Origin: Laspinema sp. D2d
GTDB lineage: Bacteria; Cyanobacteriota; Cyanobacteriia; Cyanobacteriales; Laspinemataceae
NCBI RefSeq assembly: GCF_025370755.1
Contig: NZ_JAMXFC010000037.1
Span: 1-64,000, forward strand
Reading direction: 5' to 3'
DNA length: 64,000 nt
Both the position numbers and the translations under genes were made by a program. The notes under the pieces were generated by a model. The model saw only the letters and a list, made by a program, of their open reading frames with translations, was not told the origin of the DNA and did not search any database. Positions within the stretch are counted from its first letter, which is position 1. Every line of letters starts with the position of its first letter. Positions 1-64,000 of the stretch are shown here, in pieces.

Positions 1-4
1 GCCA

Positions 5-40
5 AGGGGAGCCTAGATGCAAGTCGGGCTCCCCTCTTTA
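5..40 (+). terminator. Rho-independent terminator-like hairpin
   Basis: AGGGGAGCC at 5-13 pairs perfectly with GGCTCCCCT at 27-35, with a 13-base loop, and is followed by CTTTATTG. It probably ends a plus-strand gene left of the window and may also serve the minus-strand gene that stops at 80. Confidence 0.6.
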
Positions 41-79
41 TTGCTTTCGTGTCACTGGCTTAGTCTAAACTCCAGTATT

Positions 80-1354
80 TTAGAGTAGGTGGAATAAGTC
101 AGCAATGTAAACTTTTCGACTGCCATCAGGACAAGCATTGAAAGCAATTCGCCGAAAATCCGAATCCCACGCCGGATGAGGATCCACTCGGAGTTCTCTT
201 TTAGGACCAGAAAAGAGTGGGTCTACATGAATTCGTACTAAAGTTTTTTCTTCCCCAGTTTGTAAATCGATTAAACGGAGCGGGGTGGTCCCATCACCAA
301 AGGCTACAGACTCATAGGGATAAGCATCGGTGAGGATATATCGTCGGTTGGGATGCAGGGTAGGATGCCCAGAACCTGGTATCTGATCAATGATCGTGCC
401 ATAATCAGTTCCATCATATTTGGCTTTCACGAACCTCAACCCCTCACCATGAATATTCAAATTCATCATGATCGTTTCTCCGTCTGGACACCAATTAGGG
501 TGGTGGCCCCCTTTAGACCATTCAGAATCTGGAATCGCAACATGGATATCTGAGGCATCAGCCTTCATGGTAATTAAGTTCAGCCTTCTTTGAGGCGGTC
601 TGTTCTTAAGCCAGCGCACCAAACTCTGCTTGCGGGCGATCCATCGCAGGATGAACATCAGGCGATCGCCTTGGGGGTTCCATTTGACATGAAACCCATA
701 AAAATCTCCATTTTTATATTCAGCAGCCGGAAAAAATTGCCCACAGAGATCTACAATCTCTTTTATAGACACCAGTAGCTTGCATTCTCCGGTGGAAGTG
801 TTAGTTACAAATACTCCATCTTCAGAGGAAGCTCCCTTGTTAGAAGGAATAGAGTCTGAGGGAATAATTACACCATACCCCTTCTGGGTCTTTCCAATCC
901 TTAACAGACAAGGACTCGCCCCCCACTTACCATCCGGGGATAGGGCATAGATAGATCCCTGAAGTTTTTTCTGGGTGCCTGAAAATGGATCTATACGAAT
1001 CCCAAATGCTTGCCAAGTCTGAGGATCTACATCATTAAAGAATAACTGGGTATCATCTACACCCCATTGCACTTGAGCCCCGAGCTGGGTGTCCCATCCA
1101 CGAGTTTCAGCGACCACGCTTTGAACTCCTGTTTCTAGATCAACGAGAAGGACCTGTGCGATGTCTGCCGGTTTAGGTAGACGATCCTCAAAGGGAAAAC
1201 GAGTTAACGCTAGGTAACGACCTGATGGACTGAAGGGGGAAGTATCGAAAAAGCGGTGAATAACTCCTCCTGTGTCTGGGGTCACACACCAAACCGGAAC
1301 CAGGGGGTTAAATTGAGTATATTGTGGAAAATGAGCCGATAAGTCTAATGTCAT
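80..1354 (-). CDS. TolB/oligogalacturonate-lyase-like beta-propeller protein
   Basis: This 424-residue protein shows repeated propeller-type strands of the WD40-like/TolB kind (for example SPSGRYLAL near residue 43, SPDGKWGAS near 138, HPNRRYILTD near 328 and HPAWDSDFRRIAFN near 393). The His-Pro-rich turns in the C-terminal third (GSGHPTLHP, RVDPHPAWD) resemble those of oligogalacturonate lyases, which cleave acidic sugar chains by beta-elimination with a metal held by histidines. No signal peptide is evident. The gene is divergent from the flippase gene, with only 35 bp between the starts, so both may share a control region. I infer a role in recognising or trimming the polysaccharide made by the neighbouring genes. 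The propeller fold is fairly sure; lyase activity is not. Confidence 0.65.
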   Translation of the reverse strand: MTLDLSAHFPQYTQFNPLVPVWCVTPDTGGVIHRFFDTSPFSPSGRYLALTRFPFEDRLPKPADIAQVLLVDLETGVQSVVAETRGWDTQLGAQVQWGVDDTQLFFNDVDPQTWQAFGIRIDPFSGTQKKLQGSIYALSPDGKWGASPCLLRIGKTQKGYGVIIPSDSIPSNKGASSEDGVFVTNTSTGECKLLVSIKEIVDLCGQFFPAAEYKNGDFYGFHVKWNPQGDRLMFILRWIARKQSLVRWLKNRPPQRRLNLITMKADASDIHVAIPDSEWSKGGHHPNWCPDGETIMMNLNIHGEGLRFVKAKYDGTDYGTIIDQIPGSGHPTLHPNRRYILTDAYPYESVAFGDGTTPLRLIDLQTGEEKTLVRIHVDPLFSGPKRELRVDPHPAWDSDFRRIAFNACPDGSRKVYIADLFHLL

Positions 1355-1389
1355 ACAAAATTGTTGGGTATCACTGAAAAAATTATACG

Positions 1390-2856
1390 ATGAACCTACG
1401 ACAACAGGCTGTTAAAGGGATAATTTGGTCAGCATTTCAAACGGTTGGCAGTCAGATCATTTCATTAGGAATTTTCTTTCTTCTTGCCCGTCTCCTAAAT
1501 CCAACAGATTTTGGTTTAGTTTCTTTAGCGGGGGTTTACTTATCTTTCGTACAAGTTTTCGTAGATCAAGGATTTGCGGAAGCGATCGTGCAACGTCAAA
1601 ACTTAGAAAAAGAGCATTTGGACACGGCATTTTGGGTAAGTATCTGCATGAGCGGAGTGCTGATATTGGTTACCCTAATTGCTGCTGAACCTATTGCAAT
1701 CGCCTTTAAGAGTCCAGAAATTTCACCGCTTATCTGTTGGTTATCCTTGGGCTTCTTACTGTCTGCATTAAATAGTGTTCAGCAAGGTCTATTTCGTCGT
1801 AAACTTGCCTTCCGCGCTTTAGCGATGAGATCCATTGTGGCCATGATATGTGGCGGCATTACTGGAGTGGTCATGGCTTTCTTGAACTTCGGAGTCTGGA
1901 GCCTGGTCGGTCAACAATTAGTAAATGGAACTGTCGGGGTCCTTCTTCTTTGGTGGGCGGGGGATTGGCAACCCGGTTTTAAAGTTTCTAAACGTCACTT
2001 TCAAGAATTATTTAGTTATAGCGCTAATATCCTAGGGTTCAATATTCTCAATTTTTTCAACCGGCATTCTGATGATTTTTTAATCGGTTACTTTCTAGGA
2101 ACTGAGGCTTTAGGCTATTATACTATTGCCTATCGCCTACTGCTCACCATGACTAATCTAATTCGTAACCTTTCTCAAGTGGTACTCCCTACGTTGTCTC
2201 GAGTGCAGGATGATAACGAAAGAATGCAACGGGGATTTTATACCGCTTCTCAACTCACTTCTTTAGTTGCCTTTCCTGTTTTTATTGGAGCTTCCGTCTT
2301 AGCCCCAGAGCTAATTAATGGCTTATTTGGAGAACAGTGGTTGCCCAGTATTCCGGTGATGCAAATTCTCTCCTTGATCGGAATAGTTCATTCACTAGAT
2401 GGAATTAGTATTAACGTTATTAAAGCAATGGGGAAACCCGATTGGATCCTCAAAGTCAATATTCTCAATGCTATATTGAATGTGGTGGCATTTATTCTAG
2501 TCGTGCGGTGGGGAATAATCGCTGTAGCTGCAGCCTATGTCATTCGAGGTTATTTAATTCCTTTACCGATTTTTTGGCTCATGACCCAAAAATTGATCAG
2601 GGTCGAACTGAAAACATATCTTCAAAGATGCTCTACTCCCTTCTTATCAACTTTAGTCATGGTGGGAGTGATTCATGGAGCTAGATATTTTCTGGATGAT
2701 GTCCTAGAGGTCAAGGCTGTCTTAGCGATTTGTATTTTAGTGAGTGCTATAACCTATGTCCTGGCAATTTGGAAACTTGATTCAAAATTATTTGACCAGG
2801 TTATAAACTTGATAAAGTTATCTATTTCATCCAAAAAACAAAAAAGTTCATTGTAA
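1390..2856 (+). CDS. Polysaccharide flippase, MOP superfamily (Wzx/WzxC-like)
   Basis: The protein has 488 residues and about 12-14 hydrophobic segments spread over its whole length. The N-terminal signature (VKGIIWSAFQTVGSQIISLG, then LARLLNPTDFGLVSLA) is typical of the Polysacc_synt_3 branch of the MOP exporter family. Such proteins flip undecaprenyl-linked oligosaccharide units across the inner membrane. As first plus-strand gene of the glycan cluster it is the natural exporter for units built by the glycosyltransferases downstream. The sulfotransferase gene begins 33 bp after the stop, so the two are probably co-transcribed. No polymerase (Wzy) was recognised in the window. Confidence 0.88.
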   Translation: MNLRQQAVKGIIWSAFQTVGSQIISLGIFFLLARLLNPTDFGLVSLAGVYLSFVQVFVDQGFAEAIVQRQNLEKEHLDTAFWVSICMSGVLILVTLIAAEPIAIAFKSPEISPLICWLSLGFLLSALNSVQQGLFRRKLAFRALAMRSIVAMICGGITGVVMAFLNFGVWSLVGQQLVNGTVGVLLLWWAGDWQPGFKVSKRHFQELFSYSANILGFNILNFFNRHSDDFLIGYFLGTEALGYYTIAYRLLLTMTNLIRNLSQVVLPTLSRVQDDNERMQRGFYTASQLTSLVAFPVFIGASVLAPELINGLFGEQWLPSIPVMQILSLIGIVHSLDGISINVIKAMGKPDWILKVNILNAILNVVAFILVVRWGIIAVAAAYVIRGYLIPLPIFWLMTQKLIRVELKTYLQRCSTPFLSTLVMVGVIHGARYFLDDVLEVKAVLAICILVSAITYVLAIWKLDSKLFDQVINLIKLSISSKKQKSSL

Positions 2857-2889
2857 CCTCAAAAATCTGTAGAAGTCAGCAACAAATAT

Positions 2890-3741
2890 ATGGAACAGCT
2901 CATTAAAAAACGGATCTTTCTAGTTGGCTGCCCTAGATCTGGGACCACTTTACTACAAAGCCTACTCGCGGCCCACCCCCAAATTGCATCGTTCCCAGAA
3001 TCACACTTTTTTCAAAGCCTTTCTCCTGCACAACCTTGGATTCGAGCTTTAGGAATAGGATTGGCTTCACGTCGCCGAGCCAGATATCGCCTTAAAGAGT
3101 TTCTAGGTAACATAGGCCAACAAAAAATGATAGACCAGTGCTTGCCACAATGGGCTATTTTTATGAGCCAATACACCTCAGCCTTTACAAAAATTTTGGA
3201 TCGTCTTACCCAAGCGGAAGGTAAAACGCTCTGGGTGGAAAAAACCCCGGGCCACTTGCACCATATTGAGGAAATTCAAAAATTTGTAAAAGAAGTAAAG
3301 TTCATTCATATCATCCGCCAGGGTGCAGATAATGTGGCCTCTTTGTATGAAGTAACCCAAAAGCATTCACAATGGGGGGGATCAAGAAATATTGATCAAT
3401 GTATTGAGCGCTGGATTGAAGATGCTCAAATTACTCAGGGATATTTGCCCTACCCCAATCATACCGGAGTCAGGTACGAAAAACTGGTGGAAAGGCCCAA
3501 GTCGGTTCTCATAGATTTATGCGAATTCTTGGATATATCATTTGATGAAAATATGCTCACTCAATATGGTAAAATGGCCAAGGGAGTTGTTCGCGCTGAT
3601 GAGTCATGGAAAGCATCCGTCAGCGACCCAATTCACAATGCCAATGGCAAAAAGTTCTACCAACTTTTCAATGATGATCAAAGGCAACATATTCTTGAGC
3701 GAGTATCTCCAGTTGACGAAACTCTAAGTCAGCTACTTTAA
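2890..3741 (+). CDS. PAPS-dependent sulfotransferase family protein
   Basis: The 283-residue protein begins with the sulfotransferase P-loop-like 5'-phosphosulfate binding loop, VGCPRSGTTLL at residues 12-22. The 3'-phosphate binding segment is HIIRQGADNVASLY around residues 140-153 (Arg143 and Ser151 are the likely contacts), preceded by the conserved WVEKTP near 115-120. Members move sulfate from PAPS to hydroxyl or amino groups of sugars, lipids or proteins. Placed just after the flippase and before the glycosyltransferases, it suggests that the glycan made here is sulfated, as many cyanobacterial exopolysaccharides are. The acceptor cannot be read from the sequence. Confidence 0.85.
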   Translation: MEQLIKKRIFLVGCPRSGTTLLQSLLAAHPQIASFPESHFFQSLSPAQPWIRALGIGLASRRRARYRLKEFLGNIGQQKMIDQCLPQWAIFMSQYTSAFTKILDRLTQAEGKTLWVEKTPGHLHHIEEIQKFVKEVKFIHIIRQGADNVASLYEVTQKHSQWGGSRNIDQCIERWIEDAQITQGYLPYPNHTGVRYEKLVERPKSVLIDLCEFLDISFDENMLTQYGKMAKGVVRADESWKASVSDPIHNANGKKFYQLFNDDQRQHILERVSPVDETLSQLL

Positions 3742-4112
3742 TCGGGAAGGAGCACCCCTCCTAGCTCAACCTTTATTAGTTAAACTGGGGGGCCCATCTT
3801 CTTAATCCCAAATTTGGGGTGGCTTCTCAGTCCAACTCAGAGAATTAAGACTTTTGCTCTCTGAGACTATGTAGCAGTGAAATCCATGTTTATGGAGGGG
3901 ACCCAAATAAAGGATTAAAGGAAGAAGAAAATCTTAAGCTAAATTAACCTACTAGCACTCCTTATATCTTAGTGCTTTCTTCTTTACCCTAATCCGAGCA
4001 GCCAGACTCCTAGAAGCCCAAAACTTTAGGTAATGGATTGAATAGAGAAATAGTCTAAACCCTTATAAAATGTGTTAGACTCAATATATATACAGAGGAT
4101 TAAGATAAACTC
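3742..4112. other. Intergenic stretch with a possible attenuator-like hairpin
   Basis: No gene was found. AGCACT at 3954-3959 pairs with AGTGCT at 3971-3976, followed by the T-rich TTCTTCTTT, which looks like a weak terminator. A purine run at 3921-3930 (GAAGAAGAAA) could instead pair with that T-rich tail, so two exclusive structures are possible. The stretch separates the flippase-sulfotransferase pair from the glycosyltransferases. Confidence 0.35.
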
Positions 4113-5024
4113 ATGGGCAACCTTGATACTCCTTTTGTGTCCGTCATTATTCCCGTTTTTAATGATTCAAAACGTTTGGTGGCTTGCTTACAATCTCTAG
4201 AAAACCAAACTTACTCGAAAAAATCATATGAAGTTATTGTTGTTGATAACGGCTCGGATGAAGAGATTAAAAGTGTAGTTCTTCAATTTAGTCAAGTGGT
4301 AGTCACTGAAGAAAAGGCTCCCGGTTCTTATGCTGCTCGGAATAAGGGAATTTCTCTTGCGCAAGGGGATATTTTTGCTTTTACCGATTCCGATTGCATC
4401 CCCCATGCTGATTGGATTGAAAAAGGAGTGGACAATTTGTTGGGTGTTAATAATTGTGGTCTGGTGGGAGGGAAAATCAATATTTTCTTTAAAGACACAA
4501 CAAATCCAACGGCTGTTGAGCTTTACGACAGTGTTATGGCTTTTCCCCAGAAAAATTATATAGAAGGAGATAAATTTGCTGTGTCTGCAAATCTTTTTAC
4601 GTTTCGGTCAATTTTTGAAAAAGTTGGACTTTTCGATACGGAAGTAAAATCGGGAGGGGATTATAACTGGGGTCGCCGAGTATTTGCGGCTGGTTATCAG
4701 TTAATTTATGCACCAGATGTTTGTGTGGATCACCCAGCCCGTTCTTCATTTAAAGAGCTTTACAAAAAAATTGTACGAGTGATTGGAGGCCAGTATGATT
4801 TAAGTCAAAACAGTCCCCTTTATCCCTCTAATAAATTCCTTAAATTATTAGGTAGAGATTTAATTCCTCCCTTTAAATTTTCTGTGTCTATATTATTTAG
4901 CGGAGAAGTTAACGAATTTGATAAAAAAATAAAAATTATAGCCGTCAGGTGGTATGTAAAATATACCAGGGCCTGGGAAAGAGCTAAATTACAATTTAAG
5001 GTGAGTAAAGTTAGAGAAAGGTAA
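4113..5024 (+). CDS. Family 2 glycosyltransferase
   Basis: This 303-residue GT-A enzyme opens with VSVIIPVFNDSKRL, has the nucleotide-binding VVDNGS at residues 43-48 and a metal-binding DSD at 92-94 (AFTDSDCIP), the usual order for GT2. It should transfer a sugar from a nucleotide donor to a growing lipid-linked glycan at the cytoplasmic face. A possible transmembrane or amphipathic stretch near the C-terminus (residues 240-275) may help membrane association. The ATG is preceded by GAGGATTAAG. Donor and acceptor are not predictable. The gene is AT-rich, like the next four. Confidence 0.87.
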   Translation: MGNLDTPFVSVIIPVFNDSKRLVACLQSLENQTYSKKSYEVIVVDNGSDEEIKSVVLQFSQVVVTEEKAPGSYAARNKGISLAQGDIFAFTDSDCIPHADWIEKGVDNLLGVNNCGLVGGKINIFFKDTTNPTAVELYDSVMAFPQKNYIEGDKFAVSANLFTFRSIFEKVGLFDTEVKSGGDYNWGRRVFAAGYQLIYAPDVCVDHPARSSFKELYKKIVRVIGGQYDLSQNSPLYPSNKFLKLLGRDLIPPFKFSVSILFSGEVNEFDKKIKIIAVRWYVKYTRAWERAKLQFKVSKVRER

Positions 5025-5082
5025 AGGATAATTAACCCTTTCAACAGTTTAATATTAAACCCATAACGTCTCTCGGAAAACA

Positions 5083-6339
5083 ATGAAGGTCTTACACTTA
5101 AATACCTCCTATGGAGGAACGGGTTCTGGAAAAGGAGTAGCTTGGCTTCATCAAGCTCTAAAAGAAGCTGGAGTCGAATCTAATGTGCTTGTATCCGGTC
5201 AAACAGTAGCTAACCCAAATGGCTTAAAGCCTCAAAGTAATTTGGCTTATAAATGGAGCCGTCTATTATATAAGTTAGATAAATTTCCCTTGAAGTTTTA
5301 TCGTAATAAAGTTTCACATCCATCTTTTTCTCCAGCATGGATTTCTCAAAATATTAAACAAGAAATTGACCGGATTAATCCAGATGTGATTAATTTACAT
5401 TGGGTTTGTGGAGGCTTTGTCAAGCCCGAACAAATAGCCACATGGAATAAACCTTTAGTTTGGACCCTCCGAGATATGTGGGCTTTTACAGGAGGCTGTC
5501 ATTATGACAGAAATTGTAATAAATATCAAAGGTCTTGTGGGGCCTGTCCTATTTTGGGGTCCCAAAATGACAATGATATATCCAAGCAGCTTTGGGAAAG
5601 AAAAGCCAAATCTTGGCAGGGTATCAATTTAACTTTGATTGTCATTAGCAATTGGCTAGCTGATTGTGCCAGAAAGAGCAGTCTCTTTAAAGATTCCAGA
5701 ATAGAAATTGTTCATAATGCAGTAGATGCATCAAAATTTAAACCCCTCCCTAAAAATCAAGTTAGGGAATTACTTGGTTTAGATTTAACCCATAACCTTG
5801 TACTTTTTGGGGCCTTAAATGCAACGGGAGATCCCCGAAAAGGTTTCCAATATATCACCCCCGCTTTGCAAGAGCTGGCGAAAAGTAGTTTAGCAGGAAA
5901 TACTGAGTTAGTTGTTTTTGGCTCATCTCAGCCTGAAAATGCTCCGGATATTGGAATGAAAGCCACTTATCTCGGTACAGTCAATGAAGAAACAAAACTG
6001 GCTCAAATTTATGCAGCAGCCGATGTAACTTTAGTGCCTTCCGTTCAGGAAGCCTTTGGAAAAGTTGCAATTGAATCATTAGCTTGTGGGACTCCTGTGG
6101 TGTCGTTTGATTCAACAGGATTAACAGATATTATCGAACATCAAAGAAACGGTTATCGAGCAAACTGTTTTAGCAGTGATGATTTAGCGCAGGGAATTCT
6201 CTGGGTATTAGAGGATGAGGAACGCTGGCAAACGCTCTCCCATCGCGCAAGACAGAAAGTAGAGGAGGAATTTACACTTCCGATTCAAGCTGCGGCTTAC
6301 ATCAAGATATATGAAGATATTTTACAAAAATCAATGTAA
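5083..6339 (+). CDS. Family 4 glycosyltransferase
   Basis: The protein has 418 residues and two Rossmann-like halves (GT-B). The N-terminal half starts MKVLHLNTSYGGTGSGKGVA and contains WTLRDMWAFTGGCHY and a CNKYQRSCGACP cysteine cluster around residues 147-162, seen in a WcaC-like subgroup. The C-terminal half carries the donor-binding E-x7-E region (SVQEAFGKVAIESLACGTPVV) near 325-345, typical of retaining GT4 enzymes. It should add one sugar during repeat-unit assembly. It lies 58 bp after the previous gene and 74 bp before the next. The cysteine cluster may be structural or bind metal. Confidence 0.87.
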   Translation: MKVLHLNTSYGGTGSGKGVAWLHQALKEAGVESNVLVSGQTVANPNGLKPQSNLAYKWSRLLYKLDKFPLKFYRNKVSHPSFSPAWISQNIKQEIDRINPDVINLHWVCGGFVKPEQIATWNKPLVWTLRDMWAFTGGCHYDRNCNKYQRSCGACPILGSQNDNDISKQLWERKAKSWQGINLTLIVISNWLADCARKSSLFKDSRIEIVHNAVDASKFKPLPKNQVRELLGLDLTHNLVLFGALNATGDPRKGFQYITPALQELAKSSLAGNTELVVFGSSQPENAPDIGMKATYLGTVNEETKLAQIYAAADVTLVPSVQEAFGKVAIESLACGTPVVSFDSTGLTDIIEHQRNGYRANCFSSDDLAQGILWVLEDEERWQTLSHRARQKVEEEFTLPIQAAAYIKIYEDILQKSM

Positions 6340-6413
6340 AATAGCCTCTTGAAACAGTGTAAAGTAGAGAGGGTTGACATCCAACACTTGAATCCAAATT
6401 AGAGAACTGCGTC

Positions 6414-7334
6414 ATGAAAGATTTTGGGGTTATCGTTGCTTGTTATGATAAAGACTATAGCTTTGCTAAAGGTTGCTGTGCAAGTATTAGATATTTTTTG
6501 GGTGATGTTCCAATTGCCTTAATTGTAGATGGTAATTTTTCGATAAAAGAATTAGAAAATGCCTATGGAGTTCATGCACTCTACCGGCCTGAATCTGCTC
6601 ATGAATGTTTAAGGGACAAAGAATGGCGATCTTCCACCAAGATGCTGGCATTTTGGGAAAGCCCCTGGGAATATTTCCTTTATTTAGATGCGGATATTGT
6701 TGTATGGGGCGACTTACTAAAGTTTGCAAATTTTACAGACTATGACATGATTATTGACCATCCGGCTTATGAATTTACGAATGAGGCAATTAACAAGTGG
6801 TTTTTCAACGGAATTCAAATAGAAAAGTATTTTCCTGATTTTCAGTGGCAGCAACGTCCGTACTTTTGTACAGGTGTATTTTTTGCAAAGCGAAATATTT
6901 TTGATTTAACAGAATATCAAAAGCTATTGGAGTTAAGGTTAGCTAATCCCAAAATGTTTTATGGGATGGATCAAGGTTTATTAAATTTAATGATTTTTCG
7001 GGCGGCTGATCGCGGAGAAATCAGACTCAAACAAGAGTCGATGCAAGTCATTATTTCTAATTTTTCTATTTCTGAACTAAACCAACGGTTTCCGATGGAT
7101 AAAACAGGACCAATTTGTATCGAAAATGATGCGACAGTCATTCACTGGTCGGGTCAAAAGCCTTTTATTTCTCGCTCAACTGTTTACTCAGAACCGATGA
7201 ATTTTTTTAGACGGAAGTTTATCCAGGATGCTTGGGGCTATCAAGGGTTAAGAGCAGAGTTGATGTTACAAATAGAAGATTTTAAGATGTACAAAAATAA
7301 ATTAATGCGTCGATTGATTCCCTGGAGTAAATAA
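6414..7334 (+). CDS. Nucleotide-diphospho-sugar transferase (GT-A, GT8-like)
   Basis: The 306-residue protein shows a GT-A fold pattern: an N-terminal strand (FGVIVACYDKDY), the metal-binding DxD as LDADIVVWGD (Asp92 and Asp94), and later MDQGLLNLMIF and IHWSGQKP. The DQG-LN motif and the late His-Trp-Ser-Gly are typical of GT8-like and related enzymes (His as third metal ligand). It probably acts on the same glycan as its neighbours. The donor cannot be read. There is no signal peptide, so it is cytoplasmic or membrane-peripheral. Confidence 0.72.
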   Translation: MKDFGVIVACYDKDYSFAKGCCASIRYFLGDVPIALIVDGNFSIKELENAYGVHALYRPESAHECLRDKEWRSSTKMLAFWESPWEYFLYLDADIVVWGDLLKFANFTDYDMIIDHPAYEFTNEAINKWFFNGIQIEKYFPDFQWQQRPYFCTGVFFAKRNIFDLTEYQKLLELRLANPKMFYGMDQGLLNLMIFRAADRGEIRLKQESMQVIISNFSISELNQRFPMDKTGPICIENDATVIHWSGQKPFISRSTVYSEPMNFFRRKFIQDAWGYQGLRAELMLQIEDFKMYKNKLMRRLIPWSK

Positions 7335-7430
7335 AAGCCGGAGGAAACCAAAGATTAACGGATTAAGATATGTCAGGGTAAACCTTTACTATAAATCAAC
7401 AGTAAATGTACAACAGGACGAAAAAAGCAG

Positions 7431-9155
7431 ATGAGAAGGAGAAAAAGACATAAGATTTTTTATAAAGTTGCGCTTTTTAGTTTGATTATTATCGTGGTCT
7501 TGCTTGGAGTGATAGCTCGCAACCCCGCACAACACACTATTGCTGAATCCTGGGGTCAAAATGATTATATAGGTTGGACACCCCTGCCGGAAAATATATT
7601 TAATGAAAATAGAATTTCGCAAGTTATTTATGTTGATATCAATCGAACTAATGCATCGGATGATAACCCCGGTACTGAAAAATTGCCGCTAAAAAATATT
7701 CATAAAGCGGCCAATATAGCCCTACAAAATTACAAAAATGAAAAAAGTACAAAAATAATTGTTTTCCCCGGGGTTTATCGAGAAAGCATATCTTTAACGG
7801 TTGATAAACCCAGTCAAAAAGCGCTGATAGTTTTTGAAGCTAAGGAATCTGGTTCAGTACTTTTGTCCGGTTCAGATTTGTGGCAAAATTGGACGCCGTT
7901 GCCTAATGCAAATCTTTATATGCATGATTGGCCTTATAATTGGGGAATTTCCGATAATCCTTGGCCTGCCACTATTGAGTTGGAACCGATAGTCCTTCGT
8001 AGAGAAATGATATTTGTCAATAATAATTTATTGAGGCAAAGAACTTCATTATCAGAGGTAAGCGAAGGTGATTTTTATGTATCAGAAGAAAATAAAAAAA
8101 TTTATATCTATCCCGAATCAAAACTAGAGAAAAATATAGAAAATCTTAAAATTGAAGTGGCTACTCGTGAAACTATTTTTTTTTCAAGAGGAGTTAATAA
8201 TTTAGTGGTAAGGGGATTTCAGTTTCATCATGCAAGCTCGGAATTTTTTAAAATTCCGAGTGTTACGATTCGCAAGGCAAAAAACATCTTGATTGAAAAT
8301 GATGAATTTTCTTGGAATAATACAGTTGGCCTGCAAATCGCTCAATGTGAAAATGTCATTGTCAAAAATATTAAAGCAAACAATAATGGTATTGCTGGAA
8401 TCACGGGAAATAGATTAACCAATGTGCTTTATGAAGAGGTTGAAAGTTCGTACAATAATTGGCGAGGAGATTGGGGAGGGTTTTATAAATGGGCTCCCGG
8501 TCAAAAATTTTTGTTCTTACGGAACGCAACCTTCCGTAGATATAGAGCAGTGGGTAATCGAGCAGCAGGACTTTGGCTTGATTTTGATAACGCTGGGGTG
8601 AGGATAGATGAATCATACATTTGCAATAATTTTCATGCAGGTCTATATATTGAAGCAAGTCGTCACATCCACGTAACGAATACGACGATCTGTAACAATC
8701 GGGCGAATCCTAAATCTGCTTTTCATCATCCAGGCATCTTGGGAACGACTTCTAGCCATGTTGTTTTAGAAAACAATAAAATTTGTGGAAATGATCGCTC
8801 CCAAATCAAAATCCAAGTGGTTAAACCTACTGGGCTTCGCGAGGTTTTTAATTGGGAAACTGAAGAGACATATTTTTTAAAATCTGAATATTGGATTGTC
8901 AGAAACAATCGAATTATTGCTAACAACAAAGACCAAATGCTCATTTATTTGCAGCAAAATTTGGAGGATTTTTCAAGAACTTTATTGTCCGACGGAAATT
9001 TGTGGTATAATCCTGAAAATAAGCGAGTCTTTCAAGTTGATGAAAACAGACCCCGCTTGTCTCGAAAAAGTTTTCAGGAATGGAAAATTTTGACTAATCA
9101 AGATCAACATTCCGTTTTTGGGGCTACAGGTTTAGACTTTCAGTGTGATTCTTAA
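7431..9155 (+). CDS. Membrane-anchored right-handed parallel beta-helix protein
   Basis: The 574-residue protein begins with a basic stretch (MRRRKRHK) and one hydrophobic segment (residues 13-27), a signal anchor or uncleaved signal peptide placing the rest outside the cytoplasmic membrane. DINRTNASDDNPGT and PLKNIHKAANIAL (about 64-93) match the start of pectate-lyase-like DUF1565 helices. The later part is rich in Asn ladders (VIVKNIKANNNGIAGITGN, HVTNTTICNNRAN, VVLENNKICGN) that form beta-helix coils. Such proteins bind, cleave or epimerise acidic polysaccharides. Lying inside the glycosyltransferase run, it may modify the exported polymer. No catalytic set can be named with confidence. 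Confidence 0.78.
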   Translation: MRRRKRHKIFYKVALFSLIIIVVLLGVIARNPAQHTIAESWGQNDYIGWTPLPENIFNENRISQVIYVDINRTNASDDNPGTEKLPLKNIHKAANIALQNYKNEKSTKIIVFPGVYRESISLTVDKPSQKALIVFEAKESGSVLLSGSDLWQNWTPLPNANLYMHDWPYNWGISDNPWPATIELEPIVLRREMIFVNNNLLRQRTSLSEVSEGDFYVSEENKKIYIYPESKLEKNIENLKIEVATRETIFFSRGVNNLVVRGFQFHHASSEFFKIPSVTIRKAKNILIENDEFSWNNTVGLQIAQCENVIVKNIKANNNGIAGITGNRLTNVLYEEVESSYNNWRGDWGGFYKWAPGQKFLFLRNATFRRYRAVGNRAAGLWLDFDNAGVRIDESYICNNFHAGLYIEASRHIHVTNTTICNNRANPKSAFHHPGILGTTSSHVVLENNKICGNDRSQIKIQVVKPTGLREVFNWETEETYFLKSEYWIVRNNRIIANNKDQMLIYLQQNLEDFSRTLLSDGNLWYNPENKRVFQVDENRPRLSRKSFQEWKILTNQDQHSVFGATGLDFQCDS

Positions 9156-9243
9156 TCGCTCATTGACTCTTCTGTAGTCAAGGTGTGAGAGCAGAGCCTT
9201 AAACAACAGTTAAGTTAGAGGGGAGTTTTTAAAAAGATTTGCT

Positions 9244-10122
9244 ATGATTAATAAAGAATCAGTTTATGTAATTATCCCAGTACACAACCGTAAGGCCCTA
9301 ACCCTTAATTGTCTAGAACACCTAACAAAAACGGGAGATTACCAGCGTTATCATATTCTTGTGGTGGATGATGGTTCCACCGATGGAACGGCAAAGGAGA
9401 TCGCTGCTTCCTACCCAGATGTAACCCTGTTACCAGGAAATGGGGACTTATGGTGGACTGGTGCGATCGCCGCCGGGATGGAATATGCTAACAGCAAAGG
9501 AGCAGAATACTTTATTTGGCTCAATGACGATTGTTTACCGGAACCCGGTACTTTACCTTTACTTCTAAAGGTTACCCAAGAAAATCCCGATACAATTACC
9601 GGTGCAGCTTGCTATAGCGCCGATTCTAATTCTCCCATTAGCAATGGATTTATCGGAAGAAAATCATTGATCGTAAGTCCCGAAGAAATTATATTTGTTC
9701 AAGGAATGTCTGGGTTTTGTGTTGTAATTCCTCAATCGGTATTTGCAAAAATTGGGCCACCTGAAGCAGATAAATTTCCTCAATATTCCGGAGATGATAC
9801 TTATACTTTAAAAGCCACTCGTTCAGGATTTAAAGCTTGTATTGTCGGAAGCGCTAAGGTTATTCTGGTTGGTAAAGTTCGAGTGACTCATAATATTCAG
9901 CACTATATTCATCCTAGCCAGAGTATTACCCAAACTTTTAAGGCATTATTCTTGAGTAAAAAATCTCCATACTATTTACGGAGCCGGTTTTTTTATCATA
10001 TACAAAAATATGGATATATTTTGGGGGCTTTCCTGTTTGCCCTTAAATTTAAACTATGGGTACTTCAGTGGTTACAGAAAGAATTTTTTCTTAAAAATAT
10101 GGATCAAGTTGAAGTCAAGTAA
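9244..10122 (+). CDS. Family 2 glycosyltransferase, rhamnosyltransferase-like
   Basis: This 292-residue GT-A enzyme has YVIIPVHNRKAL, VVDDGSTDGT at 40-49, LPGNGDLWWTGAIAAGM at 63-79 and the metal-binding NDD at 94-96 (WLNDDCLPEP). The GNGDLWW block is typical of the rhamnosyltransferase-like GT2 group. A hydrophobic stretch near residues 255-275 suggests membrane attachment. It follows the beta-helix gene by 88 bp. With it HIP1 sites reappear (GCGATCGC near 9464) after about 8.8 kb without one. Confidence 0.86.
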   Translation: MINKESVYVIIPVHNRKALTLNCLEHLTKTGDYQRYHILVVDDGSTDGTAKEIAASYPDVTLLPGNGDLWWTGAIAAGMEYANSKGAEYFIWLNDDCLPEPGTLPLLLKVTQENPDTITGAACYSADSNSPISNGFIGRKSLIVSPEEIIFVQGMSGFCVVIPQSVFAKIGPPEADKFPQYSGDDTYTLKATRSGFKACIVGSAKVILVGKVRVTHNIQHYIHPSQSITQTFKALFLSKKSPYYLRSRFFYHIQKYGYILGAFLFALKFKLWVLQWLQKEFFLKNMDQVEVK

Positions 10123-10934
10123 ACTGCTGATGGGGAGTTAGTATGAATTTTAATTAATTCTGACCGATTGTTAATAAATTTAGAGAGGGTCTGAGCGATC
10201 GCCAGAATTTGACCAATCACAGTTCGACCCTTGCTCAGTTTTCAAAAAATATCTCTAACTCGACTTCTATGAAGAAATACTCTCCGGGCAATAATGAATG
10301 GTTAAATCATAAAGCATAGGGGGATGATTGACTGACCTATATAATGTAGTAGGAGTAAGAATTAAATAGCAATCTTAAGCTCATTAAAATGAAAGCAATG
10401 GGGTTTATTTCAATCTAGCATTATTTCCTTTGAGCGGCTTATTTATATTGAAGCTTAGGAAACTGTACCTCGCCATTGCGTCCAATGGGGAAATAGGAAA
10501 AAATCAAAGCTTAGTCAATGGCAGTAAAATCTTGGGTAACAATCTATAGGTTTCATATAATTTTGTAGGTGAAATATGGAGGAAATCTAAGAAAACGCTT
10601 CATTCCTTTCATTAAAATACTCAAGATTCAGATTTGGTCGAACGTTTTAGTCTAACCTATGAAATGTACTCGGATTACCCGTCAGAAGCGTGATCCATCT
10701 CAGTATCGAAGTCTTGATCTATTACGCAACTGGGATAGACACCTTGCAGTAGATGCGCGACGACAAAATCTTAGGCAATGGGCCTTTATGAAATTTAAAA
10801 CTCCACATTCAACCCCAGGCCGAACAGACACTGACTCTACGGGATTCTCAAATACATATTTAGGGTTGGTCCAATAGTAATTTCCTGTGTACTATAGGGT
10901 AAACTATGAATATGTCCAGGAGGATGGTTTACCT
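10123..10934. other. Long intergenic gap inside the glycan locus
   Basis: About 0.8 kb without a convincing gene. A 72-codon open frame at 10659-10877 has no recognisable domain and low-complexity composition, so I do not call it. One HIP1 site sits near 10195. AGGAGG at 10918-10923 belongs to the next gene. The gap probably carries a promoter for the second half of the locus, but I see no strong -35/-10 pair. Confidence 0.4.
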
Positions 10935-12164
10935 ATGAGAGTGCTTGTTTCTAGCTATGCTTGTAGACCCCATGTTGGCTCTGAACCGGGAGTGGGTTGG
11001 AACGTTATTCAGCAATTGGTCAAATATCACGAAATTTGGGCGATTACCCGAGAAGACAATCGCCCTAGTATTGAAGCAGAACTAGCTCAAAATCCTGTAA
11101 AGGGATTGCACTTTATTTACTATGATTTTCCGGATTGGGCAACTTGGTGGAATAAAAACCAACGAGGGGTTCAATTTCATTACTATTTATGGCAGATTGC
11201 GGCCTATTTTTTAGCCCGCAAGCTTCACCAAGAAGTCCAATTTGACTTAATTCACCACGTGACTTATGTGCGTTATTGGACTCCTAGCTTTATCGCCCTA
11301 CTTCCGATTCCCTTTATCTGGGGACCTGTTGGTGGCGGAGAATCTGCACCCAAATCTTTGCTCGGACACTTGAACCCTCGTGGTAAAGTTTACGAAACAT
11401 TACGGGACTTGGCTCGTGGGATAGGAGAGATAGACCCTTTCGTACATCTGAGTGCTCAACGCAGTGTCATTGCCTTAGCGACCACGGAACAAACAGCAGC
11501 ACGGTTGCGGAAACTGGGGGCTAAAAATGTGCAAGTGGTTGGAGAGTGTGGGATGAGTTCTGATGAAATAGAGAAGCTACATAATCTACCAGCTCCCTCT
11601 TCTTCCCCAGTATGCTTTATCAGCATTGGACGACTTTTACACTGGAAAGGGTTTGACTTGGGCCTTCAAGCTTTTGCAAAAGCTAAAATCGAAGGTTCTC
11701 AATACTGGTTGGTAGGTGACGGTCCCGAAAAGTTACGGCTTCAAACATTAGCTTCCCAACTGGGTATCGCCGATCAAGTGAAGTTTTGGGGAAAGTTGCC
11801 ACGGGAAGAAACTTTGCGCCGACTTGCAGAAAGCCACGTTCTGGTTCACCCTAGTTTACACGACTCGGGAGGATGGGTTTGCTTAGAGGCAATGGCAACG
11901 CAACGCCCGGTTATTTGTCTTGATCTTGGAGGACCAGGGATTCAAGTAACTGAAGAGACAGGGGTGAAAATTTCTCCCGACAGTTTTGATGAAGTTATCG
12001 ACAACCTTGCAAATGCATTCACGCTTTTGGCGAATGATCCAAAATTACGGGTGGAGATGGGAAATCAAGGCTATCGGAGGGTGAACGAGGTCTATCAATG
12101 GGATGTCAAAGGTTTATTTTTGGCCCAACTTTATGAAAAAACTGTTAATTCAGTCTCTTGGTAG
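10935..12164 (+). CDS. Family 4 glycosyltransferase
   Basis: The start is taken at ATG 10935 (MRVLVSSYACRPHVGSEPGV), because AGGAGG lies 11 bp upstream and this is where family similarity begins; an in-frame ATG at 10887 would add 16 unlikely residues. The 409-residue product is a GT-B enzyme: the N-half has SEPGVGWNV and FIWGPVGGGESAP, and the C-half has SIGRLLHWKGFDLGLQAF, GDGPEKLRLQ and the donor-binding SLHDSGGWVCLEAMATQRPV. It should add a sugar from a nucleotide donor to the lipid-linked glycan. The specific linkage is unknown. Confidence 0.87.
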   Translation: MRVLVSSYACRPHVGSEPGVGWNVIQQLVKYHEIWAITREDNRPSIEAELAQNPVKGLHFIYYDFPDWATWWNKNQRGVQFHYYLWQIAAYFLARKLHQEVQFDLIHHVTYVRYWTPSFIALLPIPFIWGPVGGGESAPKSLLGHLNPRGKVYETLRDLARGIGEIDPFVHLSAQRSVIALATTEQTAARLRKLGAKNVQVVGECGMSSDEIEKLHNLPAPSSSPVCFISIGRLLHWKGFDLGLQAFAKAKIEGSQYWLVGDGPEKLRLQTLASQLGIADQVKFWGKLPREETLRRLAESHVLVHPSLHDSGGWVCLEAMATQRPVICLDLGGPGIQVTEETGVKISPDSFDEVIDNLANAFTLLANDPKLRVEMGNQGYRRVNEVYQWDVKGLFLAQLYEKTVNSVSW

Positions 12165-12678
12165 GACTGCCCTTGAATATTAATCTAATCGTTCACGCAT
12201 TTTTTGAGCAGTTATAAAACTCAACAGTCACTAAATAGTTTATATTCTGTTGTTGGTCGAAATAAGGGGGTGAAGACTGTCACCCTATCTTAACCTTTAG
12301 GCAATTTTGACAACCCGCTTGAAAATGAGTGAACATTAGGGTTATAATAAGAAGATGGACACTTTGGGGAGGTAATGCTATAGTTATGTAGATGTTCTCC
12401 TCTAAAATTGTCCCTCTAGCCAAGGGTAAAATACCAATTTTAGCAGGGGTTATAAACGCTGTCGTAATTCCCGCTCAAATAATAAGACTATAACCTGGAT
12501 AATATTTCTTTATTTGTATTCCTTAAATCGGGAAAAAATATATCAAGGATTGATCAAAAAGGTTGGATTATGAGAAGTCTGAGGGTTTAAAGTTATCCTC
12601 TAGGAGGATTCAATAAAAAATAAATCTTGAGTTTGTAGCTGTCAACAGAAAATGAGAGTTTTTGTCTGATTTACCATT
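12165..12678. other. Intergenic stretch before the next glycosyltransferase
   Basis: About 510 bp with no gene recognised and no tRNA. The only notable signal is a candidate sigma-70 promoter at 12319-12348, described separately. The rest is AT-rich and unremarkable. Confidence 0.4.
12319..12348 (+). promoter_or_regulatory. Candidate sigma-70 promoter
   Basis: TTGAAA at 12319-12324 and TATAAT at 12343-12348 are separated by 18 bp. The -10 is a perfect consensus. It would give a leader of roughly 320 nt to the glycosyltransferase gene at 12679, long enough to lower confidence. Confidence 0.35.
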
Positions 12679-13812
12679 ATGAATATTGCCTTTTATCTAA
12701 AAGTATTTCCGCCTAAAGGTAAACCCCTGAATCGGGGCCTCAAAAAAGCTGTGGATGGTCTGGCAGCTGGTTTGGTTGATTGTGGTGCTAATGTAAGTGT
12801 TTTATGTGAAGGGGAGCAGGATAGTTCCTTCCTGACTGAAGGAGGATATGAAGTTAAATGCTTTGCCAAGAATTATCCTAATGTATTCAAATTTTCTCTG
12901 TCTGACAATTTAAAAAAACATTTGCTGCAAAATTCCTATGATATTGTAGTTTTACATGGAATATTTCATCCTTCTCTTTATTCTTTATCTCGATTGTTGA
13001 AAGAAAAGGGTAATCCTTATATAGTAGCACCTCACGATCCTTATCATCCTTATATTTTTAAGAAAAACTCCCAGATTAAATGGCTGTATTGGTATTTCTT
13101 TGAACGAAAACTCTTGCAGGAAGCCAGCTTGATACAGCTTTTAGATATTCGTCATGGAGATTTATTACAAAGTCTAAAAATTGAAACCCCCTGTGTTGCT
13201 ATTCCCAATGGATTTGATTCTAATGATATTATCCCGGAATCAAGTTTAAAATGGCCCGATCAGGGTCCAGCAAAACTTTTATTTTTAGGACGAATTGATT
13301 CTTACAATAAAGGTTTAGATATTTTACTGGATAGTTTTGCCCAAGTTCTTAATACAAATGAAATCGATTTAAACCTTCAAGGACCTGATTTTGGAGATAA
13401 AAAAATGCTCTTAAAAAAAGCTGAAAGCCTAGGAGTTTCTAGGAGTTTTTGGTGTAAAGAGCCTGATTTTAATGTTTCTCCTACTTCTATTATTGCAGGG
13501 TGTGATATTTTTTGTCTTCCTTCCCGGTTTGAGGGATTTGGATTATCTGCCTTAGAAGCAATGCAAGCAGGACGAGTGCTTTTAGTGTCGGAAATTGCGG
13601 GCATATCCCCCTTCGTTAAAGCAAGTGGCTGTGGTGTTGTTGTTCAACCCAACGTAGCTAGTGTGAAAGATGGATTAGTTGAACTATTAGCTTGCCGATC
13701 GCACTGGAAAGAAATGGGCCTTGCTGGTCGGCGGTATGTGGAGGAAAACTTACAGTGGAAAACCATTGCTGCCGATGCTTTAGAAAAATATAACCGCTTA
13801 CTTAAACAGTAG
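12679..13812 (+). CDS. Family 4 glycosyltransferase
   Basis: The 377-residue GT-B protein has an N-terminal acceptor half (KAVDGLAAGLVDCGANVSVL, YIVAPHDPYHP) and a C-terminal donor half with LFLGRIDSYNKGLDILLDSF near 200-220 and the E-x7-E block PSRFEGFGLSALEAMQAGRV near 277-296. This is the classic GT4 layout. It sits 57 bp upstream of another GT4 gene and is probably co-transcribed with it. Sugar specificity cannot be stated. Confidence 0.87.
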   Translation: MNIAFYLKVFPPKGKPLNRGLKKAVDGLAAGLVDCGANVSVLCEGEQDSSFLTEGGYEVKCFAKNYPNVFKFSLSDNLKKHLLQNSYDIVVLHGIFHPSLYSLSRLLKEKGNPYIVAPHDPYHPYIFKKNSQIKWLYWYFFERKLLQEASLIQLLDIRHGDLLQSLKIETPCVAIPNGFDSNDIIPESSLKWPDQGPAKLLFLGRIDSYNKGLDILLDSFAQVLNTNEIDLNLQGPDFGDKKMLLKKAESLGVSRSFWCKEPDFNVSPTSIIAGCDIFCLPSRFEGFGLSALEAMQAGRVLLVSEIAGISPFVKASGCGVVVQPNVASVKDGLVELLACRSHWKEMGLAGRRYVEENLQWKTIAADALEKYNRLLKQ

Positions 13813-13869
13813 AATGGTTGGAAGCACCAAAGTGTTGCCCATTTGTAAACTGGACAGGGGATTGACAGG

Positions 13870-15036
13870 ATGCATATCCTCAGCATACACAATCGCTACC
13901 AAATTCGGGGTGGTGAAGATGAGTCACGAGAATCCGAAGAACGTCTCTTACGGGAAAACAACCATACAGTAGATGTTTACGAAGATCATAATGATCGCGT
14001 AGCAGAACTGGGAAAATTGCGCGTTGCCCTGCGAACCGTCTGGTCTGTGGAAAGCTATAAAATTGTCAGAGAACGGATCAAACAAAATCCCTACGATCTG
14101 ATTCATGTTCAAAATTTTTTCCCCTTAATCTCTCCTTCGGTCTACTATGCCGCTAAAGCGGAAGGGATTCCGGTGGTTCAAAGTTTACGGAATTACCGTT
14201 TGCTGTGCGCGAATTCTTTCTTTTTCCGGCAAGGACAAGTTTGCGAAGACTGTATGGGAAAAGTGATTCCTTGGCCGGGAGTTGTTCACGCTTGTTATCG
14301 GGACAATCGTGCGGGTTCTGCAGCTGTGGTAGCCATGCAAACGGTCCATCGGGCTTTGCGGACTTGGACTAATATGGTGGATGTTTACGTGACTTTAACC
14401 GATTTTGCTCGGAATAAATTTATTGAAGCGGGTTTACCGGCTGACAAAATTGTGGTAAAACCCAATTTTGTCTCTACGGATCCGGGGGTGGGTGAGGGAA
14501 AAGGCGGGTATGCTTTTTTTGTTGGGAGACTTTCCCCAGAAAAAGGATTAGAAACGATGCTAACGGCCTGGTCACGTTTGGGAAAACGGATTCCCCTCAA
14601 AATTGTTGGAGATGGACCACTAGGTCCCTTCGTTGAACAGGCAGCACAAAACCTGCCCAATGTGGAATGGTTGGGTCGGCGTCCCTTGCCCGAGGTTTAT
14701 GATCTGATGGGGAACGCTTCATTTGTTATTTTTCCATCGGAATGGTACGAAACTTTTGGCCGGGTTGCTGTGGAAGCGTTTGCGAAGGGAACCCCTGTGA
14801 TTGCGGCGAATATTGGCGCGATCGCCGAGTTGGTGGAACAGGGACGCACGGGGAGATTCTTTCGTCCTGGGGATGTCGAAGACTTAATTGAGCAGGTCGA
14901 GTTTGCCTTAGATCATCCTGATCAAATGGCTCAGATGCGGCGGGAAGCAAGGGCTGAGTTTGAAGAAAAATATACAGCTGATCGCAATTATCAGTTACTC
15001 AGGGAGATTTACTCCCGCGCTAAAGGGTTGCATTAA
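13870..15036 (+). CDS. Family 4 glycosyltransferase
   Basis: The 388-residue GT-B enzyme starts MHILSIHNRYQIRGGEDES, a typical GT4 opening with the acceptor-binding RGGEDE loop. LRNYRLLCANSFFFRQGQVCEDC is the cysteine-bearing mid region of a common cyanobacterial subgroup. The donor half has FVGRLSPEKGLETML and PSEWYETFGRVAVEAFAKG with the paired glutamates. The gene has more typical GC content and a HIP1 site (near 14819), unlike the AT-rich genes at 4-9 kb. Confidence 0.88.
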   Translation: MHILSIHNRYQIRGGEDESRESEERLLRENNHTVDVYEDHNDRVAELGKLRVALRTVWSVESYKIVRERIKQNPYDLIHVQNFFPLISPSVYYAAKAEGIPVVQSLRNYRLLCANSFFFRQGQVCEDCMGKVIPWPGVVHACYRDNRAGSAAVVAMQTVHRALRTWTNMVDVYVTLTDFARNKFIEAGLPADKIVVKPNFVSTDPGVGEGKGGYAFFVGRLSPEKGLETMLTAWSRLGKRIPLKIVGDGPLGPFVEQAAQNLPNVEWLGRRPLPEVYDLMGNASFVIFPSEWYETFGRVAVEAFAKGTPVIAANIGAIAELVEQGRTGRFFRPGDVEDLIEQVEFALDHPDQMAQMRREARAEFEEKYTADRNYQLLREIYSRAKGLH

Positions 15037-15145
15037 TGGATAAAAAGCGCTGGAGATCTCGATGGTATTTATAATCTAGGGGGGAATAAACGCCAGCAAT
15101 GCTGCTGGCCGATCGCCCAAAAGCTCATCACAGCAGGAGAACAGA

Positions 15146-16216
15146 ATGTCTGTAGTTATCGTAACCGGATCCGGTGGATTGATTGGTTCCGAGGCCGCCC
15201 TATTCTATGGCAAAGCGGGGTACAAAGTCGTCGGGATTGACAATGATATGCGTCAATACTTTTTTGGACAGGAAGCTTCCACGAGTTGGAACCGTGAACG
15301 AATCAGCAAAGAACTCGGGGATCAGTATGAACATAACGAAGTTGATATCCGCAATCCCGAAGCCATTAATGCAATTTTTTCTAAGTACAAATCAGATATC
15401 GTCCTAATTGTCCATACGGCGGCGCAACCCTCTCATGATTGGGCAGCAAAGGAACCGTTTACGGATTTCTCGATTAATGCCAATGGGACCCTGGTTTTGC
15501 TAGAGGCAACCCGGGAGTTTTGTCCGGAGGCGGTGTTTGCCCATTGTTCCACCAATAAGGTGTATGGCGATCGCCCGAATACATTACCCCTGGTTGAACA
15601 GGAAACCCGTTGGGAATTAGACCCCTCTCACCCCTACCAAAATGGGATCCCCGAAGAGATGAGCATTGACCAAAGTATGCATTCTCTGTTTGGGGCCTCG
15701 AAAGCTGCCGGAGATCTCTTGGTCCAAGAGTATGGGCGCTATTTTAATATTAAAAGTGCCGTATTTCGTGGCGGGGTCCTCAGTGGACCCCAACATTCCG
15801 GTGCTCAATTACATGGGTTCCCTTCCTATTTGATGAGATGCGCCATGACAGGAACCCCTTACACCGTGATCGGTTATAAAGGCAAGCAAGTCCGGGACGT
15901 CATCCACTGTACTGATGTGATTCTGGCGATGGATACCTTTTTTAAAAAACCTCGGATTGCTGAAGTGTACAACCTGGGTGGGGGTCGCGAGAGCAATACT
16001 TCGGTGATGGAAGGGATCCAAATGTGCGAAGAGATTACTGGCAAGAAGATGGAAACCAGCTACACTGAGACCAACCGCATGGGGGATCATATCTGGTATA
16101 TCAGTGATTTAAGTAAGTTCAAATCCCATTATCCCGAGTGGAAATTAAGCTATCCTAGTGTCAGAGATATTTTTCAAGAAATCTATGACTTTAATCAGTC
16201 TCGCTGGGGGAGTTGA
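15146..16216 (+). CDS. NAD-dependent nucleotide-sugar epimerase (extended SDR family)
   Basis: The 356-residue protein has the Rossmann motif TGSGGLIGS at residues 7-15 and resembles CDP-paratose/CDP-tyvelose 2-epimerases in the block [17 protein letters not shown] and in [13 protein letters not shown]. Such enzymes invert a sugar carbon on a nucleotide carrier, here probably supplying a special sugar for the glycan. The catalytic YxxxK of most SDR enzymes reads FGASK (in [13 protein letters not shown]), with Phe replacing Tyr; related cyanobacterial sequences, as far as I recall, share this. CAGGAGAA is a good ribosome-binding site before the ATG. The exact substrate is uncertain. Confidence 0.8.
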
Positions 16217-16288
16217 GTTGCCCAATTTCTTGGACATAACTTCTTGAAAAGTTATCAAGTCTTGCCAGGGTGTTCTACTAAAAAAATC

Positions 16289-16314
16289 AGCAATTAGCCC
16301 CAGCGCTAATTGCT
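16289..16314. other. Perfect 10-bp hairpin
   Basis: AGCAATTAGC at 16289-16298 pairs with GCTAATTGCT at 16305-16314 around a 6-base loop. There is no T-run on the plus-strand side, but a run of six A lies to the left, so it would act as a terminator only for minus-strand transcripts. On the plus strand it may be an mRNA-stabilising or processing hairpin between the epimerase and wecG-like genes. Confidence 0.45.
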
Positions 16315-16346
16315 ATGGATTAAAATTTACCCAGTTCTAAATAGAG

Positions 16347-17162
16347 GTGATTGGGGTGATTAATCGAGGGAAATACTCCGTACTCGGAGTGGAAATATCA
16401 GCCATTGATTATGAATATGGTGTGGAAGCGATTATTAATGCAGCCAAGGCGCGATCGCCTCTAGCCATGACCGCTTTGGCGGTTCATGGGGTGATGACGG
16501 GCTTTTCTGATCCCGTTCATCGTCGCCGCTTAAACGCATTTGACTTGGTAACTCCTGATGGACAGCCAGTGCGCTGGGCGCTTAACTGGATTCATGGGAT
16601 TAAACTGCCCGATCGCGTCTATGGTCCAACGTTGACTTTAAAAGTCTTAGAAGCGGCTGCAAGAGAAGGATTGCCGGTGTATTTTTACGGCAGCAAACAG
16701 GAAACCTTGGACCTATTATTGAAGAAATTAGAGGTTAAGTTTCCCGGGTTAAAAGTCGTTGGTGCAGAACCCTCTAAATTTCGCCGGTTAACTCCCGAAG
16801 AAAAGCAAGAAGTAGTTAATCGGATCAATAATAGCGGTGCAACCATTACTTTTGTGGGGTTAGGTTGTCCTCGTCAAGAAGTCTGGGTTTATGAGTATCG
16901 CAATCATTTATCCATGCCCTTGATGGCAGTGGGGGCTGCCTTTGATTTTCATGCGGGTACGGTATCTCAGGCACCGCCTTGGATGCAGAAACGGGGACTG
17001 GAATGGTTCTACCGATTGATTCAGGAACCGGGACGGTTGTGGAAGCGCTATTTGTTATTGAATCCGATGTATTTGACCTTTACTTTTTTACAAATGTTAT
17101 CCATTTCTAAGCAGCCGGTTTTGAAGCCAACGGGAATGGAACCGGAAGAGTCTTATGGGTAA
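16347..17162 (+). CDS. WecG/TagA/CpsF family glycosyltransferase
   Basis: The protein (271 residues from GTG 16347, or 268 from GTG 16356, which has AGAGG at a better distance) matches the GT26 family: MTALAVHGVMTGFSDPVHR, the catalytic-region FDLVTPDGQPVRWAL near 58-72, and VGLGCPRQEVWVYEY near 173-187. Members move N-acetylmannosamine or a related sugar onto undecaprenyl-diphosphate-linked GlcNAc, an early step of surface-glycan assembly. The C-terminal tail (about 215-250), with clustered basic and hydrophobic residues (LYRLIQEPGRLWKRYLLLNP type), mediates membrane binding in this family. It closes the glycan locus, with a strong terminator 50 bp downstream. Confidence 0.88.
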   Translation: MIGVINRGKYSVLGVEISAIDYEYGVEAIINAAKARSPLAMTALAVHGVMTGFSDPVHRRRLNAFDLVTPDGQPVRWALNWIHGIKLPDRVYGPTLTLKVLEAAAREGLPVYFYGSKQETLDLLLKKLEVKFPGLKVVGAEPSKFRRLTPEEKQEVVNRINNSGATITFVGLGCPRQEVWVYEYRNHLSMPLMAVGAAFDFHAGTVSQAPPWMQKRGLEWFYRLIQEPGRLWKRYLLLNPMYLTFTFLQMLSISKQPVLKPTGMEPEESYG

Positions 17163-17211
17163 GCTATGAATCCGGTTGCGGCAGATTTCAAACTGCTGTT
17201 AACGGAACAAA

Positions 17212-17236
17212 GCCCGCTTAAAGGCGGGCTATTTTA
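17212..17236 (+). terminator. Rho-independent terminator after the glycan locus
   Basis: A GCCCGC...GCGGGC stem at 17212-17230 is followed by TATTTTAT. The same AGCCCGC/GCGGGCT stem recurs at 34376-34393. It ends transcription of the plus-strand glycan genes. Confidence 0.75.
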
Positions 17237-17290
17237 TGAGAATCACCGATCGCCCCATCCCTTCTACACTTACTTGCCAACCCCTTCTCT

Positions 17291-17551
17291 CTAATTCGCC
17301 GTCGAGTTTACTCGGGAATAGTGCCACCCTGGACTAACTTCTAAGGGCAGAATTTTTAAACCATTGAGTACAAATCCACGGTATGTCACCCCTTGGCAGG
17401 GATGCCACTCATAGATCGCTTCGCTACCTTCAAGATACTCAATTTCGCTCATTACCCGGTATTTGTGGCTTTCACTTTGAGAAAAAAGCATCACAGGGGT
17501 TTCTTCTCCAGCAGGGGCAATCAGTTTATGAGTGGGAGCAAATATACTCAT
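17291..17551 (-). CDS. Small conserved-looking hypothetical protein
   Basis: The 86-residue protein is not a family I can name. It has no signal peptide or membrane segment and reads as a compact beta-rich domain (YRVMSEIEYLEGSEAIYEWHP, YRGFVLNGLKILPLEV). The ATG has GAGG about 8 bp upstream, and codon use looks genuine. It stands alone between the terminator of the glycan locus and the next plus-strand gene. Confidence 0.6.
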   Translation of the reverse strand: MSIFAPTHKLIAPAGEETPVMLFSQSESHKYRVMSEIEYLEGSEAIYEWHPCQGVTYRGFVLNGLKILPLEVSPGWHYSRVNSTAN

Positions 17552-17842
17552 GATTAAAACCTCGATTAAAACTTGAATTAAAGTAGGGAGATTCAGTGAT
17601 TTCCCGGTTGACTTGTTGTATTATCAGCGGATTTTAACCTCTGCTGTGCGATCGCTATCCTCCAAGGCAAGTGAAATACTTTACTCTACTCCTGTGATTG
17701 CGATCGCATTCGATGTTTTTTAACGCGATACTCCACTTGTCCTACCCTTAACGGTGGCTTCATTCTAAAAACTGAGTCACTCAACCTGGGAAGATGGTAA
17801 AAAGCACTCAACAGCGGCTCTAAATTAAGAAGGAGAATCCAA

Positions 17843-18298
17843 ATGCAATTTCAAACCTCAGCACAAGAAGCCTGTTATCACAAAGTCGCCCTCTGGATGC
17901 AAGAATTATTTGGCAAATTTCCCTGTGCTCGCCAAGATATCCCTGGATTGGGGCTATTTATGGGTTCCGCCCTGGTGGAAGTCCTGATTTTACCTTGGGG
18001 AGAAGAGGATTCTGTAATCAATACCCGCGCTTATGTGGTGACGGGGACGGAACTGACTGCGGATCTGATGCGCTTTCTCCTGGAACAGAATAGCAATATG
18101 ATTTTCGGGGCTTTTGGCATTGACTCGAAGGGTGATATCCTGTTCGAGCATAGTATTGTGGGTTCCACTTGCGATAAAAAAGAACTGGAATCTTCGGTGA
18201 ATGCTGTTCTGGAAGTCTCCGACGAGTACGATGATCAATTGGTAGAACGATGGGGCGGCAAACGTGCTCTCGATCGCATCTGCGGCAACTCTAACTAG
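17843..18298 (+). CDS. YbjN/type III secretion chaperone-like protein
   Basis: The 151-residue acidic protein has the alpha-beta pattern of the YbjN/CesT-like fold: an N-terminal helix (ACYHKVALWMQELFG), strands with ALVEVLILPWGEEDSVINTRAYVVTG, a central helix (ADLMRFLLEQNSNMIFGAF), and FGIDSKGDILFEHSIVG followed by a long C-terminal helix. Cyanobacteria carry such stand-alone proteins without any type III secretion system; they are thought to bind peptides or partner proteins. The start has a strong AAGGAGAA site. Fold assignment is by pattern only. Confidence 0.6.
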   Translation: MQFQTSAQEACYHKVALWMQELFGKFPCARQDIPGLGLFMGSALVEVLILPWGEEDSVINTRAYVVTGTELTADLMRFLLEQNSNMIFGAFGIDSKGDILFEHSIVGSTCDKKELESSVNAVLEVSDEYDDQLVERWGGKRALDRICGNSN

Positions 18299-18319
18299 AG
18301 CATCGGTACCCTAGCGGTT

Positions 18320-18383
18320 AAAACCCGGTTTCTTGAGAAATATCCCCATTAGGACCAAATCTGCGCCAGAAACCGGGGTTCTT
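18320..18383. repeat. Palindromic AAACCCGGTTTCT / AGAAACCGGGGTTCT element
   Basis: AAACCCGGTTTCTT at about 18320-18334 is mirrored by AGAAACCGGGGTTCTT at 18368-18383, making a stem of about 12 bp with small mismatch around a 33-base spacer. Elements with this core are, to my knowledge, dispersed in filamentous cyanobacterial intergenic DNA. It lies between convergent genes. Confidence 0.5.
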
Positions 18384-18413
18384 GTCCCTTAGATCGAAAC
18401 GGGGACCGAGGCC

Positions 18414-19538
18414 CTAACCCTTGTTAACCCCTGATAAACTCAGGTGGAGGGGCGATCGCTGATGAGTAATCCGGTCAGAAAATCCTTCCCTTTGGCGATC
18501 GCACCAGTCTAAGACGCGATTCCACCCCCACCAGCGATCGCGATCTCCAGCTTTTTTCTGAGTCGCTAAATTACTGACATAGCCTACATGACCCCCATAC
18601 CGAGTCAGCAAAAGCTCGATCGCCGGGTTGCGATCGCAAATTTCCTTTAACTCCGGCACGATCGCTGGGTGAAAGATCGGGTCATCTGCCGCATACAAAA
18701 TCAAGGTAGGTTTGGTAAACTCTGGCAAAATTTTCAGGGAATTGGTAGCGGCATAATACTCCTCTACCGAGGCAAACCCGAGACGGGGAATCACCACCTC
18801 ATGATCAAATCCCCAAATGCTATTAACCCGGGCGATCGCCGAAGGGTCGAAGTGGTTGGGATGAAGCTGATGCAATTTCCAGGCAAGTTCTTTCAAGTTT
18901 TTAGTGATCGCCTTTTCCAGATATTGCCCCAAAGGTTGTTTCACTAAATAGGACATGGACCGATTAGAATCCAGATTGGGACAAATCACTGCCCCACCCC
19001 CTATTTCCTTGGGGTGTAAGTCTAAATCTTTTCCCCAATCGGCGATCGACTCCCCTGCTTTTATCCCCCACAACGCCAATTGTCCTCCCAAAGAATAACC
19101 CATAAACCAAAACGGTCCTGGACATCCCATTGATTTGGCTGTTGCCGCAATCTGTACAAAATCTTCCCCCTCGTACAATCCATCGGAACTCACAGTGGGA
19201 GATAATTCAGCAGTTTTTCCATGACCCCGCCAGTCAAAAAGGACCACAGAATACCCTCGGGCAAAAGCTTTCCGCCCCAGAATTTTCAAAAACCATTGTT
19301 GGGGAAGTTCTCCCGTAACCCCGTAAGTAGCCACAATAGTTCCTTTAGAGTGTGGGTTGCGGGCAATCCATCCATAAATCGGCACTCCTCCTGCGCCAGT
19401 AAAAAGGGTTTCTTGATAAGGCGCTTCAGGATCAGCGATCGTCTGTTCCCAGTCTCGACTCGCGACTAAGGCTGTATGCAGGGTCATCGCCAGCCCATTT
19501 TTTAAGAAAAATGGTGGATTGTAGTTTGAATCAAACAT
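18414..19538 (-). CDS. Alpha/beta hydrolase, YheT-like
   Basis: The 374-residue protein has an alpha/beta-hydrolase core: the oxyanion-region strand GTIVATYGVTGELP near 66-79, VLFDWRGHGKT near 99-109, the nucleophile elbow GYSLGG with Ser149, an acid-region LILYAADDPIFHP, and the catalytic His in RYGGHVGYV. The spacing resembles YheT-type hydrolases acting on esters or lipids; the substrate is unknown. Start could be ATG 19538 or ATG 19487 (MTLHTALVASRD); neither has a strong ribosome-binding site. A triple GTTACA repeat matching the HLR1 consensus lies 86-113 bp upstream, suggesting control by the light-responsive regulator RpaB. Confidence 0.8.
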   Translation of the reverse strand: MFDSNYNPPFFLKNGLAMTLHTALVASRDWEQTIADPEAPYQETLFTGAGGVPIYGWIARNPHSKGTIVATYGVTGELPQQWFLKILGRKAFARGYSVVLFDWRGHGKTAELSPTVSSDGLYEGEDFVQIAATAKSMGCPGPFWFMGYSLGGQLALWGIKAGESIADWGKDLDLHPKEIGGGAVICPNLDSNRSMSYLVKQPLGQYLEKAITKNLKELAWKLHQLHPNHFDPSAIARVNSIWGFDHEVVIPRLGFASVEEYYAATNSLKILPEFTKPTLILYAADDPIFHPAIVPELKEICDRNPAIELLLTRYGGHVGYVSNLATQKKAGDRDRWWGWNRVLDWCDRQREGFSDRITHQRSPLHLSLSGVNKG

Positions 19539-19623
19539 AACTCAGTCTCAATAATCGAGAGGATTGTGAAGAAAGCCGCGTACCATACTCTGCGGGACCA
19601 GAAATCAGGATCTGCTCTCTCGA

Positions 19624-19651
19624 TTGTAACGAAATTGTAACAAAATGTAAC
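19624..19651 (-). promoter_or_regulatory. HLR1-type (RpaB) site, triple GTTACA repeat
   Basis: Read on the minus strand: GTTACATT-TT-GTTACAAT, then three bases, then a third GTTACAAT. The first two match the published HLR1 consensus, (G/T)TTACA(T/A)(T/A) twice with two bases between. It lies upstream of the hydrolase gene on the same strand. Confidence 0.65.
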
Positions 19652-19702
19652 GAAAGGGCTAACGTCAGCCTAGTTGAGGAAATCAATACAGCTTGATTCA
19701 TC

Positions 19703-21547
19703 CTAAAGGTTACGTTGAGCGCGATCGCAATAAATCTGCGCCACGCGATCGCCTGGATTCCGATCTAAACACTCCCCAAACAACTGCGCCGACTCTCGAA
19801 ACCTCTGGCGATCGTAAAGGGATAATGCTTCTGTAAATCGGTTTAGGGTTGCCAGCTTTCTGTCTCTCATTTCTGGGGAGTCAGCATCAAACACTTCATA
19901 CACTGTCACCGCTTCGGATTTGCCTTTAACTTGGACATGATCAATGCGCCGAATCGCATAACTATCCCGCTGCTGTAACCGAGAATAAGTCTCTTCCGTA
20001 ATTAAGAGGGCTACTCCATAATTTTTAGTTAATCCTTCCACCCGGGAGGCGACATTCACCGCATTACTAATCACCGTACTATCCATGCGATTTTGTCCGC
20101 CCACGGTTCCTAACATTAACAATCCTGTATTAATCCCAATCCCATTTTTAATCGGTGGAAATCCCGATTTACTACGTTCTTGATTGTACTCACCCAGGCG
20201 ATGGAGCATAGAAATTCCCGCTTTTACGGCATTATCGGCTTCTCCGCTAAAAAGGGCCATAATTGCATCACCGATATATTTATCAATAAAGCCTGAATGT
20301 TCAGTAATGGCGGGTTCCATCCGGGATAGATAAGCATTAATAAACTTAAAATTATCCGAGGGGTCCATCATTTCACTGAGGGTCGTAAACTCTCGAATAT
20401 CGGAGAAGAGCACCGACATTTCTAACTGAACTTGGTCCCCTAATTCCACTTCGACAATACTGGATTTATCTAAAAATTGCAGAAATTGATTGGGAACAAA
20501 CCGTGCATAGGCTTGATTGAGTTGAAAAAGCTCATGGGTAAATCGTTCTCGTTCTGCCTCAGCCCGTTGGCGATCGGTGACATCAATTCCCACCGATACG
20601 GTAGCCGTCCCTTGTTGGTATTTTTGGGCGGCAATGAGATAATGTCGCTTTTCTTCATGGATCTGATAATCAATGATAGCAGAAGCTGATGTTTCAGGAC
20701 TAGAAATGAATTCACTCAAAAAAATAGCTAACTTAGCATTTTCTTTTAAAAATCCAACTTCTTGACCAATAAAAGCTTCTTGCGAGAGGTTAAAGTTTTC
20801 GGCTAAATGACGATTTACCCCCACGAATACCCCACCGGAATCAATCCAGGAAATTGAACCGGGAACCGCATTTAACACCGCCTCTAGTTGCTCTTTTGCT
20901 TCGGCGAGTTCTTGTTCACGGGCTTTTAATTGTAGAACCATTTGGGTAAATATATTAGCGAGTCGTCCTAACTCATCCTCGCGATTAGCTACTTCATGTA
21001 AGGAGTTCGGTTGGAAAGTGTTGTTTTCAACAGCAATAGCAGCTTGAATCACTTTATCAACTTCTTGCAAATAGCTCGACATTTCTCGATTTGCCGAAAT
21101 TAATGCTTCCTCCATTGCTTTGCGTTTAGTGACATCTCGGATGGTCAAAACCGCCGTGCGATCGCCATTTTTAAGTTCCACAAAAGAACCAGAAATTTCC
21201 AGAATGAGTAAATGCCCCTCCTGTTGAAATTCATATTCCCCTGTTGAATAATGTTGGGAGAGGACCTGATAAACAGGATGCTCTGTTTCTAACAGTACAG
21301 TCCCCCCTTGAGTTAGCGGAATTAGGGTGGAGAGAGGACAACCGAGAACCGAAAGATGACTCAGATTCACCAGGCGATCGAAGGTAGTATTGCACCATTG
21401 AATTACTCCATCTTCTCCCGTCCAGACGATCGCCTCATCAATTGATCCCAGGGCCAGTTCCATCTTGCCCAGAGTTGCCCGCAACTCTTTAATCACAATG
21501 GCTAAATCTCTTTGACCGAGTTCTAAGCCGGTTAATTGATTACTCAT
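19703..21547 (-). CDS. PAS-PAS class III adenylyl cyclase
   Basis: The start is taken at ATG 21547 (an upstream TTG would add two residues), giving 614 residues. Order: PAS (about 25-140), HAMP-like helical linker (150-210) with coiled coil, second PAS (220-330), catalytic cyclase domain (375-550), and a C-terminal TPR-like tail. Catalytic residues visible: metal-binding Asp383 (LFSDIREF) and Asp427 (KYIGDAIMALF), adenine-selecting Lys423, and transition-state Asn498 and Arg502 (NAVNVASR). It should make cAMP in response to a signal sensed by the PAS domains; no membrane span is seen. The first 325 residues closely match the PAS protein encoded at 22180-23703. Confidence 0.88.
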   Translation of the reverse strand: MSNQLTGLELGQRDLAIVIKELRATLGKMELALGSIDEAIVWTGEDGVIQWCNTTFDRLVNLSHLSVLGCPLSTLIPLTQGGTVLLETEHPVYQVLSQHYSTGEYEFQQEGHLLILEISGSFVELKNGDRTAVLTIRDVTKRKAMEEALISANREMSSYLQEVDKVIQAAIAVENNTFQPNSLHEVANREDELGRLANIFTQMVLQLKAREQELAEAKEQLEAVLNAVPGSISWIDSGGVFVGVNRHLAENFNLSQEAFIGQEVGFLKENAKLAIFLSEFISSPETSASAIIDYQIHEEKRHYLIAAQKYQQGTATVSVGIDVTDRQRAEAERERFTHELFQLNQAYARFVPNQFLQFLDKSSIVEVELGDQVQLEMSVLFSDIREFTTLSEMMDPSDNFKFINAYLSRMEPAITEHSGFIDKYIGDAIMALFSGEADNAVKAGISMLHRLGEYNQERSKSGFPPIKNGIGINTGLLMLGTVGGQNRMDSTVISNAVNVASRVEGLTKNYGVALLITEETYSRLQQRDSYAIRRIDHVQVKGKSEAVTVYEVFDADSPEMRDRKLATLNRFTEALSLYDRQRFRESAQLFGECLDRNPGDRVAQIYCDRAQRNL

Positions 21548-21549
21548 AG

Positions 21550-21732
21550 TCAATCTGGGGTATTAGAGTTACTAAGATTAAGAGGGCTTAGTTGGGCGAT
21601 AAAATGCCATTTTTTTGCAATTTTTTGAATAGTAATATAATGATTTGATAGAATATAACTTCCATCGGGAGCCAGGATTATCCGATTAATCGGAGGATTT
21701 ATAACCGGGGAAAGTTCTTTCATCGTGAACCT
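21550..21732 (-). pseudogene. Remnant of a second short PAS gene
   Basis: An open frame from ATG 21723 to TGA 21550 (57 residues) matches the C-terminal 58 residues of the PAS protein at 23706-24101: HYITIQKIAKKWHFIAQL here against HYITAEKIEGRWYFAAQL there, and both end in a Pro-Asp-type tail two bases before the next PAS gene's ATG. Similarity runs four codons further upstream (RFT against RFS) and then meets in-frame stops. The N-terminal PAS core is gone, replaced by a parA-like remnant. Confidence 0.8.
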
Positions 21733-21808
21733 TAATTGCTAATTTTACAGTAAAGTTGGACTTTCTAGCACCCCCTCTCCTTGAATAAATCTAAACCATA
21801 TTAGGCAA
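21733..21808 (-). pseudogene. Remnant of the 5' end of a second MinD/ParA gene
   Basis: Read on the minus strand from TTG 21808, the frame aligns with the first codons of the ATPase gene at 25193-25951: after a TAG it gives IYSRRGGARKSNFTV against [15 protein letters not shown]. The Walker A glycine is changed (TGK to ARK) and the TAG falls at codon 6. About codon 26 it runs directly into the PAS remnant, so the rest of parA, all of the glutaminase gene and the front of the PAS gene have been deleted. Confidence 0.75.
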
Positions 21809-21940
21809 CGGGGACGGATAAACTAATTATGAAAAATACTGGCTCAGAACAAATCCCTTGCTGATTAATTTATCATGATATTGCCCACTTCTAACCCCTA
21901 AGTCTTAGGGTAAGACAGTGAATCCGGAAAGTCTAATACT

Positions 21941-22070
21941 TTATAATTATAATCCTTATAACTTTTAGGCATATTTCAGGCAAGTTAGAGAATAACGAAC
22001 TTTTAAATATTTTGCTCTCTTTTTAGACAAGAAAATCTTAATTTTACTGGAACGAGGGTCTGTCTCTCTC
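21941..22070 (+). pseudogene. Remnant of a second lysR promoter and 5' end
   Basis: A 32-bp block at 21941-21972 matches 26084-26115 upstream of the intact lysR gene at 30 of 32 positions. Similarity continues into the coding start: GAA TAA CGA ... AAA TAT TTT here against GAA TTA CGG ... AAA TAT TTT in lysR, giving RTFKYFALF against RHLKYFVAV. The start ATG reads AGA and codon 3 is a stop. Similarity fades after about 30 codons. Confidence 0.75.
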
Positions 22071-22179
22071 AAAATAGGTGTAAAGCCATTGCCTCAAAAT
22101 CCGTGAACATCAGAGGGAAATTTCTGCCTAACTTCGCCGTAAACAAAGATTCAACAGTTCAGTTTTTGTAAGATAAGAC

Positions 22180-23703
22180 TTACCCCCAAAATTCATCAAG
22201 GTTGACTTCTGACATCTCTTGCTTCACCTCTTGAAAATAGCTGCTTTCCGTTAGCATAGCCACATCTTTTTCCCGCTTCTGATGGTCGATTTCAATCTTT
22301 AATTCTGCCAATTGTTGTTTCAGTTGCTCCTCCCGACGTTTTTGTTCGGTAATATCCTGAACGATGCCTTCATAGTAGAGCGTTTTTCCACTACTATCTT
22401 TGACAATCCGTGCATCAATCTGAATCCAAATTATCCGGCCATCTTTACAATAAGAACGGTATTGAAAATTCTTAGCTGCCCCTTGCTGCTTTGCCACTTC
22501 TTTGAATTCAAGTCGTTTTTCAGCATCGACATAGAGTTGCTCACCAATATTGGTAATACTTTCAATCATCTCGTTTGGGGAATCATAGCCATAAATTTTG
22601 GCTAAGGCGGGATTTACGGTGATAAATCGTCCTTCCGGTGACGATTGAAAAATCCCTTCTAAAGCATTTTCAAAGATGCTGCGATAGTTCTCTTCAGCAA
22701 TTCGCAGGGATTCTTCTGCTCGTTTGCGATCGGTGATATCAATGCCAACCGATACCGTAGCACTCCCTTGCTGATATTTTTGAGAGGCAATTAAATAATG
22801 TCGCTTTTCTTCATTGATGTTAAAATCAAGGATACAAGAGGCCGCCGCTTCATTACTAGAAATAAATTCACCTAAGAAGCTGGCTAATTTAGCATTTTCT
22901 TGTAAAAATCCCACTTCGCGACCAATAAAAGCTTCTTGAGACAAGTTGAAGTTTTCAGCCAAATGACGATTGACACCCACAAATAAGCCACCGGAATCAA
23001 CCCAGGAAATAGAACCGGGGACGGCATTTAAAACCGCCTCTAGTTGCTCTTTTGCTTCTGCAAGTTCTTGTTCACGGGCTTTTAATTGCAAAACCATTTG
23101 AGTAAAAACCCGGGCGAGTCTTCCTAACTCATCTGGGCGAGAGGCGACTAGATCTAAAGATTCGGGTTGAAAGCTATTATCTTCAACAGAAATTGCAGCC
23201 CGAATTACTTTATCAACTTCTTGCAAATAGATAGACATTTCTCGGTTTGCCGAAATTAATGCTTCCTCCATTGCTTTGCGTTCAGTAACATCTCGAATGG
23301 TTAAAACCGCCGTGCGATCGCCATTTTTAAGTTCCACAAAAGAACCCGCAATTTCTAATATTAAGAGACTCCCCTCCTGGTGAAATTCATATTCCCCCGT
23401 TTCAAACTTTTGAGAGAGGACCTGCTCAACGGGGTATGCTGTTTCTAATAAGGAAATTCCCCCTTGAGTCAGCGGAACTAGCGTGGAGAGAGGGCAACCC
23501 AGAACTGAAAGATGACTGCGATTCACCAGGCAATCAAACGTGGTGTTACACCATTGAATCAGCCCATCCTCTCCCGTCCAGACGATCGCCTCATCAATCG
23601 ACCCCAGTGCCAATTCCATCTTCCCCAGAGTTGCCCGCAACTCCTTAATGACAACGGCTAAATCTCGACTACCTAATTCTAAGTTTTCTAATGGATTACT
23701 CAT
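22180..23703 (-). CDS. Multi-PAS signalling protein without an output domain
   Basis: The start is taken at ATG 23703, two bases after the stop of the short PAS gene, giving 507 residues. Residues 1-325 (PAS, HAMP-like helix, PAS) closely match the adenylyl cyclase encoded at 19703-21547. At residue about 330 (VGIDITDRKRAEESLR) the sequence switches to a third PAS with PAC motif (YRSIFENALEGIF to YYEGIVQDITEQK), then a coiled coil and a short acidic tail ending NLDEFWG. No kinase, GGDEF, EAL or cyclase domain follows, so it probably acts by protein contact. It is the last gene of the lysR-facing operon. Confidence 0.85.
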   Translation of the reverse strand: MSNPLENLELGSRDLAVVIKELRATLGKMELALGSIDEAIVWTGEDGLIQWCNTTFDCLVNRSHLSVLGCPLSTLVPLTQGGISLLETAYPVEQVLSQKFETGEYEFHQEGSLLILEIAGSFVELKNGDRTAVLTIRDVTERKAMEEALISANREMSIYLQEVDKVIRAAISVEDNSFQPESLDLVASRPDELGRLARVFTQMVLQLKAREQELAEAKEQLEAVLNAVPGSISWVDSGGLFVGVNRHLAENFNLSQEAFIGREVGFLQENAKLASFLGEFISSNEAAASCILDFNINEEKRHYLIASQKYQQGSATVSVGIDITDRKRAEESLRIAEENYRSIFENALEGIFQSSPEGRFITVNPALAKIYGYDSPNEMIESITNIGEQLYVDAEKRLEFKEVAKQQGAAKNFQYRSYCKDGRIIWIQIDARIVKDSSGKTLYYEGIVQDITEQKRREEQLKQQLAELKIEIDHQKREKDVAMLTESSYFQEVKQEMSEVNLDEFWG

Positions 23704-23705
23704 AC

Positions 23706-24101
23706 TCAATCTTCGGGATTAGAATAACTCGGATTTAAAGGACGAAGTTGAGCCGCAAAATACCACCGGCCCTCAATTTTTTCCGCTGTAATGTAATGCT
23801 CCGATAAAACCGAATCCCCATGTTTATCAATCACCATCGCATTAATCGGGTGGTTCGCTACATGGGAAATTTCGGTCATGCTAAATCGAGAAAAGCCCAA
23901 GTTATGGGAATCATGAAAATTCAAGGGAATAATATCTGCTAAAGTTTGACCAATCAGTTCAGAACCCCAGTGATAAATTTCACTAAACTGAGGATTGATA
24001 TAGACAACAAACCCTTCATCATCTGCAATCACCACGGGTTGCCGAGCTTCCGATCGCAAATCGGAAAAGTTTCTTACGAATTGTTCATCAGTCATGTCCA
24101 T
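23706..24101 (-). CDS. Short single-PAS protein
   Basis: The 131-residue protein (129 from ATG 24095, which is better spaced from the AAGAAGGAA site) is one PAS domain: VVIADDEGFVVYINPQFSEIY (residues 23-43) is the start of the PAS core, followed by GQTLADIIPLNF and, near the end, HYITAEKIEGRWYFAAQL. There is no output domain. It may pass a signal to the large PAS protein, whose ATG follows after 2 bp. A truncated copy of this gene lies at 21550-21732 before the cyclase gene. Confidence 0.8.
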   Translation of the reverse strand: MDMTDEQFVRNFSDLRSEARQPVVIADDEGFVVYINPQFSEIYHWGSELIGQTLADIIPLNFHDSHNLGFSRFSMTEISHVANHPINAMVIDKHGDSVLSEHYITAEKIEGRWYFAAQLRPLNPSYSNPED

Positions 24102-24155
24102 TTCCTTCTTCTAAACCGAGGAATTTTATTTTTCTACAGGTTTTAGGGACCCTTT

Positions 24156-25187
24156 TTACCAATCATTTATCCCTTCACCACCCGCAATCCATTGTTTTAA
24201 ATCCCGTTCAGGTTTTGCCACATTAAACAGATGCAACCCAAAATCATGGGAGAGGTCTTCGCAGACTTTGATCCCTCGCAGGCTATTTCCTTTTGCATCT
24301 AAAGGGGGTGAAAAAGTGCCAATTCCCAATAAATTGGGAACCACTGCGGTAATTCCTCCTCCTACGCCACTCTTAGCAGGCATTCCCACTCGGTAACACC
24401 ATTCCCCCGAGGCATCATACATTCCACAGGTGAGCATAACGCTGATAACATCCTGCACATAATGTTCATCGATCGCCCGTTCCTGAGTGATTGGATTCAC
24501 CCCTCCATTTGCCAAAGTTGCTGCTAACATAGCTAAATCTTTGGCAGTAACCAAAATCGAACATTGTTGAAAATAAAGGTCCAGGGTTTCGTCAATTTTT
24601 TCATTGACCATGCCAAAATTTAGCATTAAGTATGCCATTGCTCGGTTACGGTAGCCCGTGGCTCTTTCTGACAAAAAGACTGGGACATTAATATCATGCT
24701 CCCGTCCCGTATAACGTTTAAACATTTCTAGCAATCGCTTCAGGCGTTCTGTGCCATTTTTGCCTTTAATCAGGTCAGCAGTTGCGATCGCCCCGGCATT
24801 CACCATCGGGTTATAGGGACGATTAGTTGCTTCATCCAGGACAATAGAATTAAAGGCTTCCCCCGTCGGTTCTACACTGACTTTGCTATTGACATACTCG
24901 CGCCCATGATCCTCTAGGGCCAAGCCAAATACAAAAGCTTTAGAAATAGATTGAATCGTAAATAATTTGTCACAATCCCCGACTTCAAATACCTCTCCCT
25001 CTGCTGTGATGACACAAATGCCAAACCACTCAGGTTCAGCCAGGGCCAATTCAGGAATGTAGTCAGCGATCGCCCCCTCATTCAGCAATTTATATTTTTC
25101 GTAAAGGTCCGTCAAATAATTGCGAAAAGGTGAAGTAACAGAAGTGATAGAATTAGCAAAAGATTGTAAATCTCCGATATTCGACAT
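24156..25187 (-). CDS. glsA: Glutaminase (serine-dependent GlsA family)
   Basis: The start is ATG 25187 ([13 protein letters not shown]), 5 bp after the parA stop and with AAGG upstream; the open frame extends further upstream inside parA but those residues are not family-like. The 343-residue enzyme converts glutamine to glutamate and ammonia. The catalytic pair of this beta-lactamase-like family is visible as Ser80 and Lys83 (TIQSISKAF), along with [41 protein letters not shown] and [12 protein letters not shown], all typical of GlsA. It is cytoplasmic. Its place between a ParA-like ATPase and PAS proteins is unusual and suggests a signalling or nitrogen-sensing link. Confidence 0.93.
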
Positions 25188-25192
25188 AATCC

Positions 25193-25951
25193 TTACCCTT
25201 CCATAATTTGCTGGGCCACCTTGCGGAACTCCTGGCTGAGTGGGTGTTCGGGATATTTCACGCAAAACACTCCTTCACTCGCCAGTTGAATCAAATCTTC
25301 TGAAAGGGGAAAAACCCCGGCAACGGTTTCACCGTAAGTTTCTTCAACTTTCTGTTTCAATACATCGAGGTTAAGCTTACTATGAGCTTTATTAATTGCC
25401 AACAGCATTTTACGGACTTTTAATTGCCGTGCGACATCCACCGTTACCGCCGTTCCTTGATAGTCTTGCTTGTCCGGACGCAGAATTAACAGCAAAATAT
25501 GAGAGATGGCAATGGATAAAAATGTTTCTTTAGATAACCCAGGGTGAGTATCAATAAATAAGTAGTCTAATTTCAGGGTTTTGACTAAGCTGCGAAATCC
25601 ATCATTCATCAGCTTGACATCATAGCCATCCCTGAGAATGCGGGCAATATGATCCGGTTTCACACTAGAGGGAACTAGATAGAGTTTGCCCGGTTCAGTG
25701 ACCCCAATCATGGTCCCCACATCATAAGCTGAATCTTCAATGGGACTATCACCCCACAGGTAATTATTCAGCGTTTTATCCATCTGTTCTGGTTCTAAAC
25801 AAAACAGATTATGAATCCCTGGTGACGGAACATCGGTATCTACAACTCCAACCCGATACCCTTGTAACGCAACGGTAGTTGCTAAGTTGGCAGTAAAGTT
25901 AGACTTACCTGTCCCACCTCGATAAGAGTGAATAGAAACAACCTTAGGCAT
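25193..25951 (-). CDS. MinD/ParA-family ATPase
   Basis: The 252-residue protein has the deviant Walker A region [10 protein letters not shown] at residues 9-18, the Walker A' aspartates [10 protein letters not shown] (37-46) and a Walker B-like strand [11 protein letters not shown]. MinD/ParA ATPases form ATP-bound dimers that position cargo or regulate partners. The usual first signature lysine of KGGxGK is Arg11 here. No ParB-like partner lies nearby and there is no C-terminal amphipathic MinD tail. The gene is first in the operon with glsA and the two PAS genes and diverges from lysR. A broken copy of its first codons lies at 21733-21808. What it positions is unknown. Confidence 0.85.
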
Positions 25952-26083
25952 CTTTTGTAAATACTAAAATTATCAGACTTGTTAGGTGAGTAGGAATACT
26001 TTTTGAGGCAGCCTTTCTAGCTTTTGCCCGACTCTGAACGATTGACTCTATCCTAGGGTAGTCCAGAAGTAAAGTCGAATGCC

Positions 26084-26115
26084 TTATAATCATAATGCTT
26101 ATAACTTTTAGGCAT
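26084..26115 (+). promoter_or_regulatory. AT-rich operator/promoter block between lysR and parA
   Basis: Two TTATAA palindromes (26084-26089 and 26099-26104) flank an ATAAT repeat, and the block ends AACTTTTAGGCAT about 14 bp before the lysR ATG. It matches the block at 21941-21972 almost exactly while flanking DNA has drifted. A LysR autoregulatory site or shared promoter is likely. Confidence 0.5.
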
Positions 26116-26128
26116 GGCATAGGCAATT

Positions 26129-27019
26129 ATGGAATTACGGCATCTTAAATATTTTGTGGCCGTTGCACAAGACCTCAGCTTTAGCCTTGCTGCAAAACGA
26201 CTGTACATCTCCCAACCGGCGTTAAGCCGTCAAATCAAATACCTGGAAAATGAACTGGGTGCAATGCTTTTTTTGAGGCAATCTAATGGATTAAAACTCA
26301 CCGAGGCAGGGCATTTTTTCCTGGAACAAGCCCAAGATATTTTGAACCGGAGTCAAATAGCCGTTGAAACGATTAAGACTCATTATACCCAAACTGAAGA
26401 GCCTTTAATGGTTGGCTATATCCCGACGATTCTCCAGAGTTTTTTGGGTCAAACCTTACACCAATTTGGACGAACTTATCCTCAAATTGCCGTGCGTTTT
26501 CACGAGATGTTGCCCAGTCAGCAAGTAAAAGCGCTCAGAGAGGGGGCGATCGATATTGCCTTTATGGGCAATCCACCGGATGAATTAGAGACAGAATTTA
26601 CCGTTAAATGTATTAAAAAAGTCCCCATTGTTGCCCTGGTATGGAATACCCATCCCTTGGCATACCAATCCTCTATTAATCTAGCGGAACTAGCGGCTGA
26701 AAAATTTATCGGAATCTCTGAAGTCACCTTTCCAGGACGGAACGATCGCATCCGAGACACTTGCCGCTGTGCTGGTTTCATCCCCAATCTACATTTATTT
26801 GCTGATAGTCATGCGTCAATGATTGCCCTCGTTGCCGCAGGGCAAGGGGTCGCCATCATGCCCAACGAAGCAGAAGCACTCCCTCATCCCCAAGTTCGGT
26901 TTATTTCCCTTCACCATCCCATCTACTATGCCCGCTCAACAGCCGTATGGAGAAAAGAAATGCCGGATCACTCTTTAGATAAATTTCTTAAAATTCTGTT
27001 TGAGCAGATTCAAATTTAA
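26129..27019 (+). CDS. LysR-family transcriptional regulator
   Basis: The 296-residue protein has the LysR winged helix-turn-helix at residues 1-60 (LRHLKYFVAVAQDLSFSLAA, then ISQPALSRQIKYLE) and a periplasmic-binding-protein-like effector domain from about 90 (LMVGYIPTILQSFLG) with GQGVAIMPNEAE near 250. LysR regulators usually control a divergent neighbour, here the parA-glsA-PAS operon whose first start lies 177 bp away. The effector is not evident; a glutamine- or nitrogen-related ligand would suit the glutaminase but is a guess. A fossil second copy of its 5' end is at 21941-22070. Confidence 0.9.
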   Translation: MELRHLKYFVAVAQDLSFSLAAKRLYISQPALSRQIKYLENELGAMLFLRQSNGLKLTEAGHFFLEQAQDILNRSQIAVETIKTHYTQTEEPLMVGYIPTILQSFLGQTLHQFGRTYPQIAVRFHEMLPSQQVKALREGAIDIAFMGNPPDELETEFTVKCIKKVPIVALVWNTHPLAYQSSINLAELAAEKFIGISEVTFPGRNDRIRDTCRCAGFIPNLHLFADSHASMIALVAAGQGVAIMPNEAEALPHPQVRFISLHHPIYYARSTAVWRKEMPDHSLDKFLKILFEQIQI

Positions 27020-27128
27020 ACAATAAGCGTTATAAATAACTTCAATTTTTTCTGAAACAATAAAGTTAAAATTGTTATTTTAAATCTGTAATTTTTACCC
27101 ATTAAAATCTCTCAATTATTAAACATTC

Positions 27129-27797
27129 CTAGGGATGAATTTGACTTAAAATCAAGCGGAGGCGATCGTAATCATCCTTGAGCAAAACGCTCAGAGTGCG
27201 TCCAGCTTGGACTAACCAATCGCGATCGGCCCCGCGTAATTGGTACACCTCGCGAATAGCTGCCGCAGTCAAGGCGTCTACAGGTGCGCCAGGAACTTGC
27301 AAGAGAGTGCGGAGGAAATCAAATTGTTGGGTAAAGTGGACAATTTCTGAGGGTTGACAGCGATAGACCGCTTGGTGAATTTGAGGGGGACGGGGGGGGA
27401 TATATTGATAGACAACGCCGGTGGGAAGGCGTGATCCATTTTGGTTGTCAAGATGGGGACAAAATCCGGCGATCGCCGCCCGAAATTCAGTTTTAAGCAT
27501 CGCAAAAATCTGGGGTTGCTGTTCCCTTAACCCCTCTAAAGATAAACCCAGCGCCCTCGCCCGATGTACCGAATCAATCGGACTGGTGGTGGCAAAATAA
27601 ACCACCCCATAAATCTGATTTCCTGACTCTTCATCCAAAGACTTCACCCAGCTACCAAAGGGCGGCATCAGGGGAAAATTTAACTCTTCGGGATCTAAAC
27701 ATTGGGCTAAAAACTCAGTCGTTGCCGTCTCAATCACCTCAGCAATATGGTCCGGGTGACGATGTTCATTGGCAAATTGGGGTAAAGGTAGACGCAT
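27129..27797 (-). CDS. Conserved cyanobacterial protein, probable HAS-barrel domain
   Basis: The 222-residue protein is of a type I associate with cyanobacterial genomes and annotation as HAS-barrel domain protein (the small beta-barrel of HerA and ATP synthases). Supporting blocks are HIAEVIETATTEFLAQ, PPFGSWVKSLDEESGNQIYGVVYFATTSP (about 45-74) and HRARALGLSLEGLREQQPQIF. There is no signal peptide, ATPase motif or membrane span. The function is unknown. It stands between the lysR gene and ndhS; the 109 bp to lysR contain only AT-rich DNA. Confidence 0.65.
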   Translation of the reverse strand: MRLPLPQFANEHRHPDHIAEVIETATTEFLAQCLDPEELNFPLMPPFGSWVKSLDEESGNQIYGVVYFATTSPIDSVHRARALGLSLEGLREQQPQIFAMLKTEFRAAIAGFCPHLDNQNGSRLPTGVVYQYIPPRPPQIHQAVYRCQPSEIVHFTQQFDFLRTLLQVPGAPVDALTAAAIREVYQLRGADRDWLVQAGRTLSVLLKDDYDRLRLILSQIHP

Positions 27798-27887
27798 AAT
27801 TAACGCTTAAACATCTCTTTAAATAAAAGAAAAATACAGGGTTGAAGAGTTAAATCTCATCAACCCTGAACGGTGATTCCTCGTGAA

Positions 27888-28085
27888 CTATTTGCTTTTC
27901 TTGCGACCTGCAGTGGCATCTACAGGTTCAAGTTCCGAGAGTCGAAATGTGACTAATTTATCCCAATTTCCACCCTCAAACAGGACAGCCGCCTTCCCAT
28001 CGGTCAGGCGTTGAACTTGTCCTTGAAAGTCGTAATAAGTATCATCGGGATTTTTAACACGAACAGCCGATCCAGGCAAAATCAT
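27888..28085 (-). CDS. ndhS: NAD(P)H-quinone oxidoreductase subunit S
   Basis: The start is ATG 28085 ([18 protein letters not shown]); a TTG at 28127 would add 14 residues not seen in the family. The 65-residue product matches cyanobacterial NdhS (Ssl0352 type), including [19 protein letters not shown]. NdhS has an SH3-like fold and forms part of the ferredoxin-docking site of the thylakoid NDH-1 complex, which runs cyclic electron flow and respiration. The lysine-rich tail (GRKKSK) is common. It is a single gene, unlinked here to other ndh genes; ndhN lies 20 kb away. Confidence 0.87.
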
Positions 28086-28207
28086 AATGTTTTCCAGATG
28101 CTTAGAGTTAAGGGATGCTGCTGACAAGTCAGGAAACCTGAGTCATCATCCGTTATGGTGAATCGTTTGGGAGTCATTCGTCAAGGTTTCCTCAAGATAG
28201 CTAGAGG

Positions 28208-29467
28208 CTAAAACTTTTTCTTCACTTTTTCCCGGTGATAGGCGACAGATTCAACCAAACCCAGGGCGATAAAATTGGTCAGCATGGCGGACCGACCATA
28301 ACTCAGCCAAGGGAGGGGAATCCCCGTCACGGGGGCCAGTCCAATAGTCATCCCAATATTGACGACCACCTGAAACACAAGCATTGATAAAACCCCGATC
28401 GCCAACAATGCGCCAAAGGTATCTTTAGAGTTTTGGGCAATCAAGACGAGGCGCAGGCAAATCAACCAAAAGGACAGGAGGATCACCATCGACCCGATAA
28501 ACCCAAATTCTTCACCGATCGCCGAAAAGATAAAGTCAGTATGCTGTTCCGGGATAAAGTTAAGCTGGGTTTGGGTTCCATTATAGAGCCCGCGCCCATG
28601 CAGTCCCCCGGACCCAATCGCGATCCGAGATTGGATCAGGTGATATCCAGCGCCGAGGGGGTCTTTTTCTGGGGTGAGGAAGGTGGTCAACCGTTCTTTT
28701 TGATAATCTTTGAGGATGTTCCATAAAAGGCTCCCGATTCGACCAACAATCAGGTTCATCACGACAGTTCCCAACGCCCCCAAAAAAGGCCAGGGTAAGG
28801 TACGCCAGCCAATTAAAGCCATTAAGCCAGCCCACGCAAACCATCCGGGTAAATAAAGGCTAAACAGAAACGCGGCTACGAGGGGGGATATCATGAGGAT
28901 GATCCAACCCGGATTGGTGTTACCCCAATACAGCATTCCTAGAGTGATCGCCCCAAAGACTAGGGAGGTCCCTAAGTCGGGTTGGATGAAAACTAAGCCC
29001 CAGGGTACGGCAGTAATAGCCAGGGTTTTGAACATAGAACCCAGAGTATCGGGGGGCCGTTCATGCAGGAGTGCCGCCAGGGTAATAATCATCCCTATTT
29101 TGGCAAATTCTGACGGTTGAATATTAAATCCACCAATGGTAATCCACCGCTGTGCACCGAGGGCAGTGGTCCCGATAAACATAACCGCCAGTAGGGAGAG
29201 ATTGGTGGCACCATAAACCACCCACTTTAATTGAATCAAGTTATCGTACTGCCATCGCGAGATGATGACGGCCATCACCAGTCCAATCCCACCCACCAAC
29301 CAGTGTTGCCACCAGTCGGTCCACCCGAGGTTGAGTTCGGTACTGCGGATCATAATCCCGCCAAATAGAGTTAAGGCGACAGGCAAGACAAATAAGAGCC
29401 AGTCAGACTCTAGCCAGGGTTGTATCCAAGCTCTCCAACGCGATCGACTTACGGTCTTTTGAAACAT
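28208..29467 (-). CDS. rodA: Rod shape-determining protein RodA (SEDS family)
   Basis: The 419-residue protein has about ten membrane spans and the SEDS signatures ALGAQRWITIGGFNIQPSEFAKIG (split at 103-127), HTDFIFSAIGEEFGFIGS and GLAPVTGIPLPWLSYGRSAM. RodA polymerises peptidoglycan glycan strands with a partner PBP2 during cell elongation. PSEFAK and the later IAIGSGGLHGRG (W-D region equivalent) are intact. It follows mrp on the same strand after a 117-bp gap filled by a 9-bp tandem repeat. The minus-strand DNA just before the ATG is CCTCCTTGAAGT, lacking a normal Shine-Dalgarno. Confidence 0.93.
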   Translation of the reverse strand: MFQKTVSRSRWRAWIQPWLESDWLLFVLPVALTLFGGIMIRSTELNLGWTDWWQHWLVGGIGLVMAVIISRWQYDNLIQLKWVVYGATNLSLLAVMFIGTTALGAQRWITIGGFNIQPSEFAKIGMIITLAALLHERPPDTLGSMFKTLAITAVPWGLVFIQPDLGTSLVFGAITLGMLYWGNTNPGWIILMISPLVAAFLFSLYLPGWFAWAGLMALIGWRTLPWPFLGALGTVVMNLIVGRIGSLLWNILKDYQKERLTTFLTPEKDPLGAGYHLIQSRIAIGSGGLHGRGLYNGTQTQLNFIPEQHTDFIFSAIGEEFGFIGSMVILLSFWLICLRLVLIAQNSKDTFGALLAIGVLSMLVFQVVVNIGMTIGLAPVTGIPLPWLSYGRSAMLTNFIALGLVESVAYHREKVKKKF

Positions 29468-29483
29468 ACTTCAAGGAGGTAAT

Positions 29484-29564
29484 GGGGGAGATGGGGGAGA
29501 TGGGGGAGATAGGGGAGATGGGGGAGATAGGGGAGATGGGGAAGATAGGGGAGATAGGGGAGAT
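29484..29564. repeat. Nine tandem 9-bp repeats of GGGGGAGAT
   Basis: Nine head-to-tail units with only G/A changes at the first base and one other substitution fill the gap between mrp and rodA. The plus strand is almost pure purine, so the minus strand, which is transcribed, is pyrimidine-rich. It forms most of the mRNA segment ahead of the rodA start. Confidence 0.9.
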
Positions 29565-29584
29565 AGGGTTTGTTCTATTTACAG

Positions 29585-30655
29585 TTAGGCTAGGGCTACG
29601 ACAGAGACTTTACCAGCAATTCGGTTTGCAATTTCTCGTAAGGCTTTAGCAGAGGGGGAATCTGGGGCAGAAATGGAGATCGGGACACCGCTATCCCCAC
29701 CCTCGCGCAGGGGAATTTCTAAGGGGACGCAGCCTAAGAAGGGGACGCCGAGTTCGTCTGCGGTTTTTTGTCCGCCTCCGGAGCCAAAGATATCGTATTT
29801 TTTGTCGGGCATATCTGGCGGGATGAAATAGCTCATATTTTCAACAATTCCCAGGACCGGCACGTTTAATTGTTGGAACATTTTTAACCCTTTACGAGAA
29901 TCCAACAAGGCGACAGTTTGGGGAGTCGTGACAATGACAACACCTGCCATTGGTACGGATTGGGCCATTGTTAGTTGAGCATCGCCGGTTCCAGGGGGCA
30001 TATCTACGATCAGGTAGTCGAGTTCTCCCCAATCGACTTGATAGAGAAACTGCCGAATCACGCCGTTTAACATGGGACCGCGCCAGACGACAGGTTGGTC
30101 TTTGTCGATTAAAAAGGCCATTGAGACTAATTTCACGCCGTGATTAAAGGCGGGTTCAAGGACATCGCCTTGGGGACCTTGGCGGACCATGACTTGGGCA
30201 TCACCCAGTCCAAGCATGGCGGGGTCGTTGGGACCATAGATATCAGCATCCAGGAGTCCGACTTTGGCCCCCGATTGGGCGAGGGAGACGGCGACATTAA
30301 CGGCGATCGTGCTTTTGCCGACACCACCTTTACCACTGGAGATGGCGAGGATATTTTTAACTCCGGCGATGCCTTGGCGATCGGGGAGGGATTTCTGTTG
30401 GGGGGTTTCAGCGGTGACTTCGATGCTGACTTCTTCGACTCCAGGTAAGGTGCGGACGGCTTTTTGGCAGTCTTCGACGATAAATTCTCGCAAGGGACAG
30501 GCGGGGGTAGTCAGGACTAAGGTAAAGCTGACGTTGCCTTGGTCAATTTTGACGTTACGAATCATGTTCAGGTCTACCAAGCTCTTTTGGAGTTCGGGGT
30601 CTTGCACGGGTTGCAAGACTTCTAAGACGGCTTGGGACGTTAGGGGTTGAGTCAT
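29585..30655 (-). CDS. mrp: Mrp/ApbC-family iron-sulfur carrier ATPase
   Basis: The 356-residue protein has an N-terminal MIP18/DUF59 domain (residues 8-85, with CPLREFIVEDCQKAV) and a P-loop NTPase domain with the deviant Walker A SSGKGGVGKST near 106-116, DADIYGPNDPAMLG and DMPPGTGDAQLT. Mrp proteins bind and pass on Fe-S clusters. The CxxC pair that usually binds the bridging cluster after VENMSYF is replaced by IPPDMPDKKYD; I recall this as common in cyanobacterial Mrp. It is transcribed towards rodA and diverges from hemF. Confidence 0.9.
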   Translation of the reverse strand: MTQPLTSQAVLEVLQPVQDPELQKSLVDLNMIRNVKIDQGNVSFTLVLTTPACPLREFIVEDCQKAVRTLPGVEEVSIEVTAETPQQKSLPDRQGIAGVKNILAISSGKGGVGKSTIAVNVAVSLAQSGAKVGLLDADIYGPNDPAMLGLGDAQVMVRQGPQGDVLEPAFNHGVKLVSMAFLIDKDQPVVWRGPMLNGVIRQFLYQVDWGELDYLIVDMPPGTGDAQLTMAQSVPMAGVVIVTTPQTVALLDSRKGLKMFQQLNVPVLGIVENMSYFIPPDMPDKKYDIFGSGGGQKTADELGVPFLGCVPLEIPLREGGDSGVPISISAPDSPSAKALREIANRIAGKVSVVALA

Positions 30656-31057
30656 CGGTTTGCCTGTTTCTCCTCTCTCGGACGGATCAGGAAGACAGTC
30701 GTTATTTTAGGGGAAGGTTGGGGTTGAGGTTTGGCCCTTTAAGTGGCTGGGGTTTCCCGGTTGGGAAGGCGCAAATTGTTGCCCGATCGCCTGGTTTTGT
30801 TGCTTCCCCTTCAACGAGTTGCCTGCTGATTTCTAAGTGTTTTCCTAATGTATCTTTTTTTGTAGTAATATGTAGAATTTTTAAAGGCAGTGGATAAGGG
30901 CAGAGATTAAGATAGGATTTTTTGAAGAGTCGGTCAGCTTGATCGAGACAAGGGCTTAAAGATTTCATCAAGGGTGCGATCGCGTTATCCACCGCTGAGA
31001 TTTCGATCGCTCTTGACAGGCAGATCTCTATCCCGCAGCAGAAAATAATTTGACATT
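30656..31057. other. Intergenic region between divergent mrp and hemF
   Basis: About 400 bp. A 96-codon minus-strand frame at 30702-30992 has no family resemblance and biased composition, so it is not called. The region should hold promoters for both genes, but no clear consensus pair stands out. Confidence 0.4.
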
Positions 31058-32089
31058 ATGACAGTTTCTTCGACTTTTGAGGCCACCTCTACCCAGAATT
31101 TGCCACCGGATGACTCGAAAGAACGAGTCAGTCAGTTTATGCGATCGCTACAAGATGAAATTTGTCAAGGGTTGGCAGAACTTGATGGCCTTGGCACGTT
31201 TCAAGAAGATTCTTGGGACCGCCCAGAAGGGGGCGGGGGCCGTTCTCGGGTGATGCGCGAGGGCAATGTCTTTGAACAAGGGGGCGTGAATTTTTCTGAA
31301 GTGTGGGGAGATCATCTGCCGCCTTCTATTTTAAAACAACGTCCTGAGGCGGAGGGTCATCGCTTCTATGCGACGGGTACTTCTATGGTGTTGCACCCGC
31401 GCAATCCTTATGTTCCCACGGTCCATTTAAACTATCGCTACTTTGAAGCAGGGCCGGTGTGGTGGTTTGGAGGCGGCGCAGATTTGACACCGTATTATCC
31501 CTTTGCCGAAGATGCCGCCCATTTTCACCAAACCTTGAAAGCCACTTGCGATCGCCACCATGATGAGTATTACAAGGTCTTCAAACTCTGGTGTGACGAA
31601 TATTTTTACCTGAAGCATCGCGACGAAACCCGAGGGGTGGGGGGTCTATTTTTTGACTACCAAGATGGTCAAAGCGAACTCTATCGCGGTCCAGACCCCA
31701 CGGGACCCGCAGCGGAATATAGTCGGAAAATTGGCATCCCTCCTCAACGCAATTGGGAAGCGTTGTTTGCGTTTGCTCAAGATTGCGGGCGATCGTTCTT
31801 ACCCGCTTATCAGCCCATTGTTGAGCGTCGTTCCGGGATGGAATATGGCGATCGCGAACGGAATTTCCAACTGTATCGCCGGGGACGGTATGTAGAATTC
31901 AACCTCGTGTACGATCGCGGCACCATTTTTGGACTCCAGACCAATGGCCGTACCGAGTCGATTTTAATGTCTCTGCCGCCCTTGGTTCGTTGGGAATATG
32001 GCTATCAACCCGAACCCAACACCCCAGAAGCTGAACTCTACGACACCTTCTTGAAACCCCAAAACTGGGCGGATTGGACCGCGCATTAA
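31058..32089 (+). CDS. hemF: Oxygen-dependent coproporphyrinogen III oxidase
   Basis: The 343-residue enzyme carries HemF blocks throughout: [44 protein letters not shown] (about 105-128), [25 protein letters not shown] and [12 protein letters not shown] near the C-terminus. It converts coproporphyrinogen III to protoporphyrinogen IX using O2, feeding heme, chlorophyll and bilin synthesis in the cytosol. The length is typical. It is monocistronic, with 264 bp to the next gene, and diverges from mrp. Confidence 0.96.
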
Positions 32090-32353
32090 AGGCCCCCACA
32101 CCCTTGAAAATGTCAGTTTTGGCTTCATCGCTTGGGACAGCCTGGAAAAATAGGGCAAATTTACCTAAATTTCTGCTCAATGCAGGCGATGGAGTCAACA
32201 TATCCGGCATTTCCTTCGTCAAGGGATGACGCACTGTGCTATTTTTCTAGCAGCAAGTTTGGCTAATTTCGGTCAAGCTCAATCGGGGCAATGGCTCCGA
32301 TTTTGCTAAACTACGAAAGCGAGGTAGGCAAGTAGCGTATTGAGGGAGGGCCT

Positions 32354-32722
32354 GTGATTCATATCGAGCAAAAAACCCATACGACCCAGGATGGAACAAC
32401 GGTGATTGTATTGGCCCCAACGGGTCGCCTAGACATTACCACCGCGTGGCAATTTCGCCTCAAATTACAGGAGTGCATTTCTAAACTGAGTCGTCATATT
32501 GTCGTTAATTTAGGGCAGGTTAACTTTATTGATAGTTCTGGCCTGACGTCGCTAGTAGCAGGGATGCGAGATGCGGACAAGGTTAAAGGCAGTTTCCGTA
32601 TTTGTAACGTGCATCCAGAGGCCAAATTGGTTTTTGAAGTCACGATGATGGATTCAGTCTTTGAAATCTACGAAACCGAAGAAGAAGCGCTGGAAGCGGG
32701 TCCCCGAAGCATGGCGACTTAA
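32354..32722 (+). CDS. STAS-domain anti-sigma factor antagonist
   Basis: The 122-residue protein is one STAS domain. The GTG start follows GGGAGGGCCT. LAPTGRLDITTAWQFRLKLQ is the first strand-helix, and NFIDSSGLTSLVAGMR (about 56-71) is the phosphorylation loop, with a Ser in the DSSG position used by SpoIIAA-type partner switches. It would bind an anti-sigma factor or other partner when unphosphorylated. No kinase or phosphatase partner gene is adjacent. Confidence 0.88.
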   Translation: MIHIEQKTHTTQDGTTVIVLAPTGRLDITTAWQFRLKLQECISKLSRHIVVNLGQVNFIDSSGLTSLVAGMRDADKVKGSFRICNVHPEAKLVFEVTMMDSVFEIYETEEEALEAGPRSMAT

Positions 32723-32805
32723 TGTTTAAAGGGGATTGGAGAAACGGGCCTGACCCGTTCTAACCCAGTTTGGCATCCCCGGCACTTCTCAACGCTCACC
32801 GGCTT

Positions 32806-33441
32806 TCATCTTACGAGTCCGACCAGTTCCCCCGAAAAATCGTGACGCTTGGTGAAGTGGAATGGCCCTAACACGGCCCCCCACAAGGCTTTACCTGTAT
32901 TGGGATCGATGCCTTTGTCAAAGCTGAACAGTTCAGTCGGGGATGCCTCGAAACCGAGATCGACTTGGCGAGTTTCTCCTTGATAGGGAAAACAGCATCT
33001 TGCTCCCGAGGGCAAGGATGCGGCAAAATGATAAGTGCCGTCAGTTAAGCGTTTTTGGTTGACGGTCAGGGTACATCCGGGCAAGCATTCTACTTGTGCC
33101 GGATTTAGCTGTTGGAGTAAATGGGGTTGGCGACCGGCCCCCCGGCATTGATTGGGGTCCTTGAACATGAAATACTGGACTTCTAACTGCGGTGGACCGT
33201 CACCGTTAAGCACTTGTCGAAGCTGCATGATTCGAGGCCGATAGGGGCGATCGAGATTGACAATGTTGGCTTGTTCGGCAAATAGGGTCAAACAGGGCTC
33301 GGAAAATAACTGGACCGGGACCGGACGGTGCCAAAGGCGCAGATGGACATACCATGCTGGATCCGCGATCGCCTGTTCTTGATTGTCAAATTCTCCCGCT
33401 AAGTATTGCCCTAGGGCGATTAACTCCGATGTCAGGGTCAT
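32806..33441 (-). CDS. cpcT: CpcT/CpeT-type phycobiliprotein chromophore lyase
   Basis: The start is ATG 33441 (MTLTSELIALGQYLAGEF), where family similarity begins; the open frame extends 22 codons further. The 211-residue protein fits the CpcT/CpeT beta-barrel family: EFDNQEQAIADPAWYVHLRLWHRPVP in the N-terminus, RQVLNGDGPPQLEVQYFMFKDP mid-protein and GSFDKG-like FSFDKGIDP near the end. CpcT attaches phycocyanobilin to Cys-153 of phycocyanin beta. Which paralog this is (CpcT or another CpeT-like) cannot be settled from sequence alone. It diverges from thf1, with 173 bp between starts. Confidence 0.82.
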   Translation of the reverse strand: MTLTSELIALGQYLAGEFDNQEQAIADPAWYVHLRLWHRPVPVQLFSEPCLTLFAEQANIVNLDRPYRPRIMQLRQVLNGDGPPQLEVQYFMFKDPNQCRGAGRQPHLLQQLNPAQVECLPGCTLTVNQKRLTDGTYHFAASLPSGARCCFPYQGETRQVDLGFEASPTELFSFDKGIDPNTGKALWGAVLGPFHFTKRHDFSGELVGLVR

Positions 33442-33614
33442 CTTTAATTTAAAAATTGCAACGATTTCAGGAAAAATCCCACCGGAAATCTCCGGTTGAT
33501 TTCGCATTTTAAAGCATGGTGGGCCAGATCCCGAGGGCGATCCCCCGGATGCTGCTTGGCAAAAGTGCGTTTACGAGAGAAAATGAAAGGAAGTTCTCCT
33601 TAAAAACGCACCCC

Positions 33615-34322
33615 GTGAATAACGTCCGCACCGTATCAGATACCAAGCGAGCCTTCTATACCATTCACACCCGTCCGATTAACTCGATTTATCGACGGGT
33701 CGTCGAAGAATTGATGGTGGAAATGCACTTGCTGTCGGTGAATGTGGATTTTAATTATGACCCCATTTATGCCCTCGGAGTCGTAACCACCTTTGACCGA
33801 TTTATGCAAGGATATCGACCCGAAGATGATAAAATCTCGATTTTTAATGGCATTTGTAAGGGGTTAGAAGCTGATCCCCAGAAGTATCGGCAAGATGCCC
33901 AATGGTTAGAGGAAATTGCTAGTCGCCATTCCGGAGAGGAGATGGTGTCTTTACTCAGTCGTTCCGCAGGGGCAGAAATGGAAGGAGATTTCCAAGGTAT
34001 CCTCGGGGCGATCGCGGCTAAACCCAATTTCAAATACAGCCGATTGTTTGCGGTGGGTCTGTTTACCCTCCTCGAACAAGCTGACTTGGAACTGGTGAAA
34101 AACGAAAAATCCCGTCAAGAGGCAGTCCAGAAGATTTGCACAGCGCTGAATCTGCCTCCCGATAAACTCTCTAAAGACCTCGACCTCTACCGAAGCAATT
34201 TAGAGAAAATGATTCAAGCCCGCAGTGTCATGGACGACATTTTAGCGGCAGACCGCAAAAAACGCGAAGATCGGGCGAAGCAGAAAGGCGCAGCAACTGT
34301 ACCTCCTGGTTCTCCAGAGTAA
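33615..34322 (+). CDS. thf1: Photosystem II biogenesis protein Thf1/Psb29
   Basis: The start is GTG 33615 (NNVRTVSDTKRAFYTIHTRP); the open frame extends 33 codons upstream but without family similarity. The 235-residue product has the Thf1 core VEELMVEMHLLSVNVDFNYD, GVVTTFDRFMQGYRP and a charged C-terminal coiled coil (KSRQEAVQ to DRKKREDRAKQK). Thf1 (Psb29) is a thylakoid-associated factor that supports photosystem II assembly and repair and, with FtsH proteases, turnover of its subunits. A terminator follows at 34376. Confidence 0.93.
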   Translation: MNNVRTVSDTKRAFYTIHTRPINSIYRRVVEELMVEMHLLSVNVDFNYDPIYALGVVTTFDRFMQGYRPEDDKISIFNGICKGLEADPQKYRQDAQWLEEIASRHSGEEMVSLLSRSAGAEMEGDFQGILGAIAAKPNFKYSRLFAVGLFTLLEQADLELVKNEKSRQEAVQKICTALNLPPDKLSKDLDLYRSNLEKMIQARSVMDDILAADRKKREDRAKQKGAATVPPGSPE

Positions 34323-34375
34323 GAGATAACGGCCCTGGCCCCGCACCCTCAAGGGCGGGGAATAAAAGCGAACAA

Positions 34376-34400
34376 AGCCCGCGCAGGCGGGCTAAATTTA
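34376..34400 (+). terminator. Rho-independent terminator after thf1
   Basis: AGCCCGC at 34376-34382 pairs with GCGGGCT at 34387-34393 around GCAG, followed by AAATTTA. It uses the same stem as the terminator at 17212. Confidence 0.65.
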
Positions 34401-34427
34401 CAGTATTTGGGTTTTAAAATTGCTTAA

Positions 34428-35138
34428 ATGACTATTGTGCGATTTCCTTGGGATGAATTTCCATCGGTGTGGATTCATGCCCAAGAATTAGAAGTGAAAA
34501 AGCATTTTGCCTACCGTTAGGCCAAATCAGGAGACCCTGAAGCTGCATATCAGTTGGTAAATGAGATGCTTTCAGCACAAGTAGTAGCGCAGTTAGCATC
34601 TACCTTCGAGGGAACCCAGGTGACATTAGTTTCAGCCCATGCGATCGAGTCTATCGGGGTGAATGCGATTCCTGAAGCATTGGCTAGTTCCCTAGCCCAG
34701 CAATTACATTGGCCTACGGACAGTGGAATTGTTCAAACCAATATTGTTGGACATACAGGGGCTGATGGATTTTCTCGCCTTGCGCGACAAGCGGAGTTTG
34801 AGGGAGATGTCACCCCAAACCAATGTTATCTTTTAGTTGATGACTTCGTAGGACAAGGTGGAACTCTCGCCAACCTGCGATCTCATATTATTCGTGGTCG
34901 AGGACGAGTCATTGGGGCAACTGTCCTCACGGGTAAACCGTATTCGGCCCATATCACTTTAACAAACACCACTCTTGATGCACTGAGAGCAAAATATGGA
35001 TCCGAACTTGAAAACTGGTGGCAAAACCGATTCAGCTTCAACTTTGCCTGCCTTACAGAGTCTGAAGCACGTTACTTGCTCAAAACCCCGACGGCTGAAC
35101 GAATCCGAGATAAAATTACTCAGGCAGAGCAAAGTTGA
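34428..35138 (+). pseudogene. Phosphoribosyltransferase gene interrupted by TAG
   Basis: ATG 34428 opens a frame (MTIVRFPWDEFPSVWIHAQE, then AYR) that hits TAG at 34518-34520 and continues in the same frame as AKSGDPEAAYQLVNEML to the end at 35138, 236 codons in all. The downstream part has the PRPP-binding loop LLVDDFVGQGGTLANL of type I phosphoribosyltransferases, with two aspartates. The residues on both sides of the TAG fit one protein, so this is a nonsense mutation, a sequencing error or a readthrough codon. Translation could restart at TTG 34554 or ATG 34566, leaving the PRPP site intact. The substrate base is unknown. Confidence 0.75.
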
Positions 35139-35262
35139 AATTGCCCGAAAGGTGATTGAGCTTTCTGAGTTAAATAAGACGGCTCAATAGTAGAAACAAA
35201 GACAGGGTAGTGCTGTTTCCCTCCAGTTAAAGCAACAGGCACTTTTTTTATGCCGATCGCCT

Positions 35263-35907
35263 TTACTGATCTACCGGATGCTGTCCATAAAATGGGAGGG
35301 CCTCCGAACTCAGCGGACGTTTGCCCTGTTCCCACTCCAAATGGGCAAGTTCCAGAAGACTGGAGACGGTAAACCCTAAATTTTCTGGGACTTGGATGAG
35401 TTGATAGGGACGAGTAAAAGTGGCGAGAGTCTCTTCCCATTGTTCTGGGGTGAGGACGGTATCGGGAAGCAGAGGAATGGCGGCGGTGGGTGTGATTTCA
35501 TAGATGGCAGTGAAGAGGTGACCCCGTTGAGCGGGCATTTGCAGGGCGATCGCCTGGGGTTGCTTGTCCGTCTGATGACGAGGTTGGGACCAAGCGACGG
35601 CGGCTAAACTAGAAATGGCAAACAAGGGAATAGAGAGTTGCTGGGCGAGAATCCGGGCGGTGACGACCCCAATCCGGGTCCCGGTAAAGCTACCCGGTCC
35701 TTTGGCAACGGCAAGAAAGGCGAAATCCTGCCAAGTCTGAGGGGAGATAAACTCGGCAAGATAGGTGTGTAAGTGGGTGGCAAGCGATCGCCCCATCTCC
35801 CAGGTTTGGCAGCGCTGGGTTTCAGCAAAATTGCTCAACGCTAGACCCAATTGGGGACTGCTGGTATGCAAGGCGATCGCGTAAGGGTTAGAGTCCAATG
35901 GCACCAT
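35263..35907 (-). CDS. tsaB: tRNA threonylcarbamoyladenosine biosynthesis protein TsaB
   Basis: The start is ATG 35907 (MVPLDSNPYAIALHTSSPQL); an upstream frame adds 59 residues unlike the family. The 214-residue protein has the ASKHA-fold opening ALHTSSPQLGLALSN, the helix MGRSLATHLHTYLAEF and the hallmark AKGPGSFTGTRIGVVTARILAQ near 77-98. TsaB pairs with TsaD and TsaE to make t6A at position 37 of ANN-decoding tRNAs. It diverges from the CPXCG gene. Confidence 0.9.
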   Translation of the reverse strand: MVPLDSNPYAIALHTSSPQLGLALSNFAETQRCQTWEMGRSLATHLHTYLAEFISPQTWQDFAFLAVAKGPGSFTGTRIGVVTARILAQQLSIPLFAISSLAAVAWSQPRHQTDKQPQAIALQMPAQRGHLFTAIYEITPTAAIPLLPDTVLTPEQWEETLATFTRPYQLIQVPENLGFTVSSLLELAHLEWEQGKRPLSSEALPFYGQHPVDQ

Positions 35908-36095
35908 CAGAAAATAGTTTAGAATGATCTCCCTAGAGTACAGCAGTTGCCGGGGAAAAATAAAGCAAATCAGAAAAGCGATCGCTTTATAAGAGTGCAT
36001 CGCTGGCAAAATTTGCGATGCATCTCTATCTGAACTGAATGAAATAATTGATGTTAACATTAAATCATTCAGGATTTTTATCACAATTACAATTT

Positions 36096-36284
36096 ATGCA
36101 AACTACAGCCGAATATTATTGTGCTTATTGCGGCGAAGATAATGTAATATTTGTCGATTTGAGTGCCGGAAGTTATCAGTCTTATGTCGAAGATTGTCAA
36201 ATTTGCTGCCGACCCAATATTTTATACTTGCAGGTGGATGAAGAGACCCTAGATGTGGATATCAGCAGCGAACCCGAAAGTTAA
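36096..36284 (+). CDS. CPXCG-type cysteine-rich small protein
   Basis: The start is ATG 36096 (MQTTAEYYCAYCGEDN); an in-frame ATG 36051 upstream is possible but adds non-family residues. The 62-residue protein has two zinc-ribbon knuckles, CAYC near residues 9-12 and CQIC near 34-37, with an extra Cys in QICC, and a strongly acidic tail, as in CPXCG small proteins. It probably binds zinc; its partner is unknown. It is followed 19 bp later by the SRPBCC gene, so the two are likely co-transcribed. Confidence 0.75.
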   Translation: MQTTAEYYCAYCGEDNVIFVDLSAGSYQSYVEDCQICCRPNILYLQVDEETLDVDISSEPES

Positions 36285-36303
36285 CCAAAACCCAACGTGA
36301 TTT

Positions 36304-36750
36304 ATGCTACATTTCAAGTATTCTAGTCTCATCAATGCTCCGGTAGAAGTGGTTTGGAACTTTCATGAAAGACCGGATATTTTACAACAGCTAACTCCCC
36401 CCTGGCAGCCAGTGGAAATTATCCGTCGGGAAGGGGGTTTAGAAGTGGGGGCAATTTCCGAGTTTAAAATTTTTTTAGGGCCGATTCCTGTACCTTGGCT
36501 GGCGCGGCATACAGTCTGTGAACCCTATCAATTGTTTATTGATGAACAAGTAGAAGGACCAATGGAGCAATGGATTCATCGCCATGAATTTATCGCGGAA
36601 AATGGTAACACTCGTTTAATTGATGCGATCGATTATGCCATACCGGGTGGGTGGATTCCTGATTTGATGGTAGGTTGGTTTGTAGATGCACGTCTGCGGG
36701 ATATGTTTCGTTATCGCCATGAAGTGACTCAGCGAGAGTGCAGGCAGTAG
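36304..36750 (+). CDS. SRPBCC (START-like) ligand-binding protein
   Basis: The 148-residue protein has the SRPBCC pattern: FKYSSLINAPVEVVWNFHERPDILQQLTPPWQP at the N-terminus (strand, helix pair), a run of strands (ISEFKIFLGPIPVPWLARHTV), WIHRHEFIAENGNTRLIDAIDYAIPG, and a long C-terminal helix over the pocket. Such cyclase/dehydrase-like proteins bind hydrophobic ligands. The ligand is unknown. It converges with the large histidine kinase gene, with only 9 bp between stops. Confidence 0.78.
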   Translation: MLHFKYSSLINAPVEVVWNFHERPDILQQLTPPWQPVEIIRREGGLEVGAISEFKIFLGPIPVPWLARHTVCEPYQLFIDEQVEGPMEQWIHRHEFIAENGNTRLIDAIDYAIPGGWIPDLMVGWFVDARLRDMFRYRHEVTQRECRQ

Positions 36751-36759
36751 TCTTAAAAT

Positions 36760-39700
36760 TTATCGAGTACCTGTTTTGATGGGAATCTTAATCACAAACT
36801 CTGTACCCCATCCGGGTTGCGACTGACAGTCTAAAATCCCCCGATGTTTTTCCACAATAATTTGATAGCTAATCGACAATCCCAAGCCAGTGCCTTTACC
36901 CACTGGCTTGGTGGTAAAAAATGGGTCAAATAAACGATTTTTTACGGCTTCTGTCAGTCCCGGACCATTGTCTCTAATCTGAATCATCACCCAATTATCC
37001 TCGCTGAGTTCAGTATGAATACTAATGGTGGGGGAAGAATTTAAGCTCGAATATTTAGAAGTGGGGAATTGACCCTTTGCACTTTTTCTCCCTACCCCTT
37101 TGCCTTCTTCTAATGCATCGATCGCATTGGCGAGAATGTTCATAAATACTTGGTTTAATTGACCGGGATAACACTCAATTAACGGTAATTTTCCATATTC
37201 TTTTACAACCTGAATTTCCGGCAATCGATGTTGCAAGATGAGTAAAGTGTTCTCAATGCCTTCATGAATGTCTACTGGCTTTTTCTGGGATTCATCTAAC
37301 CGAGAAAAATTTCGTAATGATAGAACAATTTGGCGAATGCGTTCGGTTCCCAACTTCATGGAATGGAGGGCTTTAGGTAAATCATCTAAGATAAAGGCTA
37401 AATCTAGTTCTTCCAGTAAATCGCGGATTTCGGGAACGGGTTCGGGATAGTAATGCTGATAAAGTTCTATCAGGGGCAGAAGTTCTTTAAAATAATTATA
37501 GGCGTGAATGGCATTCCCATGAATGAAGGTAATCGGGTTATTAATTTCATGGGCAATTCCGGCCACCATTTGGCCTAAACTGGACATTTTTTCCGTTTGA
37601 ATCAGTTGAGTTTGGGTTTCTTTGAGTTGATATAAAGCTTGTTCGAGACGTTGTGCTTGATCCCGCGCTTGTTGTGCAGCGGTGCGAGATTGCGCGTAAA
37701 GTTGCGCTTGGTCGATCGCAATGGTGAGGCGATCGCTAATTGAGCGCATTAACACCACTTCGCTCTCATTCCAAGCCCGTTCCCCGCTACAATGAACGCA
37801 ACTTAATACCCCCACTTGACCCGAATGCGTCTGTAACGGCAGAGAAAGGACCGATTTAAACCCCCAGGTTTGAAAAATCTGCAGCATTGTCCTATCAGGA
37901 TACGATTCTACCACATCAATGCGAATCGGTTGCAGTTGCAAACATTGAACAGACCAAGATTCACTCACACAATAGAAACCCAAGGTACTCACTATCTCGG
38001 GCGATCGCGCTTCTTTCACTGTTTCCCAATTCAGAACTGAGCAATCCTCCTGTTGCAGCAGCGATCGCACTCCTTCTGGCGGCATTCCATTGGGTCGATA
38101 CCAACTAAAATAACAGAGTTCAATTTGCAACAACTCGCGAATTTCTTGTACCGTGGTTGCTAAAATTATCTCTAAATCCAGAGATTGGCGAATCTGTTCC
38201 GTGAGTTGATTTAGCAATGCTTCCCGCAACGCTTTTTCTTGTAACCGTTCTTCCGATCGGCGCAAAGCTGCCTCAGTCTGTTTGCGCTTTGTAATCTCTT
38301 CTACGGTTCCCTCATAATAAAGTAACGTTCCTGTCTCATCTCGGACCGCCCGAGCATTTTCGGCAATCCAAATAATTCCGCGATTTTTGCAGTAAACCTG
38401 AGACTCAAAATCAGAAATTTTTCCCTGTTGAGAGATCGCTTCAATAAACTCAATCCGACGATTTTTCTCTACATACAGTTGATACTCCACATTCTGGAGT
38501 TCCTGCATCAGTTCCTCCGGTGACTCATACCCATAAATACGGGCTAAAGCAGGATTAGCACTGATATATTTCCCCTCCTGAGTCGTCTGAAAAATCCCCA
38601 TAATCGCATTTTCAAAAATGCTGCGATATTTCTCTTCTGCCAACTCCCGCGATGCTATTTCCCCTTGCAACTTAGTGATCGCCTCCTGTAATTGTCCTGT
38701 GCGCTCCTCCACCCGCTGTTCTAACGCTTCATTCGCCGCTTTCAGGGCATCTTGATAGTGCTGACGCTCTGTAATATCCTGAACCAAAGAAGCCACCCCA
38801 ATTGCCGTCCCCTCCGGGTCAATTAGCGGCGTATTGTACCATTCACAGACAATAATTTCCCCAGATTTAGTAAAATTCTCATTCGTGCTACGCGTTCCCC
38901 CAGTTTGTTGTAATAACGCATGAAACACTTGGTCAACTTGCGTTCTGGCACTCTCAGGAACAATCAGTTCCACCGCATGATGCTTCAAGGCTTCATCTTT
39001 GGAATAGCCAAATATTTTTTCCGCCGATGGATTCCACTCGATTACCTCAAAATTCAAGTCCCATTCAATTACCGCCAGCGGCGTTTGTTGGAAATGTAAC
39101 GCTAGTTTTTGTTCCGACTTTCTGAGCGCTTCTTGGGCTATTTTGCGCTCCGTAATTTCAATCAGCAATCCATCCCACAAAATATCCCCATTCTCTTGCT
39201 TCTCCGGACGAGAATGACCCTCTATCCACACGACTTTACCCGAGGGAGTGATAAATCGTCCCTCCCAATGCCAAGGTTCTAAGGTTTCAGCAGAAATAGC
39301 AATGGAACGGGAATGACTCGCCTGATCGTCGGGGTGAACTAGATTTACTAAAACCTGGACATTCTCTTCAATTAACTCGGCCTCAATTTCAAAAATTTCC
39401 CGACATCCTGGACTGACATAAGGCAAAGATACCGATCCATCCGAACGCATCAAAAATTGATAAATAACGCCGGGTAAATTAGCCGCTAACTGCCGAAATT
39501 TCCGCTGAGAAAGGGTAAGTTTTTCCTCGGTTTGCTTCTGGGAAGTGATGTCAAATTGCAGAGCAATATATTTGCAGGGAATTCCATCTGGATTCAGAAT
39601 TGGAGTAATAGTTGTATCGACCCAATAAACTGATCCATCTTTACGTTTGTTTTTAATTTCACCGCGCCACACTTGACCTTGGGAGATTGTTTCCCACAAT

Positions 39701-39924
39701 TGGGTAAAAAATTCTGTCGGGTGCAATCCCGAATCAACAAGGGCCGGGGTGCGAGTGAGACTTTCCTCTCGACTATATCCAGAGATTTCTATAAATTTAT
39801 CGTTGACATCGGTAATTCGTCCAAGGGCATCGGTTTCCATCACGATCGCTGCATGATTGATCGCCGACTTCCAATTGAATAAATTTTCTTCGCACAGTTG
39901 TAAATTAATGGAGCAAGTCGTCAT
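36760..39924 (-). CDS. Multi-PAS, GAF sensor histidine kinase
   Basis: The 1054-residue protein holds PAS/PAC units at about 15-140, 145-270, 275-395 and 435-555, with a coiled coil before the last (ALEQRVEERTGQLQEAI), a GAF domain (about 580-745), a short coiled coil, the dimerisation and phosphoacceptor block SSLGQMVAGIAHEINNPITF with His near 800, and a HATPase with NAIDALEEG, IRDNGPGL and GKGTGLGLSISYQI. It has no membrane span, so it is a cytoplasmic sensor. No receiver domain is attached or adjacent, so its response regulator is elsewhere. The signal is unknown. Its start is 292 bp from the small divergent gene at 40217. Confidence 0.92.
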   Translation of the reverse strand: MTTCSINLQLCEENLFNWKSAINHAAIVMETDALGRITDVNDKFIEISGYSREESLTRTPALVDSGLHPTEFFTQLWETISQGQVWRGEIKNKRKDGSVYWVDTTITPILNPDGIPCKYIALQFDITSQKQTEEKLTLSQRKFRQLAANLPGVIYQFLMRSDGSVSLPYVSPGCREIFEIEAELIEENVQVLVNLVHPDDQASHSRSIAISAETLEPWHWEGRFITPSGKVVWIEGHSRPEKQENGDILWDGLLIEITERKIAQEALRKSEQKLALHFQQTPLAVIEWDLNFEVIEWNPSAEKIFGYSKDEALKHHAVELIVPESARTQVDQVFHALLQQTGGTRSTNENFTKSGEIIVCEWYNTPLIDPEGTAIGVASLVQDITERQHYQDALKAANEALEQRVEERTGQLQEAITKLQGEIASRELAEEKYRSIFENAIMGIFQTTQEGKYISANPALARIYGYESPEELMQELQNVEYQLYVEKNRRIEFIEAISQQGKISDFESQVYCKNRGIIWIAENARAVRDETGTLLYYEGTVEEITKRKQTEAALRRSEERLQEKALREALLNQLTEQIRQSLDLEIILATTVQEIRELLQIELCYFSWYRPNGMPPEGVRSLLQQEDCSVLNWETVKEARSPEIVSTLGFYCVSESWSVQCLQLQPIRIDVVESYPDRTMLQIFQTWGFKSVLSLPLQTHSGQVGVLSCVHCSGERAWNESEVVLMRSISDRLTIAIDQAQLYAQSRTAAQQARDQAQRLEQALYQLKETQTQLIQTEKMSSLGQMVAGIAHEINNPITFIHGNAIHAYNYFKELLPLIELYQHYYPEPVPEIRDLLEELDLAFILDDLPKALHSMKLGTERIRQIVLSLRNFSRLDESQKKPVDIHEGIENTLLILQHRLPEIQVVKEYGKLPLIECYPGQLNQVFMNILANAIDALEEGKGVGRKSAKGQFPTSKYSSLNSSPTISIHTELSEDNWVMIQIRDNGPGLTEAVKNRLFDPFFTTKPVGKGTGLGLSISYQIIVEKHRGILDCQSQPGWGTEFVIKIPIKTGTR

Positions 39925-40046
39925 GATTTACCTGGGGTACAACGGGCTTGAGGTTCTGTCTCTATTAAAGCGATTTCATCGGGAAGAGTCATTGATTGTT
40001 GCGAACTTTAACACAAGAGACCTTGAGGAAGGTCCCAGAACCCCGC

Positions 40047-40096
40047 CTGTAAAGGGGCCTCAGCGCGCGATCGGCCCCAAACCCACCGCTTTACAG
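40047..40096 (+). other. Nested inverted repeat in the leader of the 80-residue gene
   Basis: CTGTAAAG at 40047-40054 pairs with CTTTACAG at 40089-40096, and inside them GGGGCC (40054-40059) pairs with GGCCCC (40073-40078). It lies between the divergent kinase gene and the small plus-strand gene, about 120 bp before its ATG. It may be an RNA structure or a protein-binding site. Confidence 0.45.
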
Positions 40097-40151
40097 ACAA
40101 CACCCCTGTACCTGTTCGGTTATTACAACCGGATTCTTTGTCAACCCCCTT

Positions 40152-40189
40152 GTAACAATTATTTACGATTTGTTACAGTTATTTACATA
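40152..40189 (+). promoter_or_regulatory. HLR1-like direct repeats
   Basis: GTTACAGT-TA-TTTACATA at 40172-40189 fits the HLR1 pattern (two GTTACA-like octamers with two bases between) with one mismatch. A related GTAACAATTATTTAC unit lies 20 bp upstream at 40152-40166, on the same helix face. The start codon is 28 bp downstream. Confidence 0.5.
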
Positions 40190-40216
40190 AGGAAAAGAAA
40201 CAACAGGACAAAATTC

Positions 40217-40459
40217 ATGAAAACCGACTTTAACTTTCCCGGCAAGTATCTCATGGGTCCCGTCGTCTTCCGACCCAGCTTTAACGAACAATCCGAAGAG
40301 ATTAACGGCAATCAAGCCTGGTCCTTATTTTTCACCGCAGGACAAGAAGACAAAGCATTAGGATTCAATACAGAGACGGGTAGATTTTTCACAAACCTAC
40401 TCCTGGCGATCGCCGTCAGTGGGATTGTCTGGGCCTTAAATTTTAACAATATCGGCTAA
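40217..40459 (+). CDS. Small single-span membrane protein, function unknown
   Basis: The start is ATG 40217 (MKTDFNFPGKYLMG), the only start that leaves a compact protein; the frame runs upstream through non-coding leader. The 80-residue product has a soluble N-terminal part and one C-terminal span (FTNLLLAIAVSGIVWALNF, about residues 58-76). A stretch SEEINGNQAWSLFF faintly recalls the ExxNGRxAM chlorophyll-binding motif of high-light-inducible proteins but lacks the Arg, so I do not assign it. An HLR1-like site upstream and strong terminators downstream support a discrete, possibly light-regulated gene, perhaps in the thylakoid. Confidence 0.65.
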   Translation: MKTDFNFPGKYLMGPVVFRPSFNEQSEEINGNQAWSLFFTAGQEDKALGFNTETGRFFTNLLLAIAVSGIVWALNFNNIG

Positions 40460-40470
40460 ATGAAACGCCA

Positions 40471-40504
40471 AAGCCCAGTATCTTCCAAGGTACTGGGCTT
40501 TTTG
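40471..40504 (+). terminator. Rho-independent terminator
   Basis: AAGCCCAGTA at 40471-40480 pairs with TACTGGGCTT at 40491-40500, followed by TTT. It ends the 80-residue gene. Confidence 0.8.
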
Positions 40505-40530
40505 TTGGATTCGGATTCAACAAGACCCTC

Positions 40531-40565
40531 AAAAATGCCTCCTTGAGAACAGGGGAGGCATTTTT
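40531..40565. terminator. Bidirectional Rho-independent terminator
   Basis: AAAAATGCCTCC at 40531-40542 pairs with GGAGGCATTTTT at 40554-40565, a perfect 12-bp stem with A and T runs at its ends. It lies between convergent genes and probably serves the minus-strand R3H gene as well. Confidence 0.8.
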
Positions 40566-40613
40566 GATGATGAGTCCTGACAACCAGAATTTAGCGGGAG
40601 TATCCACAAGGGT

Positions 40614-42464
40614 TTACGCCGGATAAATCCGCAAACGGCGATTGGGTTCGTCTCCAAAACTGCAAGACTTTAACCGATAATGTTCTACTAACTCATGCTG
40701 CATCTTGCGGACTTGACCCCCACGGGGTAACAGTTCCACCGGCTGTCCTTTGGGAATCACAATCTGTTCTACTGCCAGACGTGCTTCTTCCAGGGCCTCG
40801 ATTTCATCATCGCTACCACTGTGGGCAAACAGAGACACATCAGAAATTTCCGGCGTACTGCCTTCCTCCAAATGCAACATCCGGCGTAAGGAATGAGCAA
40901 TCTTCGGAACACTACTGGAATTAATCGTGAAAATGGGAACTTGGCGGTTTTTCGACATTTGCCGCAACTTAGAATGGTTTTTAACGTGCGATCGCACCGC
41001 CAACACCACATCAGCACTATCAATATCCTTCGTCACCACCACCGGCAGGGCCAGAGTGCGAATCACCTGATCCAACTGATGACGACTGACGCCATAAGGA
41101 TAGACGTGCAACGGCAAATCTTCCCCATTCGGACCCGCCAAGGGTGAGATTTCCTCAAACCCATAATCTGCCGCAGAAGCAATGCGATCGCTGGGATACA
41201 ACGACTCATTCAGCATCTGCTCAAAGGACTTTTCCTCCGGCACCGCCTTGGGGCGGCGTCCCAACTCTGGCAAGGTTTGCACGGGTAACGGCTGCATCTT
41301 CCCACTAGCGCGCAATCCGGCACTTCCAAAAGGACGGACCGCTGCTGTCGTCTTCGTGCTTGTGGTCGAATTTTGGGGCTGCAACTCATTCGTAACCGTC
41401 ACTTTCCCACTTTCGCTCACCGTCCGCACTTGGAGATCCGGCTGGCGTCCCCGCAGTAAACTATCCACGGTTTCTGCCACCCGTTCATGAACGACCCAGC
41501 GCTTCCGTTCGCTCATTTCCACGGCAATTTCAAAAGTCGGGGGTGCTTTGCGTTCTAAAACCGTTTTCTGAGACCCCCGACGCCGCGCCTCTTCATCACC
41601 GAGGGTTACAGACTGAATTCCCCCTACCAAATCGCACAGGGTGGGGTTTTTAATCAAGTTTTCAATCTGGTTACCGTGGGCCGTACCCACCAACTGCACC
41701 CCACGTTCGGCAATGGTTCGGGCTGCCAATGCTTCCAATTCGGTACCGATTTCATCAATGACAATCACTTCCGGCATATGGTTTTCCACGGCCTCAATCA
41801 TCACCTTATGTTGAAATTCCGGGGCCGCCACTTGCATCCGTCGTGCCCGCCCGATCGCCGGATGAGGAATATCCCCATCCCCGGCAATTTCGTTGGAGGT
41901 ATCGATAATCACCACCCGTTTGTGCAGTTCATCCGCCAACACCCGGGCGATTTCACGCAATGCCGTCGTTTTCCCCACCCCCGGACGGCCTAACATTAAA
42001 ATGGATTGTCCGCTTTCGACTAAATCGCGGATCATGTGAATCGTGCCGAAGACAGACCGCCCCACCCGGCAAGTTAAGCCGATGATTTCCCCCGTCCGAT
42101 TGCGAATGGCGCTGATTCGGTGCAGGGTTTGCTCGATACCGGCGCGATTATCTCCGCTAAAATGACCAACTCGCTCGATCGCATATTTGAGGTCCGAACG
42201 AGTGACGGGGATATCGCTGATATATTCGGCTTTATTGGGAAAACGCGCTTCGGGAAGCCGTCCCAAATCCATCACCACCTCAACTAAGCTCGAAAGGGAG
42301 GAGTGGGTTTCTAAGTGTTCACGAATGGGGTGGGGCAGAATTTCCAGCAACTGGCTGAGATCGTCGGTGATCTGCGTTCTGCCGAGATCAACGTTTTCCA
42401 CTCCATTCTGCGCTTGGGGTTGGATCGGGTTGTCAATCGGTTGATTTCCCTGGGAATTAACCAT
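40614..42464 (-). CDS. R3H-domain AAA ATPase, Ycf45/SpoIIIAA-like
   Basis: The 616-residue protein has an ATPase domain with Walker A LGRPGVGKTTALREIARVL near 157-175, VVIIDTSNEIAGDGD and Walker B VIVIDEIGTELEALAARTIAERG near 233-255, in the manner of SpoIIIAA/Ycf45. A proline- and serine-rich linker follows (about 345-410), then a region YPYGVSRHQLDQVIRTLALPVVVTKDIDSADVV, and the C-terminus holds an R3H nucleic-acid-binding domain with ELLPRGGQVRKMQHELVEHY and SFGDEPNRRLRIYP. The type is typical of cyanobacteria and some plastids; binding of single-stranded DNA or RNA is likely, but the role is not established. Confidence 0.88.
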   Translation of the reverse strand: MVNSQGNQPIDNPIQPQAQNGVENVDLGRTQITDDLSQLLEILPHPIREHLETHSSLSSLVEVVMDLGRLPEARFPNKAEYISDIPVTRSDLKYAIERVGHFSGDNRAGIEQTLHRISAIRNRTGEIIGLTCRVGRSVFGTIHMIRDLVESGQSILMLGRPGVGKTTALREIARVLADELHKRVVIIDTSNEIAGDGDIPHPAIGRARRMQVAAPEFQHKVMIEAVENHMPEVIVIDEIGTELEALAARTIAERGVQLVGTAHGNQIENLIKNPTLCDLVGGIQSVTLGDEEARRRGSQKTVLERKAPPTFEIAVEMSERKRWVVHERVAETVDSLLRGRQPDLQVRTVSESGKVTVTNELQPQNSTTSTKTTAAVRPFGSAGLRASGKMQPLPVQTLPELGRRPKAVPEEKSFEQMLNESLYPSDRIASAADYGFEEISPLAGPNGEDLPLHVYPYGVSRHQLDQVIRTLALPVVVTKDIDSADVVLAVRSHVKNHSKLRQMSKNRQVPIFTINSSSVPKIAHSLRRMLHLEEGSTPEISDVSLFAHSGSDDEIEALEEARLAVEQIVIPKGQPVELLPRGGQVRKMQHELVEHYRLKSCSFGDEPNRRLRIYPA

Positions 42465-42553
42465 ATATTCTGGCGTCGATAACTGAGCAGGACAAAAAGG
42501 TAAAAACAGAAAATGGAGGAGTCAAACGGTAGAAATCTATTAAGGGTGGTCTA

Positions 42554-43777
42554 TCATGGCAGTGTATTATTTGTATTATTCTGTAATTGTAAGCCAAATT
42601 TGATCTCAGAAACAAGGGAAGCAGCTAAATCTACCGCTTCCCAGAGTAAATCCGGGCAGTCTTCTAGGGCATAAGTCCCAGAAAACGTCTCTCCCCACTG
42701 TTCTTCCACCCGTTCTAAAATGGGGGATAAAAGGACACGAGCATAGCTGCCGTAGGCGACTCCAGATAGATAGGAGTGGGTTTGATCCTCTTTCGGCTTG
42801 ACTGAACTCGGGCGCAATAATCCCATTGATTTGAGTTTGGAAACCGTATGCTGATTTGTACCCCCGGCGAGTTGGACGAATCCCGGTAAACCCGCCGCTA
42901 AAACTTTTTGACCTAATTTGATGGCGGCGCGAGTGGTTCCGATACCAATATCTCCACTCATCGGACGTCCGTCCGTTTGCCAGATCAGGGCACAGGGGAC
43001 CGGAGAGATGGCGTGATAAATGGACCAGAGGTAATCAATTAGGTTTTCCCCGTCGGGACAGCTAATGGCAACGACCTTTAGCTGGTTGACTGAGGGGGCG
43101 ATCGCACTCCACAGACGTTTAAAATCCTCGATTCGACCCACTTGCGTATGAATTTCTACAGCGTTGACGCCTTTAGATAACACCGCTGGGGCGATTGCTG
43201 TCGGTGTCGAGACATACGAACGGGTAACAATTTGTCCAATGGGACAAACCGGGAGGCATCGTCCGCATCCATAGCAACGGTCTTCTATGACCCCAGCAGA
43301 TGGGTGAAACGCCGGTGAATTTTGAGTGGTCTTAAAGGATAAGTCACCGGGTTTGGGTTGAATAGTTAAGGCTGACTGGGGAAAGGCGATCGCTTGCGCT
43401 GGACAAATACTTTCGCAAGGTCGAGGACAATCCGGAGGACACTTTTGGGGATTAAATTCTGCTTTTCTAAAATGCGGGTCTTCCCCATCATTTAAACTCA
43501 CCATGAGTAAGGGTCGAGACACTCCTCGCTTGGCGAAATGATGGCGATCTCCTCGTTTTTGAGCCACTTGTCCGAGGGTAACAGCTTTTTCAATCGCCTC
43601 GTTGGCAGCAGCAATCACCGCTGGATCGGCGGCAACATCAATACAGTCCGCACCAGCTAGGCAATAGGCCAAAGTAATATTTCGCACAAACTGCAAATGC
43701 TGAAAACTGGCACCGCAGATTAGCTTAAACCAATGGCCTTCAGATAAGGATGTTAACGGGTCATTCAAGTTGCTCAC
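42554..43777 (-). CDS. ldpA: LdpA, iron-sulfur protein of the circadian input pathway
   Basis: The GTG start gives 407 residues. Two ferredoxin-type cysteine sets are visible: Cys113, Cys117, Cys121 and Cys125 (KCPPDCPRPCESICP), and Cys168, Cys171, Cys174 and Cys178 (CYGCGRCLPVCP). The N-terminal WFKLICGASFQHLQFVRNITLAY and the C-terminal LdpA-specific domain fit the cyanobacterial family. In Synechococcus LdpA senses redox or light intensity and adjusts circadian period. It is cytoplasmic. It stands alone, 89 bp from the R3H gene, and both are on the minus strand. Confidence 0.92.
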   Translation of the reverse strand: MSNLNDPLTSLSEGHWFKLICGASFQHLQFVRNITLAYCLAGADCIDVAADPAVIAAANEAIEKAVTLGQVAQKRGDRHHFAKRGVSRPLLMVSLNDGEDPHFRKAEFNPQKCPPDCPRPCESICPAQAIAFPQSALTIQPKPGDLSFKTTQNSPAFHPSAGVIEDRCYGCGRCLPVCPIGQIVTRSYVSTPTAIAPAVLSKGVNAVEIHTQVGRIEDFKRLWSAIAPSVNQLKVVAISCPDGENLIDYLWSIYHAISPVPCALIWQTDGRPMSGDIGIGTTRAAIKLGQKVLAAGLPGFVQLAGGTNQHTVSKLKSMGLLRPSSVKPKEDQTHSYLSGVAYGSYARVLLSPILERVEEQWGETFSGTYALEDCPDLLWEAVDLAASLVSEIKFGLQLQNNTNNTLP

Positions 43778-43986
43778 ACCTCTATGCTAATGCGAGCGGT
43801 TACAAATGGGGATAGCTTACACTAATTTATTTCTAGGGGAATAGTTGGCACGAAGGGGTTCAGGCTGTTCTAGTTGCAGCTTAAGGTTGAGGGCGACTTG
43901 GCCTTTATTTCCAGATTTAGGGAAATCTCACTCTTTTGACTCTATATCTAGCGTAGGAATTCCCTGGATCTGCCCGCAAAATGCCT

Positions 43987-44532
43987 CTATCCCTCCCCCC
44001 TTTTCTCGGATGGGGTTGCCTCCAAATAGGCGATCGCCGCCTCCAACTTTGATGAATAATGTTCCGCAAATTGTCCGAACCAAAACCCTTCATCGGAATA
44101 GGGATCTAGCTTCTTCAACCACTCCTGTGCTCGCTTGGCTAATCCTTCACGCTGTTTCTGCTTGAGACGTTCTAGCTTTTTCGCCTCTTCCTGGCGTTCT
44201 TGTTCTCGTTTGAGTTGTTCCGCCTGTTCTTGCGCCTCCAACTCCTGCTTGACATCTCCAAATAACTGATCTAAAGGTCCACCCAATCCCCGGGACGTGG
44301 ACTCCAATGCGATCGGCTCAACATTCACAGAAGGCTGCACTCTCGGCGCTTTCGCTTCCGACTCAACTTTCTCTAACAAACTGTCTAAATTATACATCAA
44401 CTTGGCAGGATTAGCCGGTTGCGAATTCGCGGCGTTGGATGTCGGTTTTGCCGCCACTTGTTCCGGAGATTTTTGCCCGGGATTTTCATTTTCTGCCTTA
44501 ATTTGTGCTAATAAATTTTCAATTGAATCCAT
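43987..44532 (-). CDS. Salt-stress protein, Slr1339 family
   Basis: The start is ATG 44532 (MDSIENLLAQIKAENE); nine more residues are possible upstream. The 181-residue product has an N-terminal helix, a low-complexity Ala/Pro/Ser linker, GGPLDQLFGDVKQELEAQEQAEQL leading into a long charged coiled coil (about 95-135, rich in Glu, Gln, Lys and Arg), and a conserved C-terminal end EWLKKLDPYSDEGFWFGQFAEHYSSKLEAAI (split near 136-166). This matches the cyanobacterial Slr1339-type salt-stress proteins. The molecular role is unknown. Confidence 0.78.
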   Translation of the reverse strand: MDSIENLLAQIKAENENPGQKSPEQVAAKPTSNAANSQPANPAKLMYNLDSLLEKVESEAKAPRVQPSVNVEPIALESTSRGLGGPLDQLFGDVKQELEAQEQAEQLKREQERQEEAKKLERLKQKQREGLAKRAQEWLKKLDPYSDEGFWFGQFAEHYSSKLEAAIAYLEATPSEKRGEG

Positions 44533-44690
44533 ATTTTTGACTTCAGTAGTTACTAACAATCAATGATTTGAGATGCCAGATTGTGCAATCGACCCTAGCC
44601 AAATTATGACATTTTTACCCCGCGATAAAAAGACTAAAAATAGATACAATAGTCAAAATTAAGCAACTTTTTCTTAGGGACGCTGCGGGC

Positions 44691-45230
44691 ATGAACTCCA
44701 ATCAAGAACAAGGACGCAATGACGAGATTTCGCGCCGTACCAGACAGCATGAAGCCTTTGTCGCTAATGTTTTGGCTAAATATAAGACATTAGAGCCATT
44801 ATTGGCTCAAGGAAGATGGCAGGAAGCTGACTGGGAAACAAGACGGTTAATGCTATCAATTGCCGGTGCCGATCGCCGATCCGATTGTTTGCTTACGGAA
44901 ACCGATATTCGTAGCTTCCCTTGTACAGATTTGCGTATCCTAGACCGACTGTGGAGGGGTCACAGTCAAGGTCGTTTTGGGTTTAGCGTCATCCACCAGA
45001 TTTATCAAGATGTTGAGCGGGACTATGCTCAGTTAGCTGATATTGTAGGATGGCGCAACGGCGATCAATGGATCAACTCGGATCAAATCAAGTTTACTCG
45101 GACAGCGCCAGTGGGCCATCTTCCCATTACTTGGTTAGTGCCCACGACTTTTTCCGCCTATTGGTTGGCGCGGTTCGCTTCGGCAGGATGGCGATTGCTC
45201 CTAGAACGAACGGGAGAATGTAAGTTATAG
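44691..45230 (+). CDS. Stand-alone GUN4-domain protein
   Basis: The 179-residue protein has the GUN4 core: YKTLEPLLAQGRWQEADWETRRLML (about 30-54), DLRILDRLWRGHSQGRFGFSVIHQIY (about 84-109) and GDQWINSDQIKFTRTAPVGHLP. GUN4 binds porphyrins and stimulates magnesium chelatase in chlorophyll synthesis. The N-terminal helical-bundle domain found in the main cyanobacterial GUN4 is absent, so this is more likely a second GUN4-like protein than the principal one. It converges with the vWA genes. Confidence 0.85.
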   Translation: MNSNQEQGRNDEISRRTRQHEAFVANVLAKYKTLEPLLAQGRWQEADWETRRLMLSIAGADRRSDCLLTETDIRSFPCTDLRILDRLWRGHSQGRFGFSVIHQIYQDVERDYAQLADIVGWRNGDQWINSDQIKFTRTAPVGHLPITWLVPTTFSAYWLARFASAGWRLLLERTGECKL

Positions 45231-45333
45231 AGTGCAGCGATCGCCTTAATTCCTTTACCTTTCCGATGTCAATGGGTTGACCAAAACCCTCATTTTCCCC
45301 TCTTCAATCGCCAACGCCCTCCCCAAGGACAAT

Positions 45334-45936
45334 CTAATCCCCGATCGCCTTCAGTAACACCTCAGACAATGTGTAATCCTCCATTTCATCAATCGTAATC
45401 GTATCGATGATATCAAACTTTGCCCCCACGCCTTCTAACTCATTATCCAAAGCTTTTAAAAAGCGAGTAGCTTGGGCATCATTTCCAACTTGAATCAGAG
45501 AAATGGCTAACTCTTCATCCCGTTCCATCTGACGAGTTGCCTCAACAATCACCCGCATCACCGCCTTGCGATCGTCTGGTTCTCCATCAGTAATCACCAA
45601 AATCGTTTCACCAGATTTACCCGCGCCTGAAGCTTTCTTTTTAAAATAATGATTTACCGCATCTTGTAAAACCGATGCTAAATCAGTTCTCCCAGAAGGT
45701 TCATTTTCTTGGAAAATTTGCGCGACTTTCGCTGAAGTAACATTATCATACCGTTGAAAGCGCCCGGAAAATAGATAAACGGTAATCCCATCCTGATCCA
45801 ATTGTTCACATTTCGCTGATAAAGCAAAGGTAGATTCTTCCGCAGAAGACCAGCGTGTTTTACCCCCGGTCGCATCAGGAGTCATCATACTCCCGCTTTT
45901 ATCTACAATCAGCGTATAATCTCGATTTTCCAACAT
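45334..45936 (-). CDS. von Willebrand factor A domain protein (copy 1 of 3)
   Basis: The 200-residue protein is almost entirely one vWA domain. The metal-ion-dependent adhesion site is complete: DKSGSM at residues 12-17 (DxSxS), Thr in PSGRTDLASVL near 82, and Asp in VITDGEPDDRK near 118. There is no signal peptide, so it is cytoplasmic. Such stand-alone vWA proteins usually work as metal-dependent protein-binding modules in larger complexes. It is the last of three tandem, clearly related copies reading from ndhN; the C-terminal tail (DTITIDEMEDYTLSEVLLKAI) is shared with small changes. Confidence 0.88.
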   Translation of the reverse strand: MLENRDYTLIVDKSGSMMTPDATGGKTRWSSAEESTFALSAKCEQLDQDGITVYLFSGRFQRYDNVTSAKVAQIFQENEPSGRTDLASVLQDAVNHYFKKKASGAGKSGETILVITDGEPDDRKAVMRVIVEATRQMERDEELAISLIQVGNDAQATRFLKALDNELEGVGAKFDIIDTITIDEMEDYTLSEVLLKAIGD

Positions 45937-46008
45937 AATTTTCGGTGTTTTAAATTCAACAAGAATAAAATTTCCGCCGTAGCGGCCAGACCAGGTAATG
46001 ACTACAAT

Positions 46009-46614
46009 TTAATCAATAACTGCCCGTAACAAAACCTCTTTCAAAGGCGTTTCTTCCATATCCTCCATCGTAATCGTATCTACAATATCAAATTTGGCTC
46101 CAACGCCTTGCAAATCATCATCTAATGCCTTGAGAAAGCGCATCGCTTGGGCATCATTCCCCACCTGAATCATGGAAATCGCTAATTCTTCATCTCGATC
46201 CATCTGGCGGGTGGCTTTAATAATCACTTCCATCACGGCTTTGCGATCGTCGGGTTCTCCATCAGTTACCACAAGAATGGTTTCCCCATTGGGTTTCGTT
46301 TGACCGGATGATTTGCGTTGAAAATACTGATTTACCGCATCTTGAAGGACTGCTGCTAAGTTGGTTCGTCCCATCGGCTCATTTTCTTGATAAATCTGAT
46401 CGACTTTGGCTGCTGTGACGTTATCGTACCGTTGAAATCGGCCAGAAAACAAATAAACGGTAATTCCATCGGGGTCAAATTCTTCACATTTTCGGGCTAA
46501 GGCTAGAGTAGACTCCTGAGCCACTTGCCATCGAGTTTTACCCCCCGGTTGATCCGGGATAGACATACTGCCACTTTTATCGATAATTAGAGTATAATCG
46601 CGATTGTCTACCAT
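46009..46614 (-). CDS. von Willebrand factor A domain protein (copy 2 of 3)
   Basis: The start is ATG 46614 (MVDNRDYTLIIDKSGSM), aligned with the starts of the other two copies; a frame extension of seven residues upstream is not shared. The 201-residue product has a full MIDAS (DKSGS, GRTN with Thr, VTDGEPDD). It lies 72 bp upstream of copy 1 in the direction of transcription. It differs from copies 1 and 3 mainly around PDQPGGKTRW and in the C-terminal helix. Duplication in place is evident. Confidence 0.88.
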   Translation of the reverse strand: MVDNRDYTLIIDKSGSMSIPDQPGGKTRWQVAQESTLALARKCEEFDPDGITVYLFSGRFQRYDNVTAAKVDQIYQENEPMGRTNLAAVLQDAVNQYFQRKSSGQTKPNGETILVVTDGEPDDRKAVMEVIIKATRQMDRDEELAISMIQVGNDAQAMRFLKALDDDLQGVGAKFDIVDTITMEDMEETPLKEVLLRAVID

Positions 46615-46814
46615 GATATTTTTCGCTTGAATCAATTAAACTGCATCGAATGGACTTGGGCTGAAGAATACATCTCACTTTTGATAACTAAGCCTTAACA
46701 ACCTTTCAGAAACTAGGCTGATGAAGAACGGCCTCTTCCCACCGTCTCTAAAGTTTGCTAAGTCAGGGGTATTGATCGCCGTGCCGTCTTCCCAGAGGAT
46801 TAGCTGCTCATCCA

Positions 46815-47420
46815 TTAATCGATGATGGCATTCATCAAAACTTCAGTCAAGGTCATTTCTTCCATGTCATCAATCGTTAAAGTATCCACGATATCAAATT
46901 TAGCCCCGGCATTGATTAAATCATCATCTAGGGCTTTCAGAAATTGAGTAGCGGTGCGATCATTGCCAATTTGAATGAAAGAAATTGCTAGTTCTTCATC
47001 TTTATCAATTCGGCGAGATGCTTCAATAATTACTTTCATCACCGCTTTGCGATCGTCGGGTTCCCCATCAGTAATGGCTAAAATAGTTTCTCCATTCACT
47101 TGGGCTTGACCCGAAGATTTTCGTTTAAAGTAATTATTCAGCGCATCTTGTAAAACCCCAGCTAAGTCGGTGCGACCCGCAGGCTCATTTTCCTGGAAAA
47201 TCTGCTCAACTTTAGCAGCGGTTACGTTGTCGTAGCGCTTAAACCGGCCTGAAAAAACGTAAATGGTGATGCCATCGGGGTCTAACTCTTCGCATTTTCG
47301 GGCTAATGCTAGAGTAGACTCTTGTGCTTCTTGCCATCGGGTTCGTCCCCCGCGTTGGTCTGGGGTGGACATACTGCCACTTTTGTCAATAATCAGTGTA
47401 TAGTCGCGGTTATCTAGCAT
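46815..47420 (-). CDS. von Willebrand factor A domain protein (copy 3 of 3)
   Basis: The start is ATG 47420 (MLDNRDYTLIIDKSGSM). The 201-residue protein has the same MIDAS residues (DKSGS, GRTD, ITDGEPDD) and the same length as its two neighbours, and is first in transcription order. About 195 bp separate it from copy 2. The strand following the TDG loop reads ISFIQIGNDRTATQFLKALDDD, where the other copies have ISLIQVGNDAQAT or ISMIQVGNDAQAM. Its substrate or partner is unknown. Confidence 0.88.
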   Translation of the reverse strand: MLDNRDYTLIIDKSGSMSTPDQRGGRTRWQEAQESTLALARKCEELDPDGITIYVFSGRFKRYDNVTAAKVEQIFQENEPAGRTDLAGVLQDALNNYFKRKSSGQAQVNGETILAITDGEPDDRKAVMKVIIEASRRIDKDEELAISFIQIGNDRTATQFLKALDDDLINAGAKFDIVDTLTIDDMEEMTLTEVLMNAIID

Positions 47421-47562
47421 CAGAATAGCCCTAAGTCTGTGCAAAACAGATAATTAAGTTGGGAGTGCTGCGATCGGCTTAGTTATCCAAGGCGATCGCT
47501 CTCGTCCCCTCCTGTTGATAGCTTAACTCAAAGCCTTCAAAAGGGTGAAATAGCCCAGGATT

Positions 47563-47592
47563 AAAAAAAAGACGCGATCGCTCGCGTCTTTT
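47563..47592 (-). terminator. Rho-independent terminator after ndhN
   Basis: AAAAGACGCGA at 47567-47577 pairs with TCGCGTCTTTT at 47582-47592 around TCGC (an 11-bp perfect stem). The A-run at 47563-47570 becomes a U-tract on the minus strand. It lies 25 bp beyond the ndhN stop and separates ndhN from the vWA genes. Confidence 0.85.
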
Positions 47593-47617
47593 AAGACAAG
47601 GTGAATGATTCCTGATC

Positions 47618-48082
47618 TTAGCTGGCGCGAGCCGGAACCAACAGATCCTTCAGGGGATTCCAAGTTACCGTGCGATCGCCACCCACTTCCACCACCACTT
47701 TCACCCGGGGTTCAATCTTCGGCAACTCCGTCAAATAGGACAACTCCTGATTAGACAGAACGATTCCATCAATCAACCACACAACCAACCCTTTAGATTT
47801 AGGGGGTAACTCCTCCAATTGCGACGTCACGATCGGCGGAATAAAATAAGTTCGGATGTCTTTTTTGCCCAGGTGGGGTGGACGAACCCCATGCACCCCA
47901 GTTAAATAGGCCGCTAAATCTCCTAATCCTCGGGCCGATAGGGTAATGTTGATATAACCGGAGGCTCTAACTCGCCGTTGATAGCGACCCTCAAACCCCC
48001 CTTCCAAAGGCACATACAGCGCTAAGGACCCATTTTGTTCCAGATCGCGAATGAATTTTTTGCCCGTGATAATCAATGCCAT
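47618..48082 (-). CDS. ndhN: NAD(P)H-quinone oxidoreductase subunit N
   Basis: The 154-residue product matches cyanobacterial NdhN: GKKFIRDLEQNGSLALYVPL, GGFEGRYQRRVRASGY, LSARGLGDLAAYLTGVHGVR (about 49-68), RPPHLGKKDI, PPKSKGLVVWLIDG and VVVEVGGDRTVTW. NdhN is a hydrophilic subunit of the thylakoid NDH-1 complex, needed for assembly of its arm. The ATG has AGGAG about 9 bp upstream. It stands alone with its own terminator; ndhS is elsewhere in the window at 27888. Confidence 0.94.
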   Translation of the reverse strand: MALIITGKKFIRDLEQNGSLALYVPLEGGFEGRYQRRVRASGYINITLSARGLGDLAAYLTGVHGVRPPHLGKKDIRTYFIPPIVTSQLEELPPKSKGLVVWLIDGIVLSNQELSYLTELPKIEPRVKVVVEVGGDRTVTWNPLKDLLVPARAS

Positions 48083-48882
48083 AATGATTCACTCCTAATA
48101 CTGCATACTGACTGATTAGTGATCCGCTCCTAGAGTATCGAGGATTATGCACCCTTGAAACTTCGCCACGATAGGCGAAATTCGGGCCACACTTTCTCTT
48201 TGTACCGCAATCAGGCTTTGCCAAGTATAGTTTAATGCCTAGAAGGGATTAGAATTAGATTCGGTGAGGGGTTGGGCTCTTATAGGTCCCTGATTCAGAA
48301 CCCTCAGCCCCTGGCTCAGAGATCCTGCAAAAAAAATAAAAATTTTAGGCAATTTTTATTCAATTCGGACTAGACAAGGTATTTAACATCGGCTATAGTA
48401 TTAAATTGTCGCTAAATTTAAGCCCAAGCTCTCAAATTGGAAACCCAGTGCGGCCCAAAAGCCGATTTTGCGCTATAGTGGTTAGTCCAGACCAACAGAG
48501 TGACAACTGCTCCTTAGCGGAAAGTTGAGAAAAGCTAAATTTAGTTGCGATCGCCCCTAGCCAGTCCGCAGTCCGAAACGATGTCTGACCAGCTAAAGCG
48601 ATCGAGTGCCTCGCAGAGATACTGAGTAAACCATTGCTTAAGTCTGTGCGGTCAAAGGCAACACAAACGAGCAACCGCTCACCCTAACGGACCAACTCAT
48701 CAAACTAGCCCGAAGGTAGTTAAAGGCTTCCTAGAAAGAAGCCTGACCGTCTCCTGCTGTGCTGTTGGAGGCAACCTTTGGACTGGTTTGGCGTCGAAAC
48801 CCGATTCGGATCCGAGCTCTTAATTGAACTCATCACGATCCGAGAAACTTGTAGTGCTTAAGTAAGGGGAGACCATAAACCC
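48083..48882. other. Promoter and long leader of the ribosomal protein cluster
   Basis: About 800 bp between ndhN and rplC. A sigma-70 promoter at 48371-48399 would give a leader of about 475 nt. The leader contains AGGCTTC at 48724-48730 pairing with GAAGCCT at 48738-48744, a 7-bp hairpin. No gene was found; an 80-codon minus-strand frame at 48432-48674 lacks any family resemblance. The length suits post-transcriptional control of ribosomal protein synthesis, which is an inference. Confidence 0.5.
48371..48399 (+). promoter_or_regulatory. Sigma-70 promoter ahead of rplC
   Basis: TAGACA at 48371-48376 and TATAGT at 48394-48399 are separated by exactly 17 bp. It is the best promoter match in the long rplC leader and points toward the ribosomal cluster. 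Confidence 0.55.
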
Positions 48883-49524
48883 GTGGCTGTCGGTATTCTG
48901 GGCACAAAACTCGGCATGACCCAAGTCTTTGACGAAGAAGGGAGAGCAATTCCCGTCACCGTCGTCCAAGCTGGACCATGCACCGTAACACAGATCAAAT
49001 CGAAACAGACCGATGGCTACACCGCCATTCAGGTCGGATACGGCGAAACCACCACCAAGGCCATCAATAAGCCAGAACTGGGACATCTCGTCAAATCATC
49101 AGCGCCTCCGCTGCGTCACCTGCGTGAATATCGTATTGATGATGTCAGCAGCTTTGAACTGGGACAGCAAATGACCGTAGAAGGATTCACTGCTAACCAG
49201 ATTGTCGATGTGACCGGCATCAGCATCGGTCGGGGGTTTGCCGGATATCAAAAACGGCATAACTTCAAACGCGGACCCATGTCCCACGGTTCAAAAAACC
49301 ATCGTGCACCCGGTTCTACAGGTGCAGGGACCACTCCAGGTCGCGTGTATCCAGGGAAGCGTATGGCCGGTCGTTTAGGCGGAACCCAAGTCACAACTCG
49401 TCAATTGCAAATTGTGCGAGTGGATGCAGAAAAGAACCTGCTGCTGATTAAGGGAGCGCTTCCGGGAAAACCCGGTGCCCTGCTTAATATTAAGCCAGCC
49501 AATTATGTAGGCCGAGCTAAATAG
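48883..49524 (+). CDS. rplC: 50S ribosomal protein L3
   Basis: The GTG start follows AAGGGGAG. The 213-residue protein opens [20 protein letters not shown], the standard L3 start, and has the central loop [19 protein letters not shown] (about 129-147) that reaches toward the peptidyl transferase centre. L3 is an early 23S rRNA-binding assembly protein. It is first in the cluster because rpsJ, first in E. coli S10, is not here, as usual in cyanobacteria. Confidence 0.97.
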
Positions 49525-49587
49525 CAGCCCGGCGAGAAAAGAATGAATTCCCCATTCATAAAGCATAGAAAACGGGAATAGAGAGAT

Positions 49588-50220
49588 ATGGTTAATTGTG
49601 TAGTCAGAAACTGGGAAGGCGAACAAGTTTCCGAAGCGACGATCGATTTGCGAGTAGCCTCTGAAGAGAACGCCTCGCATATCGTTCATAGAGCGGTAAC
49701 TCGGCAACTAACCCAGGCGCGTCAGGGAACGGCATCGACCAAAACCCGGGCGGAAGTCAGAGGCGGGGGTAGAAAGCCCTGGAGACAAAAAGGAACAGGC
49801 CGAGCGCGGGCTGGTTCAATTCGTTCTCCCTTATGGAGAGGCGGCGGCGTCATCTTTGGACCCAAACCCAGAGATTATGAAGTCAAGATGAATCGGAAAG
49901 AGCGGAGACTCGCCCTGAGAACCGCGCTCATCAGCCGCAGCCAAGACCTGATCGTCGTCGAGGAATTTGCAGATAAGCTGCCCCGTCCTAAGACCAAAGA
50001 TCTCCTCAGTGCGATCGCCCGGTGGGGTGTCGAGCCAGACTCGAAAGTATTGTTAATCGTTGACCAACGAGACGACAACGTTTATTTATCAGCACGCAAC
50101 GTCGAGAACATCAAACTGATTGCCGTCAACCAGTTAAATGTGTACGACCTCGTTGCCGCTGACAAAATCATAACCACAGCAGCAGCACTAGCCAAAGTTC
50201 AGGAGGTCTACGGTGGCTGA
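49588..50220 (+). CDS. rplD: 50S ribosomal protein L4
   Basis: The 210-residue protein has the L4 extended loop [19 protein letters not shown] followed by [21 protein letters not shown] (about 49-90), which lines the peptide exit tunnel. In E. coli L4 represses its own S10 operon; whether the long leader here plays a like part is unknown. Its last eight bases overlap the start of rplW. Confidence 0.97.
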
Positions 50221-50521
50221 AGATAATCTCAGAAAGCTGGCCGATTTGGTGCGGACCCCAATCGTCACCGAAAAAGCGACCCTGCTGATGGAGCAGAACA
50301 AATACGTCTTTGATGTGGATGCCAAATCCACCAAACCCCAAATCAAAGCGGCGATCGAACACCTCTTTGAGGTTAAGGTAGTCAGCGTCAATACCATGCA
50401 CAGACCCCCGAAAAAGCGCAGAGTCGGGAAGTTTGTCGGGTATAAGCCTCATTACAAGAGAGCGATCGTGACCTTAGCCGAGGGTGATTCCCTGCAAAAC
50501 ATTTTCTTCCCAGAAGTGTAA
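50213..50521 (+). CDS. rplW: 50S ribosomal protein L23
   Basis: The GTG start overlaps the rplD end by 8 bp, indicating coupled translation; AGGAGG sits just upstream. The 102-residue protein has [20 protein letters not shown] and [21 protein letters not shown], the standard L23 fold. L23 lies at the tunnel exit and docks signal recognition particle and trigger factor. Confidence 0.96.
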
Positions 50522-50630
50522 CGGATGCCCGGTTAGGAGTGGGCGGTATCGCCACCCTCTCCACTCGAACTCCGCCAAGTGCCTCTGGGATTCAATGGCA
50601 AATCAAGCAGTGTTACCAAAACTTTAAATT

Positions 50631-51494
50631 ATGGGTATCCGTACTTATCGGCCCTACACACCTGGCACACGCCAGTACAGTGTCTCCGAGTTTGACGAAA
50701 TCACCCGCGACACTCCCGAAAAATCCCTAACCAAGTCAAAGCACCGGAAAAAAGGACGGAACAATCGCGGGGTAATTACCTGCCGTCATCGTGGGGGCGG
50801 ACATAAACGCCTCTATCGGCAAATCGACTTTCGTCGGGATAAACATAATATTCCCGCCAAAGTCGCTGAAATCGAATATGACCCCAACCGTAACGCCCGG
50901 ATCGCCCTCCTCTTCTATCAGGATGGTGAAAAGCGGTACATCCTACACCCCGTAGGATTACAAGTGGGTACTCATATCGTCTCCGGACCTGACTCGCCCA
51001 TCGAAGTTGGCAACGCCCTCCCCTTGGAAAAAATGCCCTTGGGTACAGTCGTTCATAACGTCGAAATGACCCCCGGTCGTGGAGCGCAAGTCGTGCGGTC
51101 AGCCGGTGCAGGGGCTCAGGTGCAAGCCAAAGAAGGGGATTTTGTCACCCTGAAGTTACCCTCTGGTGAAGTTCGGATGTTCCGGAAAGAGTGCTACGCC
51201 ACTATCGGACAAGTCGGCAACATCGATGTTAGAAACATCAGCCTCGGTAAAGCGGGCCGTAAACGGTGGTCCGGTCGCCGTCCCGAAGTTAGAGGGAGCG
51301 TCATGAACCCGGTAGACCACCCACATGGTGGGGGTGAAGGACGAGCACCGATTGGTAGAAGTGGGCCAGTTTCACCTTGGGGTAAACCTGCTTTAGGTGG
51401 GAAGACTCGCAAGAAGAAAAAATTAAGTAACGCCTTAATCGTCCGCAAGCGTCGGAAAACCTCCAAGCGCGGCAAGGGCGGTCGGCAGTCTTAA
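50631..51494 (+). CDS. rplB: 50S ribosomal protein L2
   Basis: The 287-residue protein has [17 protein letters not shown] at the start, [21 protein letters not shown] (split about 46-66) and the C-terminal [20 protein letters not shown] with the histidine essential for subunit association and peptidyl transfer. The basic tail [15 protein letters not shown] is normal. The length is close to the usual 275-288. Confidence 0.97.
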
Positions 51495-51583
51495 TCATCA
51501 AGACAAGAGAGTTGAGAATAAACGAATTAAAACTTTATTCTTTAATTCTTCTGGGTTCATTTTTGAGAAACTATCACTGACTT

Positions 51584-51865
51584 ATGAGTCGTTCACTGAA
51601 AAAAGGACCTTTTGTAGCCGATCATTTGCTGAGTAAAATCGAAGCATTGAATGCCAAAGGCGACAAACAGGTCATTAAAACTTGGTCACGAGCTTCGACC
51701 ATCATTCCTGATATGCTCGGTCATACGATCGCCGTCCATAACGGACGTCAGCACGTGCCGGTCTATATCAACGAACAGATGATCGGACATAAATTAGGGG
51801 AATTTGCCCCGACTCGGACCTTCCGGGGACACGCCAAAGGCGATAAAAAAAGTCAACGGCGATAA
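51584..51865 (+). CDS. rpsS: 30S ribosomal protein S19
   Basis: The 93-residue protein starts [20 protein letters not shown] and carries [20 protein letters not shown] and [16 protein letters not shown], the S19 consensus. It binds the 30S head next to S13. Downstream lies a 102-bp gap containing heptamer repeats. Confidence 0.97.
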
Positions 51866-51917
51866 GTAGAGCTGCATCGCTAGTTCGGAGTCTAATGTTA
51901 AACGTTCTTTAATAACA

Positions 51918-51959
51918 ACAAAGGACAAACGACAAACGACAAAGGACTTTGGACAACGG
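51918..51959 (+). repeat. Six tandem heptamers between rpsS and rplV
   Basis: In register: ACAAAGG, ACAAACG, ACAAACG, ACAAAGG, ACTTTGG, ACAACGG. This is the 7-bp short tandemly repeated (STRR) style of cyanobacterial intergenic DNA. It ends 9 bp before the rplV ATG, so it forms the translation-initiation leader. Confidence 0.8.
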
Positions 51960-51967
51960 AGAAAACT

Positions 51968-52330
51968 ATGGCTATTGATACCTCAACAGAAGTCAAAGCG
52001 ATCGCGCGTTATATTCGGATGTCTCCGTACAAAGTACGGCGAGTCCTGGACCAAATTCGAGGTCGCTCCTATCGCGAAGCGCTGATCATCCTCGAATTCA
52101 TGCCCTATCGTGCTTGCGATCCGATTCGTAAAGTTCTGCGATCGGCAGCAGCCAACGCAGAGCATAACAGCGGACTTGATCCAGCTACCTTATGGGTTTC
52201 TCAAGCTTATGCCGATGGTGGCCCGGTTCTCAAGCGATTCCGGCCTCGGGCGCAGGGACGGGCTTACATGATTCGCAAGCCGACCTGTCACATCACCGTT
52301 GCCGTCGCTCCCGAGCTTGACGACGAATAG
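51968..52330 (+). CDS. rplV: 50S ribosomal protein L22
   Basis: The 120-residue protein has [20 protein letters not shown] at the N-terminus and the hairpin [20 protein letters not shown] (about 86-105) that narrows the peptide tunnel near the macrolide site. The length is within the bacterial range. The preceding heptamer repeat leaves no obvious Shine-Dalgarno other than GGAG at 51957-51960. Confidence 0.97.
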
Positions 52331-52427
52331 AACAGCAAACGTAAACGTGCTAAGTAAGCCCAAGTCTTGACTTTACGGTTTACGAAACACGGGTTAGTTT
52401 TTACGGTAAGTAGAGGACGCACAGAAC

Positions 52428-53162
52428 GTGGGACAGAAAATACACCCAACGGGTTTCCGGCTTGGTGTGACCAAAGAACACCGCTCCCGGTGGTTCGCGG
52501 ATAGCAATCGCTACCCCGAACTTTTAGAAGAAGACTACAAAATTCGCCAATATGTCCACAGCACCTTAAACAACGCGGGCATTTCCGATGTTCGGGTCGA
52601 GCGTAAAGCCGACCAGATCGACCTGGAAGTTCGCACCGCCCGCCCGGGTGTGGTTGTGGGTCGGGGTGGCAGTGGCATCGAGTCCTTACGGACCGGACTG
52701 CAAGAAATGCTAGGCAGTAACCGTCAAATCCGCATCAATGTTGTGGAAGTGGCCCGAGTGGATGCTGATGCAACCTTGATTGCCGAATACATCGCCAGCC
52801 AACTCGAACGCCGGGTTTCCTTCCGTCGGGTCGTGCGGCAAGCCATTCAACGGGCTCAAAAAGCAGGGGTTGAAGGCATCAAAGTCCAAGTCAGCGGACG
52901 CCTCAACGGGGCAGAAATTGCTCGGACCGAATGGACTCGCGAAGGCAGAGTACCTCTGCATACCTTACGCGCCGATATTGATTACTCCTACCGCACCGCC
53001 AGTACCATTTATGGGATTCTCGGCGTTAAAGTGTGGACCTTCAAGGGAGAAATCATCCCCGGACAAGAACTGGAAGTCACCGCAGCAGCGGGTGCAGGTC
53101 CTCGGCCCCGAGGCGGCAAAAAACGCCGTCAGCAATTTGAAGACCGCTCCAATGAAGGGTAA
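52428..53162 (+). CDS. rpsC: 30S ribosomal protein S3
   Basis: The GTG start gives 244 residues opening [20 protein letters not shown]. The KH domain GXXG loop appears as [14 protein letters not shown] (about 75-88), followed by the C-terminal domain [16 protein letters not shown]3 forms part of the mRNA entry site. There is a glycine- and arginine-rich tail. The 110 bp to rplP hold no feature. Confidence 0.97.
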
Positions 53163-53272
53163 GAGATCAGCAAGGGTAGGGAGCGAACGCTTGACCCAGC
53201 GGTATCCCACCGCTAGAACGCACGCTATCGCCTCCCTTAGCCGCTCTATGAACCATTACCGATTACCACATC

Positions 53273-53686
53273 ATGTTAAGTCCTAGAAGAACGAAATTTC
53301 GCAAGCAACAGCGCGGGCGGATGCGAGGACTCGCAACTCGGGGTAATGAAATTAACTTCGGTGAATTCGCCCTACAAGCGTTAGAACCTTGTTGGATTAC
53401 CTCCCGCCAAATTGAAGCCAGCCGTCGAGCCATGACCCGGTATATCCGTCGGGGTGGCAAGATCTGGATTCGCATCTTCCCAGATAAACCCGTGACCATG
53501 CGTCCAGCAGAAACCCGGATGGGTTCTGGTAAGGGGTCTCCCGAATTTTGGGTGGCTGTGGTCAAACCCGGTCGCATTATGTTTGAAATTGGTGGCGTTC
53601 CGGAAGCAACCGCCCGGGAAGCCATGCGGTTGGCGGATTATAAGCTGCCGATTAAAACCAAGTTCATTTCGCGAGAAGGGGAGTAA
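53273..53686 (+). CDS. rplP: 50S ribosomal protein L16
   Basis: The 137-residue protein starts [20 protein letters not shown] and has the loop [20 protein letters not shown] (about 75-94) that contacts tRNA in the A site. The length is standard. rpmC starts 4 bp after the stop. Confidence 0.97.
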
Positions 53687-53690
53687 GAAA

Positions 53691-53912
53691 ATGGCTTTTC
53701 CCAAAATGGCAGACATCGCCAACTTGAGCGATGAGGAAATCAACGAGCAGATTTTGAGCCTGAAGCGGGAATTATTTACGCTCAGACTGCAAAAAGCTAC
53801 GCGCCGGTTGGAAAAAACCCACCTGTTCAAGCACAAGAGACACCAACTGTCTCAGTTGCTCACACTGGAAGGCGCACGCAAACGGGCTAACGCCGAATCC
53901 ACCGCCGAATAA
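53691..53912 (+). CDS. rpmC: 50S ribosomal protein L29
   Basis: The start is ATG 53691 ([20 protein letters not shown]), preceded by GGGGAG. The 73-residue helical-hairpin protein has [20 protein letters not shown], the L29 core. L29 sits near the tunnel exit beside L23. It is followed closely by rpsQ. Confidence 0.94.
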
Positions 53913-53925
53913 CAAACTAAGTGAC

Positions 53926-54177
53926 ATGGCAGTTAAAGAAAGAGTTGGTGTAGTCGTCAGCAACAAGATGGATAAAACCGTTGTTGTGGCGATCGAAAAT
54001 AGAAGCCCTCATCCCAAGTACGGCAAAATTGTCGTCAAAACCAAGCGCTACAAAGCGCATGATGAGGAGAATCAATGCCAAGAGGGCGATCGCGTCCGCA
54101 TCCAGGAAACACGCCCCCTCAGTCGCACAAAACATTGGCAAGTGATTGAGATTCTCAATAGTGCCGCCCAAATCTAA
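53926..54177 (+). CDS. rpsQ: 30S ribosomal protein S17
   Basis: The 83-residue OB-fold protein has [20 protein letters not shown] and [21 protein letters not shown] (about 47-67), the S17 signature. It binds helices 7 and 11 of 16S rRNA. Confidence 0.97.
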
Positions 54178-54195
54178 GAACCACGGAGACTGAAG

Positions 54196-54561
54196 GTGAT
54201 TCAACAAGAGTCGTATCTCAACGTTGCCGATAATAGCGGTGCTAAGCGGTTAATGTGTATTCGCGTCCTCGGGGGCAACCGACGCTATGCCGGTGTTGGT
54301 GACGTGATCATTGCCGTTGTCAAGGATGCTATTCCCAATATGCCGATTAAAAAATCTGATGTTGTGCGTGCTGTTGTGGTGCGCACCCGCAAAGGATTAC
54401 GTCGCGATAGTGGGATGAGCATTCGCTTTGATGACAATGCCGCCGTGATTGTTAACCCCGACGGTAACCCCAAGGGAACCCGCGTTTTTGGCCCCGTTGC
54501 TCGCGAATTGCGCGATAAAAATTACACCAAAATCGTATCCTTAGCGCCGGAGGTGCTGTAA
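54196..54561 (+). CDS. rplN: 50S ribosomal protein L14
   Basis: The GTG start follows GGAGACTGAAG. The 121-residue protein has [40 protein letters not shown] and [18 protein letters not shown], all typical of L14, which bridges to 16S rRNA. Its stop adjoins the rplX ATG with no gap, suggesting translational coupling. Confidence 0.97.
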
Positions 54562-54912
54562 ATGGCTAAACAACGGAACACTGCACTGACGCGCTATAAA
54601 ATGCACGTCAAAACCGGCGATACGGTGCAGATTATTGCCGGGAAAGAAAAAGGAAAGGTTGGAGAAATCATGAAAACCTTTCCGACCAAGAGCCAAGTGA
54701 TTGTGAAAGGCGTTAACGTGAAAACAAAGCACGTTAAACCTCAGCAAGAAGGAGAATCAGGTCGGATTGAGACTTTTGAATCTCCAATTCATAGCTCAAA
54801 TGTCATGCTTTATTCTTCCAAAGAAAAAGTGGCAAGCCGCATTTGTTACACCTTTACCGAAGATGGACGGAAGGTGAGAATGCTCAAGAAAACCGGGGAA
54901 ATTATTGATTAG
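54562..54912 (+). CDS. rplX: 50S ribosomal protein L24
   Basis: The 116-residue protein has the KOW motif [19 protein letters not shown] (about 18-36) and [20 protein letters not shown]24 starts large-subunit assembly and sits at the tunnel exit. GGAG before the ATG lies within the end of rplN. Confidence 0.96.
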
Positions 54913-55015
54913 GCAAGGGACGAAGGGTAAGGGATTCTTGCCCTACCCCACCGCTCTATATCTTCAAACATAAGGATGCCCTGACCAAGACCAGGGATTA
55001 AGGATGTAAAAACTC

Positions 55016-55561
55016 ATGACCACTCAACTCAAAACGCGGTACCAAGAAACGATCGTCCCCAAACTGATGGAACAGTTTAAGTACACCAATATCCATCAGG
55101 TGCCAAAGGTAGTGAAAATCACCATTAACCGAGGCTTAGGGGAAGCGTCTAGCAATGCGAAAGCGCTAGAATCATCTTTGGCCGAAATCGCTACAATTGC
55201 GGGACAAAAACCCGTGGTGACTCGGGCGAAGAAAGCGATCGCAGGCTTTAAAATTCGTCAAGGAATGCCTGTAGGAATGATGGTCACCCTCCGGGGCGAT
55301 CGGATGTATTCTTTCCTCGATCGCCTCATAAGTTTAGCACTACCTCGGATTCGGGACTTTCGCGGCATTAGTCCCAAAAGCTTTGACGGACGAGGTAATT
55401 ACACCTTGGGCGTCAGAGAACAATTAATTTTTCCAGAAGTAGAGTACGACCGGATTGACCAAATTCGGGGTATGGACATATCCATCATCACAACGGCAAC
55501 AACGGATGAAGAGGGCCGCGCCTTACTCAAAGAAATGGGAATGCCCTTCAAAGAAGGATAA
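55016..55561 (+). CDS. rplE: 50S ribosomal protein L5
   Basis: The 181-residue protein has [20 protein letters not shown] at the start, [19 protein letters not shown] (about 61-79) and [21 protein letters not shown]5 binds 5S rRNA and contacts P-site tRNA. It is followed directly by rpsH; rpsN, between them in E. coli, is absent. Confidence 0.97.
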
Positions 55562-55586
55562 TTAACAGGGGAATAAGGAGCGAAAA

Positions 55587-55988
55587 ATGGCGGCTAACGA
55601 CACGATTGCAGACATGCTTACACGCATCCGCAATGCAAGCCTAGCACGGCACCAAAAAACAGAAGTTCTATCCACAAACATGACCCGTTCCATCGCCAAA
55701 GTTCTTCAAGAAGAAGGCTTTATTGCCGAATTTGAAGAAGTTGGGGAAGGGGTCGATAAAAAACTGGCGATCGCCTTGAAATACAAAGGCAAAAATCGTC
55801 AACCTATTATCAAAGCCTTAAAACGGGTCAGTAAACCCGGTCTGCGAGTCTATTCCAATCGGAAAGAACTCCCTCGCGTTTTAGGCGGCATTGGAATTGC
55901 CATCATTTCCACCTCATCGGGCATCATGACCGACCGCGACGCCCGTCGTCAAGGTGTAGGCGGTGAAGTGCTTTGCTATGTCTGGTAG
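55587..55988 (+). CDS. rpsH: 30S ribosomal protein S8
   Basis: The 133-residue protein has [20 protein letters not shown] and the C-terminal [20 protein letters not shown] with the CYVW end, standard for S8. In E. coli S8 represses the spc operon by binding mRNA near rplE; no equivalent structure was worked out here. AAGGAG is upstream. Confidence 0.97.
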
Positions 55989-56104
55989 TTTGAGATTTTT
56001 CCCGTGAATTGGTCTTGAATCCACTGCAAGGGGAAGCAGCACCCTGCCCCCTTCAATTCTGACCTTACGGCTTAAATCTCGACAAGTAAAGAAAGAGGAA
56101 AACT

Positions 56105-56644
56105 ATGTCTCGTATTGGTAAGCGACCCATTAATATACCGGCCAAAGTCGTTATATCCATTGATGGGCAAAAGGTCTCCGTTAAGGGGCCAAAAGGCGAA
56201 CTTTCCCGAGAGCTACCCGCCGAAGTCATCGTTGAACAAGAAGGCGAAACCATCCAAATCACCCGTCGGGACGAGTCTCGGGCCGCCCGTCAACGTCATG
56301 GATTGTGCCGCACCTTGGTCGCCAACATGGTTCAAGGGGTCTCTGAAGGATTTCAAAAACGACTGGAAATTCAAGGGGTGGGCTATCGCGCTCAAGTCCA
56401 AGGGCGCAACCTAATTCTCAACGTTGGTTATAGCAACCCCGTGGAAATTAATCCCCCCGAAGGCATTTCAGTCGCCGTTGAAAACAACACCAACGTGATT
56501 GTCAGCGGCATCAACAAAGAAATCGTTGGCAATACCGCTGCCAAAATTAGGGACGTCCGTCCCCCCGAACCCTATAAAGGTAAGGGAATTCGCTATGCAG
56601 GCGAACAAGTCAGACGCAAGGCAGGGAAGACAGGTAAGAAATAA
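56105..56644 (+). CDS. rplF: 50S ribosomal protein L6
   Basis: The 179-residue protein shows the tandem L6 fold: [32 protein letters not shown] and the C-terminal [20 protein letters not shown] (about 154-173). It lies near the sarcin-ricin loop and factor-binding site. Confidence 0.97.
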
Positions 56645-56647
56645 ACT

Positions 56648-57010
56648 ATGAAGCTGACTCGCAGTGAATCTATTGAACGCCGTCATCGGCGCGTGCGACG
56701 TCGGGTCGTCGGCACCCCAGAACGTCCTCGGTTATCTGTATTTCGCTCTCACCAGCATATTTATGCGCAAGTGATTGACGATACCCAACACCAAACCCTA
56801 GCGGCGGCATCCACCCTCGACCCGGCATTGAAAGCCGAATTAGAGACAGGAGCCACTTGTGATGCATCAGCCAAAGTCGGCAAACTGATCGCCGATCGCG
56901 CCCGGGAAAAAGGTATTCAAAAAGTCGTCTTTGATCGCGGCGGTAACCTGTACCACGGTCGGGTAAAAGCCCTAGCAGAAGCGGCTCGTGAAGCGGGTTT
57001 AGAGTTCTAA
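56648..57010 (+). CDS. rplR: 50S ribosomal protein L18
   Basis: The 120-residue protein starts 4 bp after rplF. It has [20 protein letters not shown] and [20 protein letters not shown], the L18 signature. L18 binds 5S rRNA with L5. A 147-bp gap without features follows. Confidence 0.97.
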
Positions 57011-57157
57011 AAAGTTCTAAAGTCGCCTAAGTGTCGGCAGTTGCGCGTTGCCCTATAGCCCGGGATAATCTCGTCCCACAAGAGCGATTCAAACCGAGCG
57101 AATCGGCCAACGCACCAACACCGAACGAATAGCAACAATCATTCCTGACAAAAAACT

Positions 57158-57682
57158 ATGGCAGAACGTCGTAAAAAAAACGCCCGCACTCGGGAAAAAG
57201 AAACAGACTGGCAAGAGCGGGTCGTTCAGATTCGCCGAGTTACTAAAGTCGTCAAAGGCGGTAAAAAACTCAGCTTCCGGGCGATCGTTGTTGTCGGTAA
57301 CGAACGCGGTCAAGTCGGAGTCGGTGTGGGTAAAGCCAGTGATGTGATCAGCGCCGTTAAAAAAGGCGTTGCCGATGGCAAAAAGCACCTGATCGAAGTA
57401 CCTCTCACCAAAGCTAACTCCATTCCTCACCGCGTCGATGGCAGTGCCACCGGAGCTAAAGTGATGATGCGTCCCGCCGCACCTGGGACCGGGGTAATTG
57501 CCGGGGGTGCAGTCCGCACCGTGCTTGAATTAGCCGGAGTTCGCAATATTCTCGCCAAACAGTTGGGGTCTAACAACCCGCTGAACAATGCTAGAGCTGC
57601 GATCGATGCCCTAGTCAGTCTGCGAACCTTGTCTGAAGTCGCTGACGAGCGTGGCATTTCCGTTGACAAGCTGTACGCCTAA
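57158..57682 (+). CDS. rpsE: 30S ribosomal protein S5
   Basis: The 174-residue protein has [20 protein letters not shown], the loop GRAFRFRALV-like [19 protein letters not shown] (about 40-58) and [21 protein letters not shown]5 affects decoding accuracy and mRNA unwinding. The next gene is rplO; rpmD (L30) is absent, as in other cyanobacteria. Confidence 0.97.
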
Positions 57683-57732
57683 TCCATCGCCATCAGCTTG
57701 AACCGAGTCAAGTTACAGACACAGGGAAAAAA

Positions 57733-58188
57733 ATGAGAATACATGAACTAGGACCCAAAGCCGGGTCTAAAAAACGGAAACGGCGCTTGGCTCGCGGTAT
57801 TTCTGCCGGTCAAGGTGCCAGCGCTGGTAAAGGGATGAGAGGTCAAAAAGCGAGAGCCGGGGGTAGCACCCGTCCTGGGTTTGAAGGGGGACAACAGCCC
57901 CTGTATCGCCGCTTGCCTAAGCTCAAGCACTTTCCCCTCGTCAATCGCAAAGAATACACTACGATTAACGTAAGTAAGTTGGCATCATTGGCCGCTAACA
58001 GTGAAGTGACCTTAGCGTCCCTGATGGAAGCGGGCATTATTACCACCAATGATGGGCCGCTGAAAATCTTGGGAGATGGGGACCTCAATGTTCCGCTGAA
58101 TGTGAAAGCTGCTGCCTTTACCGCAGGAGCCAAAGCCAAGATCGAAGCTGCCGGTGGAACTTGTGAAACCAGTGATGCCAAATCCTAG
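57733..58188 (+). CDS. rplO: 50S ribosomal protein L15
   Basis: The 151-residue protein has the glycine-rich N-terminal extension of L15 ([20 protein letters not shown], about 24-43, then [15 protein letters not shown]) and a C-terminal globular part. It precedes secY, as in most bacteria. Confidence 0.97.
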
Positions 58189-58264
58189 GGTGATATGACC
58201 TTAGGGGCATTGATCCTACGACAAGGACACGGAGCGCTGCAATGAACAGTAGAGGTACTCCTTA

Positions 58265-59575
58265 ATGGTTGTTAGTCGAGATAAAGCACCAACCGCTCAG
58301 GAGACTTTCATGCAGATGGCTAGAGCAGCGGGCCTGCGAGGTCGGCTGCTCCTCACCATTGGTATGTTAGTTTTGGTGCGCTTAGGCATTTGGATTCCAG
58401 TTCCTGGTATTGATCGCGCGCGATTTCAAGCCAATATTGATGGCAGTCCGCTGATTGGTTTTTTGGACCTGTTTTCTGGGGGTGGCTTACGAGCTTTAGG
58501 GATTTTTGCCCTAGGGATCCTGCCTTATATTAATGCCTCCATTATTATGCAATTACTGACTTCTGCTCTCCCTTCTTTAGAAGATTTACAAAAAAATGAA
58601 GGGGAAGCGGGTCGGCGCAAAATCTCTCAGATTACTCGTTATGTCGCCTTGGGGTGGGCATTGCTGCAAAGTGCTGGCATTGCTCTGTGGGTTGGCGCTT
58701 TTGCCGAAAACCCAGATCCAGGTGTTTTATTCTACGTGCAAACTGCGGTGGCATTGACCACTGGCTCGATGTTTGTGATGTGGGTATCTGAGCTGATTAC
58801 AGAACGGGGGGTGGGCAATGGTGCTTCTTTATTGATTTTTGTCAATATTGTGGCGGTTCTCCCGAATTCTTTGGGTCAAACCCTGGCTCTGGCTCGGGAA
58901 AACCAAGCGATTGTCGGTCCCGTTTTGATTCTGACTTTGGTCTTTTTAATCACAATTGTTGGGATTGTTTTTGTCCAAGAAGGGACTCGAAGAATTCCAA
59001 TTATTTCGGCTCGTCGTCAGGTCGGACGGAAGCTTTACCGGGAGAAAAGTAGCTATCTTCCTTTGCGATTAAATCAAGGGGGGGTGATGCCGATCATTTT
59101 TGCATCGGCGGTGTTAATTCTCCCTGCTTCTGTGGCTCAATTTACTAAAAATGAGTTGCTGATTACGATTTCGTCTTATTTGAGTCCGAATGGTCCCGCT
59201 CCATTTGTTTATGTGGCGTTTTATTTGACGTTAATTCTGTTTTTTAGCTATTTCTACGCTTCATTGATTGTTAATCCCGTAGACATGGCTCAGAATTTGA
59301 AAAAAATGGGGGCCAGTATTCCGGGGATTCGTCCGGGACGGGCGACGACGGAATATGTAGAGCGGGTACTCAACCGATTAACGTTTTTGGGAGCCATTTT
59401 TCTGGGAATGGTGGCGATCGTCCCAACTGCTGTCGAAAGTGCCACAGGTGTGCGGACTTTCCAGGGGTTTGGCGCAACGTCTCTGCTGATTTTAGTGGGG
59501 GTGGCGATCGATACGGCCAAACAAATTCAAACCTATGTGATTTCCCAGCGCTATGAAGGAATGGTGAAGCAATAG
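58265..59575 (+). CDS. secY: Protein translocase subunit SecY
   Basis: The 436-residue protein has ten membrane spans and SecY signatures: FLDLFSGGGLRALGIFALGI (plug and second span, about 66-85), INASIIMQLLTSALPSLEDL and RRIPIISARRQVGRKLYREK in the large cytosolic loop. It forms the channel in cytoplasmic and thylakoid membranes. Its stop shares one base with the adk GTG start. Confidence 0.97.
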   Translation: MVVSRDKAPTAQETFMQMARAAGLRGRLLLTIGMLVLVRLGIWIPVPGIDRARFQANIDGSPLIGFLDLFSGGGLRALGIFALGILPYINASIIMQLLTSALPSLEDLQKNEGEAGRRKISQITRYVALGWALLQSAGIALWVGAFAENPDPGVLFYVQTAVALTTGSMFVMWVSELITERGVGNGASLLIFVNIVAVLPNSLGQTLALARENQAIVGPVLILTLVFLITIVGIVFVQEGTRRIPIISARRQVGRKLYREKSSYLPLRLNQGGVMPIIFASAVLILPASVAQFTKNELLITISSYLSPNGPAPFVYVAFYLTLILFFSYFYASLIVNPVDMAQNLKKMGASIPGIRPGRATTEYVERVLNRLTFLGAIFLGMVAIVPTAVESATGVRTFQGFGATSLLILVGVAIDTAKQIQTYVISQRYEGMVKQ

Positions 59576-60132
59576 TGACAAGACTAATTTTTTTGGGTCC
59601 TCCTGGAGCCGGGAAGGGAACTCAAGCTCAGATCCTCTCCCAATCTCATAATATTCCCCATATTTCGACTGGGGATATCTTGAGGACCGCAGTTGAGCAA
59701 CAGACTGATTTAGGCAATCAGGCTAAGGAGTATATGGATCGCGGGGAGTTGGTTCCGGATTCGCTGCTGTTAGATCTGATTCGCGATCGCCTGACTCAAC
59801 CGGATGCCACTCAATCGGGATGGATTCTGGATGGGTTTCCCCGGAATGTGGCTCAAGCTGAATTTTTAGATCATCTTCTGGATGATATTCAGCAAGAATG
59901 TAAGTCAGCTATTAGTTTGGAAGTCCCTGACAAACAGTTGATTGATCGCTTGCATGGACGAGGCCGCAGTGATGATGGGGATGAGACGATCGCTCGTCGT
60001 TTACGGGTCTATTATGCCCAAACGATGCCGGTGATTGATTATTATCGAGAGCGGGGTCGGCTGATTGCTATCAATGGCAATTCGCCGATTGAGGCAGTTG
60101 CGGCGATTCTGAATAAAGTAGTCACCAGTTGA
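59575..60132 (+). CDS. adk: Adenylate kinase
   Basis: The GTG start overlaps the last base of secY, so translation is coupled. The 185-residue enzyme has the P-loop GPPGAGKGTQAQIL (about 7-20), HISTGDILR and WILDGFPRNVAQAEFLD. It interconverts ATP, AMP and ADP. The LID is the short type without a zinc-binding cysteine set (HGRGRSDDGDETIARRL). The map gene often found next is not here. Confidence 0.97.
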   Translation: MTRLIFLGPPGAGKGTQAQILSQSHNIPHISTGDILRTAVEQQTDLGNQAKEYMDRGELVPDSLLLDLIRDRLTQPDATQSGWILDGFPRNVAQAEFLDHLLDDIQQECKSAISLEVPDKQLIDRLHGRGRSDDGDETIARRLRVYYAQTMPVIDYYRERGRLIAINGNSPIEAVAAILNKVVTS

Positions 60133-60140
60133 AAAAAAAT

Positions 60141-60205
60141 GCCACCGGGAAATGGGGTTTAAATGCCGGAGTTACCCAGTTACGATTGCTGCTGTTTCCG
60201 GTGGC
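60141..60205. repeat. Inverted repeat downstream of adk
   Basis: GCCACCGGGAAA at 60141-60152 pairs with TTTCCGGTGGC at 60195-60205 with one bulged G. The loop is about 42 bases. A run of eight A precedes the left arm, so it could end minus-strand transcripts; no U-tract follows on the plus strand. It may be an mRNA end or processing structure between adk and infA. Confidence 0.5.
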
Positions 60206-60383
60206 AGTGACTGGTGTAACTTCCCCCCTGCCTGGGTCGATCTGACGCTATTTTTGCTAAGATATCTGACGGACTGCTCTATGAGCTATTCGTGAAAAAT
60301 TTTTAGCAGTGCGATCGCCATCGGATCGGGATGGATCGCCCGAGCGCTATTGACTGTATTTCTAGCATTGAGGTAAAAACAAC

Positions 60384-60608
60384 TTGGCTAAACAAGATCT
60401 AATCGAGATGGAAGGGACGGTTACCGAATCCCTCCCTAACGCGATGTTTCGGGTAGACCTAGACAATGGGTTTAACGTACTCGCCCACATCTCGGGAAAA
60501 ATTCGCCGGAATTACATCAAAATTCTTCCGGGCGATCGCGTCAAAGTAGAACTGACCCCCTACGACTTAACTAAAGGTCGTATCACCTACCGTCTTCGTA
60601 AGAAGTAA
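60384..60608 (+). CDS. infA: Translation initiation factor IF-1
   Basis: The start is TTG at 60384 ([20 protein letters not shown]) with GAGG about 11 bp upstream. The 74-residue S1-like OB-fold protein includes [20 protein letters not shown] and [15 protein letters not shown], standard for IF-1. It binds the 30S A site during initiation. The rare start codon may keep expression low. Confidence 0.96.
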
Positions 60609-60663
60609 GGATTCTTTCTAGCTTATCCCTAAAAATCCTGATAAAAACAAGTCGGTCCTATTT

Positions 60664-60692
60664 TTGTCATTTCTGGCAAAAATTGATATAAT
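60664..60692 (+). promoter_or_regulatory. Sigma-70 promoter ahead of rpmJ
   Basis: TTGTCA at 60664-60669 and a perfect TATAAT at 60687-60692 are spaced by exactly 17 bp. Transcription would start near 60699, about 23 bases before rpmJ. It would drive rpmJ-rpsM-rpsK-rpoA-rplQ separately from the upstream operon. Confidence 0.75.
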
Positions 60693-60721
60693 ATGAAGTT
60701 TGTAGCGCTGCTCAAAGAGAA

Positions 60722-60835
60722 ATGAAAGTTCGAGCATCCGTCAAGAAGATTTGCGAGAAGTGCCGCGTCATTCGTCGTCGCGGTCGAGTCATGGTCATTT
60801 GTTCCAATCCAAAGCACAAACAACGTCAGGGTTAG
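60722..60835 (+). CDS. rpmJ: 50S ribosomal protein L36
   Basis: The 37-residue protein, too short for most gene tracks, reads [20 protein letters not shown], then [17 protein letters not shown]. Its zinc ribbon is the usual C-x2-C-x12-C-x4-H (Cys11, Cys14, Cys27, His32). It lies between infA and rpsM, the conserved position, and just after a good promoter. AAAGAGAA precedes the ATG. Confidence 0.97.
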
Positions 60836-60936
60836 ATCAAGACCCGTCTAATCAATTCATAAATGCCCTAAATTCTGGCATTTAGAATTGCTCACCGTTG
60901 TAGAAACATACTAACCAGTAGAGGGAGAAAACGAGC

Positions 60937-61320
60937 GTGGCACGAATTGCCGGAGTAGATCTTCCTCGCGATAAGCGAGTTGAGATAGGTCTACAATACA
61001 TTTATGGGATTGGGCCAACGCGAGCCCACCAAATTTTGGAGCGCACCGGGGTCAATCCAGATACCCGCGTCAAAGATTTAACCGATGCCGAGGTTACCAC
61101 CCTCCGGGAAGACTTAGAAAAAAATTACGAAGTCGAGGGGGATCTCAGACGCTTAGAGTCCATGAACATCAAGCGTTTGATGGACATCGGCTGCTATCGG
61201 GGTCGCCGCCATCGCATGGGACTCCCGGTACGCGGACAAAGAACTCGGACCAATGCCCGAACCCGTCGAGGTGGAAGGCGCACCGTGGCTGGCAAGAAAA
61301 AAGCCCCTTCCAAGAAGTAA
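60937..61320 (+). CDS. rpsM: 30S ribosomal protein S13
   Basis: The GTG start follows GAGGGAG. The 127-residue protein has [40 protein letters not shown] (about 89-108) and the basic tail [17 protein letters not shown]13 contacts P-site tRNA and L5. Confidence 0.97.
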
Positions 61321-61416
61321 GAACGATTCAATCTCGAATCAGGTTCGGCTTCATCAAGCCGAACTTCTTACTGACTCTCAATCATTTAAACCTTCACTAT
61401 TGCGATTGCGATCGAT

Positions 61417-61812
61417 ATGGCGCGACAAACAACCAAAAAAACTGGCTCGCGGAAGCAAAAAAGGAATGTGCCTAATGGAGTGGGTTACATTCAGTCCACC
61501 TTTAATAACACCATTGTCACGATTACTGACCCTAGCGGAGAAGTAATTTCTTGGGCAACCAGTGGTTCTAGTGGTTTTAAAGGTGCGAAAAAAGGAACTC
61601 CCTTTGCCGCTCAAACCGCAGCAGAGAACGCAGCACGCCGTGCAGTTGAGCAGGGAATGCGTCAAATTGAGGTCATGGTTAGTGGTCCCGGTTCAGGCCG
61701 TGAGACTGCCATCCGCGCCCTCCAAGGTGCGGGCCTAGAAATCACCTTGATTCGGGACGTCACCCCCATTCCGCACAATGGCTGCCGTCCACCCAAGCGC
61801 CGTAGAGTTTAA
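61417..61812 (+). CDS. rpsK: 30S ribosomal protein S11
   Basis: The 131-residue protein has [40 protein letters not shown] and the C-terminal [18 protein letters not shown], the S11 signature. S11 lies in the 30S platform near the mRNA exit. The 210 bp to rpoA have no recognised gene; rpsD, present here in E. coli, is absent. Confidence 0.97.
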
Positions 61813-62022
61813 ACATTGGCTCAATTAGCCTTGGAAAAAACGAAGTCAGACAAACAAGATTCGGACATCAGGATTGAGTGCAGATGAGGGATTTAAAACA
61901 AATAACTCCTGAGTCATCACTCCGAGCGATCGTCACATCCTCAGCCAATGAGGAGCGAATCAGCATTAAACGAGGGAGGCTAAACTGGCCTTCGATGGAT
62001 CGAGGAGAAGGGAGGTCACTCC

Positions 62023-62973
62023 GTGGCGCAGTTTCAGATTGAGTGTGTAGAGTCAAACACTGAAAGAGACCAGTCCCAGTATGGCAAATTCTTACTGGAA
62101 CCGTTAGAACGGGGTCAAGGCACAACGGTAGGGAATGCCCTCCGCAGAGTGCTGCTTTCTAACTTGGAAGGGACAGCGGTTAGCGCGGTCCGGATTGCCG
62201 GTGTCAATCACGAGTTTGCCACAATTGAGGGCGTCCGAGAAGATGTTCTGGAAATTTTACTGAACATGAAGGAAGTCGTCCTCAAAAGCTACTCACCCCA
62301 ACCGCAAATCGGACGCTTACTGGTTCAAGGTCCGGCAACAGTAACCGCAGGTCGGTTTGATTTACCCTCAGAGGTCGAGTCGATCGATCCCAACCAGTAT
62401 ATCGCCACCGTTGCCGAGGGTTCCACCTTAGAAATGGAATTTCGGGTGGAAAAGGGCAAAGGATATCGAGCAGTGGACCGGAGTCGAGATGAAAACGCGG
62501 CGTTAGACTTTCTCTTGATAGACGCTGTATTCATGCCCGTTCGCAAAGTCAACTACAGCGTTGAAGATGCACGGGTAGGCGGCTCTTTGGAGAAAGACCG
62601 ATTGATTATGGAAATCTGGACGAATGGCTCGATTTCGCCCCAAGAGGCGCTGAGTCAATCCGCCAGCATCCTAGTGGATCTGTTTTCTCCACTCAAAGAT
62701 ATCACGATCGAGTCAATGCTCGAAGAATCGCCAACAGAAGCCGACCCGACCAGTCAAATTCCGATTGAAGAATTGCAACTTTCCGTGCGAGCTTACAACT
62801 GTCTCAAACGGGCGCAAATTAATTCAGTCGCGGATCTACTCGACTACAGTCAAGAAGATCTTTTAGAAATCAAAAACTTCGGTCAAAAGTCGGCAGAAGA
62901 AGTCATCGAAGCATTGCAAAAGCGCTTAGGGATTACCTTGCCCCAAGAAAAGTCAGCTAAAACCAGCACTTAA
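62023..62973 (+). CDS. rpoA: DNA-directed RNA polymerase subunit alpha
   Basis: The GTG start follows GGAGAAGGGAGG. The 316-residue protein has the alpha N-terminal domain (LEPLERGQGTTVGNALRRVL at about 27-46, and the RVEKGKGY region) and the C-terminal helix-hairpin-helix domain LSVRAYNCLKRAQINSVADL with EIKNFGQKSAEEVIEALQ (about 247-303), which binds UP elements and activators. The length is normal for cyanobacteria. Confidence 0.97.
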   Translation: MAQFQIECVESNTERDQSQYGKFLLEPLERGQGTTVGNALRRVLLSNLEGTAVSAVRIAGVNHEFATIEGVREDVLEILLNMKEVVLKSYSPQPQIGRLLVQGPATVTAGRFDLPSEVESIDPNQYIATVAEGSTLEMEFRVEKGKGYRAVDRSRDENAALDFLLIDAVFMPVRKVNYSVEDARVGGSLEKDRLIMEIWTNGSISPQEALSQSASILVDLFSPLKDITIESMLEESPTEADPTSQIPIEELQLSVRAYNCLKRAQINSVADLLDYSQEDLLEIKNFGQKSAEEVIEALQKRLGITLPQEKSAKTST

Positions 62974-62979
62974 GCGGCC

Positions 62980-63048
62980 AAGTGTCAAGTGTTAAGTGTA
63001 AAGTCTGAAACCCTCTGACTTCATCCTTTACACTTCACACTTTTTACT
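62980..63048. repeat. Heptamer AAGTGTN array with inverted partner
   Basis: AAGTGTC, AAGTGTT, AAGTGTA and AAGTCTG stand in register at 62980-63007. About 20 bases later the complement TTTACACTTCACACTT gives two more units in reverse orientation, so the arrays can fold into a stem. This is the heptamer-repeat style of cyanobacteria, in the rpoA-rplQ gap. Confidence 0.7.
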
Positions 63049-63123
63049 TCCCTAAAGTCAGTCAAGCGCTTATAATTTATAGTTCATCCTTTATCGTTCA
63101 ACCTACATCGTTGATACTTCATT

Positions 63124-63474
63124 ATGCGCCACCGTTGTCGCGTTCCCCAATTAGGTAAACCAGCAGATCAGCGTAAAGCTTTGCTAAGAGCGCTGACTAC
63201 AGAGCTACTTCGTCATGGTCGCATCACGACGACTAAAATTCGAGCTAAAGCCGTGCGCTCCGAAGCTGAACGAATGATCACTCTAGCCAAAGATGGGTCC
63301 TTACCCGCTCGTCGTCAAGCGATGGGTTATGTGTATGATAAACAGCTCGTTCACGCCCTGTTTGAAAAAGCTCAAGAGAGATATGGAAATCGCCAAGGCG
63401 GTTACACTCGGATCATGAGAACTGTTTCCCGTCGGGGAGACAATGCAGACATGGCAATTATCGAGCTAGTCTAA
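63124..63474 (+). CDS. rplQ: 50S ribosomal protein L17
   Basis: The 116-residue protein opens [20 protein letters not shown] and has [20 protein letters not shown], the L17 signature, and [20 protein letters not shown] near the end. L17 lies near the tunnel exit. It is the last ribosomal gene of the cluster, 99 bp before truA. Confidence 0.97.
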
Positions 63475-63573
63475 GCGAATCTCAGGATTTTTAGCCGCCC
63501 TGGTTTTAGTTGTTTTAACCCTAAAATCTTTGCGCTAAACCCTCATGTTTCCCATAAATCCTCCAATCCTACG

Positions 63574-64000
63574 ATGCTGACCCAAAGAATTGCCCTGGTC
63601 ATTCAATACCTGGGCACTCATTTTCATGGGTGGCAACGGCAACCGAACCAAAGGACGGTACAGGAGGAGATCGAAACGGTACTGGCCGGTGTCCTCAAGC
63701 AACCCACTCGCGTGATTGCTGCCGGAAGAACGGATACGGGGGTTCATGCAGCCGCTCAAGTGGCTCATTTTGAAGCCAGCAGTCCGATTCCACCGGAAAG
63801 ATGGGCGGGGGTCCTTAATAGTCGTCTCCCCAACGATATTTTGGTCCTGGCATCGGCGGCGGTAGACTCCCAGTGGCACGCTCGATTTTCGGCGGTTTCC
63901 CGTCGCTATCGATACATCCTCTATACCGACAAGCAACCCAACTTGTTTGTGCGCCCGTTTTCTTGGCATTATTATTATGCACCCCTGGATGAATCCTTGA
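63574..64000 (+). CDS. truA: tRNA pseudouridine synthase A, 3' end beyond the window
   Basis: The gene runs off the right edge after 142 codons; the frame stays open to base 64000. It has ALVIQYLGTHFHGWQRQPNQ (about 6-25) and the catalytic loop AAGRTDTGVHAAAQVAHF with the essential Asp near residue 53, then LPNDILVLASAAV. TruA makes pseudouridine at positions 38-40 of many tRNAs. ATG 63574 is chosen; an in-frame ATG at 63544 would add ten residues. It follows rplQ, a common arrangement. Confidence 0.95.
   Translation, partial: MLTQRIALVIQYLGTHFHGWQRQPNQRTVQEEIETVLAGVLKQPTRVIAAGRTDTGVHAAAQVAHFEASSPIPPERWAGVLNSRLPNDILVLASAAVDSQWHARFSAVSRRYRYILYTDKQPNLFVRPFSWHYYYAPLDESL

Follow-up and report, generated by a model that had tools for sequence, protein, structure and literature searches.

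The window, by which we mean the whole stretch of 64,000 nucleotides of Laspinema sp. D2d DNA that was analysed (from a genome of 6.6 Mb in 83 contigs), contains an accessory island with two copies of one gene module, of which the right one is intact and the left one is partly decayed (Table 1). On the minus strand, the order is parA, glsA, a small PAS gene, a long PAS gene, the fossil and a PAS-cyclase gene, with lysR divergent from parA. The product of lysR combines an HTH_1 with a LysR substrate domain and is thus a LysR-type regulator; AlsR and GltC are among the NCBIfam models nearest to it, with all listed models below their cut-offs. For glsA, the start given in Table 1 is a chosen one, as the open reading frame extends to 25265.

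Table 1. Position of the genes, remnants and operators at the island.
Feature	Coordinates	Strand	Basis
Accessory island, 7.5 kb, both module copies inside	19655..27125		flank alignments to same-genus genomes; GC
PAS-cyclase gene, 616 aa: left-copy PAS part (aa 1 to ~329) and class III cyclase domain (~aa 330-616)	19703..21553	-	Pfam Guanylate_cyc (PF00211) 3e-20; crossover; tree
PAS stub (3' end of the duplicated small PAS gene, 57 codons)	21550..21723	-	BLOSUM62 score 158 vs top of 1000 shuffles 42; 106/171 identical; frame and overlap
Deletion scar (1987 bp; parA codon 27 joined to small-PAS codon 75, glsA lost)	21723..21728		block ends, diagonals, codon numbers
parA 5' fossil, ~27 codons	21728..21808	-	protein score 73 vs shuffle maximum 46; 55/81 identical
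Decayed parA-lysR spacer	21809..21927		53/119 identical on diagonal 4143
Retained lysR operator in the fossil	21928..21975	+	40/48 identical to intact; matrix score 54.3
lysR 5' fossil, ~41 codons, start lost, frame broken	21985..22110	+	block 2, alignment, translations
Long PAS gene, right copy, 509 aa, ancestral form	22180..23709	-	Scytonematopsis contorta L084 homologue over residues 7-508, 66 %
Small PAS gene, 131 aa, intact	23706..24101	-	72 % to L084
glsA, glutaminase A	24156..25187	-	TIGR03814 368 bits, cut-off 255
parA, MinD/ParA-type ATPase, 252 aa	25193..25951	-	Pfam ParA 2e-16, CbiA
Intact lysR operator	26071..26118	+	matrix score 52.5; conserved upstream of lysR in other genomes
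lysR regulator, 296 aa, divergent from parA	26129..27019	+	HTH_1 2e-23, LysR_substrate 5e-36

Parts of the module are common in other cyanobacteria. Scanning named genomes with a three-sequence ParA alignment yielded 121 relatives, and 80 loci were kept. Where ParA identity is at least 65 % (56 loci), glsA is present in 51 and both glsA and a long-PAS-like gene lie downstream in 36, which the island shares with this parA-glsA-PAS neighbourhood (L039-L118). It differs from the neighbourhood in its small PAS gene, found in only one of these 56 loci (S. contorta, L084), in its lysR, no gene of this kind being present in the available DNA of the 56 loci (a single match reached 30 %), and in the lysR operator, which is absent at up to 4 mismatches from all 80 ParA loci. 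L084 is also the only one of the 80 to combine the small PAS gene with a full long PAS gene, the latter in its PAS-ended form and without an adjoining cyclase. More distant relatives of the small PAS gene (E<=1e-20, 42-50 % identity) occur in 16 other genomes out of 388 of the order, and no parA was found in the extended sequence of 18 other lysR loci. Beside this closest relative of the module, L084 encodes a 1494-aa protein (14054-18538) that presumably resembles cyanobacterial nitric oxide synthase, and a scrap similar to the C-terminus of this protein lies near lysR in L191 (5965-6219). Decay of parA-glsA pairs was also observed elsewhere: in the unrelated genome of L035 (9222-10488, G037:C112), parA codons 29-171 continue in frame into glsA codons 106-369 and the start of parA has shifted out of frame, and in L036 (7934-8495, G045:C1) a parA with internal stops is followed by the last 36 glsA codons.

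When the island is compared with itself, two long blocks match between the left and right copies. Block 1 pairs 20559-21723 with 22715-23879 (79.8 % identity, 1166 columns) and spans the cyclase gene and the PAS stub, while block 2 pairs 21728-22110 with 25871-26251 (62 %, 390 columns, E about 1e-24) and comprises the parA start, the parA-lysR spacer and ~41 lysR codons. The ungapped diagonals of the two blocks are 2156 and 4143, which points to a single deletion of 1987 bp that took away parA beyond codon 27, the whole of glsA and the part of the small PAS gene that precedes codon 75. The pairwise alignment proposed by the first-pass annotation thus returned two collinear blocks and bore out its main claims, namely that PAS, parA and lysR remnants are all present beyond chance in the order and orientation of the intact module, and that glsA and most of parA were lost by internal deletion. 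Tandem duplication followed by such a deletion would be the best reading, as nothing simpler accounts for the two collinear blocks and the single jump of 1987 bp; the repeat unit, put at about 4 kb in the annotation, comes out nearer 4.9 kb by arithmetic from the coordinates because lysR was included. Other details need similar adjustment. The fossil does lie at 21550-22070, where it had been placed, although its lysR remnant extends to about 22110, and homology is not confined to the three pieces named, since the parA-lysR spacer is homologous as well and stays on a single diagonal (4143) between 21730 and about 21999.

The remnants differ in how clearly they stand out from shuffled sequence, the yardstick that had been suggested for them. 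Translated in one frame, the PAS piece aligns with residues 72-131 of the 131-aa PAS protein at a score beyond that of any shuffle, although as DNA alone the piece is weak (score 29, equalled by 5 of 300 shuffles). The stub is open for 57 codons from an internal ATG (21723) to its stop at 21552-21550, and this stop and the TTG start codon of the cyclase overlap in the same way as small and long PAS gene do in the intact copy. Its changes are distributed 23:18:31 over the codon positions, which is near relaxed, and its openness is uninformative, as 16-10 % of copies remained open in simulated decay with 30-39 % of sites redrawn. A maintained coding leader, which was considered as a role for the stub, is unsupported on both counts. 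The parA piece (codons 1-27) exceeds shuffles as protein and as DNA (37 vs 28 for the latter) and carries TTG in place of ATG, TAG at codon 6 and GGARKS instead of the P-loop GGTGKS. At the lysR promoter and start, the DNA scores 83 vs 32 for shuffles, but the translated frames score no better than shuffles, so that the coding remnant is visible as DNA only; of the claim that the first ~30 lysR codons can be seen in aligned reading frames, the match itself holds (over ~41 codons) and the frames do not. Interruption of both pieces was correctly noted, given the TAG in parA and a lysR piece without start or open frame. Scored alone, the zones 21785-21925 and 22035-22180 gave no match to the intact module.

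Judged by their reading frames, the parA and lysR remnants are dead. The fossil is homologous to the adjoining intact gene set in the same order and orientation, and coding capacity is destroyed in its parA and lysR pieces, the PAS stub being open but truncated. Pseudogenised tandem gene duplicates are a known general class in bacteria, and with its collinearity, internal deletion, lost starts and stops the fossil resembles them. It differs in that the PAS gene gained an effector domain and the operator is nearly intact, and these survivors, i. e., the rebuilt cyclase gene and the operator, are the more interesting part of the find.

The PAS-cyclase protein carries a class III nucleotide cyclase domain in which FSDIREF, GDAIMALF and NVASR are present, motifs that we take to hold the two metal-binding Asp and the active-site Asn/Arg, and thus looks like a maker of cyclic-nucleotide signals (cAMP or cGMP). 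A three-way comparison of aa 300-371 revealed that the protein is like the long PAS gene product up to aa 329 and like the resident cyclase from aa 330, with the switch point inside a motif common to both parents, D-I/V-T-x-R-K/Q-R-A-E (DITxRKRAE). Because the long PAS gene matches its L084 homologue and hence has the ancestral form, the PAS-cyclase gene is the altered copy; as read from this junction, the left PAS gene was rebuilt by domain exchange, its last PAS domain giving way to a nucleotide-cyclase domain. Among the 388 genomes of the order, the nearest relative of this domain is found in a 1905-aa multidomain protein of the genus (85 % in G005, 84 % in G004 and G006), and in a tree of 34 domains it is sister to the second cyclase of these three genomes (97/89) within a same-genus clade (97/95). 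Of the resident second cyclase gene itself, only a C-terminal scrap is left in this genome, and G003 and G007 likewise contain scraps only. Both halves of the chimera are under purifying selection (dN/dS of 0.18 for the PAS pair, i. e., left vs right, and 0.10-0.15 for the cyclase). The dS of the cyclase domain against its nearest genus relatives (0.96-0.99) is above that of undisputed orthologues (0.50-0.75) and fails to separate first from second cyclases (0.90-1.01), and capture of the domain within this very lineage is therefore not proven.

In its architecture, the protein resembles class III cyclases with PAS/GAF input, in which, according to one account, sensor and cyclase are joined via a helical signalling linker (PMC1592074). 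A study on engineered diguanylate cyclase sensor-effector chimeras indicates that exchanged parts can remain active (PMC12805367); in contrast to these constructs, the PAS-cyclase would be a natural chimera, for which a likely source of each half could be identified by sequence.

The island as a whole is absent from the corresponding site of related genomes. Alignment of the flanks to same-genus genomes stops at 19654 and restarts at 27126-27129, and in four of seven such genomes (G002, G004, G005, and G007) the site is empty, with the flanks 60-66 bp apart. No island remnants as a sign of loss were seen in these four sites, the spacer of which has a hairpin-like repeat. The other three sisters are uninformative, since the contigs of G001 and G006 do not span the site and G003 contains an unrelated insert of ~1.5 kb. 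The latter (L154 5178-6729, G003:C160) occupies the same intergenic site, has by eye a 201-aa membrane-protein-like ORF, gave no blastn match to positions 17001-30000 of the window and suggests a spot that tolerates insertions. The family genomes G008-G013 are uninformative on the ancestral site, too, as the abhydrolase was not matched within the flank (up to 1.5 kb) next to the gene at 27129. GC content in 1-kb windows is 0.37-0.44 within the island vs 0.44-0.53 outside. In addition, the seven same-genus genomes contain no ParA better than E 1e-7, no LysR above 33 % and no PAS N-terminal part at E<=1e-80, no lysR match above 33 % was found in 13 family genomes apart from this one, and the N-terminal part of the long PAS protein occurs at E<=1e-80 in only one of the 388 order genomes, namely this one, where it is present twice. 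Given the empty sites and this rarity of lysR and long PAS in family and order, the island thus appears to be foreign, or else to have been lost from the sampled sisters. Between 19400 and 27300, no RNA family reached its gathering threshold. Nineteen plasmid records match the island, none covering more than 80 % of it, and the best 10 of the 19 contain distant ParA, cyclase, glsA or LysR genes or are unannotated. Further downstream (29482-29568 of the window), blastn hits overlap in steps of 8-10 bp, which hints at a short tandem repeat that differs in length among same-genus genomes.

At E<=1e-70, 19 other genomes out of the 388 contain a relative of the LysR protein, and the regions upstream of 17 of these genes were aligned (G100 and G181, left out of the alignment, also carry the operator by pattern). 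A 48-bp block just before lysR, which roughly reads AAAGTC-AATGCC-TTATAAT-N9-TATAACTTTTAGGCATACC, is shared by 11 of the 17 promoters and not by the other six (by eye), and thus occurs at lysR genes in other families. Ten operators from other genomes served as reference, with L202 excluded owing to a spacer that is one base shorter. Of the core columns, 25 are conserved in nine or more of these ten, and 24 of the 25 are kept by the fossil and by the intact operator alike; of 41 conserved columns in the full 60-column zone, they keep 35 and 38, respectively. The matrix scores of both fall within the range of the ten outside operators (49-76, leave-one-out), the next best site in the window scoring -6, and at up to 3 mismatches the genome contains only these two sites. 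Both arms of the inverted repeat ATGCCT/AGGCAT are intact in the right copy; in the fossil, the left arm reads ATACTT (two changes), which may still work, as the lysR promoter of G143 (L206) has an ATACTT arm too. A second dyad, ATAA-N3-TTAT, is present in the two window copies only and in none of the 17 others and hence is not the site of the LysR family. From the inferred ancestor, fossil and intact operator have each changed at 5 of 48 positions, and the two may have been homogenised by recombination.

Outside the island, the same operator recurs, in part next to broken regulators. At up to 3 mismatches, it was detected in 11 of 17 genomes searched, which are this genome and 10 of 12 outside lysR genomes, with none of four sisters among them; none of all seven same-genus sisters has it at this threshold. 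In 320 genomes of the order (overlapping with the 388), there are 18 matches in 13 genomes vs 6 for the reversed pattern, and 15 matches in 11 genomes remain at up to 2 mismatches. Four of the 17 genomes have two operator copies (this one, G184, G358, and G019). The second copy in G184 (354 bp, 94 %) comes with a lysR stub and is divergent from an EF-hand-like gene, whereas that in G358 lies at a decayed lysR start (score 30 vs a maximum of 16 in 300 shuffles) and is divergent from what we take to be two crcB-like genes and a bestrophin-like one; that in G019 has no detectable lysR stub (score 12, shuffles up to 16). In G228, one of these 11 genomes (L273 1501-1758, G228:C25), an intact operator stands beside a lysR lacking codons 20-239, so that the operator can evidently outlive its regulator for a while. 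Another lysR (L274 1546-2809, G100:C55) is broken by a repetitive insert of ~260 bp, with its operator intact.

That the left copy merely resembles the module, through convergent or coincidental promoter and PAS sequence, is a reading with practically no chance of being right: the PAS DNA taken alone is indeed within reach of shuffled sequence, but block 2 and the 1166 columns across the cyclase gene and PAS stub refute it. Far more serious, if still rather improbable in our estimate, is the view that the fossil is a plain decaying duplicate without function, whose operator owes its good match to chance or to too short a time for decay. The broken parA and lysR pieces, the near-relaxed PAS stub, the two changes in one operator arm and the operator of G228 beside its gutted lysR would all fit this view. 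However, the operator has stayed 83 % identical to its intact counterpart while the adjoining parA, spacer and PAS pieces have dropped to 45-68 % (Fisher p 1.4e-4 for the operator against 21728-21927, which partly reflects the constraint on the intact operator itself). Half of the PAS-pair dS of 0.64 corresponds, by arithmetic, to about 26 % changed sites per copy, and in simulations of neutral decay to this level so good a site arose in 0.2 % of runs started from the inferred ancestor and 0.8 % of those started from the operator consensus. At slower decay such a match stands out less (0.10-0.27 of simulations at 15 %, 0.02-0.07 at 20 %), the score not being rare at 10-15 %, and retention of 35 out of 41 conserved columns in the entire operator reaches only p = 0.06 at 74 % identity. 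Since the outcome hinges on the neutral rate, the apparent case for selection on the fossil operator is moderate.

It is also conceivable, though on balance unlikely, that no tandem duplication took place here and that two already diverged modules arrived successively, or that a second allele recombined beside the first. For three flanking genes, dS against the sister genomes is 0.28-0.65, values that the PAS pair equals or exceeds. If rates are alike, the duplication would therefore be of about the age of the sister split or earlier, and yet four sisters have an empty site; taken together, these values imply that the divergence of left and right copy may predate their arrival. On the other hand, both copies have the same lysR-operator-parA layout, the operator of which is found (at up to 4 mismatches) in none of the 80 other ParA loci, and the closest matches to the cyclase half lie in this genus. 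The account that we favour, at somewhat better than an even chance, is that a foreign-looking module underwent tandem duplication, deletion and domain exchange and that the surviving operator places the PAS-cyclase gene under the control of LysR.

According to this favoured account, in which the order of events is our inference, a module made up of lysR and the divergent parA-glsA-small PAS-long PAS genes would have settled as an accessory island and duplicated in tandem. In the left copy, the deletion would then have fused the parA start to the last part of the small PAS gene, the greater part of lysR would have disappeared, and the long PAS gene would have swapped its C-terminal PAS domain for a cyclase domain of the type resident in the genus, with the crossover in the DITxRKRAE linker. 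What remains of the lysR operator and parA leader would serve as upstream control region of the PAS-cyclase gene, and the fossil would thus most likely be a live control region that ties the new cyclase gene to LysR. The left operator stands as far from the old parA start as before and is now followed by the PAS stub, and the overlap of the stub's TGA with the cyclase TTG, as in the intact pair, would allow translational coupling. A simple consensus scan of 21500-22250 gave four sigma-70-like sites on the strand opposite the cyclase gene, where 2.1 would be expected, and none on the strand of the cyclase gene itself; in the intact counterpart, 25850-26250, the strand that would be needed likewise had none.

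LysR-type regulators sit on an operator, control themselves and switch a divergent operon upon ligand binding. By analogy, LysR on the lysR-parA operator would regulate its own gene and act as ligand-dependent switch of the divergent operon. The single intact LysR may act at both operators, and expression of the glutaminase, ParA and PAS proteins would then share a regulator with cyclic-nucleotide synthesis, so that glutamine breakdown and cyclic-nucleotide signalling would be set together. A ligand near glutamate metabolism would fit the glutaminase, which is only a guess, given that AlsR, GltC and the other listed NCBIfam models are below their cut-offs.

Regulons are described, in passages of two papers, as changing by duplication or loss of regulators and sites as well as by duplication of a regulator together with its operon (PMC5343134, PMC4052901). 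The island is like these cases in the duplication of regulator and sites, but here the regulator's 5' end and operator remain as a scar, which those passages do not describe. A survey of the literature found no title or abstract on this module or on operator-plus-stub scars, by which we do not claim absence from print. We tentatively suggest, at less than an even chance, that such scars are a recurrent route to new targets in this LysR family: the 5' end of lysR would be duplicated with its operator, the regulator copy discarded and the operator kept as promoter of another operon, be it the PAS-cyclase gene, the EF-hand-like gene in G184 or the crcB-like and bestrophin-like genes in G358. In the window, this would have been coupled to the birth of a chimeric sensor cyclase, one duplication giving a new enzyme as well as its regulation.

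Even if the control reading is wrong, the locus is still a clean case of module duplication, deletion and domain exchange. If it is true, a recently built sensor enzyme has its control region in a stretch that annotation would skip as dead, and the fossil records how a duplicated module turned into a new, still co-regulated gene. With parallel stubs in two other lineages, the signature of a kept operator beside a decayed regulator start could then be searched for across bacteria as a mark of ongoing regulon growth.
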